DNA of 64,000 nt from Sipunculus nudus (taxonomy: Eukaryota; Annelida; Sipuncula; Golfingiida; Sipunculidae). This document shows positions 1 through 64,000 of the stretch, piece by piece. The DNA is taken from NCBI GenBank assembly GCA_026874595.1, contig CM049307.1, positions 46,497,678-46,561,677 of the forward strand, in the 5' to 3' direction. Numbering within the stretch: the first letter of the stretch is position 1; each line of letters opens with the position of its first letter. The translations under genes and the position numbers were made by a program. The notes beneath the pieces were generated by a model. It worked only from the letters and a program-made list of their open reading frames with translations. It ran no database searches and had not been told where the DNA came from.

Positions 1-392
1 TTAGAAGCCTTCCACAGTATATAATTTGTCATTTAAGCATATGGCTCTTTGGGTATTGTCCACATTTGAAAATGTTTCTGAGATGATGACTACTATCTAA
101 CTTTCTGACAGTGTATGAATAATTTGTATATGGTAATATTTCATATTAAACGTTTCATGAGAGTTATGATAATTAAGCCAAGGTTTATTGTAGAGAAATA
201 ATTATTTTCATGATATTAACATGAATTTGTAAAATTGCAATGTGATGTGTTGATCAGTGTCTCTTCATATACAAGAAATCTACACACTATGGACAAATAG
301 GGGTAATCATTTATTTTGTGAATTAAGTTCTGATAATATTTTCATTATATATACAACTTTAGATCCACTGTAAATGAGATAGACACCTTTTT

Positions 393-501
393 TGTTGATA
401 ATTTTATCATATGGCTTATGTATTTTTGTTGTTAATACTATCATATGGCTTATCTATTTTTGCTATTGATAATATTATCATAAGGCTTATCTATTTTTGT
501 C
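393..501 (+). repeat. Threefold short tandem repeat abutting an ARL6IP1 acceptor site
   Basis: Three imperfect copies of a 34-37 bp unit (ATCATATGGCTTATCTATTT-like, starting near 406, 440 and 477) run directly into the polypyrimidine tract and AG (505-506) of the first visible ARL6IP1 exon. The last copy supplies part of the acceptor context. Confidence 0.75.
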
Positions 502-506
502 CGTAG

Positions 507-3500
507 AATCATTTGGTACCTGGAGCCGTCAGTGCTGACAACCTTCTCTGTTCTGGGAATTATTATGTGTGCAGTGGACTTTGTAGTTCCAATGGTCACA
601 CCATACATCTTTAATTCTTCCCAGTGGTAAGTAAACTTTGTTTTGCGCATTAAATGGTTTGTTCCACCAGTGATGATATTGAGTCCACACCAAGGGAGTG
701 CAAGTATAAGTCGTAGCTCTTGAGGATTGAGTCTAAATCCACCTTTTTTGGGCCAGAGTCATCTGGAATCTGAGTCTGAGTCAAATAAAAATCTCTATAT
801 AAAAGAAATTAAAAGAGGACCTTTTAGCTTACCATAAGTATTTTTAGTATGTTAGTTTACACATGCCTTTTACTTTAGGGTTTGATTACATGAATTTAGC
901 TTCCAGTGCAGACCTAAAGCTTGGTATTTACAGTTTCTTTTATAATATTCTGTTAGTAGATCGCACATGTATATAAACGTCTTTATGCTATGTGACAGAC
1001 ATTTCCTTTTGCTGGACTCTGGATGGACACAGCCTGATTTCTCGAGTCCTTACATCAGAGTCCTCAGACTTGTGTTCTCCATCATTGCGTTCAACTCCAG
1101 TGTGTTGTATGTTATGTGTGAAGTATATATAGCTTTTTATATAAATAGCTGTGATTTCATGAAGAATTGTTTGCAGCCTTTTGCATCCTAAAAGGTGTAT
1201 CAGGATTGTGAAAATTGTGACTGTTAGTGATGATAAGCATGTTGAGGTCCTGTAGAATTAATTTTCTGTATGATTCAGTTCCATTTATATTCATAAAATG
1301 ATTTTGGGGCTTCAGGAACATGTGGGGGTAAGCGTGTGTGATGCTCAAAATCTAACTCAGACACTTGGTTCTTTGGGACCAAGCATGCCACCAGACACTA
1401 AAAATCATATCTGTTTGACCAAGAGAATCAGAGTTGGCTCTTGTAGTATTCACTGGCCATTGCAGACAACCCCAAAACACAGTTAATTGTGTAAACACTT
1501 GTTCTTACAACTAACCCTTCTATTTCAAATTAGTCAGATAATGTTACCATGACACAATATCCAATCATAAAATGATACAAAAATGATGTTAAGCTAAAAT
1601 TGATTCAATTTTACATAGTCCTACAAGATTTAACACAGATTGCCATTCCAAAATAACATTTTGCCTTGAAAGACCCAGATTCTTGAGATTTTCTTCCTAT
1701 TGAAAGCCTTTGGATTGCTAATAATATAAATTAAAAACTTTGATTATGAATGTGTTCCAGGACATCAGTGCAAGAGCATCAGTATGAGAACATCTGTATC
1801 CGCCTGTGTAATGCAAGAACACACATCCACAACCTGCGTGTCTTCCTGACACAGCTGAAGAATGACAAACCCAAAATGGTAAGTATCTGTGCGTGTGACA
1901 CATACATGAACTAATACTGTGGTTGGATTTTTGTTTGCACAGGTTTCATATTTTCATGAAGGGGAAATTATCATAAAATAATACTTTTGTGAATAGGTGA
2001 TGCTCTGCTAGGATCATGAAAATGGATCCCTCATGAAGCAGTAAAACGGTGAAAATTGTGATATATATAATATACACACATACACATCTTGTGGCTTTGA
2101 AGCCAACCAAAGCATATACTCTTGGAAACATCCCCCCCCCAACACACACACCGAAAATTTGATTAATTTTATATCATTTTAAAGCAAGCTTATATATTCC
2201 TTGCCCAGCAACAAGTCTACTAGTTATGTAATTTTCTTAAAACTGTTGCTGCTTGAGTAAACATGCCTTACCAGTGGCAAAAGAGTCCAGGAATCACATT
2301 ACTACCCCACATTCAGAGAAACCTACTTGGGCAAGATAGCTTTTCAAGTATTTTATCATTTGCTTCTTGAAAGGTCAACCTGACAAAAATTTTGACAAAG
2401 TGACTGATGTCACTGTATATCTTAATATATGTACCTCTCTCTCAGATGTAAGAATAGATGCTTATCTATGAATATAAGATATTCTATATTGTACCACTGA
2501 TTCTGGAGTTTTAACTAAACATGTGTGAACTGCAGTTTTTCAGTTTTTTATAGGGTATTATACAAAATAGAAGATAATGTTTTGATAAGTCATACTCTGA
2601 CTGATCTTTTAAAGGAGAGAAATGATTTCAAGTTTCAAAATTATTATTAAAATCATGGCATGACTATCTGTGAAATAAACAGTGAGTTTTATGTATAAAT
2701 ATATAGTCACATAACAATTCAGTTTACTTGACATAAATGTTCCTTATTAGAACTGTATTTTTTTTTAAAGCTAAACTTAATATTAAATGTTTACTTCACA
2801 GACAGTATACCCCCAAACTTCGGATAAAACTGGATAAAACCTGTTTTATCAGATCCTGATCCAGATATATCCAGTGGATTTAACCAACTGCAGATAAAAT
2901 GCCAACCCTGATTAATAATAATAGTAATATTTGGATTACCATATTCTAAAGAAGATTTTTTCGAATATATCCCATAAAAACAGGCTGTGATGTTAGTGTT
3001 GTGTGAGATATAGCGTACAAAATAGTGTTCTGACCCACTGCACTTATTTACAGTACCTGTTGGTGATGATGGGGGCCTTTGCTCTGCTGGCCTGGATAGG
3101 AAGTCTGATTGACAACCTGCTTCTTACATACCTAATGGGTAAGTACGCTTCTTCTTCTGCATTCCCTGCAATGCATACATTATGTCTGGTTTGGAAAGTA
3201 GGGCTTAGTCCCCAGTGTGCCAGTGTGTCTCCAGCAGTCCCATTGACTTCTCATTGACCTCCAAAGATTGCTAAGTTTGGAATCTTATGGTTTCAGATTG
3301 GCTGTTGAACCAAAGATGCAGCTGTGTACAAGAAGAGACTTGTCATTAAAAGAAGTATTTATCCCCAGACAAAGTCGGGATACTATGGATTGCCATAACT
3401 AAAGAAATGTTTCATGGATCTTTACCAAACTTGACATGTGCATAGATATGGGTGAGAGGACAAAGCCTATTTAAAATGGGGTCATGACCTTTACTAGGAG

Positions 3501-5177
3501 TTACCTTGACCTTGAATAGGTCCATTTTGGTGGAAAATCACACAAATTGTTAAATATCTCAAGAAATCTTGCATGGATTGACCAAAAAATCAACTTTACC
3601 AAAGTTCTGGGATAGTTTTGTCATGTACCAGAAACTGGTGGTGTCACCTTTTATTTTGTCCTTGACCTTGAATATTGACATATATGGTGATAATCACACA
3701 AAATCATAAATATCTCAATAAGAGATGCATGTATATTCTTCCAAAAATCAAATTGACCAAAGATCTTGGATAGCTTTGTCTTCTGCAGAAAGACAGGTGG
3801 GGCCACTTTTCGTTTTTGAGCCTTTTAATACCTCATCATTGCCACTTGACAGTACTGTGAGCATTATAAGTCTAAAACTAATGGACAGATTGGGCTGAAA
3901 TTGTGCATGTCCATTAATCTTGGATACCTCTATCTTGTATTCAAAACCAGTAGCGCCATCTGCAATTATTTAGCTGTGGCCTCCATCTGTACATGTGCTT
4001 TGGATGAAAATTGCTCATATCTCCAGAGTGGTTCATGGTATTGGTCTGAAATTTGGCATATATATCCATATTGGAAAGTTTTCTCGTAAACCAGACAGGT
4101 GGTGCCACCTGCCTTCCCGTTTTTGTAGAATAAATTTATGCCCTTTTCTGAGGAATGATTTGCCTATTGGCCTTAAATTGTATATATCCATATATCTTTG
4201 ACTCCTCCATCTTGTACTCAAGACTAGTGGAGCCATCTTCAAATGTTTTGCTGTGGCCTCCATCTGTACATGTGCTTTGGGTGAAAATTGCTCCTATCTC
4301 CAGAGTGGTTCAAGATAATGGTCCTAAATTTGCCATGTCTATCCATCTTGGAAAATTTTCTTGTAAACCTGACAGGTGGCGCTACCTACCTTCCCATTCC
4401 TGTGGGAAAAAATTCATGCTCTTTTCTTGGGAATGCTGTGTATTGGTCTAAAACTGTGCATGTCCATAGATCTTGGCCTCCTCCATCTTGTACCCAAGAC
4501 TGGTGGTGCCATCTGCAATTTCTTTTTGGTGGTGTCCATCCGTACATTTGGTTTAAGTGAAAATTGCTCATATCTGAGGAGTCGTTCAGTGTGTTGGTCT
4601 CCAATTCAGTATGTACATCCTTCTTGGAGAGTTTTCTCCTCAAGCAGACAGGTGGGGCCACCTACCTTACCATATTTATAGTATAAATTAATCCCTTTTC
4701 TCAAAAGTGATTCACCTTATTGGCCTGCATATTTGGTGAAAAATATTGTTTTTCAAGTTGATAGATGGAAGAAACCATAGTTGCTTGCCAAATGTCAGTA
4801 TATGCTTCTGAAGATGGGGGGGGGGGGGGCTATTTTAAAAGGGGGGGGGGGGGGGTTAATCATCTGGGGATACTATGGCACCTGAGGTGCCAAGAAATAT
4901 CTAGTTTTATTTGTAATTGGTTTCTGTGTAGCTAAAGTTTAATTCACCTTCCACATAGTAATTAATGAATGATAATTTTTGTGCATATCTAACCTAGGTC
5001 TACAGTTGTTAAATGTACATTGGTTGAGCTGCATGACACCTTTTTGTTTCAGTTGTGTTTGTGGTGATGTTGCCTGGACTAAGAAAACATGGGATCCTCC
5101 AGCGTGTAACAGGAACTCTGGTGGCCACGTGCAAGAACTTTCTGAACAAGCAAGGGCTTAAAGCTAAGAAGAAGTGA
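507..5177 (+). CDS. ARL6IP1: ARL6IP1 (ADP-ribosylation factor-like 6-interacting protein 1), C-terminal four exons
   Basis: Exons 507-626, 1761-1878, 3054-3138 and 5053-5177 (stop TGA 5175-5177) join in consistent phase with AG acceptors and GTAAG-type donors. They give the last 148 residues; the human protein is 203 aa. I recognise it by recall: the first exon reads IIWYLEPSVL (human IIYYLDPSVL), the second ends KNDKPKM (human KEEKPKM), the third contains DNLLLTYLM (human HNLLLTYLI) and the fourth LPGLRKHGIL (human LPGLNQHGII). The family makes two membrane hairpins that shape tubular ER and binds ARL6 and other ER proteins. The hydrophobic segments in exons 1, 3 and 4 fit this. The C-terminus is lysine-rich (KAKKK), as in the human tail. 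The roughly 55 N-terminal residues lie upstream of the window. Identity is very likely; it is not a classical reticulon because the spacing and motifs follow ARL6IP1. Confidence 0.95.
627..1760 (+). other. ARL6IP1 intron
   Basis: Intron between the first two visible exons. I see no coding exon, RNA gene or recognisable transposon in it; the short ORFs it contains have no family features. Confidence 0.8.
1879..3053 (+). other. ARL6IP1 intron
   Basis: AT-rich intron with GTAAGT donor and TTTACAG acceptor. A short C-run at 2132-2140 is the only notable feature. Confidence 0.8.
3362..4870 (-). mobile_element. Palindrome-array element, copy A (old), inside ARL6IP1 intron 3
   Basis: Termini TCCCCAGA (3362-3369) and TCTGGGGA (4863-4870) are perfect 8-bp inverted repeats, each flanked by TA (3360-3361 and 4871-4872), as expected of a TA-target DNA transposon. 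The left end folds as a small hairpin (TATCCCCAGAC / GTCGGGATA) followed by CTATGG, the same layout as copies B and C. The interior is a decayed tandem array: palindrome positions near 3797, 3949, 4099, 4226, 4376, 4501 and 4651 alternate at about 150 and 126 bp, giving a unit of about 276 bp. The palindromes have drifted (GTGGTGCCACC, GTGGGGCCACC, GTGGCGCTACC), so this copy looks oldest. Two poly(G) runs lie near the right end (4817-4854). No transposase ORF is present. The superfamily is unknown. Confidence 0.7.
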
Positions 5178-5995
5178 ATCGACAATCATCATATTTTAAG
5201 TCTTGCTGCTTGATTCAGTCATATAAGATCGGGTGTTCCTCTTTTTTTACACATCATTCGCCAGAATGTATGACCACATTTTATTTCTATCAGGGCTTTA
5301 TGCATGTTCTGTGTGTGGTGTGTAGAACCTGGTTTTCGCTGGCCAAATGGTGGCCTGTGTGCAATCATGTTAAGTATTTGGTCATGGTGATCATGTTGCT
5401 TAGTGACAAGGGTGTTTAACCTGACTAGTTCAGAGTGAGGATGTTTAAAAGACTTTAGTATGAAGAACTTTTAACAAGACTTAACTTTTATCTGTACACA
5501 CTATTGACTATGTGTTAAACATGAGGAAGGTGCTTGCATATTTAAGCTTATATTCAACCTATATTACCAATCAGAAAGGTCAAAATAAGGCTTATTTGAT
5601 CAGAATAAGGCTTATTAGGTCAAAATAAGGCTTATAAGAAGTTTAATGATATATTGTGAGCAGTTGGATATTATTGAATTTATAATTGATCTTTGCCTGT
5701 GATTTAAACTTTACTAGCCTTTACAGATAAAGAGCATGAATATTGTACAGAAAACTGAAGGTGGTGGAATTCTTGGTGACCATGCTTGGTAATGGTTTCT
5801 TTTGCTGGACAAGTAGCAAAACTTTAAAGATATAAAATTCACATGAGTTAACAATGTTTAACATTGTATTTCACAGAACTGTACACAGTCAAAGAAATAT
5901 ATACTATTAATCCAGTTAACAAAAATAATATCATAGGTCATATATGTAAATATGTGTTTTACAGACCTAAGCATTTTTGAGTGGTATAAAATAAA
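5178..5995 (+). other. ARL6IP1 3' untranslated region with candidate poly(A) signal
   Basis: AT-rich non-coding sequence downstream of the stop. AATAAA at 5990-5995 is the first clear candidate polyadenylation signal; further AATAAA motifs lie downstream, so the true end is uncertain. Confidence 0.5.
5578..5637 (+). repeat. Threefold 20-bp tandem repeat in the ARL6IP1 3' region
   Basis: Three consecutive copies of GGTCAAAATAAGGCTTATTN-like sequence (starts near 5578, 5598, 5618), differing at a few positions. Confidence 0.8.
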
Positions 5996-7857
5996 CTGTG
6001 AATATGCTTTTACATACATGTTTGCACAAAGCTGATTGCTTAATGTCTTTGCTAGGCATGTGTGTGATGTCCCATTGTAGCATTGTTAGTCTTCATAATA
6101 TCGCGAGAGTGAATAATGAAACTATTGCAGAAACTGTCAGTGAGAACTCACTCCCCCACCAGAGGGTGCTGATTGTCTGAATACACATGAAGGTCCAGAT
6201 AATCTCATACAGGCATCAGTAAAGCATTTATTTGTTAATGGGATCATTACGTATTGTTGATATTCTTTGTAAATTTATAGTTTAAATCCCTTTGCCTGAA
6301 AACAGTAAGTGGTATACACCTAACAGGAAACACTGGGCACAAAATTTTGGAAAGCCTCTTTGTGATGTCATCAGTCAGTTAAAAATTCTCGATAAACACC
6401 AACTACTTTATATTTCCAGTTAACGTTTGGTCACTGGTTTACAGATCATGTTATAATGTATTGCGTAGTTTCTTTGTTTATTTGCTGCATTTCACAAACC
6501 TACTATCAGTAGCACCACTGATCCACACATGCATTACAATATTGTGTTGTTTCTTGTATGGTCTGAAAAAGAAAACCTTAAAATATTTAATATTCATACA
6601 TAAAATGAATACCAAGGGCTACTAACATATGCTAAGAAAGAGATTGTTATACCATAATATTACCATAAATTTAAATTTTGTAAAAAGTGGATCTGAGAAG
6701 GTTTATTGATTATCTTGGCACTGGATTGGTAATGTTTCACTTAGGAAGTGTCAACATAGCTCGTAAGAGTATATTCTGAGAATATTTGTCATTGTACAGT
6801 TGTAACACTGTAACGAAGACAGGTGATTTTCTTTGATTTGTTTAGGTTTGACAAAGCTGCAGACAGAATTTGTTGTATTTTATTATTACCCTCAGTGGCA
6901 GTTCACCATTATGATAGCCATTTGTTTTGTTAATAGTCTCTTTTGTTACACAAATTATTTTTCTCATTTACAAATGAAAAAAAAAGACACCAGTCACATG
7001 CATAGGTAAACCATAATAGTTTGATATTTGCTCTAGAGCTGGCACCACTGTTATGGTTTAAAGGTTATATTTTTAAGAACGTTATTAAAAGTTTTGTAAA
7101 AAGGTAATGTCGGTGACAAGGGATGTCATTTTAAGGACCTAATGAAGCTGTTTAATTGTTAGAATAGCATTATGGGACCAGTATTAGGTTGACAATTCAT
7201 GTAATTTAGTTAATTGTTGGGGGATAAAAAGGATCTGATGTTTGAACTCAACACCAGGTGTCGCCACCAGCAGAACAGCCTGAGCCCTGAATGTAATCAG
7301 TTTCAGAGAAAGATTTAAGATGATTTGTTGCTTCAAATATGTTGGAATAGTGGTTCAACTAAAACCAAAGGTTTGTTCAGTGTTGACCTATGACATACCA
7401 CAGATAATTCACCTGCCTATGCTTTTACACAGCCCAGCACATCTGTCAGGAGCGTATAAGAGAGAATGTTGTCTGCAAAGGTCCAAGTCACTTGTTCAGA
7501 TAAAGTTTGATTTTGCCATCCAAGTGTTCCAGCTTCATTTTACTAGAGCAATGTAATTACTGGGTATGTGAAGCCATAATCAAGTAAACATTTTTGTATG
7601 GTCTTCAGCCCTTGATCAGCTTCTTCTCCAGTTCAAGTCTGTTTGTAACAGCTACCTAGTTTAATGAACATGATTTTAGCAAACTTGTCTTAGTAATATA
7701 CTATTAAATGTTCCAACAGTTGTGTTAATCAATACAAAATGATGATCCTTTACAATTTCAGTTTGTTCCTAACATATTTTCTTGAAAGTTATCTTTCATT
7801 TTATTGCTCAATGACATTTATTCGTGCAGGTTTATGTAAGACCTTTTGCATAATACT
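5996..7857. other. Non-coding stretch
   Basis: AT-rich sequence with only short ORFs lacking family features. It could be extended 3' untranslated region of ARL6IP1 or intergenic; nothing further is supported. Confidence 0.6.
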
Positions 7858-7895
7858 GATACAATGTGGGGTTGGGGATGTCCCCACACTGTATC
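7858..7895. repeat. Inverted repeat / hairpin with 14-bp stem
   Basis: Arms 7858-7871 (GATACAATGTGGGG) and 7882-7895 (CCCCACACTGTATC) are complementary at 13 of 14 positions around a 10-base loop. It overlaps the edge of the possible LTR at 7890. Confidence 0.7.
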
Positions 7896-8561
7896 ACAAG
7901 CAGTTGCTGATGCGCGTGGCAGACAATGTTCCAAGACCAGTTTGATGACAGAAGTCTTTATTCACAGGACAGAGTCTGGGATAATCTCTGCCGAGGCCTG
8001 CCGGCCTGACAAGAGATTGTCTGTCTCTCTCTCTGAGAGAGCCGCCTAGTCTCCCTCAAAGCGCACACTACAGATAGTTTTGTTACAGAGCTTTCACGTG
8101 ACATATGAGACGTACATATCCATATTTCTGCATTTTGTCATAAAAGCTAAACCTTATTGGATGACTCAAAGTAGGTCACAATTACATCAGAGTTGTAAGT
8201 GTTCTTCCTAACTTTCGTGAGATCTGATTGGACAAAAGTTCTATGGAAAATCCCAAGTCTGAACTGACATACATCCAGTTATAGACTGACCTGCAGTGCT
8301 ATTTCCAAACTCTTATAAACATAATCTGCCTGCCTCATCATAGAAACCAATTTAGAGCTAATTTTTGAGAGTACAATAAGGCTCTACAAACATACTGAAT
8401 TTCCATTAGATACTTGGTTGTCTGATGAACCATTAATAATTCTTTGGCTCTGTCTGAATATCAGTCCTCATCAATCTCTAACACTGATCTTAGTGTTTGT
8501 CACTCTGTGAATTTTAAGGTTTAGTTTGATTACCAATATTTAAATTTACCACTTCATAACA
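7890..8561 (-). mobile_element. Possible solo LTR of a retroelement (fossil)
   Basis: Read on the minus strand the segment runs from TGTTATGAAG to TGTGATACA. It carries a TATA-like box (TTTATAAG) and then an AATAAA-containing R-like segment about 100-120 bases before the end, which is an LTR-like order. No target duplication is evident and no internal retroelement sequence flanks it, so this is tentative; it could instead be unrelated repeat DNA. Confidence 0.28.
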
Positions 8562-11500
8562 ATACTTGGAGGCAGGAGGGAATATTAGCACTTTATCGAA
8601 GAGATTCTTTTGTTTCTTGGGTATTTTAAAGACATGTAATATTTCTTCCTGTTATAGTCCATAACTGTAAACTGCATGTAGACTTCTGTGAAATATGTAA
8701 TCCTACTTTTATCTATTATGTATCCTGCAGCTTTGCCACAATTTATGCACCTGTACCTTCATTACGTTCATACAGAGCGGGTGCTCGAGTGTTTCTGGAA
8801 TTCTGCTTTATCAGGTATCCAGTTGCAATATCATGTAATTAGACCTGAATCTCTCAATGCATGTCCATATACCATACATAATAGGTGTGATTATCTGGTC
8901 TGTGTATGGGAGAACGTAAGGACATCCTGCCCTGTAGGTGTGCAGTGAGATCACAACATCCATCACTGTAGAGCAAAGCCTCATAACTTTATATATAAAC
9001 ATGTATGAATTAGGAGATTGTTATTGAAAATGACAGTTTGGTCCTTTCAGTGAAACCTTTGAGAGGTCCTTTCAGGAAAAGTGACTCCAACAAGTCATTT
9101 AATTTGTCACACAGATAGTGACTACCTGATTTTACACAATATACCTAGCAATAGGTCCTAGTCCTGAAATGCAGAAAATGAACTGTTATCTGTATAGGAA
9201 CCAAAGCATATCAACCATTTAAGTATTTTAAAAAAGTATTCCTTAAGTACTCCTGGTGTAGCACTTAAGGTATATTCATTGCAAGGTGACACATTTATTG
9301 ATGTTGTTATCTAAAGTTTAAATAAATGTAGTAATACATCAGTGATTCTGCCTACTAATGTAACCTCCTGAGATCAACTGGGATCACACATGAGCATTGT
9401 CAGGGCAGACATCATCTGGGATGATCAACTAATGAAGAATGGTTGTCAGAGCATTTTATCCATACTTGTATACCAGCACTGGTGCTTTTGATTCTTTTTG
9501 CACAAGACATGTTGAGATACAGGAACCGCTACTGTCTTTTAAAACATATTACTCTCCTCAGGCACGAACCATTTCCCCCTTTATGGGGTATTTGCTAATA
9601 TTGCAATCCAATTTCCAGATCTATAATATTTTGGTTAATGTCCTAAATAAAACTTGGTACCTGGATCTCATTTGTTGTAGCTTTGCTTATTGTGGATATT
9701 TCTATTTGTGCATTTTGGCAGCACAACCTGCTATGCAATTGATGAGTATCTTTTACAAAGTGTATAATTCACATTTGTGTGCATGTATATTTAAAAGGAT
9801 GGCTGTATCACCATGTATTGGAGTAAATTCAGCTTGTGATAGCTTGTATATATGGTACTGTGATGTGGGACTATTTAAGAATACTTAATGTAATTGCTTA
9901 TAAGGTGGTCAGTTTCATGATTGAGTGGAACCTGTGTTGCTTACCACTTCTCTCAGGCAGACCCAGGCTTAGTAAGATCATTTGAAACCAGGACCTTTGG
10001 TGGTCGCATTAACCAGATTCATTTATAAAAATTGCTCAGTGTTGTTTACAGAACGTGCTTACAGTTATGACTTCTTGTTATTTGTAGTGTAACTGGTGCT
10101 TTAAAGTAGCTTTAAATTATAAACCTGTATATGTGATATCTTAGATCTCAAAAACTAGTTTTTAAATTCTCCACCACCAGTCACAAGTATAATCACCAGT
10201 GTCCCTTGACAGGGTTAGATTTTTTCACAGTTCCTTAATTAACATAAATTAACATTAATGGTAAGGATTCACATGGCCAGTAATTGATATGGTAAGCGAG
10301 TAGGTGGAAAGTGATTGAATTTTAATGGTCTATTTTGCTTGGTGTTATCTTACTTGAATAATATTTAAAGGTGATTAGGGGCGATATTTCAGATTTTGTT
10401 ACAACTTATTTTAACTACTTTAGAATGTTATAATAGACCCGTTTTTCTGGCATATCATGTTAAAAAGAGACATTTTGAAAAAAAAAAAAACTGGTTGTGT
10501 TACTGGCACAATAATGAAAACCATGTTATTGAATTTAGGTAAAGAAAAAAGGGGGGATGTCAAACATAACCGTAACAGAAAGATGTATATTCATGTGTTC
10601 TCTACAGGGTGACTCATGGACTGTCACCTTTAATACTTGCATTTATGCCTGAACTGTATGTGTGGTACTGAAAGCTGACAAGGAATTCTCTTGAAGTCCA
10701 CAAACGGGAATTGTTTTCTGTAAATTTGTTTTTGCAGAGCATCATTTTTTTCTGATAACAGTTTTTTTTGTATTTTTGTGGTATAGAAGAGATATTTATC
10801 CACACTGCCAAAGTTTTAGTTACTTCTGATTTTAAATACATTCACGTGATTTTCTTGGGTGACCAGTGATACAAGGCCAAGAGCATAAGCATTTATATAT
10901 TAAGGCATTTTGATCTCTCAAGCAATTATAAAATGGGTGTTTATAATTGTATAATAAGGCTTTATCAGCTGGGTGCAGTGGCCACTTTAGAACACTTACC
11001 ATTAAGAAATTATTGACTCGTTCAAAATAAGAAATTTACAGAGATTTAAATGGAAGAATATTTTGCAAAAAGCCATACAGTTTAGAACTGACTTGATTAA
11101 AGGACTGGAAAATGTAATGCTTACATAATTCAAAGTAGGCCTAATAATATTTTAATATTGTTTCACTGTGACCTAGTAAAGAACAGCTGCTTTTTTGGAT
11201 CGTCAAGTTTACATTTTCAAACCTGTTATTTGGTATCTTGCAGATGCTCATGCGAAGCATATTTGTATGAAGGAATGTATTGCGCTTGGCAATTTGAAAG
11301 GACATGGCCTTTTATTAGTTATGTAATAATCAATATAGACACATAGTGAAGGGGAAGGCAAGATCTGCATCTGTTATTTTTCTAAGTCATATTGCGAAGT
11401 GCAATGATGTAGCTGCATGATATATTCATACTGTGTTATAACAGCCTTTATACGCAATACCAGTATTTCTTGTAATCTAAATGGATTTATTTACAAACTT

Positions 11501-13435
11501 AGCATAATTCATCACTAAGAATCACTGTAGATTAAGAATTAGAATAAGACGCAAAGCTCAAATGGATCTGAAGTCCAATACGTAAGTCTCTTAGGTAAAC
11601 ATTAATAGAATTTTATCAATTCAACATATAGTTGACTCCATGCCGACATAATTGTGTGTCTTAATGTGGTTGAAGGTTTATTCAAATCGAAATAGCTGAA
11701 TGAGAAACCACTTTTTATTTCTCAACTTTAAGAATGTGCAGTTAACAAAGTAACCAGTCTTTCGTGAATGCCTGTTGTTTTTTTTTACGCTTAAACGATC
11801 TGAATTTCCGTCAGTGGGTAGTTTGGTTCCTTATAGATTTAGGTATTATTAACATTAGCTTTGATTTGACCCATCACATCATTAGATGTTGCACACACTA
11901 AAAATTAACTGATCGGAACTTAACAGTAGGGCTATGTACAGACTAACGATAGTATATAATTATATTATTAAAGAAGAATCACTCATAAATTAAACTTGGT
12001 CTTTAGATTTGGGTTAAAGCCACAGGGATTATTATAACCTAATAATAGTTACTATAGTGACCGTATAATCAGCCTTATCACAAAAAAAGAATGAATAGAC
12101 CCCCGGGTTAGACTGTAGGGTGGAGAGTTTCCTTGTGTAAGTATTGGTAAGTCAAGGATGTTCTCAATTAATATATATTTTGGTAGGGTTACATATATTA
12201 TACGGAAATACTTATGAAGTTCAGATGTATTCCAGTGGAATGGGCATTGAACGGTACAGTAACTGCACAAAGCTTTGCTTATATATCAGTCTGTGTATCA
12301 CATATTGTTACTCCGCGTACTAACTGTGTGTATACATATATCTGTAAAATAAATGTATAATTGAATGCTGTATACATTGTGATGCACAATATCCCTGGAC
12401 AAAATATTCAAGATATTTAACACGGTAGACTAGTCCTGTAAATAATTGTTCTCATACTATGGTCAAAAGACCTTGCATTGTTTATTTATCATATGATAAC
12501 AATCTATAGGATTTTTGCTTTGTAAATTTATAACTTAATCTTGGTACGAAAAGGGCAGTATATATTATCCATGATAAATAGCAGGGAAGTGCTTACACGA
12601 GATGCAGTATATCACAAGCAGTGGAAGAAGAAATCACCTGACCTCTGGCTTGTTTGAGGAACCTTTTGATTTTTATGAACGAGTTCTAACTTATTCCCCA
12701 GGTCTGTGGTGTTTCTACATCCTATAACTAAACTGTTCAACATTGCATGGGTGTGAATTCACATTAGCCTGTTTGGTGCGTGTTATTTTGTGCAAAAGCA
12801 TAGCTCGCCATCATAACTGTTGGCACCTAGTAAGTCACTATAGTGTCTAACAGGTTAGGTATGCCATGTATTTTATAATCTTGCATGTCTTATGTAACAT
12901 GTACATGAAAAACTCTTGTGTAATAAAAGCAATGTCAATCTCTCTACAGTAATACGTTTGTTGTTATATAAATCGATCGATGTTCAGCCTCAGGGATGCA
13001 AATGGGTGTGCCGTTGTCCGTGGTATTCTCATTTTTAGTTCAGCTGACTTTCAATCAAGCGGAGGTAGAAAGTCCAAACTTCATCTGCGGAGAATTTGAA
13101 AAGGTCCTCTGTGGTCACTTTAACCTGTATTCTCTGAAACACGTGTTTGAGTACGTCAGAAGCCCAGAGAGCTGAAAATTCCCAAAAAAGGCTAGATAAC
13201 TCGGGAAATGTCAGATTGTCTTGATAGAAAGACTGGTAAGGGAATTTATGTGGATATATTAAAATTTTCAGAACATGGCATACGTTGAAATTAGTGGTCA
13301 ATTAATGATCCAAAATACGTGCACTGACAAGCAGGTCAAACACAAAATTGATATATAGGATGTGCTCAACATGAAGAAATATCACGATCTGCTTTCCCCT
13401 GACAAACAATATTACACTAACATCAATTTTACGAG
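8562..13435. other. Long stretch without a supportable gene
   Basis: AT-rich. Contains an ORF of 149 codons at 9439-9888 (plus) and one of 88 codons at 13035-13301 (minus); neither resembles a family I know nor has clear splice context. No RNA gene or recognisable transposon was seen. Confidence 0.6.
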
Positions 13436-13439
13436 ATTA

Positions 13440-14400
13440 TACTATCATCAATTTCGTGTTTTAAGGTCCATTTGAGAACCATTTAACACCCATATTAGTG
13501 TGATCTTTTTAGCGAACCTGTGAGCTTATGCGATGGTGTGCCGTCTGTACGTTTACCCATACTGTCTCAAAATCGACAGGAGCTATCAACACCAAATTTT
13601 ATGCAATTATTCATCTAAAAAAACTATCGGATTTTGCTCATTTTTATAAATGCTTATTCTGCATATACTTAGATTTTATAGGGAAAAAGCGAGAAAAAAA
13701 TTTTAAATCTTCTTTTCCGAAACTGTCAATATGCCAAATTGTTCATTATTTTACAGGAATAATCTCTGAAATACTCTCTCTCAAGTTTGTTCAAATGGTT
13801 CCAGTTCAGTGAACTTTGGCCGAGTTACATGAGGCTGAACTTACTAAAATTATAATATTAGAAACGGCTGGAGCTATCTTCACAAAATTTTATGCAAATG
13901 TTGGTTACACGAGTCGTATATGAATTTGAGGAACTGGTGGCGCCACCTGGCATCGACCTTTTCTGTACGAGGTTCATCCGTCATTAGTAGATTAACCCAT
14001 GATTTCTCAGAAATAGCAGAACTTGCATCCCCAAAATTTATGCAAATATCTGTCACATATCAAATGTGGGATTGAATGTTTTGTGGCGCCACCTGCATTT
14101 GCTTACATTTTACTGAGAAAAAAAGCTTAAAATTTGACAAGCTTCTTCTCTAAAATCATGTTTTTTGGCTGTGTTATAGAAATTTTAACTTAGCCTTTGG
14201 TCAATTAAGCATACTAACATAACAATCTCAGAAATGACAAGAGCTAGCATCACAAAGTTTTGTGCAAATGTTGGTCATATGACTCCTATTTGAAAAAGAA
14301 GTTTTTGTGGCGCCACAAACATGTTCCTGTATTTTGTGGACAAGAACCTCATAATTTTAGCCTCTTCCAGTTTAAAAAATGGTTTATGATGAAACTATCA
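13440..14400. repeat. Diverged relative of the palindrome-array element (B')
   Basis: Three degenerate units built around ACCAAATTTTATGCAAAT-like and GTGGCGCCAC motifs. Palindromes lie near 13937, 14083 and 14306. The last is extended to a perfect 16-bp palindrome, TTTGTGGCGCCACAAA. I could not find termini, and spacing (146 and about 224 bp) is less regular than in copies A-C. Confidence 0.55.
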
Positions 14401-14420
14401 AGCTGAATCATTTAATTGTA

Positions 14421-15085
14421 TCCGCCAACACAGTTTTGCGGATGCTATGTTTTTGACCGGGTTCCGCCGCCGCCGCGTTCGTTTCCTGAGAACTCCTCTG
14501 AGACTACTGGACGGATTTTTCCGAAACTTACACCAATTATCGGGTCACATGTGAACTGGTACCTAACAATTGGCGTTGACCTCTGACCTTTCCTCCCTCC
14601 AGTGCGTCCATCTGTGCGTCTGTTTTGACACATTAACCCACATATCTTCGGACTCGTTTGACCAATCAGGAAAAAAATGATTGTACAAATGTAGCCCTTG
14701 GATAGCTGTATAACATACACAAGAAATGGTGGCGCCATAGGCAACCATGTTTGCACAGTGTCCATCTGTTCGTCTGCTTTGGGTTAAAATCACTCGTATC
14801 TCTGCAGTGGTTTGACTAATTCACCTGAAATTCGGCATGCGTATACATCCTTGATAGCTTTCTTGATTTTATGACAGTTGGCGCCACCTACATTCACGTT
14901 CATGCTGCAGATATCCATGCTAATATCTCCGGACAAGTTTGACGTATCTTCCTGAAGTTTTGCATGTGTTTGGATCTCACATAGCTCTTTATCATACAAG
15001 AACTGGTGGCGCCACCTGCAATCCTTTTTTGCACAGCGTCCACCTGTTTATAAGGTATACGCAAATTGATAGAGTTTGTTGGTGT
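14421..15085 (-). mobile_element. Palindrome-array element, copy B, interrupted by a hAT-type element
   Basis: The terminus TCCGCCAA at 14421 is preceded by TA (14419-14420). It is followed by the same hairpin and GCTATGTTTTTGACCGGG segment found, in reverse, at the right end of copy C. Palindromes at about 14729, 14878 and 15004 are 149 and 126 bp apart, as in A and C. The element is broken at 15085 by the hAT-type insertion. The sequence resuming at 15715-15722 does not lead to a recognisable opposite terminus, so the copy appears truncated. Confidence 0.7.
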
Positions 15086-15714
15086 CAGAGTTGGGTCCAA
15101 ATGCAAATGCATTTGCATTTAAATGTTGCACATTTACATTTGCATTTAAATGCAAAAATTTTGAAAAGCCCGCATTTGCATTTGCATTTAAATGTCAGAC
15201 TGATGTAATTCATTTGCATTTGCATTTGCATTTGAACAAATGCTAGGCATTTGCATTTGCATTTGAAATATGAATCAAATGTCAAATGCAAATTCTTAAT
15301 ATTTTGTCATTTTGCATGCAGCAAAAATATGTAGTTGTATACAATTCTTGTTGGATGCTGGACTATTGAGCTTACCATATTGGTAGCTATATTCAGTTTG
15401 CTCAAGGTAATGAATTTGAATGCATGGAAGGGTAGCTAGCTGTTATTATATAATAAAAAATGACCCAAAAAGGTTTTTGTTTATTATTTTCTACGGATAA
15501 AAAGTATATTTTATATACGGTAGTATATATATACAGACATTTGCATTTGAGAGCACTCAAATGCATTTGCATTTGAAAAAATCTGAATGCATTTGCATAT
15601 GCATTTAAATGCAATGAGTGGTAAAGCATTTGCATTTGCATTTGCATTTGGGGAAACAACATAACATTTGCATTTGCATTTAAATGCGCTGAGTTGCATT
15701 TGAACCCAACCCTG
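15086..15714. mobile_element. Short non-autonomous hAT-type element with AAATGC subterminal arrays
   Basis: Terminal inverted repeats read CAGRGTTGGGTYCAAATGC (left CAGAGTTGGGTCC, right complement CAGGGTTGGGTTC). They are flanked by perfect 8-bp direct repeats GTTGGTGT at 15078-15085 and 15715-15722, the target duplication length of the hAT superfamily. Subterminal blocks (about 15099-15295 and 15538-15700) consist largely of AAATGC hexamers in both orientations, while the centre (about 15296-15537) is unique AT-rich DNA with no ORF of note. About 19 ATGCAAAT octamers (either strand) are present. Subterminal hexamer arrays are known transposase-binding sites in hAT elements such as maize Ac (AAACGG); that these serve the same role is inference. 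Confidence 0.88.
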
Positions 15715-15722
15715 GTTGGTGT

Positions 15723-17506
15723 TCAAGATTTGTTTGTAGAAATTAAACTTTAAAACCCTGTTTAGTTGTACATTTACGATAACCTTTTAAAAGAATGCAC
15801 CCTGATAATTAAATATGATCCGCCCCTGCTTATTAAATATGATCCGCCCCTGGAAATTCATGGGTTTATTTAAGTGCTCATATGGAAATGTCCATATAAG
15901 TTCATTAAAACAAACAACAGATATTTTGCACTAAGAACAATAAAACTGTACATGATTTTTATGCACGAAGCAACATACACATTGTATGATGAAATATGTA
16001 AAGTTTATACAGTGAACCCATACTACGTAAGTAGTGCTCCCCCCCCCCCCCCCCCCCCAATGCCCTCCCCCACCGTCTCCTATATTCATCAAAGGAGACC
16101 TCGACGAGATGTGAATGGAGAATAGTGATTATACCTTACTTTAAAACAGAAGATTTATGTCATATTTAACAATGAATTAACTACAGTTAACTACATGTCG
16201 TGGAATGGCAAATAGCCATCTTTTATTTACAAATGTAAACATTAATAAGATCACAAAGGTAATTTTACATTTCTAATTATGATGTTAATTAAATAGAACC
16301 AAATATTCCAAAGTTTTACCCTATCTATATGGAATGTATAAGATGTAATGTAACTATAATGATCTTCCGTGTATCTTCCGTGATCTTTGAGTACCCCAAA
16401 TTTAACATAGGATCCGCCCCCGTTACACTGAGAAGATTTGGTGGAACTAATGAAAAAATGAAAATGTATTATCAAAACTTGATCTCCACCAAATTTGGTA
16501 CTTTTATCACAATCTGAACAATTCTTCTGTATTTTGTCGTTAACCACTGCACTAATTGCATAGGTTCGCATTAGGCCTGTAGGCCTTTTAAGGAGTATAG
16601 TGCCGAAGATCTGTTATTCTGACAATAAGAGACGGTTTTACGCTGTTGACCCTGACATTTTATAGCTCTATTTACCTTCAGACAACTTAAGATAAGTTCA
16701 GGTCATTTTTAAACTATGTTACGTATTATTTTATACTTATATATACTATTTTTGTAATGAAAGGTTGATAAATACCTGCAGTTACCTTGGTCTAGACCTT
16801 GATCACCATCTACGACCTCAAGGCAACTCATCAGTTGCAATTGACTGACACATTTAAAACCCCAATCGACTCAACACATGTTAAACCTCAATAAAATGAT
16901 CAAAACTCTCCAATTCTATATGAACTTTTTACAAAATCATAATTATATTATATGAATTTTGTGAATGTATTGGCGCCTTTCTGATGTTTTACAACCTGCA
17001 GTTTATCACACAAATAATGTTAAAGGGAAAACTCTCTGAATTTAGGCATTCAGTTCCTACCTGACTGTGGTTTCGGGTCGTGAGTGACTATACTATATTA
17101 TGGTGCTCCAGATAAAATCCAAAGTGTATTGATATTTTCCAAAGGTATTAACTTATCCCTCCCCAGACATAAATCTGTTCAAAATTTCTTTTGTTAACCT
17201 AATGAATAACCCATAAACGATTAAAACCCACCACCTGGCGAAGTAATAATACTATTTTATTGAAATCCATTAACCGGATGAATAAATTTAAACCATAGAT
17301 AAAACCTAACACAACACAATCTCTTTGCTTAGATTTTTCAAAGGTACCATTATAGACAAATTCAACTGAGTGTCGTAAGGTTCCCCTGGATCATTTGTTT
17401 GTTTTATGACACAATAGAATATGAAAAAAATTACTCCTATTTTAAAGAGCTGATACATACAAAGTATACTCAATATTTTTTAATCATTTGAACATAAATC
17501 TATGAC
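15723..17506. other. Intergenic DNA with hAT-end remnants and a poly(C) run
   Basis: Contains a duplicated motif TTAAATATGATCCGCCCCTG (about 15807-15852), a lone GGATCCGCCCCC near 16410 that resembles the ends of the element at 48772-48972, and an 18-base C-run at about 16031-16048. A minus-strand AATAAA at 17257-17262 is a candidate poly(A) signal for the glycosyltransferase gene. No gene seen. Confidence 0.6.
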
Positions 17507-19375
17507 CTATAACTTATACTTTTGATGAATAGCAAGCCATGCTTTTCCCCATAGGGTCTGCATAGGACCATCCTTGCATGCATATTTCGGTGTCATATAT
17601 GCAGATACAACATCTAGTTGATCGAGCCGGTCGGCTGCAAGGTACGTACGTTTGTATTTTTGCTCAGCCTGAATATGCACGGCAATGTTAGCAACCGCGG
17701 GTAGAACCCCATTTATAAACGCGTCTTCTATCCATAAAGTACGCGTGCGCGGGGCAACTTGTGCGAGCTTCATTACCATGGAGCCAGGCATACCGTACAA
17801 AAAACCAGAGCAATATGGAGGAAACCGTTCGTGAGGGTACTCTTTGTATGATAGATGGAAAGGGTTGTCTTTAGCTCTTAAGGGCACAAGGCCAGCCTTT
17901 ACCTTTTCTTCTCCGCATATTAACGTATTTCCGTGCAGAAATTTAAGTTGCGCCACCCGGTTGAGTAATTTAGGGGTGTTAATAAAAATATCATCATCTG
18001 TTTTCAACATGACTTTGGCATTTTTGCAAAACTCTGCCATCCAATACAAACCCATCAGTGTTTTGAGTGTTAAATTCCGGTAGGTGTCTTTGAAATCTTT
18101 CTGAACAATATCGTTATATTTCGCTTGTTCTTCATCAACCTGTTTTTGGACACTCGCATTGGTTGGAACACCGAGTAGAAATACCGTGGCGACAGTTATG
18201 CCCTTGAAAACACCTAGTGAGGACCAGGTATTTCTGATAAGTTGTCTCCGGTAGAAGTACTGGGGTGAGGAGATCACAACAAACACAACAGTAATATCCC
18301 TACCTTTGCATCTGTCCATACTGTTGTGTAAATATTTATAACGGGGTTGGTTGGTCCCAAACCAGTAATTCCTGTTGAATTCTTTATATCTTTCCCTCAG
18401 GAGGTTTTCCTGTTCATTGTCATGCAGTTTAACATTGGTTTTTGTTATATTTGCATGCTGGACAGGCGGGCTCCCGTTGGGTGTCCCTTCAACAACTTTT
18501 GATTCAGTTTTATTGGACGACGATCTTGCGTCCGATCTATTAATCGCTGTGAATTGTTCATTGTGTGAAATGACTGTTGAAGTAACGTTTGATTCAGCTG
18601 GCATGGTTTTGTCAGCTTGTATTTTCGTACTTGACAGTATTTCACTGGCCTCAGAGTCTATTGATTCATTATTTTGATTTACCTCAATGACCAGTGTCTC
18701 TTCCCTTTCAGCAGCTACTGTTGTGCCATCTTGTCTTTCTTTTGATTCCGTCAGAATTTGTTCTTCCGTGATAACACGAGGTGTTCCTGGATCAGTGGTT
18801 GTTATTTTGCTACTTTGCATTTTAGTAGTTGGCTGATTGTCACTTTTAACAGAAGTCCAAGCTAGTGTAGTTGCCCTTTTCTTGTCTGCTTCTATTACAT
18901 TTATTTTGGACGACTCAGATTTGTCATTTTGGCTTTCGATCGAGACCGTATCAGAGACATCATTTCTGTCCCTCTGTCTCTTTTCATTTACTGATATTTC
19001 AGTCGGTTTACTTATCACACTTTTGCCGATATTAATCTCGTTAGACGCTCTTATTCCATTAGTTCCGGCAGGCAAAATCTGGACACTCGGACTTTTCTCT
19101 GAGGCTTGTATTTCTTTCGTTACAACAAAAGCACCTTTGTAGTTCTGCGTCTCTTTAGCGGCAGGTATTTCATTTGCTTTAGCAGCCACGGTCTGGGCAC
19201 TCTGTCTTTGTCTTTCTTTTGAAGCCTGTAGGCCTAATCCGTCTGTTTTAATGGCCACCATGTTCTTGCTTTGCGATGTCTTATCTGTCCTCTTTGGCCA
19301 CGTGAGCGGGACGAATAAGACGCTACCTAACAGAAAGAAAAATAAAATAATAATCCTGATTATTTTCGGAGACAT
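17507..19375 (-). CDS. Beta-1,3-galactosyl/N-acetylglucosaminyltransferase, GT31 family, single exon
   Basis: A 622-residue intronless ORF. Residues 4-24 form an uncharged signal anchor after a short N-terminus, giving type II Golgi topology. Residues about 27-350 are a low-complexity stem rich in Ser, Thr, Glu and Lys with several N-glycosylation sequons. The catalytic domain spans about 358-620 with the GT31 motifs in order: RRQLIRNTW (376-384), VFLLG (398-402), DFKDTYRNLTLKT (427-439), KTDDDIFI (458-465; the Asp triad binds the metal-sugar nucleotide), FPPYCSGFLYG (518-528) and IEDAFINGVL (549-558; EDA replaces the usual EDV). The family transfers Gal or GlcNAc from UDP-sugar in beta-1,3 linkage to glycoprotein or glycolipid acceptors; donor and acceptor cannot be told from sequence alone. 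The stem is far longer than usual (most members total 310-420 aa). The ATG at 19375 directly precedes the anchor. Confidence 0.93.
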   Translation of the reverse strand: MSPKIIRIIILFFFLLGSVLFVPLTWPKRTDKTSQSKNMVAIKTDGLGLQASKERQRQSAQTVAAKANEIPAAKETQNYKGAFVVTKEIQASEKSPSVQILPAGTNGIRASNEINIGKSVISKPTEISVNEKRQRDRNDVSDTVSIESQNDKSESSKINVIEADKKRATTLAWTSVKSDNQPTTKMQSSKITTTDPGTPRVITEEQILTESKERQDGTTVAAEREETLVIEVNQNNESIDSEASEILSSTKIQADKTMPAESNVTSTVISHNEQFTAINRSDARSSSNKTESKVVEGTPNGSPPVQHANITKTNVKLHDNEQENLLRERYKEFNRNYWFGTNQPRYKYLHNSMDRCKGRDITVVFVVISSPQYFYRRQLIRNTWSSLGVFKGITVATVFLLGVPTNASVQKQVDEEQAKYNDIVQKDFKDTYRNLTLKTLMGLYWMAEFCKNAKVMLKTDDDIFINTPKLLNRVAQLKFLHGNTLICGEEKVKAGLVPLRAKDNPFHLSYKEYPHERFPPYCSGFLYGMPGSMVMKLAQVAPRTRTLWIEDAFINGVLPAVANIAVHIQAEQKYKRTYLAADRLDQLDVVSAYMTPKYACKDGPMQTLWGKAWLAIHQKYKL

Positions 19376-20017
19376 TATGCTTGTAGATTATATTACTGTC
19401 CAAACTGTTTAAATGTCAATTCTAAATATACAAGGATGAACAGGACACACATGCACCCTTAAAAATCACGAATGTCCATCATTGGTATATAAATCCGAGA
19501 TAACGTCAGTATTGATAAATTGTTCCACAAGATATACTTTCACTGTAAACTCTCTTTAGACTTGTCAGTGTATTTCTTCTCCTTGTAACTACACCGTATG
19601 CTTTCGCGTATAATCTGCGCATAAAGGTTGCCTACGACCAAAACCTGCCCTGCCCAAGTTTATTCAAACTCACTGATTCCTCTATTTCATTGCAATATCT
19701 TTCCGTTGTAAAATCTGTTTAACATCCCAGATTTCCTTCCCGTGAGCAAATGAAATGCTTTCCTTCACATATACTCTGCACATACAACAGGACATAACAG
19801 ACGGCTTCACAAGGTTTATTATAAACTGATTCGTCCGTTCCACTGCCGTACAGTGCAGAGCTGACCATATATACTTGTTGATTAAAATATCAATACCACG
19901 GCACAGCGCTACATTCAATATATCACCATAAGCCAGTATTGAGCAGCCAGATTTGGTCCATTAGAGATGATCCGAAACTGACCTTCCCTTTAAAACAAAA
20001 GGAAAGCTTGAATCCCA
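19376..20017. other. Upstream region of the glycosyltransferase gene
   Basis: Non-coding; the promoter is expected here because the gene is read leftward, but I can identify no specific element. Confidence 0.5.
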
Positions 20018-20340
20018 CTCCTCAACTAGGGACCATGGGTCTCGACGCTCATCTGAACTTGCTATCAGGATATTTTTATGAGCTCTCTCGTGACCTAAAA
20101 TTTAATAGGGTTGTTCTCCTACCGGTAGGTTTGCCAAATGTGAAAGATGAAAGGTTTGTAATGAAAAATGGTCATCAATTGTATCCAGAAGCCTGGCAAA
20201 GAAGAGAGTCCTTTGACCTTGGCCTTTGAGCTTGTGATCTCAAAATAAATAGTGCTCTTCCCTTATTGGTAGGTCACCGTACATGAAAGATGGGAGGCTT
20301 GGGATTAAAGGTTTGGCCCCATTTTGAACAAATTCTTTCT
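20018..20340 (+). repeat. TGACCT-rich interspersed repeat, short copy
   Basis: Two diverged units of the family also seen at 61740-62452: each has a GTGACCTAAAAT/GTGATCTCAAAA segment, then AATAGGGTTGTTCTCC-like sequence, then a GTGAAAGATGAAAGG-like segment. Confidence 0.65.
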
Positions 20341-20469
20341 TCTATGGTTAATAGACACACACAGAAAACTTTAATTTTGTAATGAAGATTTTACTCTTTA
20401 ATTTCCAGTGTTAGTTACAAAACAAAAATAAAATCTGCATTCTAATGAGTGCAAGCCTCCGCTATACAC

Positions 20470-20785
20470 TTATTCGGCCCGTATTCAAAGGTGCATTTAT
20501 GTATAAGTGACTGTTGACTGATAAATAGTCATTGAAGACGTTCCTGGAACCGGACCATGTGCCGCATCCACATCAAAATATAGTCGATTCTTCACTGGCC
20601 CATTCCCGAAATGCATCGAAAACTGCACGAGATTTCGTTCATGGTTGCGTGAGTTATGTTGCAAACAACACACACGCACAAAGACTCCCAAACGCTCACA
20701 CAAACACATGGGCGGGAATTAACGCATGACCTCCTGGCGATGACAGAAACGTTGAGGCGTGTTATTATCCTATACAACCTTTGAA
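20470..20785 (-). repeat. Interspersed repeat family D, copy 1
   Basis: The reverse complement shares AACTCACGCAACCATGAA, GGAATGGGCCAGTGAA, GTGGATGCGGCACATGGTCC and GTTCCAGGAACGTCTTCA-like blocks, in order, with copies at about 58030-58377 and 60356-60658. Superfamily unknown. Confidence 0.65.
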
Positions 20786-21552
20786 AGCGGCAATATACTA
20801 CCGTTCAAAACGTATTTATAAAAGTGAAAATGCCGTACTGTGCCTTGAAATTAAATTGATTTTGTAGTAGGTCCTAGTTTCCGTCACAAATACAGCTTTA
20901 GGAATTTTTTATTTTTTTTTTTTTGTTGTGTACTTTTTTTTTAAAACATCACCAAGTCCAGATAAATTTTCTAGAGTTAGATTTTTCGTAGAGTATGTAT
21001 TAATCCATTTGCTATAGTCAAAGTCCCCATCAGTCAATTAAGGTTTAATTTTAAATTATAATAATTATCTTTTGTCTGAATCAATTACATTTCATGTATT
21101 TGCAAACCGAACACATGCAAATGTGTTAATCGGATAAAGTGAACATCTTTTACATATCATCGCTTTACATAACCTTATTTCTTTAAATAAAATAATATTT
21201 TCATTCTAACTTATTCCTATTATATCATAACAGAAGTTAACAATTGAAAAGCGGCTTGGTAATTTTTAGGTCTAAACAGGTGTGATTTTCAATAATATCA
21301 ATAGGACATAGCTTTACATACCATCTGGACTGACCAATTGAACAGGTGCGGTATCATTGATTTTATATTGTATACCACGCGGTTATCATCAGCTAACAGT
21401 CTCACAGCTGTCAGGTAAGTGAAAGACATTCGACCTGTGTCAAATAAAACCTCAATATGCTGCTACTAGTTTATGACTAAAGAATCCTTTTTTGCTCTGT
21501 CAAAAACAGGTGATTAAGTTCTCACCAGTGTTTGTTCGTCTACTCCTCTACG

Positions 21553-21770
21553 CAGGTACCTGGACAGTGCTCGGATCTCTCCGCTGGCGACCCGTGTTCG
21601 ATTCCCGGCGTGGCCATGAGAGTGGGTTGCATTAGCCCGTCCACGGCCGGTGGATTTCTCCGGTTTCCTCCACCTCTAGACACTACCAAACGCCACCACC
21701 TGAGCCATGGAGAGTGCCTAGATTAGTTATAATAACTATTTATGTTATTCATGTAAAATAAATAAATATA
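21553..21770 (+). mobile_element. tRNA-derived SINE, copy 1
   Basis: Contains a pol III box-B-like motif (GTGTTCGATTCCC), a body shared with the copy at 55117-55320 (CCGGTTTCCTCCACCTCTAG, GCCATGGAGAGTGC) and an A/T-rich 3' tail GTAAAATAAATAAATA. The box A region is weak, so the 5' end may be short. Confidence 0.7.
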
Positions 21771-22183
21771 ACTGCACAAGATATAAGATTTTTATATCTA
21801 AATGGTCAGTCGTGAAGTCCCTCTTATTACTTTCAACCTCCTCCATACCATGATTGTGCTGCCATATAGTACACTAATGGCCTCAATTGGAACAAGGATA
21901 TAACAGTCTGTCGTGTTATGTTATTGTTCCAGGGGCTAACCCAGGCTTGAGGACAAGGAAGAGTCCATCCGAGGACTAATGACAAGACCTAAACAAGTGA
22001 CCAAATGGTCATAATGCTCAGCTGGATAGAACAGTTTGTAATGTATCGGGGAACACCACGGGGAAAACCGGGCGTGAAAATCAGACTGCCGAGGCCAATA
22101 GTGTGTGACGACCAGTTTATTCATATAGTGAAGAAAAACCCTGTTGAAATACATGAAATGGGAAGTGTTAAGTACACCGTTAC

Positions 22184-22259
22184 TGTTCAACAGACCGGTT
22201 CAATAACAGTGTCAGGTACATCGTCATTGTTATTAATGTATTGTTCAACAGACCGGTTC
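22184..22259 (+). repeat. Exact 18-bp direct repeat
   Basis: TGTTCAACAGACCGGTTC occurs at 22184-22201 and again at 22242-22259, separated by 40 bp of unrelated sequence. Confidence 0.8.
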
Positions 22260-22839
22260 TGATATAGTTTCTTAAAAAAGTATATGAACGTTACATACCG
22301 TTGACATAAGAAATTCAACTGAAATATTATAATTGCGGCAATAATATACAAGATATTATACCTTATATTGCAATATCGCATAGATAATATGCCTTAACAA
22401 TATTGAACAAGTCATACCCTATCAAGAGAGGATAGAGGCTAAACTGTGTTGAACACGACGGCAAGAACCCTCGTGACGGCCACGTGCCTGGTGGTGCACA
22501 TTGCAAGACGTACGGCTTTAGAAATAATATATTTGTACCTTGAAAATACCTGTCAATGTAACTTACATTACATACACCGTTTTAACGTAAATAATATTAC
22601 ATACAACGTTCTGGGCTTATAAAGCTCGGTATGTTGTGTTAATCTTATACAGTATAATAACTTATAATTAAGCGAAGAAAAAAATACAGCGTAGTGCAAT
22701 GCTGTATTCAAAGAACGAATATAACCGTGCGTTCCTTAATTGTGACGAAAACAGGTCTGTGAATTCGCCCTGTTACAGTAATGTTAAAATTTTACTGTGT
22801 TGAAACAAATATAAAAAAGCATAACTCGGAAAATACAGT

Positions 22840-24053
22840 TCAGAGTGGCTTTATTTTTAGTATACCTCGAGATTGACCAAGGACCTACAGGGATATTAAT
22901 TAGGATGTTTTTAGCGATAACAAAGTGAACCTTGTTAACAACTGACTGCCCTTACAACTGGCAAGCAGTAATATCTGAGTACAAAAATACAATACAGGAT
23001 TGCGTAAAAAAAAAAGAAAATGTAGATGGCACCACTAGTCATCTATAGCTGAAAGAGCTGTTCATGATCAATAAGCTTGCCGAATTTCAGAAAGATCCAT
23101 GAGACATGCAATTGTTACTGAGATATTTCATGTAAAGTATGAATTTCATACATCAACAGCTGAAAATGTTACCATTTTGTATTTGTGTCCGCAACAATTC
23201 TGAACGACTGGCTGGGCCATTCTTTATTTTTTATGTTAAGAATGCTATATGTGCAGATAATGTACAATGTTTTAGTTTTAGGGCAAAATTTTTGATTTGC
23301 AGCCCAGAAAACTAACAAAAGTTTATTTTTTTATTGGTACGTTAGGATATTTACCGGGGACCTACCTAGATGTCAAGTTAGAAGTTTCTAGGTCAACCGG
23401 TTGCGATTTGTGCCTTGTTAACAGCTGGCCAGCCGTAATTTCTGAGTACGCAAAAAAAAATACAATAAAGAAATGGGTAAAATAAAGAAAATGTAGATGG
23501 CAACACCAGTCTTCTATAGCTTATAGGGCTATCTATGATCAATAAGCTTGCCAAATTTCAGAAAGATCCATGTGATCAATACTGAAGTATTTTATGTAAA
23601 GTATGAATTTCATATATCAGCAGCTGAAATGTTAAAATTATTCAATTGTGTCCGAAACATTTCTTAAGAACTGGCTGGGCCAATTTTCTTCATTTTTTTT
23701 TGCTTGGTTATAATGTAAAATGTGCAGTTGATGCATAATATTTTAGTTTTGGAGTTGAGTGCAATATGTTTGCCTTGCGGCCCAGAACACAAATACAGTA
23801 TGATTTTCTAAGTGCCAAAAACACACAAAAATGCGCGGTACTCGCAATATATATAGGTCACAGTGACCTATTTTTGGTACGAAAGGCGAATAACCAAGGA
23901 CATATCATTATTTCAAGTTAGAAGTTTCTAGGTCAAACGGTTACGATTTGTGCCTTGTTCACGTAAGGACAGGCGGATGGACGACCGGACGGACGACGGG
24001 CAAAGGGTGATTGCTGTAGCTCAGATGAACTATAGCCAGCCAAGCTAAAGGAG
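22840..24053 (+). repeat. Two-unit interspersed repeat ending in a GACGGAC tail
   Basis: Two units about 471 bp apart share GAAAATGTAGATGGCA (about 23016 and 23487), ATCAATAAGCTTGCC and TTTCAGAAAGATCCATG. A third partial unit leads to GGACGACCGGACGGACGACG and then TAGCTCAGATGAACTATAGC (24016-24035), an end resembling those at about 29464 and 47896. No ORF. Confidence 0.65.
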
Positions 24054-24070
24054 GTCCCCAGGTCCCAAAA

Positions 24071-24171
24071 AGGGGGGGGGGGGGGGGTCTAGGCCGTAAA
24101 AAAGGTCTGAAATCCTTAAAAAGAGTTGCTGCAGCTGAGAAAAAAAAAAAGGGGGGGGGGGGGGGGGGGGT
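24071..24171 (+). repeat. Two long poly(G) runs preceded by A-runs
   Basis: G-runs of roughly 16 and 21 bases (about 24071-24086 and 24151-24171) sit about 65 bases apart, each preceded by an A-run. Confidence 0.9.
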
Positions 24172-26422
24172 TAGTGTCAGGTGGAAAATTCGAAAAGACG
24201 ATGGGTTAAATGCATGCCTTGGGGGAATTTACAGGGTCATGGTTTGAGGTAAACTGTAGGAGAGTGGTATTTAAGAGGTAATGGTTTTGGTTAACGATAT
24301 GAATGGATAAGGTTGAGGTTGTTTTCAATAAGTGCGTCGTCCGTATAGTTTTAACAAGGCCTTTCCATTTATTTGTATGCTTAGCGCATGCGAAGTGCTT
24401 TTCCTGGATGCCGGGAAGATATTCGCGCATTAAGCTATACGATTCCTTTTACGCGGTTGCGGCCGCGGTATGCGGTTAGGCCGATTCCTTTTATGCGGTC
24501 GCGGATGAAATGTGTTTGTATATATAATATACATGATTTGTTCATATGATATATAATATTATAATATTCATGTATGATATATATTATAAATGATATATAT
24601 GTTCACAAAATATGATTTGGAAATGAGGCAAATGCTGGTTTTGTGTGGTAATATAAACTGTATTATGAGTTGTTGGTTTTTAACTCAAGTTTTGTAAAAT
24701 TTTGCTAATATCCTTGGAGACAGGTAAGAGGATTGATGTCATTTAATTTATTTACATTTGGAAATGGTGTGCTTTTGTTACACACAGGTTTTCGACTTGG
24801 CCATATAACTTTATCGACATCGCAGTAGCAGTATTTGAAAAAAAGAACCCTGTTCATTATCAGTCATGTTAATCATGCTTTAAACAAATGAGTTGACTGT
24901 TATTTAATAATTACAGGTTACCTATACCCAGAAGTAGTACTAGCAGATATAATATAAGATTTAAACTCTCTATTAAATATTTATAAAAATAATGTGCCAA
25001 TTACTTATTAACTGAAATAAAATAACCAGTATTATAAATTTTGCTTATTTACAATGTCTTATGAAAGCTGATACAGCCACGAGTCTTAATATTATTAGTA
25101 AAACATATTGACATCTTCAATCAGTACTTGACTGAATAAAATTTTTATATTTTGTCATATTTTATTTTTTTAATTTGCAATAAACATAAATTAATAAGCT
25201 AAAACACTTAGAAAAGACATGGAAATTTAGATTAATATTATCAACTGCATCTTTGTCTATCATTAATATCTTCTATATTATCCCTCATAGTAATGAACAA
25301 TATAATTTATTTTTTTTTTTCATTATTAAAATTGAAATAAGAAATACCATAGGTGACTGCATGGGGTTATTTGAAATACATTTTCATCCGTCCATACAAG
25401 ATTCTTACAACATCAGTAACTGCAAGGTAATTTCCTGTTACTCATCAACTATCAAATTCCTTTTCTATTAATTTTGTTATCAAACACCAATAAAAAATTA
25501 TTTATTTATTTATTATTTATTGTTATGTTGTTTGTCAAAACAACTATTAGATGAGTTGGGTTTGGACACCTGGATCAACTGTGGCCAGCCATAAGCTGCC
25601 TAGCTGCCCAGGATATGCCCCGCCTCAAGCGTGCATTATTAGCCTGAAAGGTCAACAAGTCACATACAGGTGACTGAAGAGGGGCTGGGTAGAGCCAGGG
25701 TCTGGCATGGTCAATATGTTCAATACATACAAAACCTTTTGCAAAATAAGCTCACAAAATTGTATTTGTAAGACCCAGGGCCTAGTTTAAAATGTTTCGA
25801 TTTAGTAAAAGTATGGGATAACACCCTCTAGCAGCCATGATGGACCAAACAAAATTCCTTTGGAAGCTGCTGCTCATGCATAGGTCATAGAGCACGACAG
25901 TCCTGGCGTACCATTAAATACCGGTTCTGTGTTTGTTTCAAGTAACGTCAGTGGGTAGTCTTCAATCCCCGTCGGTTTTTATATCGTTTAAAGCAGGCCC
26001 TATATGAGCGGTGAAGTCGGTATGGGTACACCGTAACGGGGACATTTTGGGACCAAGGGGTGTCCGATCGACCTGGAATTTCCTATAAAGTAGAATTACA
26101 TGTTTGAGAATGTAGAAGTCGCATTTCATTTTAATTTAGCTTATATAAGTTTTAGTAAGGAGACCCCGCGTGGGTCCGATATAGGGCGACAAAAATGCGC
26201 ATCCCGTTTGTCACATGAGAAACATGTATATGGAGTTTTTAATCCAAATTAAGGGACCCGTACCAGGAATGTCCTAAAGGGTCCAATAAATATTTGAAAA
26301 TGTTGAAGTCTCACGATTTTAATTTAGCCAAGGAATATCCAATGAGCTATAGAAACTCCAGGATCCGAGTCCCTTCCGACTAAAACTATATATATACGCT
26401 AACACCAGTTTTAAGAGATTAA

Positions 26423-26474
<52 letters not shown>

Positions 26475-27600
26475 CTAATAAAAGAGAAAAAAAATCAATT
26501 AACAAGCATTTAGCCGGGCTCCTTTGAGTGGTCCTGCATGACGACAGTTATATAAATGCAAGTTAAGATAAAGGCCAAACAGATTTTCTAATTTTCAAGT
26601 ATTTTCTGGTGTTCTTCACATATAGGAAACTCCTGACGGGCCTGGGCCCCTTTGATCACTTACTATTAGAAACTCTATATGTACATTTCGTAAAGCACGT
26701 AACCTCGCCCTTTTTTTGTGCCTAGTAACAATCTGACGCATATGCACTCGACTAGTATGGATGCAGAATACAGTGGTCATCGATACAGCAAGTTTCCACT
26801 GCTATCACCTGTCAAAATATGTAACAATCTACGCATATGCACTCGACTTGGCTGCGGCGGCACGGGATGATTTATCAAACTAATTTAACCCCTTATTATG
26901 TTCCTGTAAATATTTTTTTTATTCTTCAAATTTTCAATTTTTTTTTTCTTGTTATTGTGATAATATTGTTGTTTATAGTACATATAGCATGAGAAGCACA
27001 TACTTAAGTGTAGGTAACCGCTTGTACAGAAGGTTGCTTGCCTTGAGCCTGAGGTTATAGGGATGCCTGCTAAGACCTCCATAAGATTTTTATTTTAGTT
27101 TAGCATGGTGGATAAAATATATATATGATATATACGTGGCATTAAATGGAGTAAACTATGCATCTCTCTGTTACAGTCCATTCTTTAGTATACTGCTTCA
27201 ATAAGTATAGCCTTGGATTTAAATGGAATAAAGAATTTATAACATCCGTAAAACTGCACTTTTTTGTAACGAGAATAAAGGAGGGGGCCGAAAACCTATT
27301 GTACCACCTTTACATATTTCTCTTGGAAGCCCTGCTTAAAGTCTCATTCAGAGCGTTAACAACTGAATGAAATATATCCATTCTGCTCCAACATCATTGA
27401 GTTTTTATTAATCTTACTCATTTAATCGAATAAACACATTACCAATCGTCAGTGACTGTCATCCTTGACGCGAAGTAGGCCTCACTCTATGCACAGAAAC
27501 TGTTGCTTTGTAATTTAAAATAATTTAAATTCCCCCCCCCCCCACCAATGCTAAAATCCTGCGCACGCCATTGGAGACTCCATATGTTTTTTTTTATGAT
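24172..27600. other. Intergenic DNA with microsatellite and small direct repeats
   Basis: Holds an (AT)n tract at 26426-26471, an (AAAT)n-type stretch near 25495-25515 that could be the tail of an antisense retroposon, and two direct repeats of ACGCATATGCACTCGACT-like sequence near 26735 and 26830. A C-run lies at about 27531-27543. No gene seen. Confidence 0.6.
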
Positions 27601-27605
27601 AACAA

Positions 27606-29491
27606 TGGACCTGTGGGTCACGGCGCTCAGCTGAAATTGATTCTGAGAATATTTGTATAAAATCCTAGCGGTTGTGTTGACTGTGCACTTTTATGGACTA
27701 CATGAAATGTGCAGGAGCCTCTCATGATCACAAACATGTACATTGTATTTGTAAAAGTTTCATTATTTCAACAAGGTGACTGTAATAAGCACGTTTATAT
27801 TTCCACTTGGAACATAGAAAACCTGCAAATTATAGAATAATGGATATGAGCCGAAGCATAATAATACACATTTAATTTATATGTGAAATTAAATGCTGTT
27901 AAAAAATACTTTTCCTTTTTCAAATTTTGATAAGCGATTTAAAACAAGCCAGTTAATTAGGAATACATTGCATAATTTATTGGTATATCAATTTTTTACA
28001 TGGACAGTTTTTACCATATTCATTTTTTTTTATTTACAAATTTTTTAAATTTGCATTAAAAAAATTCTGAAAATATAAGTCAATTCAGAATCGTAAGTTG
28101 CATCAATATTTACCCTGAGTGTGGCTCACATCAAGTCAAATTTTTCATACATAAATATATTTTATTGTTTTTTAAATAAAAAAAATAAACTGAATATAAA
28201 AGATTTATTTTTTAAAAAATCACTAAAAAACATATAGCATTTTTAGGATTCCTCTAACAACACAAAACATGAGCGAGAAAAGTTCTGTTTTAACTCAGCA
28301 TATTGGTTACCCCTCTGCATTTTTGTTGAATTTCTGAATACAGGCATGGCTCCAAGGGTTACTGAACGCAGCCAACTTGTTAGCGATACAGGAAATAACT
28401 CGTTGCCATATAGAGGGAGTTTCAGTTTTGGGTGTGGGTTCACATGTATTCTCTTGTGTCAATTCATCATTCGTAGCATACTGGTAAGATTATGGGCTGT
28501 TTATGAATGCAACCATTGTGATGCATTCCTCGATATTGCTTGTATCACGACTCAAGTAGGCTTACCAGCCCAATTGTCATTGCCTACTGAGTCGGGATGT
28601 CATGGCTTATCTCAGCTATAATGTAATACTGACATAAATATTCAATTTCACACATTGTGGGTACATAGGGAAAGCCTAATTAAGCTGAGCCAAGGGAGAT
28701 GCCTGAAGTGAAGCAGTTACATAACATAGGTGAGGCTGCATCTCTCACTGCAGACCACTGGGCTAGGTTGGCTTGATGTAAATAATAATTGATATGGTGT
28801 ATGAAAACGTGTAAACAAGCTACCCTTTTCACCAATTCCTTTCAAATTTTATATTTTTTTTAGCTTTAAACCTTATCTGTCCATCATGGGAAAATAATGG
28901 TGAACGTACATAGAGAAAAAATGTGCCTTAGTCAAAGTTTGGCAAAATTTAAGGTAATGATTTAACATTTATGCTTATACTTTAGAAAATTAACAAAGTT
29001 TTTATCTAATTTCTGGCATACAATTAAAACTCAGTTTTATATAGATATAGGTTTGAAATGAGCTCTCTAGCTAAATAAATTATCATGTTCAGTGAGAAAA
29101 TATATTTCCTGATTTTTGACAAAGTGCATTATATTTGGGCCCATAACTTCAAAGATTTACTCAATATTGACCTAATTTCTGGCATGTACATAGGAAATAT
29201 ACGCAGGAATGGTTATGTCAAATATAAAATAGATTAATAACAGCAGTTTTCATAATGGGCAGTTTTGAAGTGTAACAGTACATTCTTACTGGAAAACAGA
29301 ATTTACCTTAATTTCTACAAAGAACTAGGTTGCAATGACCCAGTTTCAGGTCTGGTAGGAGAACTTAGGGACATCTAACTCTATGTCGAATTTTGGATTC
29401 ATAGGTCTAATGGTTTCACAACGTGCCCTGTTAATGATTTGACAAAGGACCATCACTTTAGCTCAGATGACTTATAGTCAGCTGCGCTAAA
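27606..29491 (+). repeat. Interspersed repeat family E, copy 1
   Basis: Begins GGACCTGTGGGTCACGGCGC (about 27608) and ends TAGCTCAGATGACTTATAGT...GCTAAAA. The same start and end enclose the larger copy at 43383-47932. The ends share an inverted GCTCAGCTGA/TCAGCTGAGC-like core. The interior contains TTCTGGCATGTACATAGG-type motifs shared with that copy. No coding capacity. Confidence 0.6.
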
Positions 29492-30821
29492 AATGGTCCT
29501 TAATACCCTACCCCCCTCCCCCACCCCACAACTCCTACACACAAAAGCTTAAAAGGATGATTGGAGCATCTCTTTACTGACAAATAGAAAAATTGTCAAT
29601 TTTGGTTGCAGTCATGATGGACTTGCAGAAAACACCTGTATCTTTATAAAATGTTATATCATACGTATTATCATTATGTAAATTTTTTTCGTATTCTGAT
29701 TGAGGCTGAGGTTGGCAAGTTTTGAGCCAATAATGAATATATTTGGAATAACAACACGTATTTTATAAATACTGTGTGATTTAATAAAACAAAATAAGAA
29801 ATATAACAAGCACATACATACCTGGTTAGCATCATTACCTGGAGTACATTTACCAGGGGAAAAGGCAAGCTAGTTTAATTAACATTAAAGACCAGGTAAA
29901 AAGAGCCTGCTCACAGAGCAGCAGGTAAACATTCATTACTACCTATTAAATAAAAGGTACATAAACATTTACAATAATATGTGTAGTATCCCATACAATA
30001 AGTTCATTTTAGCTTAATACCACAGTTGACTTCAAAACAATCTCAGCATATGGACATGCCATCTCAAATTCACTAGTTAAATACGTTGTTGTGATCCTGT
30101 CCACTGGTTACCATGTCAAGACGGCATCTCTAGAAGTCCAGCAATAACTTACAAACAAGGAGAAGAAAGATTAAAGAAACACAGAAGAAACACTGCTTTG
30201 AAGCTTAAAAAGTTTTGATTGCAAATTGAAGTTGAGTGGTTGGCCACCAGATGACATGTGCTCTATATGTGTTTTACGCCATTGAGTGTGCCTGATGCAA
30301 GCTTATTTCCACTCATGTAGAGGAGTAAGCAAACGGTTTGAGATGGAAATATTGGCAGATACCATAATGACTGTTACATAGGAATATTTGTAGACTATAT
30401 TTTTTTAAATCATTTATAACAGACATGTATATATTTATATCATAAATATTTATAGATTTGTGGTTTGTCAAAGTCTCTTTCACACCCTGACAAATAACGT
30501 AAAATTAAGCCTTGTTCATTACATGGTACTCATCACATGTTAGACACCGTACAGAATTCAAGTACACTGCACTTGAGATATACTGTAGTGGCAGCCTGCC
30601 ACCCAAATGTCAAATTTAAATTAACTGAAGATCTTGGGTTGGCAGTACAAGCTATTGGGTTCACATCAATTCTAGTACATGCAGATGTGCTCGCCATTTC
30701 TAACAGTCCTTTTTCATTTTCATCTGCTTGTGGAACTATCATTTTACCGAAGTAAGACATTAAGTGACGTTATTCTGTCGGGAAAACTAGAATACGGGAA
30801 GTCGACACGCGACTACGTGTA
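29492..30821. other. Intergenic DNA
   Basis: A C-rich patch at about 29510-29530 and otherwise AT-rich DNA with only short ORFs. Nothing recognised. Confidence 0.55.
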
Positions 30822-33129
30822 TCCGCCAAAATCAGAGAAGGACGGGTGAAGTGAGGCATGGATTGAGTGGCAAGGGGAAATAGAGTTACAAGTGTTACAT
30901 ATTAGAATGGATCTCTGCCACATAAACATGATTGTAAGTGGCGCCACCTGTTATTTGAACGAGAAACTATCTAAGATGTATACACATGCAAAATTTCATG
31001 TGGAAAAGTCAAACCACTGCAGAGATATGAGTGATTTTATCCCACAGCAGACAAACAGATGGACGCAGTGCAAAAATGGCTGCAGGTGGCCCCACCATTT
31101 TTGTGTATGTTATAAAGCTATCAAAGGGCTACATTTGTGTAATTTTTTTTCCTGATTGGTCAAACGAGTCCGGAGATATAAGCATTAATGTCTGCAGCGT
31201 GAAAGTGAATGTAGGTGGCGCCACCTGTCATAAAATCAAGAAAGCTATCCAGGATGTATACGCATGCCGAATTACAGGTAATTTGGTCAAACCACTGCAG
31301 AGATATGAGTGATTTTAACCCAAGGCAGACAAACAGATGGACGCTGTGCAAAAATGGCTGCAGGTGGCGCCACCATTTTTGTTTATGTTATAAAGCTATC
31401 AAAGGGCTACATTTGTGTAATTTTTTTTCCTGATTGGTCAAACGAGTCCGGAGATATAAGCATGGATGTCTACAGCGTAAACGTGAATGTAGGTGGCGCC
31501 ACCTGTCATAAAATCAAGAAAGCTATGCGGGATGTATAAGCATGCCGAATTTCAGGTAATTTGGACAAACCACTGCAGAGATATGAGTGATTTTAACCTA
31601 AGGCAGACACAGATGGATGCTGTGCAAAAATGGCTGCAATTGGCGCCACAATTTTTGTGTATGTTATAAAGCTATCCAAGGGCTACATTTGTGTAAATTT
31701 TTTTTCCTGATTGGTCAAAGGTTCCCGAGATATGAGCTTGGATGTCTGCAGTGTTAACGTAAATGTAGGTGGCGCCACCTGTCATAAAATCAAGAAAGCT
31801 ATCCAGGATGTACAGGCATGCCGAATTTTAGGTGAATTAGTCAAACCACTGCAGAGATACGAGTGATTTTAACCCAAGGCAGATGAACAGATGGACACTG
31901 TGCAAACATGGTTGCAGATGGCGCCACCTTTTTTTGTGTATGTTATAAAGCTATCCCAGGGCTATATTGGTGTAAAAAAAATTTTCCTGATCGGTCTAAC
32001 GGTTCCCGAGATATGTGGGTTTATGTGTGGAAACAGACGCACAAACGGACGCTGGGCAGAGAGGAAAGGTCAGAGGTCAAGGTCACTTGGTTAGGCGCCA
32101 GTTCACATAAAATCAAGAAAGCTATCCAGGATGTATACGCATGCCGAATTACAGGTAATTTGGTCAAACCACTGCAGAGATATGAGTGATTTTAACCTAA
32201 GGCAGACAAACAGATGGACACTGTGCAAAAATGGCTGCAGGTGACGCCACCATTTTTGTGTATGTTATAAAGCTATCAAAGGGCTACATTTGTGTAATTT
32301 TTTTTCCTGATTGGTCAAACGAGTCCGGAGATATAAGCATGGATGTCTGCAGCGTAAACGTGAATGTAGGTGGCGCCACCTGTCATAAAATCAAGAAAGC
32401 TATGCGGGATGAAAACGCATGCTGAATTTCAGGTAATTTGGTCAAATCACTGCAGAGGTATGAGTGATTTTAACCTAAGGCAGACAAACAGATGGATGCT
32501 GTGCAAAAATGGCTGCAGGTGGCGCCACCTTTTTTTGTGTATGTTATAAAGCTATCCCAGGGCTACATTTGTGTCAATTTTTTTCCTGATTGGTCAAAAG
32601 GTTCCCGAGATATGAGCTTGGATGTCGGCAGCATTAACGTAAATGTAGGTGGCGCCACCTGTCATAAAATCAAGAAAGCTATCCAGGATGTACAGGTATG
32701 CCGAATTTTAGGTGAATTAGTCAAACCACTGCAAAGATATGAGTGATTTTAACCCAAGGCTGATGAACAGATGGACACTGTGCAAACATGGTTGCAGGTG
32801 GCGCTACCTTTTTTTGTGTATGTTATGAAGCTATCCCAGGGCTAGATTTGTGTAAAAACTTTTTCCTGATCCGTCTAACGGTTCCTGAGATATGTGGGTT
32901 TATGTGTGGAAACAGACGCACAAACGGACGCTGGGCAGAGAGGAAAGGTCAGAGGTCAAGGTCACTTGGTTAGGCACCAGTTCACATGTGACCCGATAAT
33001 TTGTGTAAGTTTCAGAAAAATCCTTCCAGTAGTCTCAGAGAAGTTCTCCGGAAACGAACGCGGCAGCGGGGGCGGCTTCAGCGGAACCCGGTCAAAAACA
33101 TAGTATCCGCAAAACTTCGTCTTGGCGGA
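30822..33129 (+). mobile_element. Palindrome-array element, copy C (youngest, apparently complete)
   Basis: Terminal inverted repeats TCCGCCAA (30822-30829) and TTGGCGGA (33122-33129) are each flanked by TA (30820-30821, 33130-33131). Near the right end TATCCGC and GCGGATA (33104-33131) form a hairpin. The interior is a tandem array of a ~277-bp unit with two palindromes GGTGGCGCCACC per unit: one series near 31213, 31491 and 31768, the other near 31085, 31362, 31639 and 31917. The array is itself duplicated: 31231-32107 and 32108 onward repeat with a period of 877 bp. Units are about 95% alike by eye. The unit length is not a multiple of three and frames do not persist across units, so it is not coding. 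No transposase. I do not recognise the family; the TA target and short TIRs are compatible with a mariner-like or related DNA transposon. Confidence 0.78.
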
Positions 33130-34813
33130 TATAATTAATAAATATTACATTCATGGTTGACTTACATATAATCATTTATGCAGCAGTTATTTATAATGAG
33201 GCTGATTTTACTCGGAAAGTTAGTCTCTGCATCAGTCATGATGGCTTGACAGCTTTCAACAGTGCAAATTGGTGCCATAGGGAAGACAGGAGGTATCTTA
33301 TGTAATAAATTTTGTGTAACAAATTTTTTCTCTTCATTATTTAGCAAATATAGCATGACCATATGGAAAATACTACAACACAGCAAATATTTTGATCTGA
33401 CCCTTAGAATGGGTGTTATATTATGACTTGCATCATGACTCACTGGCCCCTATCAGTTATTTTAGAAGGCCTGAGTGTCATGTTGTCATGGCTAGAAATA
33501 CTGTGGTTGGTTCTTTGCTTGTGAGGGTTTTTTAAATGTATAATATTCATGAAAGGGAAATTATCATGAAAATTAATTCAACATTCATTCATAAGACATC
33601 CCATTTATACAGGTCATTATAACTTGAGCTGCTTTAGCACCCAAAGTACATTATCTATGCCTGCAGCACTGAACATCAAGAAGACTGATATCAAAACTAG
33701 ATGAAGTTGCATTTGCTTCAGCAAATACAAAATGCACCCCATTGAGAGCAAATCCAAGGGGTACTGCACATACAATGATAATTAAGTCCAAATAATGGCA
33801 ATGCATGTACCGTTTTTCTGACCTCCAAAGTCCCGGGGGTACATTTCCTCAACAAAAGCTCAACATCTGGCTGGAAGATAAAATCGGGCTTGAGTTGCTT
33901 GGATGTTCTCAGTAGACTAGGACCCCCCCCCCCCCTCCCCCTTCCAGACTAGACTGGTATCTGCTCCCGAACACACTACAATGCACACTGTAATGTGACA
34001 CTCAGACCAAAGGTGAAGGGGACATTAAAAGTGGTAACTTTCATACATATCCCACGGCTTTGTATAATTCTGATCAGCATGATAATGATTAGGACAACAA
34101 GTAATATTGTGTATTGTCCAAGGTTCAGACATCCTTACAATATGCTTTAACTTCCAGGTATTTTATTCAGCTCAGCAGTATCTGATCAACATGTTGCAAA
34201 TAACTGAAGACATAAAACTTTAAAGAACTGTAACTAGATCATTTACCATTGATCTGGCCAATTCAGTAAAGGTTGCATTTATATATAACCATGCAAAAAT
34301 GCATCTGTTATATTATATTATTACATGTATCTGTATTATCCAAGTTCACTTACATTGGTGAAACACTGTAGAAATAAATGGCTTTTGGTTTATCTTATTT
34401 TACATTACTACCTATCTGAGGGCAGGTTCAGCCTTTACAAAATGAACTGAGGCACAAGGTCAAAATCAAAGGTATTAAGTGCAAATCTATGGCTGTCGTT
34501 CAACTGAATATCTATTGGTGATAAGCATGTCTCACTATTTTGATGAAATCAAGATGCTGTTAAGGGACAGGATTTTAACACATGAAACCAAGCTTACACT
34601 CACAGTAACCTTATCAGTCAATAACCATATATATCCACTTCAAATGCCTCATATCAAATAACTAAATTTATTAAAAAATAAATAATTTTACAATACATAA
34701 ATATCACTATATCCCTTATCAGATTCAAGCTCTACTACTAAGCATAACTATTCATGTTGAGAATAGCTCACAAAGCCAGTTTGCATAATTATCATGAAAC
34801 ATGCATAGTAGAT
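33130..34813. other. Intergenic DNA
   Basis: AT-rich, with a C-run at about 33923-33940. No gene or named repeat seen. Confidence 0.55.
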
Positions 34814-34819
34814 TTTATT
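34814..34819 (-). promoter_or_regulatory. Candidate poly(A) signal of the MAO-like gene
   Basis: AATAAA on the minus strand, about 70 bases past the stop codon. Confidence 0.5.
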
Positions 34820-34889
34820 ACAAAAATATAAATTTGGAGACATTGGTCCCATTTTCCTATAGGTAATTCATTGGTACCTCTGCTGCTTG

Positions 34890-37800
34890 TTACAAATAGC
34901 TTTTAAGATTAACTTTCTTTGCAATGTAAAGAGCTAAACATACACCCCCAATCCCCAGAGACCATTTGAGCAAGCGGTGACTGGATCCTGCTGCCCTCTG
35001 TGGGACAACTTTGGTACTAATGAGGGTGGTATCATATGCTGTGCCCACAATGTCCTCTGACGTAACAGCTGCTGGTCTTTCATTGTACAGCACCTCGTTT
35101 GCTGCCCGTATACCTGCTTGTACAGCTCCGTTCATGAAGCCACACCAGACCGAGGCTGACTCTGTCCCAGCAAAGTGTAACCTGAAAAAGGAGGAAATAT
35201 TAACCTGTCATACCCCCTCCCCCTCAAATAATTTTTTTATCTTAGTCACATTAATTTTATTTTAGCCAAATTTATGTTTTTTAAATCACAGTATTATTTT
35301 AGTTGTCATTATTGTCTCATAATTGTATTACTGAAATATAGAAAATCTATATCTTCAACAAATGATACTGTATTTCATAATAACATTCATAAGGATATAG
35401 TGACCTCAAAAAAGCAGTTTATTTTTCCAGTCTGCCATATTCTCAAAAATCATTTCTTAAAGTCTTTTATTTTTGCTATATCAATGATATGTTGAATTAA
35501 AAGTACCCATAAGCACACATATTAAGTCACCAATAATTTAGTCACTTGACATTTTCCTTAGCAATTCTGGTTGAACCTTAGTTTTTTTTTTGGCTAAAGG
35601 TTATATAAGTATCATGAGCCCTGATTTTAAGGGGGAACATGACACTTCTGTGGCGCCGCCTGTCGGCCATAACGTTAACTATAGTTCATCATCTTCATTA
35701 CACTCCTTACATTTGTTTTATCTCATTCCAGTTACCCACTGTTTGTATAAGCTGCTTTACCATATATGGCCACCAGGGCACTGGACCAAGTATGTTCTGA
35801 CCAATCAGAGTGTGATTTATATTTTCAGCAAGTTTCTTCAGATTCATATCCATTGGCTTTAGGTGATATCACCCAAACATCAACTGCCATAATCAGTACA
35901 TAACAAATCAGTAAATACAGGTTTGCTCAATGACCTGTTCCTGGGAACAGTATGAATTGTGTAATGGCATCAAAAATGCATGGCATCCCTGGAAGCCATA
36001 TACAACAAAGACTGCACTTGTAAGCAGTGGTTGAGTGGACTGTGGAAGGACTTTACAGCTGAAACTTCCTTTTCAACCAAACAGTACCACTAACTGGTCT
36101 TTGCACTAACAATGATGAATATCTCACCTTTGGAATGGGAACCTTAGACCTGGGACCCATGATGTCATGGTACCAGTGGTGCCTATACTAACAGGACAAT
36201 CCCAATCATAATGCTAAATCTGGCAGCTGAAACTTTCTATTTAACCAAAGAGTACCACTTACTGGTCTTTACACTTTCAATGATGAATATCTCACCTTTG
36301 GAATGGGTACCTTAGACCTGGTACCCAGGACATCATGGTACCAGTGGTACCTATACTGACAGGACCACCCCCGTTGTAAGTCTCTGTGTGCCAGTCCTTC
36401 TCCATGTAGTCCAGGTACTCTTGTACCTGGGAGCCAAAGAACTGGCTCAGGCTGTGAAGGACTGCCTTCTTCCTCTCCTCCACCTTAAATCATGGAATAT
36501 TTAAATATTTATAATGTGAAATCAGATTTGAATTTTAGATTAAGCCTGAGGGATAGGAACTGCCTAAGATTTTTAACAATATATTGTGAAATGTGGTACC
36601 CCATTGCAAAATGTATTAAAATATACAAATTCTATCAATAAGCTGGTTTTGATAATATGGTCTGTTGAGCCTATTTTTCTTACCATACAGTCTTACACTT
36701 AAGGCCAATCCATACAGTTTACGCTATTTTACACTACATTTTTTCATTTGAATGTCTAAATTTGTTACCATATAATTTAAAATATGAGTTTCAGTTCCAT
36801 TGGATTTTTTTTTCAGTTTATCATCTCTCAGCTTAAAGATTTAATTGGCCATGTGGTATTTTAACATTGTGTACAAAAGACTAGACTGTACATTCAAAAT
36901 AATTTTTTATATGAACTATAAGTAGGTAAATTCAAGACAGTTCTTCATTATGCATATTTTAATATTATGAACAATATTTTCCCATTAAAGCTTTAATATG
37001 AGAACATCTCTTTTAAACTTAGCATTAAGACATGAAATAAGAGTAGACATATAGACCCTATATCCCAATATAGAGTGCTGGTTAAGAAAAAGTAACTCAC
37101 TGATACTTTGTGGTACTGTACGGCTTGGTCTCCTCCAATAAACCCCACGAGGGCAGGGTTATCATTACCGCTGGTGGCGTCAAACACTATACACAGGGGC
37201 CCCGTGTCACAGCCGGCCACCACGGATGGTCCTCCACTCGTACACACCTCACCACATGCTCCTCGGTCTCGCCAGAATGGCTGAAGATATAGAATGGAGA
37301 ATGTAATAATTTTATGTTACAAACTGGCTGAGGGCAGCCATGTCAGCCAGAGGCCTGCAGAGCTAGCTAAGTGGCAATAAGGCTGTCTGAGGCCAATGTG
37401 GAAGGCAATACTGAACAAGCCAGTTCATAATATTTTTATTAAATTGCCATACATGTTATCAGCACAATCAACTGTGTACAGTCACTCTATTTTCATAAAG
37501 TACTCAAGTGAAAAACTTCAAAAGTACACACATACTAGCACATTCACACATCATGGGTCCCAGTTTTTTTGTCAATTTCATTCCTGGACAGTGCATCACA
37601 GAGCACAGTGTGGGGTGTAGGGCATAAAGGGGTATGGGTACTCAGCATGTAGAGTACTAGGTAGTTGAGTACTACACTTTTAATTAAATTTTAACTAAGG
37701 GGTAAGATTAGGAGCTGGGAGGCATCAGAGCTTTAAAGGCAAAAGAATAAAATCTCTGCAGATCATGAGAGATTCACTCTAATATCTTAGTTAAAAGTTA

Positions 37801-40800
37801 TGACATCTTCATTAATATTACCCCTGTGAAAAGGAAACCTCAATATTTACTTAATATGTGGAAACTATCATCTTCTTACAAGTTAAGAGTGCCACCAACA
37901 TGCAATGGACCTATCATTTGTGATTTTCAAACAAACTTGCAGAATTACACTGTTCTGGGTTTTGACATCAAAATTTCCATAGTGAGAGTATTGCAATTTT
38001 GTTCTTGATACTGATACCTAGACTAGGTAATACCTGGTACGGACAGCTGTAATAATTCACTGGTCAACTATGCATTGCAATACAAAGTCAGATGTCATAT
38101 CAGTATTGTCAGATGTCAAAGTAATTGAAAATATTGGTATGTTGATGATATATGACTATCAAACAGAACTACAACATCAAACGAGCAAGCTCCAGCATTC
38201 AATAATAGTCAGGGCTCTTTCATGAGTAAGGTGAAACATTGTTGGTTAGAAATAAGTTAATCAGCATATGATTCGTTAACCGCCACACAATCAAACCAAC
38301 TGAAGAAGCTGTTTCATTATTCATCATTCTTGGAGTGTGGAGGCAATGATGGAGAACTTCTAATATATGTGCTGATTATCTATATACTATTAAAATTGTC
38401 CTGTCTGTTTGTCCCACTAAACCTGCAGAAACGAGTCATGACAGTGCGCGTGTTTTGTTATCAGCGTCAGTCATGTGCCCTAACATACAGAATGCACACC
38501 AATTTGGCACTTCCACTTGCACACAGTTGAATTCTTGGCGGCATGATAACATGGCAGGTCTGTTGCACAAGATCACAGTGCTAAACATTGCTAACCTTCA
38601 CCTTGGCCCATTACCACAAAGACGTATATAGACTGGTTCTGTATCGACCACCAGACATTGCTACCTCACAGGTCTGAAAATTTCGCTACCTTACTAGGTC
38701 TGGCCACCCTTCCTCTGCAACGGGACCGAACGGGGCCCCATTATCTAGTAATTTTATAAAATCATGCATCATACTGTGAGTGAGGTATGATGAAGCATAA
38801 CATATTGTGAGATAATTAAGCCTTACCGCCCTAGTATTATGATATGCAAATCTAGAAAAATAATATTTTTGTCCAGTAACTTATTTTCACCCACCTCTTT
38901 GAATGTGATCAGGACTTTGATAATATGGCCCACAGGCATTCTCTGAAAAAGGTGTAATTTTTCACCAGGTAGGGGTGGGTTGTATTCTATTTTTGCTACA
39001 AAAATAAGAGTATTTTTGTATTAACACTATCAGCACATGAACCTCAGTCAATATTTTACAATTTCTATAAGCTTTGACCACTGTTGTACATGATGTTTAT
39101 GATTTCCAAATCATTTTTGAAAACACAAATTCTTAGTTACCCAAAATAATTGTTCCTCAACTGTCAACATTTAAGCTATTGTGCCAATCACAGCTTTACT
39201 TTTATAAATTGCAAGGCACACATCTCAGTGTCCAAACAATTAAAAAGTTTCAAATATAAATGTGAGAGTTAAAAAAGAAAATACCGGTATTGATAAGTTG
39301 GTGGCAAAAAAAAGGCAAGAGAGTATTTAACTATATGCTTAAGTGATCTTGTTTCACTGTATTAATGGGTTAAACCAATAAAGCTGATTAACAAGACATC
39401 ATATTTTACCTGCTTGGTGTGGAGGGAGGGCCATCACAACTCTTCTACATGTCAAGTGGTGTCCTCCTAATGTGGTCAATATCACAAAGTTTTCTCTCTG
39501 AAATTAATACATATATACTATCACTTGTGTTTCCTGGTAATCTATAATATGGAATCTGTCCCTAAAATTCTAACTATAAATCTATAAAAATGGCATTTAA
39601 AGAAACTGCATAGCAAATAGCTGGCACCTTTGAGACATAAAATATTAAAATGATGCAATACCCCAGTCACTATAAAAATGATTTTCTTTATATGACAGTT
39701 AATGAAAAATGCTCCAAACATCTAACTAGCCTGAGGGTAAGGAGTTCATGTGAGGTCCAGTCAGGTCATGCAAGCTCTGAATATGTGGAACGGAACATAG
39801 TTAAATTTGAATCTTAAAGTAAATAAGACAAAGTTAAACAGAAGATTTCTTTTAATTCAATCCTTGCAGCTACAAACTCTGTACATACCTGTTCTATTGC
39901 AACAACTGGTCTGCTGAGCAGAACCTTGCTAGTTCCAATCCTCTCCACCAGGCGCTGGCTAATTTGTTGAGCACCTCCCTGTAGGTATGGATGAAATTTT
40001 GTTGATGTCCATTAAATAGTGAAGTCAATTTTAATTTATTTGGAACAACATCAAGTTGTATCAGCTTATCTAATTTAAATTTTACAATTCTATTGCTTGT
40101 CTCAGCACTATCTCTATAAATAAAATATCTGAAGGTTTTCTGATAATTTATTTTTGCAAATGTCTGGTTAATTATAGTTCAATATTACACTGCTACCACT
40201 TTTATCTGTTAGGACTGTCATTAAAGTTTTACATGTCTAAACACATTTTATAATAATTGTGCAGCAAATAATATCTGAATTATATTTTCACTTTTTTAAT
40301 ATTTTAACCAAAAATAATATATTTTTTAAAACATTTCCATTCTTTAATTTTTATAAAATAAAATTTTAATTTTTTTTAAAGTTCAACAGACTGTACCTAT
40401 GACACTGCCATCAAGAACAAATTTGCATATGACCTTGTGATTATACCTTGATCTTGAACTCCTGACCCCCACAGTTAGGTTTGGCTGAGATAAGGGGGTC
40501 AAGGCCACCTGCAGCACTGGCATATAACAGATAGTACAGCATAGACATCTGATTAGGCTCAGCCCCGAATATACACCGTCCAGCTGCTGCTAAGGCATCA
40601 TGGGCTTCTGTAACCATGGTAATATTCAAATGTTAGTCTAGCTTTAAAAACATTCATATAATATCAATAAGTAAGACACTTGTGTTATTAACCATACAGA
40701 GTGTGGCACGATCATGATTTCTTTACTGTAGATAAGAATAATGCTGATAATCTTGACATTATTCTAATAGCCTTATTTATACGTCAATAGTGTTAATTGC

Positions 40801-43800
40801 TCAGCACCAGTAAAGAACAATGTGGATATTCCAATTACAGCATAAAGCATTATTGGTACATCTAGTCAAATTATCATTATATATTATCTTTAAATTTGGA
40901 AAGTATCCCAGATCTTTCTATTTTTCTGTTCAGCGACTGATATTAGCGCATGAAACTGAATCAATATCCAATGTTTGTGAGTTTCAAGTGAAGAATCTAA
41001 TGATTAATATTATGAATATTCCTTTTTCTCACTTTCTTCAACAGAATGAAGATGTCTAAGGCAGATTACCACATCCAAAAATAAATTATGCCTTATAATT
41101 TACAAGCCCTTATATATAAAGATACTTGTGATATTATTACTTACCATATGTTACATTATACTGACCTTTGTAACTGAGATGCTGTTTTGCATATTGATCT
41201 ACAGTGATGCTGTCTAGTTCCTGAGCAAGTGAACAAGTCAGAGGATTGGCCTCCTTTATCTCTTTGCGCAGTGCCTCGACCTATTTTGAAAACATGCAAA
41301 ACATATATGTATAAAATATGAAAACATCCCATATCCCAGGTTGCCTGATATATGTCTAGGTAACCATGGTCCTTTTGTAATACACAAAAATTTCAATTCT
41401 CATATATTAAAAATTTGTATCATGCTTTATGATCATTTCCAGAGAATCATGATCTATGCGTTGTTGTAGACTGATTTGAAATTGTACTTTTACTAATATC
41501 TATGACTGTCTACACATGGGCACAGTATCTTTATACTGTATGTCACATTCACCTACTTTGTTCATGAACATGTGTAGTTCTATGAGGGCCATCCATGGCA
41601 GGCTGGGGATGTCGGATTTATATGTACCAATCTTGCCGCTGCCAAGCTGCATAAACCTGTAACCATCATCGTACTGCTTGTACACCTCCAGGTCCAGTTC
41701 CTTCAGCAGTGACAGAATATGTGGCTGTGTGCTGTAACACAAAAATGTTGTCCTTCATTAAAATCATATACAGTGAAACCTGTGTTATGAGATCACCCCT
41801 GGGACTGGCCAAAAGTGGTCTTAATTCACAAGTGGTCTTATTAGACAGGTCAGGTATAACCAATATGCAGAAGTTAAAAGGCCACTAGATGTGAAATACC
41901 TTTTGCAAAACTCTGGTTCACCTGTAACTGTTGAATGCATTTGGATTATTTTGGCAAGGCCACTAAGTTATACACAGGAGCATTTAAACAAAATGAACGG
42001 TCTGTACATGGTAGGATCAGTGTTTTCTGGCCTATTTTTATAAACGGTTCAAGGGATTATCTACAATTAATAGACAGCAGACGTCAGTGTAGATCCTTTT
42101 AAGCTGCCATGCTTTGTTAAACATAAGTTTCCTCCTGAGACACACAGCACTAACAGCAGCTTATCTTGTGTAATTTTTTTCCAGGTGAAGGAGTGATATT
42201 CTAGCAGTTCCTCTGAACAGTCAAATGGACTAGTTATGACCAAACCACATATACAATTGCATACTAGACAAAGACATGTGATTGTATGAGTGTACCTGCC
42301 AACCCATTGTCCTCCAAGATCCCAGGCATCTAATCCACTGGCACTCTTTAAATCAACTGTCAAGGTCCTCCCACCAACACGATCTGTGCACAAACAAAAT
42401 ATCATTCATGAAACAGAGAGTTTAATATTATTCATGACTTTTCTTCAGATTCTCACTTCATGTGTACATTTTGTAGCTGGGTGAACAATTTAAGCTATCC
42501 AAATGGCTTTGTAAGTTAAGCTTGCTGTTTGGGTATTGGGTCAAGGGTTTAATTGCAAACATGGTTGGCTTTGTTTGTTTTACAATTGGTTTTTAAGCAT
42601 TTATGATGTTTACTTAAAAATCCTGAATAGCTATAAAAAATGACTGATAATCAGCAATAAAAACTGACTCAAGGATACATTTTATGTATATGTATTTTGA
42701 TATGGCTGAATACATATATATTTTCTTGATATTTGGGTATATATCCTTTTATCTGAAGTATGATTAGGAATATATAAAACTTAGCTGAAAAGGAATTTAG
42801 AAAATTATAAAAATTATATGCATATGTATAGCAAAATGTCATGCATTGTATCCATCTAGGTGGTATACAAGTGTAAGAGAAAATGTACAAATTATGAGGT
42901 ATCTTTACCTGCTTAGTTTTATATCATATAAAGGCCATTATGATCCATTTATTTTATGTGGATGGGATAAATTTAGTGAATGACTGTTACGCTGCAGGGG
43001 ATGCCATCTCCTGGCATAACAAAAAAAATCCAAACTGAAAAACAAAGAATATTTTTTATAAATATTAACTTAATTTCAATAAAATCTTTACCTTTCCCTA
43101 AAATGCCACATTTACATTTCATGCAATGTGTCCCTCAGTACCTAGATTAATATTTCATTAATCAAACAAAATTGAATACAGAAAAAATAAATTTTATTAT
43201 GGCTATTAATAATTATATTTGTAATTGTGGCATTTCTATAATTTATAATTCTTTATAAGGAATGTTTCCATGATTGTAATTTGACTTGTAAGCTATTATA
43301 TATGATGTGAATGCATTTAATGAACATGCCTTCTGTCACGATCACAGAATAGTAACTGCCTGACAGCAAGTCAATTAAAACAAGGGACCTATGGGTCACG
43401 GCGCTCAGCTGATCATGATTGAACTATTAATGTATCACCATTGTGATAATATATTTAGTCGACAAACCTTATGAATATCATGGACCTATTAGGCTATTAT
43501 AAAGGAATATAATGTCATATGTGAGTAAATAATGTATGAAATTACCTGACTGATGGATTAATATGGAGTAAATATAGTGGTTTATTTTTTATTTATTTGG
43601 GAGCTGTTGAAAATAGCAATATATTTGAGCAAATATGAATGCAATGACAGAACACTAAGCAGTGGTAGAATGATGATAAGGCTATTTGTTGAAGGATCTA
43701 TAGTGTATGGAAGTCCGCAAGATTTCAATTTGACATATATAATGTTATTATTAACTATGCTGAAGAGTGGATTTATGAATTGTGACTGTATGACATGATA

Positions 43801-46800
43801 TCTCTTAGGTCTTGACAAGGTACATTATATTGATGCCCACCACGTCTACATATTACACAATATTGACATAATTTCTGGCACGTACATAGGTAACAAACAG
43901 TTATACAATATATAAAAATATGATTCAACTTGTTCTCGTTTACTGAGGCTGACATTGGGATGGGGTTCGGAGAAGGAAACAGTGTGGAAACAGCAAGGAG
44001 GGTTGGATGTAGAGAGAAAAGGAGATAGAGTGAGAGGGACGGAGCATTCAACAGTACTTGAACACCTGGACGGTTAAAATCTAAAATATTATGAAATGTA
44101 AATAAAGTCTGAGAGAAAGAGGTAATCTAGGCTATGGTTGGTTGATATGATTGAAGAAATTGTTGCAAATAATATTTTAAGATCTGACCTTGCGTTTTCA
44201 TTGGATACCTTTTTGACAGGCTGTTGACAGTTCAACATTTTACACATTTGTCTAATGAGATCCAATTTTTTTTAATTTAAACTTTAATTAAACTTTTTTT
44301 TCTATTTTATGATATGTATACAGTTGCTATAAAATCCCCACTCCACAGGCGGAAGGACTTGATGGAGGGGGGGGGGGGGGGGGGTTACGATGGGAGTTAC
44401 AACGCCTCTGTCTCTCTGTATATATTTTCTTCAAATTATTAAATTTTATGCTATAGCAATAGCACTATTGTTGACAGTGCGAAGGAGCAAGGACTTAGTG
44501 GGGTGGGGGAAGGGGATGGTGGGAGTTACAATACCTTTGCATATACGTACAGGATATGAAATTTAATTAATTAGAGCTTACAGGAAAAAAAGTTTATTCA
44601 TAATTATTAAATATTTAAAACAGCCAGAAAGCTAGAGAAACAAAGCAAATAATTTTAATTCCCATTCTTCTGAGCCAGGAAATTATGAACAATTTTTACA
44701 TAAATTCCTTTTTTTATAACATCATTTTTTTCCAGGTTTGAAAATGTAACTATACATTTAGAGTATAACATATATATGTGAATATTTCAGTTGATTCACA
44801 TTTCTTAATTGCATCAACATATATATCTAATAAATTAGGTTTATGGTACCTCTCAACAGAATGGGGTGGAGGGAGGAAGGGAGGCATAGGGGTGAGAGAG
44901 AGAGAAAGAGAGAGAGAAAAAGAGAGCTAGAAAGAGAGAAAGGGAAAGAGAGAGAGGAGAAAGGCTCTCTGGTAATTACTGCCTGACCCAGCCTGACCCA
45001 GACACTCACAGAAGCAGTAGGCAAGGAGTGAAGGTGTTATGTAACAGCCTGGAACACTGTTAACCAATGACTTGATGTAAACATTCAAGACATGGTGCTA
45101 TAAATATGGGTCACTGTGCTCAGCTGAAGTTGACCTTGAAAGTAAAATCTAAAATAATAATGGAGATCAAGTCTAAGAGGAAAAGGTAATATATGCCATG
45201 GCTGGTTGACATGATTGGTTTGTATTGATGAGTGAGAAATTGTTGCAAATAATATTTTGTGACCAAACCATGGATTCTCTAATGTCAAAATTGAAGCATG
45301 TGAGCAGTTTGTGAACATAAGATGTATATTATTACCATGATCATTGGCTGGCTTTTTGATAATTTGTTGACAGTTCAGTAGTTTACACATTTGCTCAATT
45401 TGATATATTTTATATATTATTAAATATATGTATTTTTATTTTATAAAATGTATACAGTTGAAATATAACTGATGTCTCCAGTCCCCAGATGCAAGGACCT
45501 GGTGGTGGTGGTTGGGGGGGGGGGGGGGGGGGAGGGCTGGAATGATGGGAGTTACAACATCTCTGTATTAACATAGTGTATATACATATAGGATTTCCAC
45601 TTAATTCAACAATACTTACAGGATTAAATAGTTCATTCACAATTACATAATATTTAAAAAAGGACAGACAGACTGTTAGACAAACAAAGCTGATAATATA
45701 TTTTAATATTTTAAAGTTTTTCATCTGCAATATTACACATCTGAATACATAAATTGCTTTCAAATTTCAGACTTTAATGGCTTAAATCCATACACATACA
45801 GCATATGAAAGTTATTTCAACAGTGCTTAAAGGAAAAATTTCATAATTAGTATATATATTTAATGATAATTGAGAGATGATTGACAGACAAGAGCTGATC
45901 ACTTTATATTCCATTCTCCTGGGGCAAGAATATGTTTCAATATTAGATCTTAATGTTTTCTAATCCAATTATCTTTCAAATTGAAAAAATTGTACACATT
46001 TGCAATAATAACTAATGTCCCAGTGCACAGGTGACAGTGAGGTGCTAAGGATCAATGACAGCCGGGGGGGGGGGGGGGGGGGAAGAGATGGGATTAACAA
46101 CACTTTTGCATAAACATTCAGGGCAAACAAAGCCTGATCTCCATTTCTGCTGAGGCTCGAAAATAATGAACACATGTTTGTATTAGATCCTCATTTTTTT
46201 ATTTTAATTTTAATTTGTATACATTTCCAATATAACATATATTTCTGAATATAAACGTTGATTCATAATTCTAAATTGCATCATCATAAATCTCAATCTT
46301 GTCATGTAACACCACATCATGCAAACAAATGTATATTTATATATTCATGGGGGGGGAGGGGGTGTGATATGAGAACAATTGTACACCTGTCACAGCAGGG
46401 GATCTCCCCCAGTGACTGAAACAAATCAGGAACCCTGGCATAGCTGACTTCCAGTGACCTGGAGTGGCCTACCTGCATCTGGAACAAAGCAAGTGACTAC
46501 AATAGAGCCTCAAGATAAAATTTAATAACTAGCCTAATTTTCAACCTTTTAGTTTCAAATTTCAGATTTAAACACATTAAATACTTATGTTTACATTCTG
46601 AGAAAATTAAATCAACAGTACTCACAGGAAAAAAATTTGCCATGGTCAAAGTTGGGTAAAATTTCAGGTATTGATTTTATGTTTATGCAAATACCTTATA
46701 AAATTTACAAAATACAGATCTAATTTTGGGTATATTATTGAATCTTAATTAAACAAAGTTATATACTTGAAAAAAATTCTCTAGCTTCAATAATTTTCAT

Positions 46801-48315
46801 GTAACCTGAGTAAATATTTTTCCTGATTTTTTACAAAGTCAATTTTGTTTGTGCACATAACTTAAAACAATTACGCAATACTGACATCATTTCTGGCATG
46901 TGCGTAGCGAATGTATAGAAAAATATGTATATTATATATGATCAAAGTCAGATCAGTGGTTTTGATACTAGGCAGTCCTGAAGTGTAACAAAGGGTTTTT
47001 AATGAAAAAATGAAGTTTTTCATTAATATCTCGAAGGAATTAAGTTCTGGTGACCAAATTCTTGGCATGGTAGGGGATTTTGGAGACATCTTACTAAATG
47101 CCTAATTTAAGGAACTTTGAGCTGAAGCTGGGGAGCTGAGCTCTAGCAAACTGCATAACACTAGGTTGATGTAAACAATATGTGACATGGTGCTTGAAAA
47201 CTTGAATAAAATCTACAGTTTTTGATCAACTGGTTTCAAATTTTAAATGTTAACAGTTGAAATGCTAACAAAAACATGCTTTGAAAATTAAATCCACAGC
47301 AGTTACAGGAAAAAAAACGTGCCATGGTCAAAGTTGGGCAAAGTTTAAGGTACCAATTTTTTATTTTTGGTAATATTTTAAAAAATTTAAAAGATTTTGA
47401 TCAAATTTTGGGTATATAATTTAATTTTGATTAATAAAAGTTATATTACTGGAAAAAAAGTGCTTAGCTTTAACATGTTTTGTGTTAAGTGATCAAATTT
47501 TTTTCCTGATTATTTACAAAATGCATTATGTTTGGGCCCATAACTTTTTTAAATTATATAATACGGACCCAATTTCTGGCATGTACATAGGAACTATATA
47601 GAGGATTATTTATGGTAAATATGAGGAAAAACAGATGAGTGGTTTTGATATTAGGCAGTCCTGAAGTGTGAAAATAGGATTTTCATAAAAAATTGTGGTT
47701 TTTCCTTAATTTCTCAAAGGAACGAAGTCGCAAAGACCCAGTTTTCGGTTTGGTAGGAGATCTTGGGGATATCTAACATTATGCTGAATTTTGGATTCCT
47801 AGGTCTTACGGTTTCAAAACGTGCCACATCTACGGACGGACGGACGGACGGACGGACAGACAGACGGACGGACGACGGACAATGGACCACGACTATAGCT
47901 CAGATGACTTATAGTCAGCTGAGCTAAAAAGACAACTTAGCCGGACAAGTTCGAGATAAGATTTCTGTTAAAGATCAAAGTTTATACAGGCAATGACAGA
48001 CACGTTTAACACGAGGAAGTAATCCTCTTCAGATCTATTTTAAGAGAGCTGATTCCATATTTGGACCTGAGATAGCTTAACTTATCATTCAGACAAATCA
48101 TGTTGCACTGATCAACTCTCATATGAAACTTCAGGGCATTTGCAGATTTGTTTACACCGTAAATACCCTTATTATCGCTATCGCCTACCTTTGGCCTCTA
48201 ACACCAAGACGTTCAAGCCGGGGTCTTTTTTCAGCAAGTGAAATGCTGCAGCCAGTCCCGAGATTCCAGCCCCCACCACCACCACATCCGCATCCATCTC
48301 CCCCTTGTCGGTCAT
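34890..48315 (-). CDS. Monoamine-oxidase-like flavin amine oxidase, 11 exons, complete
   Basis: Exons (minus): 48315-48189, 42383-42296, 41731-41557, 41280-41166, 40607-40447, 39978-39889, 39497-39410, 38995-38895, 37280-37101, 36483-36296, 35181-34890. All introns are GT-AG and phases agree, giving 1605 nt and 534 aa (human MAO-A 527, MAO-B 520). Residues 11-49 form the FAD dinucleotide fold (VVVVGAGISGL, then EAKDRVGGRT). Also seen: GGQWVGSTQ (MAO GGSYVGPTQ), NCGGQEFK, FKEPFWRDRG, Lys308 (MAO-B Lys296), Trp406 (MAO-B Trp388) and HFAGTE (440-445). A C-terminal hydrophobic helix (about 505-526) matches the mitochondrial outer-membrane anchor. Gly415 and Pro416 replace the flavin-linking Cys397 and cage Tyr398, and Phe453 replaces Tyr435. 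It is probably a flavoenzyme with non-covalent FAD oxidising amines; the substrate is unknown. The 5.8-kb first intron is filled with repeats. Confidence 0.93.
36056..36369 (-). repeat. 168-bp tandem duplication covering the 3' part of MAO-like exon 10
   Basis: Copy 36224-36369 includes the last ~75 nt of exon 10, its donor and adjoining intron; copy 36056-36200 repeats it with a period of 168 bp. The outer copy keeps an open frame (CPVSIGTTGTMTSWVPGLRF) and an intact GTGAGATA donor. It encodes Cys (TGT) at the position of Gly415. An in-frame AG at 36214-36215 could act as an acceptor, but it is weak and would omit the first part of exon 10. Confidence 0.85.
38379..38748 (+). mobile_element. 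Short Helitron-like element in a MAO intron
   Basis: Begins TCTATATACTATTAAAATTG followed by GTCTGTTTGTCC, the usual 5' end style of animal Helitrons. It ends CTAG (38745-38748) just after a GC-rich CGGGGCCCC segment able to fold. It lies between A (38378) and T (38749), the Helitron target. At 370 bp it has no coding capacity, so it is non-autonomous. Confidence 0.7.
43383..47932 (+). repeat. Interspersed repeat family E, large copy filling MAO intron 1
   Basis: Starts GGACCTATGGGTCACGGCGC and ends TAGCTCAGATGACTTATAGT. Inside are at least four units with AAGGACYTGGTGG-like sequence, a long G-run (about 44368-44384, 45516-45532, 46064-46081, plus a broken one near 44500) and GATGGGAGTTACAAC. 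A second pair of ~660-bp units (about 46530-47190 and 47190-47820) carries CATGGTCAAAGTTGGGYAAA and TTTCTGGCATGTRCRTAG. A (GACG)n-type tail lies at about 47833-47877. A GA-rich microsatellite lies at 44895-44960. No ORF of note. Confidence 0.6.
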
Positions 48316-48771
48316 GACCTCAGTTTAATGTCAATCGATAACCCTATTGTTAAAAATAACCAGGCAACTTGAAGTTTACCTCCTGAAGAGTGCACGTAAC
48401 ATGAATAGTCATTTGACCTCTGACCTTTCGAGAGGGCTGTCACATGGGGCATAAGGATGCACGGCATTGGTTGGAAAGTTATCACTTGTTCTGCCGCTTT
48501 CAGACTTCGCTCTTTGAACCTTCGGACTGTAATATCACAAAGTTTCCGAGAGGTAATCGTTTGATCTTTGATGAATGTTAACTGGCGGAATGCCAGAAAC
48601 AGTGATAGAGCCATATATATGCTGAACGTGGCCTATGTGAAGTAGTTCACTTGTTTAACAGAAAGGCTTCATTATAGTTAACTCAACCCAGCGTGTTAAT
48701 TCTTAAGCTAAATGAAGGAGGCTTAATTTGTAATAAAATGGGTTTTTTTCACGAGTAAATAATTACCTCTA

Positions 48772-48972
48772 CAGAAGCGGATCCAGGGGAGGGGTCCCGG
48801 GGGGTCCGGACCCCCCCCCCCCCCCTTCTTCATCCGCTTTAAGCTTTTTTAAGGGTTTCAGACAAAATTTAGCGGCCTGGACGCCCCCTTTTTTCTGGAC
48901 CTGGTGATCTGGTTTTTTTTAGGTTGGAACCCCCCCCCCCCCCCCTTTTCCTAAATCCTGGATCCGCCCCTG
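48772..48972. mobile_element. Short hAT-like MITE with symmetric poly(C) runs
   Basis: Ends are imperfect inverted repeats: left CAGAAGCGGATCCAGGGG, right complement CAGGGGCGGATCCAGGAT. CTCTA directly repeated at 48767-48771 and 48973-48977 flanks it; this is shorter than the 8 bp of typical hAT targets, so superfamily assignment rests on the TIR style. C-runs of 15 or so lie near both ends (about 48790-48805 and 48931-48945). Confidence 0.7.
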
Positions 48973-49616
48973 CTCTATATATAAATCATTCGTCAAAAGT
49001 GCCTCAGTTTTACTCCCATTTTATTCTCGAATTACGGTACCAGTATGAAATTGAGGAACACTTGAGCACTGTAAAAAAAAAGGATATGAGAGGGACAGTC
49101 ATGCATACAATTTAAGCGCTATTCGATCGCCAGCTAATGCGCGGTTTAGTAGGCATATCTCTAATCGTTTTATATAGGCCTAACCTATTTTGTTAACTGG
49201 CCATTAAAATATTCGTGTGTATTTGCGTATCTGTACATTTCGTGCGTCTTTGGGTATTCGTATCTATATTGCCCCCCCCCCCCAAATATAATATATCGGA
49301 GGTAAATTTACAAATTTTATTGAAATGTCTCATGGTGGAAATTTAGATTATATAGAGAACACTGCCTGCGTGGAGGACTTAATTGATTCAGTCATGCATT
49401 TATTTAGAGGTTAATCTCGGGTCGTGTTAATCTTTCAGAGAAAATAAAAGAGACTTGCAAATTTAAGAGAAAATCTTGTGTCAAGAATGGTAAAAGATCT
49501 CGAACTAAAAGGATAGCCAAAAGGATAAGGATTTCAAGGAGAGGCCAAAATGCGTGTTGCATGGTAAAGAGATAGGCCCCCTACTAGATGTCGAATGAAA
49601 AATCTGAAGAACGATC

Positions 49617-49736
<120 letters not shown>

Positions 49737-50968
49737 TAAACGAGAACCTGGAATTCAGTCATCTCGCCTCTATCAAGAGATCGACTTCTCGCTTTTTTTG
49801 TTTAGTAAATGGTTTCGGCTGGAGTTTAGCTGGCAGAAAAGACAATCATTCATAGTTAAGAGGGTCAATGTTAACAGAGAAAACAACATTTAAGTTATCT
49901 GCTACCGGACGGTAGGAGGATTTATCCAAGGATCGACTGCTTTTAACCAGGATTGAACCCCTTCCCTTCATTACCACGGTTACCATTAAATTAACACAGG
50001 GATATTTGGAGGGAGTCACACCAGAGTTTACGAAGAAAGGTGTGGGGCCTCAAAGCCCTGATTGTAATCCGATTCGCTTAAGGAAAAAAGTTTACAGGGG
50101 AACGATGGGAACAATTAATGAACGGGCGTAAAAAGAGATATTTGCGTCGTGGGAGGAAAGTCCATTGAAAGAAATCCGTAAAACTAAAAGCATCTCTGAT
50201 GGGGGGGGGGGGGGGGGGGGGATAAAGTCTGCTTTTAGTTTTAGAGGAAAACAGAAATCGAAGCATTTTCGTCACAGGTTGAAATAACGATTAGTTGTTC
50301 TCTGATATTCCATTTTTTCGTATGCTATTTTGAATCTGCCAACACTCGCATAATGGGCAATCAATATCTTTGATATATTTTAAAGGTTCGCAGATAATAC
50401 CCAAATGTTAACACATGCGAATTGGTACATTTACCACTGAGATATTATGAGCAAAAAAAGGGGGGGGGGGGGTGGCTGGGGTGTTGGAGAGGGGCACCCG
50501 ATATAGATAAAGGCTGCGTAAATGCACAGGCCGAACGATATACATTATATTACTTCTGTTTGGCTTTAACCACTATATACATGAAAGGTAGGTCTAAATT
50601 GGTCGGTCAAATGAAACAATGTACACATTAAAGGGCCGTACGTTAGGCTGTCAACTATGTCAACTAATGCAGCCAAAAAAAACAAATGTATGCATGCAGG
50701 GGCCGATCGTCCGAAATACAGAGCGTGAGACCAACATAAAAATGTGACATAACCTGGACGAAGGGATTGAGTACATTTGCCAATATACACTAATCTGAAA
50801 TTCAAAAGGCCCAGACCACACTGACCCATGGGGACTCGGCATGCGCAAGTTTGCGAACATTCCCTCTCTCTTTCTCTCTCTCTCTCTATATATATAAATC
50901 AAGATTGTTGCTAAACCATGGGGTTTTAAAGTGCTCAACTAATACTAGGAGCTGTAATACATATATTT

Positions 50969-51092
50969 CAGGACTTAAACACACTTACTTGTGTTCGACA
51001 GCTCCGTTTCGTAAGGGCCCCTACGGGCCGTCAGGTTCCTGATGAGTGACGAAACAGAATTGTCGAACACGAGTAAGTGTGTTTAAGTCCTG
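50969..51092. mobile_element. Fold-back (hairpin) element with 44-bp stem
   Basis: Arms 50969-51012 and 51049-51092 are inverted copies starting CAGGACTTAAACACACTTAC, with only four mismatches in 44, all transitions that would remain G-U pairs in RNA. The 36-base loop contains two smaller inverted repeats (GCCC/GGGC, CAGG/CCTG). The flanks (ATATATTT and ATATAGTG) share only their first five bases. It may be a miniature transposon or a structured RNA source. Confidence 0.75.
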
Positions 51093-52310
51093 ATATAGTG
51101 TTGGAAGATCTAACATTTACAGCTCTAAACTTACCCTAAACGACTAATCCGTCCGTTGACATCGTACACATAAATACCTGTAAAATGTACAATATTGTAA
51201 CCCACAATTTATTTATTTATTATTTATTCATTCTACGTATTGCATCATCTGCGTTCGCGTAATCTTACAGGTTGCATGATCCAATTGGTTCGCGGGAATC
51301 GAAGAATTCATGTCAATTTTGCCGTCCTTTTCTCTTTAATTCTGGCTAAATTTTCGCAAACATGTATATGGGATATATAAGCTTTTTTCACGTCGAAAAG
51401 CAGTGGATACATCATACATGCAGCCTATATATAGCATGCCCAATCATGTGTAATGGTCGATAAAACTATAGCTTTTCAGAGATGCACGTTTCTGCCATGT
51501 TTCTTCCAATGTCGTTCGTTCCGTTGTTCTCTGCCTAGGACATTATATCATGAAACTTGACTTAATAGCCACTATACTCGTGTGCACTATCGTTTAACTC
51601 ACTTTCAGTGCATTCCTAGTTAGCACCTCAATTATTCCAGGAACGACTGGTTTATTTGCGCAGAATTTGGCGCAGATACACGTGCCTCTCCAATACTGTC
51701 GTCCATAATCCTGCATATATGTGGCTTTGCATGTCAATTTCATATTTAACTGTTAATACTTTATATGTTTATTCCGGTTTATTGCTTTTCATAAATATGG
51801 GCATTTGTGTTTAACAAAAAGAGGTACAGGTTGAAAGGCGAGTGCTAATAATGCAGCTTAAAAATGCGCATCAAAATTTTAAATAAATTCATTGTTTTTA
51901 TTTTGCTTTTTGAACGCAATAATAATTTATTGGCAGCTTTTCTTAGCAGTAGCTGCTTATATATTCATTCATAAATGCCACATGCGATTCTAGTGCAAAA
52001 GAGATTATAACACTGCATGTATATGATGAGTTTCCATATATTTTCATACTCGGAGGCACATTTCGTATAGCTTTTCTCAGCAACAGTCGTTTGTACTTCA
52101 TTGAAATTTGGATTTCACTTGTTTCTGTTTCAAAGACTATTCAAGAATTCTGTAACAGCGGGTGCAACCTATATTATTGGAAGAAAAGATAGGATTGATA
52201 TACCGGTAGACTGTTTTGAGGACCCTATAAGTGTTCAAATCAAAACACTTATTTCCAGTCTCTGGAATGATACAGCAAAACAGAATAATAATCATAAAAT
52301 TTATCACAAT

Positions 52311-52316
52311 TTTATT
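52311..52316 (-). promoter_or_regulatory. Candidate poly(A) signal of NOL11
   Basis: AATAAA on the minus strand about 150 bases beyond the NOL11 stop codon. Confidence 0.5.
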
Positions 52317-52463
52317 TCATTAAAATATTTTAACACAGTGTATCTATCCTCAGTTTGAAACCTGTCAAACCTGTTCCAAGTCAAGAAGGATCACCTACAT
52401 AGATAGGTGTGTTCCAAAATACATGGCTCAAAGTACCGGCAACAACTGGTGAGCTCTCCCAGT

Positions 52464-55400
52464 CTATAAATGCAGGGTTTCAATGCAGTATAGTCCAACA
52501 TTCTGTTTCTTGATGAACGTCTGTGACAGCTGAGACAGGATATTTTCCAGGCTTATCAGCTCATCATAAAACTGCACCTGAAAGAGGAAGAAGAAAAAAT
52601 TTTAACAAAGCTTCCATATTCATAGTTTTGCAATCACTTTTAACCTATAACCTTTATGGGTAATATTCAGAATTTCAAGCTGCCAGCAGATTTACAATTA
52701 CTAATTTGTCCATCTGGGTTTACTTATAACTCATGTGTAACCCAATGACTACAAACCCAACAGTTTTTTTTCACTTTGAAATACTGTTTATAACATCATA
52801 CTACATGAAATTACTGTGTAAATGCTACTTACTTTAGTACCAGGTACTACCTTCTCAAACACAATTGCTATCACACAGGCTACAAACCTGTTCACTCTCA
52901 CATACCCAGTACTCACTCTCACACTTTCTCACTCTCATGTTATAGATGCAAACTTTCACCTATGCTGGCTACAAATAGCTACTCATATATCAAGCTCAGA
53001 ACTGAGACACCAGCTTCTTAGACACTAGCTACTCACTAAAATGCTCCTCAAACATTAGCTACTTACCTGAGATTCAACCAGCTGGTGCAGCTCCAGCAGC
53101 AGTTCACGGGAATCATCTGTTAGCAGCAGCTGTGTGAAGTGGGCATCTAGTAACATGTTCATCCAGTCAACTGCCTGTTAATGATACAATCAGAAAGCAA
53201 ACAGTCATCTATCATAATAAGACTGGGATCACTTGTTAATATTTTTCAGGATCTGGTATGATGTATGGAACTGTTAATAGTGATATTACCTGTACATGGT
53301 ATTCTTTTGTATGATTTTGGTGCACATATACCTGGTATGTGACTTTACATTTGAATATTTGGCAAAATAACCGAATACATGAAACCTGTAAAACAAGACC
53401 ATCCGCATGATTGGCCAAAACTGGTCTTAATCCACAAGTGGTTGTAAAAGAAGGTCAGTTATTACTAATGTGACTGCTTTTGGTCCACTCAAAGGTGGTC
53501 ATAATAGAGAGTTGGTCTTTCAGTCATGTACATTCAACTCTTTTGGATTGACACCATATTATAAAAAGAAATTAATCTACTTAAACTCAATACATACACA
53601 TTTTGATAATATACTTTGTAATGTGAAACACTTGAAATGTCATCCAGTAACGGGCCAATGAGTAACTGGTAAGGAGTATTGAGGAGAAAATGGTGTGAAA
53701 TGGTACAGAAAGGTGATTAAGTGAGAATATCATGCACATATCAGAACCCTTATGACCAACGAAATAAGTCATGTTACTTATATGTAATGCTGTGGTTGGC
53801 TTCATATTCGCGAGGCTGAAATTTTGCGATTTTTCCATTTTTAAGGTTTTGCGAGGGTTTCATTTTCGTGATCTCACAAGAACCTTTGTCAAATCTTTGG
53901 CAAAGCCATATACCTGTGTGTATTATAAAATAAGAATAAGTCATGAGTTTGTGACATTTTCTTATATAATGATAGGCCCGCACACACAGAATAAGTGGTT
54001 TAGTTCAAATTTAAGGCTTACATTTCCCTATACCTGCAAGGATGTAATTTATTAAAAAAAATTTCTCTGTTTTAACCTTTTACCATACAAGTATTTATTA
54101 CACTAAATAAGAAGGACATTCTCAATTGGCCAATTATTCCCAAGGGTTTCATTTTCGCGATTATTTCCCATTCGCGAATATCGCGAAATTAAAACCCTCG
54201 CGAACAAAAAGGGAACCACAGTATGTTCCTTATTTAATCAAAAGTTAACCTTGATAATTACTCTATACAAGTATCTCTTTACGTACCTGTGAAGCACTGG
54301 GACTGCCTGATTTCTGCTGTGGGTTTGATGACAACAGAAAAGACAGGTATTTCAAGAGGTTCTGAAATGATAGGGTTCAACCTTCATGTAACATATCTCT
54401 AAGTCAGTGGAATTTAATATAATCTACTATTTTTTTCCATTTAAAGTCCTTATAGTAGCTACCTACTTACTAGCTACTACTTACTTTTTACCAGCTCTTT
54501 GCCTTTCAGATGTATCTGAAAATCTTTTATTTTTAATTCCTCACATTAATGTTTAACGCTCAAAGCTATTTCCCAATTAATAGATAAATAAAGAATGAAT
54601 AAAGCTAAGAAAAGCTGAAACCTTCACAAGGTTAGAAAGTATCAAATATATAAAAATGTGAGTAAAAAACTAAACATTATGTAGCAAACAAATAAGTAAA
54701 TATAACTATTCTTAGCACTGTATATAAAATTTTTCATGTATATTTTGACATTTTCTTACTTACCATGACTTCTTCAAAGCCAATCTCCCTCAGATGATTC
54801 ACTAGAAATGCTTCATTGAAAGATAACGACAATACCTGGTTACTGGAGGTTAATTAAGGAAGGCAACTGGAACGTGCATACTTGTGACAGTATTCAATCA
54901 GCCAATAAAGTGCTCATGGACATACAGATTTTAAGATTAGGAAGGTGACTGCATTATGAAGACTGATGGCCTGATGTATAATTCTTCTGGATTTCACTGA
55001 ATTTCACTAGCAAAGAAGTGAGCGGCTATGGGATTAGAACCCATAACCACTTGATCACAAGTCCAGCAGCTTTGCCATTACATCCCCATGCTCCATGTCA
55101 AGGTTATCAAGGGGGGTCTGGACAGTCGAGTGGTAACCCAGGTTCAATCCTGGTGTAGCTATGAGAGTAGGTTGTAGATACCCGTCCAAGGTCAGTGGTT
55201 TTCTCCAGGTTCTCTGGTTTCCTCCACCTCCACAGACTACTGAACACAACCATCTAAGCCATGGAGAGTGCTTACCATTAGTTATGATATCTAGTTGTAC
55301 AATCTATGTAAAATAAATAAGCTGTCATCTTTGCCATTATCAGGGCTCCCATCAGTGCTCCAGAAGAATCTTAAAGAGCACTCAGCTGAGACAAAAATAT

Positions 55401-58400
55401 GAGTTTACAGGAATTTTCAGCCAAAACATAAGAACAAAATAGGAGGTTTCTCTGCACAATCAACAAGGTAACTTTTACATGACTATCTGTTCTCCAAGTA
55501 GCTTCTGATGATCTGTTTAAGGTCTGTTTGATTTGTTTATATGATTGTACTTGACTGCAGTATAGAGTTGTAAAAAAGAGCGAAAAGTTTCAATAACAAT
55601 GGGTCTATATAACTTGAGAATTCAGTAATAATAGTTATATCAGAAACATGATTTTGCAGTGAAAAAATACAAGAAAGTATAGATTATTATGGCCTAAATG
55701 CTGAAAAATATATGAATAAGAACAGATGATATTATTGATATGAAAATTTAGGAAATATAGGGAGGCAATTGGAGCCCTGCTTTATATCAAAGGTTAGCTA
55801 TCTGACCAGGTACTAGGTTTGTCAAGTCCTCTGATACCAACTGGTTTACAAGGATACATACAGGCTGCCTTCTTAGGACCGAGTGGACAGTTTTCTTCCA
55901 CGGATTTAACAAACACCTCAATGTCCTTGAACTTTTCTTCGTCAGTCCTGTATGAACAAGACAAAACAAATGTGTAAATGTGTTTTAAAATTGTCTTTTA
56001 TGCCATATATGAATCAAGTAATGATATTATCTCTTCAATGTTAAATAATTTTTATTTAAATAGATCTGCAAATTAGAAATTGGCTGACCAAATTATTGCT
56101 TATTTTAGATTCCTTTCATGGAGGAAGCTTCGGGTGGCTTTTAACTTAACTAGTGCCTTTTCAGCCTTCTGACATTAGAGAGTCTGCAAAAAGCATCAGT
56201 GTCTTTAATAAAAACCCACCCAGTGAGATATACAGACTGTACAGACCTGAGGAACAAGTTTAACGAGGATATCATAAATGACTCTGTGAGGTTATCCACA
56301 AAGGTCAAACAAAGACAGGTCAAGGTCAAGTCATGGTGTTCAAGCAGCTGAGGCAACAGCATTTCTGCATGGCTACAAATAAATCATAATTCAGGTATTA
56401 AACATACCATCTGCTCAAATATGCAAACTAAAAAAAGAGTGAAATATGAAAAGAACTGTGAAACCAGAGACCAATAATACCAATAATATATGCCATTTTC
56501 ATCCTTGTTGAAATAAGGAAAATTACACATAAAATATTTTAACCGTTTACTCTTTAAGTGTCATTTTCAATATAGACAGAGATTTCTCAAATATGGAACA
56601 TATTTTGAAAATCTTTTGTGGCTGACATCCAAACAAAGTTTATATTGTGGAAGGCACATTAAAATCTATTGAAATTTGATAATATCACACAAACCTCATT
56701 CTCTATGACAGACAATATACTTTATATCAGAATCTGGTTAAAACAAGAATTTATGCATCAAAGTTCTAATAACTGAACTGTGGAGTGTTGTCTGGAAATA
56801 TAACTCCTTGTTTATTTTGTTTATTGGAATTTCATGCAAGAACTAATTCCATTTTTTTAATAGAATGTCTATTTAAATTATTTTTATTAAGACCTACCTG
56901 GCCTGCAGTGCCCTATGTTTCAGAAGATCTTTGAGTTCAGCAGATGGCCAGAAGGATTTTTCCTTGCTAATTCTTCTTATCAGAGGATCAAGGTTACAAA
57001 GGCCTATTCTTCCTCCTTTATATATGTCTGTAAATTTTTTATATTCTTCTTGGAAATTCTTGTATGTTTTTACCTGCAATTACATTAACATTTAACAAAA
57101 AAAGCCTGCAATAAAATAAATACTGGTACACATAACTGTTGAACTTCTAAATTTATGTAAATATTCTGTATTCTTTATATACTTAAATATTCTTCTATCC
57201 ATTGCCAACATGAAACTGATCGAAATTTGATAGCAATGCTATGAAACTCAACATGGAACTCTTAAGAAAAGATAATTCTAGATCTAATTATAATTTCTGA
57301 ATCAAAATCTGTCAGTAATGAAGCATGTACATCAATGATTTAGTCTTCTTAGAATCATACAGTGTTATTTACAAATTAATTAGGGATGTCCTGCATTATA
57401 GGCCTCACAATTAGGGGTTAACTGATCAATCAAGCAAAATTTAAAGACAAAGACTGATTGGGGGGGGGGGGGGGGGGGGGAACTCTTACCTTTGCGGGAT
57501 CTGCCAGTCTGGATAAGGACTCATTATGGGATGAATTTATTGAGTCCTTCTGCAAAAAAAGACACATTTGAAACTTTATATTGTTTATTTTAATGCACAA
57601 ACCTACAATACATAAATCTGATCAGATTAAAAGAGGGTTTGAATGCTTATTAAATCATCCAGGTCAATTTACTATCTAAATTAAATTAACTTTCTAAATC
57701 AAATGATATGCCTATACTCTTTTAACTAGAAAGTTTATTGACTTTAGTGGGAAAATATGCATCCTGGGCTAGTTAAATTTAAAAACATATAATCTAAAAA
57801 AAAACAAGTCACAAGTAAATTCACAAAAATCTGTCTTTGAAAGGTTTACATATGCAATTGGTGAAAACTAGATGCCATTAACATCCAACCTATTGAGTTA
57901 AATATAAGTATATATGTAGAGTATGATATATAAAATAAATATACTTCAACTGTTTTGTAAACTGAAGGCATATTAGATTGGTTTTAATCATCTTCATCCC
58001 AGAAACATGATTGGTAAATTGATGGATACAACTGCCTCCACCAGGAGAGTAAGCATTCATCCCTGTTTGTGTGTGCTTGTGTGTGTGCATATTTGTTTAC
58101 AACCTAACTCCCACAATTAGAACAGAATCACATAAAAATTTTCGAATGTTTCAGGAATGGGCCAATGAAAAATCAGGTAGATTTAGGTGTGGATCTGGCA
58201 CATAATCAAGATTCAGGAACTTCATCAAGGAATATTCACAAATGTACAGTCACTTACACGTGAACGAACCTGGGAATATGGGCTGAATAAGTGAATGAAA
58301 GCATGATTTTGGGAGCATCCTACAATAGGGACCTCCCAACATGGCGGACGCTTGCATTCCTTAGAATGCAGATTTCTAGTTATTTGTCTTACCGCCTTGT

Positions 58401-61400
58401 TGTTAATTACCTGACTCCCTTTCCACGAGACTTCCTGGATACTGCTGTTTTCTGTACTTTGTGTGAACTTTCCCAGCAGTGCACTCAGCCTGGATGGTCC
58501 TCTAGTGTAAGGGACAGCTACCGTGCCCTTGGTACAGCACAGAACAATGTGGTTTTCCAGGCGAAACATCTGGTTTGAAAACAGGAAACTATATTAAGTA
58601 AGGATCTTTTATAATTCAAAGTCAAAAGTGTTTACATATAAGGTATTACCTCCCTTCCTAGGTCCTGGGTATAGGATTTGTTTTATGAATGCCATATAAT
58701 TATTATTTAACATTATGAAATTCATAATTAATTTAACTATTCCTAAGGTTATTAAATATATATATTAAAAGTTAATTCATAATTAAAGTAAGCAAGATTC
58801 TTGTGATTGTTATGAAGAATTTAAATTTCCAGTAGTGTTAACTTCAGTTCACTGAACTTTACCACAGGAAAATTATTTTTTTTCATGTTTAGCAGAAATC
58901 AAGTGATAGGCATATCACACAGCTATACACAATATTCATTAATAGCTATGCGTATGAATTAATCATTATAGTAAAAACACGTGTATTAATTAGAAACTTT
59001 CAATTAATGGTTTTGTCTGAACATCAATCACGTTTCTTCTTCCTTGTTTAAAGTAACATTTGCAATAACCACAATTTCATATGTTTGGTATTTTGTAAAT
59101 GGACCTTACTTTGGAGCACCTGGCACATTCTCTTGGTAGTGTTCTTGATTCCTGTACCGCTTTAAAATTCAGGTCCACCAAACCAACTGAGTCTGTCACA
59201 AACAGATTAACACATATACAACTTAGAAATACTGTTACAAATAAATTATCTGTGAATGAAAAAAAAAACGGAAAAGAAAACATAGAAACACAGCTAAATT
59301 TCAAATTACAGATATTTCCAAACTAAGAATAAAACTATTTGAGAAATAAAATTCTACAATAACATCTGTACACAGCTCATCCTGAAACCTGTGATATGAT
59401 TAGATGTTATGAACTTCTCTGAAAAAAAACATTAATATATATATATATATACACATAGAGAGAGAGAAAGAGTAAACATCTCATCCTTAATTAACCTACC
59501 CATGAACTTTATCCATATGCATTGATGAATAATCATAAGCACTGGACTTAAAGCAACCAATCAGGTGACTGTTAACATTGTAAAGCATCAAACATCCAAC
59601 AAAAACAAAATTTGGACAAGTTTGACAGAGCTCTGTCAAACAGGACACTTGTAGTCTGTACCAGTACTCATGTCGGCATGTTTCAATGATATTTTTTTTT
59701 ATACAAAGGAAACAGTATAAAAAGTTATAGGCAATGGGATGTAGAAGCCATTCCTCTGACTACCAAGTAAATAATAATGTCTTACCTGGCATGTAATTCA
59801 TATGAGACAAATACTTGAAAATATGGCAAGACAGTTCATGACTGCAATATATTCAACAATGGAGGACAGTGATTATCAGTTGATGACGTCAGTCAATGCA
59901 ACATCATACATCATCAACTTTTGTAATGTCATTATTATGTTGTAAGCAGCTCTTGCTACCATGGGCAAGGAAGACCTGTGTAGGAGCGTTTTGGGGGCTC
60001 ATTTAATAATAAGGTTAAAAGGGTGGAGCATTTAGGCTGTGGTGGATAGATCAATCACCTTCTGTCAGGTTGTCATCTGTGGCACCTGTTACAACAATGT
60101 GGTCAGTCCCGGCACACACCAACTTGGTTTCTTTTGTCACTGCTGTGAACTTGTGCATGCTCTTCACCTGTAGTACATCCTCATCCTCTGTCAGGTGTAT
60201 CTTCTTCAGCATCCCGTCTGACTCTGTAACATAAATGAGCATCAAGTAACCATATTTCATGTGCTGTCTACCATGTCACCAGCAGAATTGGTTCGAGAAC
60301 CATTACAGGCCTTGCTGTGATTGGCTGGTGAAAGTGTGGCACAATAGAGTGTATTTACTGCCTCCCCCAGGAGGGTATGTATTCATCCCTGTTCATGCGT
60401 GTATTCGTTAGAACATAACTCACGCAATCATGAATGGAATCTCATGAAATTTTCAGGCCATTTGAGCCAATCAATTAGATTTTGGAATGGATCTGGTGCA
60501 CGATCTGGATTCAGGAATGTCATCAAAGAATATTTACAAATGTACATTTATTTATGCATGAATAAACCTGGGAATATGGGTTAAATATTTAAGTTTTGGG
60601 AGCATCCAAAAATAGGGACCCCCCACACCGCATTCCTTATAATGCAGATATATCTAGTCTAAATATGACTTAATCTTTGAAATATAGGTTGTTTTTCTTT
60701 CTATAAAATTTTTTTTTTTATGTCGTCAGCTAGTAATACTGTGCTTTTATTCAGATCTAGATTTCATGTCACATTGGAGGGAGGGGGAGGGATTTCATGG
60801 CAGCATGTTCTAATAAGAATGCCTATAGCAGGGGCGTCAGCTCCTTAACAATCACACAGCCTCCAGCATTTTGTGTACATAAAACAGGAAAAGAAATTCT
60901 ACCAAGATATTCCATTTGTTCTACAGGAATCAAAAACTGACATTACTATTCTGTTTTATTACACAATTTACATGTAAATAAAACATTGAAAAGACACTAT
61001 TATTTACTTATTTTGCTAGACATATTATAGCAAATGAGATTAAGTTGAGTGGATACTTTGTTTATGGTTGAAATTTGGCCTGCAGAAATGTGTTTAATTT
61101 AACAGTTCAGAATTCTGTTCAGATTGTCAGTTTTAACCTCACAGGATATTTTTTATTTCATTGGCAAATGAAAGAATCTATGTATTTAATAAAATAAAGA
61201 TCTTTAGAACTCACCAAGAAGATACAGATCAATGGCATTAGGAGCTACAGGCCAAGCATCGCTGCACAGTAGTGTCCCAGTTATATCAATTTCACACAGT
61301 GTGTGATGTGTGGTCACCTTGCTGTCCTCACCAAAGGTCAACCAGTGCACTAGTACTTGACAACTGCCATCCTGTGTAACATATGTAAAACATTATACTG

Positions 61401-64000
61401 ATCTGACATGTCCGGAAAAGTGTTACCTGTAGCTATTCCCTTATGATACTTTGAGAAACACCGGGGTAGCTTTACTGAGTTTCTTTAATTATCTACAATA
61501 ACAGATGACATAAATGAAATATGAAAATAATACTTTAATATGATAACATTTTATTTGCAGATATTAGCAATATATTTGAGGTAACCATAAGAAATTATCA
61601 AATGTAATTACAGACAATATTACTAGTCAATAATCTGAAATAAGGAAATAAGAAAGTGTGCTATTTACTGAAACTGATGATCTTTTTCTGATTACTGCAG
61701 CCTGCAGGAGGTGACACAAGTGCAATGATATGGAAAACAAGGGCACTGCAAAGCAGAGCTTCCCCTCGCACGGGGCATAATTAGAATGGGTGTATGACAC
61801 AGTGTGAAAATGAGGAAGGCAACTCCCTGGCCTTGAGCCTTGCTCCTGTGACCTAAAAGTAAATAGGGTTCTTCATCCATGGGTGGGTGAGCCATATGAG
61901 CAATATGACACTGACAGGTGTTGGTCAAACATCTTGGCCTTAAATGGGTCCACAAGCTTTTTCAAGAAGTGAGCACCGTGGCCGTGACCTTTCAGCCCTT
62001 GACCTCAAATCAATAGGGTTCTTCATCCATGGGTGGATGAGCCATATTTGCAAGATGAAAGGTTTTGATGAAAAAGTTTGGCTTTAAATGAGTCCACAAG
62101 CTTTTTCAAGAAGAGCCATGACCCCTGACCCTGTGACCTCAAAATTGATAGAGTTTTTCATCCATAGGTGGATGAGCCATATTTGCAAGATGAAAGGTTT
62201 TGGTCAAACAGTTTGGCTTTAAATGGGTCCATAAACTTTTTCAAGATGTGGGCCCTATGGCTTTGCCCTTTGACCCTGTGACCTCAAAATCGAGAGGGTT
62301 CTTCATCTATGAGTGGGTGAGCCATATGTGCAAGATGAAAGGATTTGGTCAAACGGTTTGGCTTGAAATCGATCCACAAGCCAATTCCGGATGGATCGAC
62401 AGATGGACGGACGGACACACGAACGGAGGAGTTACTCTAATCCTTTAGCAACTTCGTTGTGAGGGGATAATAAGTCTCCCTCTATTCTATGCAGCTGTTA
62501 ATTGTCCAAAGACTCTTAAATTCACAATATGGTTTTAAAAATCACTACGGAGGCAAAAATGGTTCTGTTCAATTATATTTTTAGCAAAGAATTAATAATT
62601 TATTTACAAAAAATAACTGAATAGCATGAAAAATAAAATGTTTGAGTTTCAAACTCAAATCACTACAGTTTTGTAAGGAATATGAAGATACATCCAACAC
62701 CATTACAGTTATAAACAACAGCCATGACTAAAACACCACAAATCAATATTTATACCAGTATTGGTAAAAAGATGATTTACTTTATTATTTACAACTGCTG
62801 CTAGGAAGCCCCTGTCTGCTGACAGAGCTGCTGCTATGTGCCATATTATGTTGTCATCTTTCTTAAGCATCCCTTCACTCAGTGAGTCACTGGGATTGTC
62901 CATTGTTGAAATGCTGCCATCTTCACCCAGGATCACTATCCAAAGGTTCCCCACAGGGACAAGTCTGTGAATTTTTTTGCCAATCTGAAAATAAATAAAG
63001 AAAAGCATTTTGAACAAAATGACAAAGGACCAGAGAAGACCGATCCTTACTTGTAACAGTCAGTATGCTTATCCTTCCCTTTGTAGCAGATTCTTACTAA
63101 TCTAAATGAGAGGTATTCACTATCTTCAAGTTATTTACCATTATTTACCAGCAAAAAGAGATCTAAATATACATAATATACATATCTAAACAAGTATACA
63201 TGCATTTTCTTCACACAGTGCTTTATCAAAATCACAATTCTAAAGCACATTTTGTTTCGACTTGGGTTTCCCAGGTTCAACCAGATGAGGGCATGAAGAA
63301 ATACTGAGCAGATGTAGTTGCTAATGTTATATTAAAGCTGGATTTATAACACACATTTTGCAACTGGATGAACTGACCATCTGACCTTGTTGCAAATATG
63401 CCGCATCCAATTTTCCATGTTAAGTGGAAGATTTCATCAATGAAAAGTAGATTTTAAAAGCCAAATAAACATCAGTGTCTGGCAATAGTGAGTCTTTTAG
63501 CCAAGAAAGACTGCTTTGTTTGTGTAGCTTCAGGAATTGGTAAATAACTATGTTTGAGGCAGGTCTCACAAAACAATCGGCTGTCCATGCATACTGTCAA
63601 ATCAGTGGCTGTAAGTTAAATTATACTGTTTTTCAGTAGAGGCCAGTCCACCAGCTGGTGCCTAAATTCAACATTAGTGATCATCAAAGACCTGAAAGCA
63701 TCTGCTGCAAAACTTTGTAAAATGTTTTGGATTGCTGCTACCTCAAGAGCCAGAATACCTATGCCCAAGCTTTCCAGGATATGATTAAATATTCTAGTGG
63801 AGGAAATTTTAAATAAGATTGCTGAATGAAACTGCTGTTCACTTACTCTTCACTACAGACCAAGAGTGTCAAAGAATGCTTATTATCTCTAATTCATTTT
63901 AAATTCTTTAATATTACTAGTAGTGGACATTCATTAAGATAATCATAAATTTGCTTACCACAATTTTCTTTCTTTTGTCAATATATGTGTCTTCTTTGGT
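52464..64000 (-). CDS. NOL11: NOL11 (nucleolar protein 11), 14 exons, 5' end beyond window
   Basis: Exons (minus): 64000-63959 (cut by the edge), 62984-62781, 61371-61215, 60223-60059, 59192-59110, 58569-58411, 57549-57490, 57073-56898, 56372-56247, 55947-55858, 54842-54764, 54361-54287, 53174-53067, 52577-52464. Phases agree throughout and give 545 residues plus stop; human NOL11 is 719 aa, so about 110 N-terminal residues are missing. I recognise the C-terminus by recall: VDWMNMLLDAHFTQLL (human MDWICLLLDANFTVVV) and NVGLYCIETLHL (human NRGLYSIEVLEL). CPLGPKKAAC and NQVLSLSFNEAF align with human CPVVQKRAAL and NAILHSAYSETF, and LKYLSFLL with LKYLYFLYL. NOL11 is a subunit of the t-UTP part of the small-subunit processome, needed for rDNA transcription and 18S pre-rRNA processing; its N-terminal half is beta-propeller-like and its C-terminal half helical. 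The intron after 55858 is U12-type. Confidence 0.95.
55018..55087 (-). mobile_element. tRNA-like SINE head, antisense
   Basis: The reverse complement has a box-A-like TGGCAAAGCTGCTGG and a box-B-like GGTTCTAATCC set in a 5-bp T-arm (ATGGG/CCCAT). Other arms do not fold as a functional tRNA, so it is a tRNA-derived SINE head. It abuts the next SINE in opposite orientation. Confidence 0.5.
55117..55320 (+). mobile_element. tRNA-derived SINE, copy 2, inside the NOL11 U12 intron
   Basis: Same body and tail as 21553-21770: CAGGTTCAATCCTGG box B region, GGTTTCCTCCACCTCCACAG, GCCATGGAGAGTGCT and the tail ATGTAAAATAAATAA. Confidence 0.7.
58030..58377 (+). repeat. Interspersed repeat family D, copy 2 (NOL11 intron)
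   Basis: Opens CCTCCACCAGGAGAG and closes ATTCCTTAGAATGCAGATTT. It shares ordered blocks (CATCCCTGTT, GGATCTGG, GATTCAGGAA, CATCAAGGAATATT, CTGGGAATATGGG, GGGAGCATCC, AATAGGGACC) with copy 3. Confidence 0.75.
60356..60658 (+). repeat. Interspersed repeat family D, copy 3 (NOL11 intron)
   Basis: Same orientation and block order as copy 2: CCTCCCCCAGGAGGG at the start, ATTCCTTATAATGCAGATAT near the end. The two copies lie in different introns of NOL11. Confidence 0.75.
61740..62452 (+). repeat. TGACCT-rich tandem repeat (NOL11 intron)
   Basis: About four units of 133-150 bp. Each has CTGTGACCTCAAAATNNAT, GGGTTCTTCATCCATGGGTG, GAGCCATATTTGCAAGATGA and GGTCAAACRGTTTGGC, ending with a GGACGGACGGACAC tail at about 62406. 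Each unit boundary carries two or three TGACCT/TGACCC motifs. Same family as 20018-20340. Confidence 0.8.

Follow-up and report, generated by a model that had tools for sequence, protein, structure and literature searches.

Published descriptions of Helentrons and HINEs place a 5′ subTIR and its complementary IR at one end and a 3′ subTIR and a palindrome at the other, in many cases with an array in the centre, and give TT as the insertion site (PMC4067079, PMC7492417). In oysters, HINEs that carry satellite-like arrays have been well documented (PMC11136912, PMC12628747), and DTC84 is a pearl-family element of Donax trunculus (PMC5139131). In the case of Cg_HINE of Crassostrea gigas, the structural account gives a left subTIR with its complementary IR, a right subTIR with a palindrome, a short satellite-like array of fixed orientation between these flanks, a preference for TT and no indication of a TSD (PMC7492417).

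The window analysed here, a stretch of 64,000 nucleotides (C2:46497678-46561677) from the 1.4265-Gb Sipunculus nudus assembly (153 contigs), contains three elements, A, B and C, which very probably belong to the non-autonomous Helentron/HINE (pearl-like) rolling-circle transposons. Compared by layout, this kind of element resembles Cg_HINE in both flanks, in the array of fixed orientation between them and in the preference for TT. In Cg_HINE, a microsatellite-like segment stands out clearly and is built mainly from 4-nt units (PMC7492417), whereas only a short CCG run is present here, in the 5′ flank of B (14464-14477) and of an older copy elsewhere in the genome (L062); it is degenerate in C, in which no microsatellite was scored. 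The elements also differ from Cg_HINE by a ~280-bp dimeric unit and by conserved TTG...CTAG ends. For DTC84, an AA target and a microsatellite segment have reportedly been noted. Since the array-bearing kind is already known from clams and oysters, the family is real but largely ordinary.

A preliminary description had presented the three elements as a TA-flanked family sharing 8-bp TIRs, a hairpin at one end and an internal ~277-bp unit with palindromes spaced alternately by ~150 and 127 bp, and had left the superfamily unnamed. The repeats, the palindromes and the unit were confirmed; the shared termini and TA-flanked boundaries were not, and by layout the superfamily is now Helentron/HINE.

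Elements A, B and C in the window

Element C is a full non-autonomous Helentron-type element on the minus strand (30787..33134), delimited by its 3′ end pattern and by genome copies. Its 5′ end is at the high coordinate, where the 5′ subTIR TATCCGCCAAGAC and the complementary IR (33104..33131, minus strand) form the hairpin noted earlier (dG -5.8, z -3.2). At the other end, the 3′ subTIR TTTTGGCGGATA (30820..30831, minus strand) is what had been read as the left TIR. It is followed by the 3′ palindrome AGTCG-CGTGT-CGACT (30800..30814, minus strand), mostly GTAGTCG-CTTGT-CGACTAC in genome copies, and, 9 nt further, by CTAG (30787-30790). The central array (30937..32808, minus strand) is built from monomers of ~149 bp (L) and ~129 bp (S) in alternation, with a GGTGGCGCCACC-like palindrome at the start of every one. 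Inside it, the interval at 31917..32251 (minus strand) holds a copy of the subterminal segment of C, which recurs up to 32987 (BLAST, 87% over 1,260 bp between both stretches); this repetition accounts for the single 323-bp interval of the array.

Element A (3358..4904, plus strand) has a diverged array and a different subTIR, TATCCCCAGAC. Its 5′ subTIR and IR read TATCCCCAGAC AAA GTCGGGATA (3360..3382, plus strand), and its 3′ part (4863..4904, plus strand) comprises the subTIR TCTGGGGATA, the palindrome TGGCACCTGAGGTGCCA (4876-4892) and CTAG (4901-4904), with 8 nt between palindrome and CTAG. Element B (14416..15050, plus strand) is a 3′-truncated relative of C with an intact 5′ end, TTG TATCCGCCAACAC; no right terminus was found at 15085, and the likeness to C ends at ~15050. 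Directly before B, at 13842-14316, three palindromes are spaced by 146 and 224 bp, and their bodies show no clear relationship with L or S.

The ~277-bp unit is common to all three elements. Identity between B and C is 81-89% (matches of at least 244 bp) and between A and C 64-73%, and C is oriented opposite to A and B. The common 8-bp TIRs hold for C, the only one of the three with both TATCCGCCAA (at 30820) and TTGGCGGATA (at 33122), but B has no right end, and the ends of A are TATCCCCAGA/TCTGGGGATA (TCCCCAGA/TCTGGGGA), not TCCGCCAA. Similarly, the hairpin at one end is found in C but is weak in A (dG -3.7, z -1.0). When both strands of the window were scanned for a stem of at least 5, 7-13 nt and CTRRT, five places were found against a mean of 2.8 in 20 shuffles, and two of the five follow directly on the 3′ subTIR of A and on that of C.

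Elsewhere in the window, a 626-codon open frame (17507-19387, minus strand) encodes a Galactosyl_T domain (E 5.4e-42). A phage collection gave no match, three exact patterns were not found in viral contigs, and Rfam gave nothing in the window at gathering score.

Genome copies, ends and insertion sites

A genome search with the 5′ end of C gave 1,819 first-look candidates, and the 40 that were scored each reached at least 90% identity. Twenty copies (ranks 2 to 21 by 5′ end match) were taken and examined together with C; this sample of 21 over-represents young, intact copies because the best 5′-end matches were chosen. The 5′ subTIR and complementary IR are present in all 21, which were all fetched by that end. 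Upstream of the 5′ core TATCC, TT is found in 21/21 and G in 20/21 (TTG in 20, TTA in one), and the base before this TT is A in 17 copies and T in four. Both ends are present in 19/21 copies, C included, and in each of these the sequence runs 33 bp past the outer TIR to CTAG, followed by TT and then mixed bases (19/19). As for the other two, L016 is without the 3′ end, and in L022 the likeness is lost past the subTIR.

Exact counts over the whole genome agree with this picture, and all reversed controls gave 0. The family version of the 5′ core, TATCCGCCAAAAC-GAA-GTTTTGCGGATA, has 1,677 exact copies, preceded by TTG in 1,634. The 3′ end (family 43-mer, from which C differs by point changes) has 940 exact copies, followed by TT in 926, and all 940 contain the 33 conserved bp that lie beyond the supposed outer TIR and end with CTAG. 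The claim of a mobile family is upheld. Because conserved sequence extends past both supposed TIRs, on the CTAG side and on the TTG side, the TA lies inside the element and there is no TA duplication.

With element A, 2,874 first-look candidates were obtained and 40 scored, and ten regions were examined together with A. The full A-type 3′ end, TCTGGGGATACTATGGCACC..GGTGCCAAGAAATATCTAG and then TT, is present in 4 of these 11 (A, L072, L074 and L078), with about two letters changed in L072 and L074; a clean 5′ end was not located in L073, L074, L075 and L077. A doubt over the right end of A was dropped: this end is genuine, since L072, L074 and L078 also have, at their 3′ ends, the sequence that follows the 3′ subTIR in A, with a few letters changed. 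Element A represents a second family, of the same Helentron type as that of C.

For the insertion sites, 19 pairs of joined flanks were compared with the window and the fetched genome regions, and element-free sites were obtained for three copies (L014, L028 and L010), two of them clean. The site related to L014, GCGTAA^TTGTTTTAAG, lies in the window itself (46771..46976, minus strand); the two are nearly letter-identical around the junction, with a match of only ~26 bases on the right side. The L028 site was compared with L003 (90% over 200), L067 (77%) and two window places (74% and 72%), and all read A^TTT. In the comparison of L010 with L028 2502-2701 (93%), the site reads AAA^ATATAG, without the TT, and the L019 flanks gave a gapped alignment. 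No TA or longer duplication was seen at the element-free sites of L014 and L028. With TT on either side of the element, a TT duplication of 2 bp is inseparable from Ts owned by the element. Judged from the 5′ and 3′ flanks, the insertions are at WTT sites. Related repeats in the window (28800-29193, 46512-46976 and 47195-47659) resemble the flanks of L014 and L028 and served as element-free sites in these comparisons.

The dimeric array and its palindrome

With up to two mismatches, 27 occurrences of GGTGGCGCCACC were counted in the window, whereas shuffles gave 0.41 on average. Weak extra sites excluded, the palindromes are spaced by 148, 129, 149, 129, 147, 129, 149, 323, 129, 149, 130 and 149 bp in C, by 159, 153, 149, 128, 149, 127 and 149 bp in A, and by 149 and 128 bp in B. 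The intervals met most often in the 19 full C-type copies are 149 (59 times), 131 (42), 148 (16), 130 (10) and 129 (8), and the exceptional ones are 112, 128, 132, 134, 138, 142, 146, 147, 323 and 588; values of 271-283 are the product of a false site in the 5′ region. Among the first 100 exact palindromes listed on contig C1, 52 of the 99 intervals are below 700 bp, comprising 17 L, 14 S, 4 dimers, 3 of 420-435, 7 of 330-342 and 7 others. The unit with its alternating spacing is therefore seen in the window, in C-type copies and elsewhere in the genome. As an old trait of the whole family, the spacing is consistent in C-type copies but more variable in the A-type family (148, 129, 139, 133 and 147 in part of L072, and no palindrome found in L073).

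The copy number of the array changes by whole dimers. The number of palindromes with up to two mismatches is even, from 4 to 14, in 20 of the 21 C-type copies, and L016, without its 3′ end, has five; C, whose array is interrupted, has 13 at up to three mismatches. Likewise, when 40 elements were paired among the first 100 listed 5′ and 3′ ends, 33 had lengths within 25 bp of a ladder of 279-bp steps, against 7.3 expected, and one lay at a half-step; this ladder was set after the lengths had been seen.

The two monomers are unequal halves of one old unit. The consensus L and S bodies show a weak likeness (z 3.4, reached by 4 of 1,000 shuffles). Plain pairwise identity was discarded as a test of L-S homology, being at shuffle level (0.61 vs 0.60), and the older copy L062 decided instead. 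Its first monomer (S type) scores z 9.7 against the L and 15.4 against the S consensus, its second (L type) 14.2 and 5.6, and its third (S type) 7.9 and 10.2. Since these monomers match both consensus sequences, the ~280-bp unit is an old dimer, and the ~150/127 spacing derives from this dimer of one ~140-bp monomer, with halves unequal in length. The L monomers of A match those of C (z 10-14), but its S monomers show no match with those of C (z 0.0 and 1.6), so that common descent of the whole dimer in A and C is only half shown.

DTC84 is said to carry repeat variants in fixed order, and a fixed monomer order is seen here too, clearly for L. Across elements, L monomers at the same position differ by 0.028 (10 elements with arrays of equal size), against 0.100 within an element (all elements), and the nearest neighbour is at the same position in 37/40. 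For the S monomers the values are 0.060 (13 elements) and 0.093, with the nearest neighbour at the same position in 9/39 and 28 mixed. These distances give no support to the proposed homogenisation of arrays, as far as young copies are concerned. They indicate that the array is inherited with the transposon as an ordered block, which is clear for L and weaker for S monomers.

Two further places in the window touch on the array. At 61845-62381, a tandem unit of 280 bp, present in 1.9 copies and lacking the palindrome, has the same period as the dimer, probably by coincidence, and at 23001-23600 there are two strongly diverged monomers (GATGGCACCACTAGTC...), weakly like the L consensus.

Genome-wide, GGTGGCGCCACC has 111,729 exact sites (control 14), and a further 45,683 sites are one CpG step off the palindrome. 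The best-kept class of L-body 12-mers, with one body word counted, has 43,502 sites (its controls 280). At two palindromes per dimer and equal conservation, ~87,000 sites are predicted, so most of the palindrome count follows from the arrays. The palindrome is the junction motif of the monomer. It also occurs once in each monomer of a third repeat type, of 336 bp, at L081 (C1:475700-477200) and L082 (C1:869500-870900), whose body aligns significantly with neither L (z 0.9) nor S (z 0.2). At L082 the array ends with an ACGG run and an AGCTCAG...CTGAGCT hairpin, a pearl-type end. The same layout, an ACGG microsatellite and then the hairpin TAGCTCAGATGACTTATAGTCAGCTGAGCTA, is found in the window at 47832-47926.

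It was suggested that a protein may bind the palindrome. Selection on it as a binding site for a transposition factor, or for CTCF or another host protein, with the spacing serving the binding, is unlikely. One 12-mer is shared by three repeat types, including the 336-bp type with its non-aligning body, and in the 19 full C-type copies the palindrome columns (0.97-0.99) are above the body mean (0.93). Moreover, (C/T)AGGTGGCGC fits the YAGRKGGCRS part of a CTCF consensus (PMC6746451); each C-type consensus palindrome has it on one strand or both, and so do most of the 336-bp copies have it. However, the CCAS part of that motif is mismatched, and in the C family the palindromes are equalled in conservation by some body windows (21 and 6 of 126 in L, 0 and 16 of 108 in S). 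The CpG-decayed sites, the predicted array contribution and the A-type alignment, in which the palindromes of six copies are kept no better (0.80 and 0.83) than the rest (0.83), weaken the suggestion further. Since HINE arrays account for most of the abundance, it is no evidence of a special constraint on the palindrome.

The binding-site ideas, CTCF included, are thus leads only. The boldest form, that GGTGGCGCCACC is a functional palindromic binding box, is quite improbable. It would be recognised by a Helentron replication factor or, on one strand or both, act as a CTCF-core-like site, and no fewer than three HINE families with separate ends would have retained it while their repeat bodies drifted apart; if true, such a binding box would have been planted ~112,000 times in one 1.43-Gb genome. 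Single-strand folding of three palindrome contexts is weak (dG -2.3 to -5.1), and a CENP-B box finds a best match of 7 letters in the dimer. A literature search for the 12-mer GGTGGCGCCACC brought up one paper, on a chitinase.

Classification, autonomous partner and significance

The layout of a full copy, with its 5′ subTIR and complementary IR, satellite-like array, 3′ subTIR, 3′ palindrome, CTAG and WTT sites, is that of a Helentron or HINE. A canonical Helitron, with 5′-TC, a 3′ hairpin with CTRR and insertion at A^T, is quite unlikely. Canonical Helitrons are described with a 3′ hairpin shortly before CTRR (PMC4067079), and here too a palindrome ~11 bp before the end, CTRR and a following T are found, with 8 nt between hairpin and CTAG in A and 9 nt in C; an A also precedes TTG in 17/21 copies. 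Nevertheless, the conserved sequence begins with TTG outside TATCC, so the 5′ end is not TC, and the 5′ subTIR with IR is given as a Helentron/DINE-1 trait (PMC4067079). The 5′-TC reading, suggested by the window alone, was withdrawn on this conserved TTG of the genome copies. It is possible to read the insertions as A^T with 5′-TT and 3′-CTAG; the proto-Helentron of Phytophthora infestans is described with these same ends, insertion between A and T and no TSD, but as a coding element of ~14 kb, unlike the non-autonomous elements with subTIRs and array found here (PMC4067079).

The sharing of one palindrome by several repeat families would also fit a stand-alone satellite DNA merely captured by transposons. 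This is very unlikely, as the monomers of the 19 full C-type copies agree to ~93% with the consensus, in one orientation and always between the same ends, and the order of the L monomers is fixed.

A TA-targeting TIR transposon (Tc1/mariner-like MITE), with 8-bp TIRs and TA as target duplication, had been the first reading of the TA outside TCCGCCAA and TTGGCGGA in C (30822/33129) and outside the matching ends of A, and it was rejected with hardly any probability left, because the outer TIR is an internal subTIR with conserved sequence beyond it in 940 exact copies (and in 19/21 examined ones), TTG stands ahead of the other TIR in 1,634/1,677, and the junctions of element-free sites are without TA. 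The implied TIR transposase falls with it, and genome copies lacking termini with TA duplications, named beforehand as evidence against the family as first drawn, are what was found.

As Helentron-type elements, A, B and C would depend on a Rep/helicase from an autonomous relative elsewhere in the genome, which may nick the TTG and CTAG ends. The element would then be copied by a rolling-circle route, the array being carried along as an ordered block, and the number of dimers would shift most likely via slippage or unequal exchange. Helitron Rep domains are present in the genome, with at least 143 PF14214 matches among the best 150 of 195 candidates scored, and no match in 14 control genomes. 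Many of these matches have long open frames, up to 2,426 aa. At two loci read on both sides (28 kb), no matching ends flanking Rep were found. The older complete C-type copy in L062 (C17:35634480-35635340, about 2480-3340) has the same orientation as the Rep frame; it lies ~1 kb upstream of this open frame, of 2,342 aa, and ~4-5 kb upstream of the Rep domain itself. This may be chance, given thousands of copies.

Taken together, the analysis corrects a plausible misreading, in which a subTIR is taken as a TIR, and an automatic MITE caller could err likewise. The defined ends TTG...CTAG (TTGTATCC...CTAGTT) provide a handle for finding the autonomous partner. The family is also a clear case in which the length of the array shifts by whole dimers and the order of the array is inherited with the transposon.
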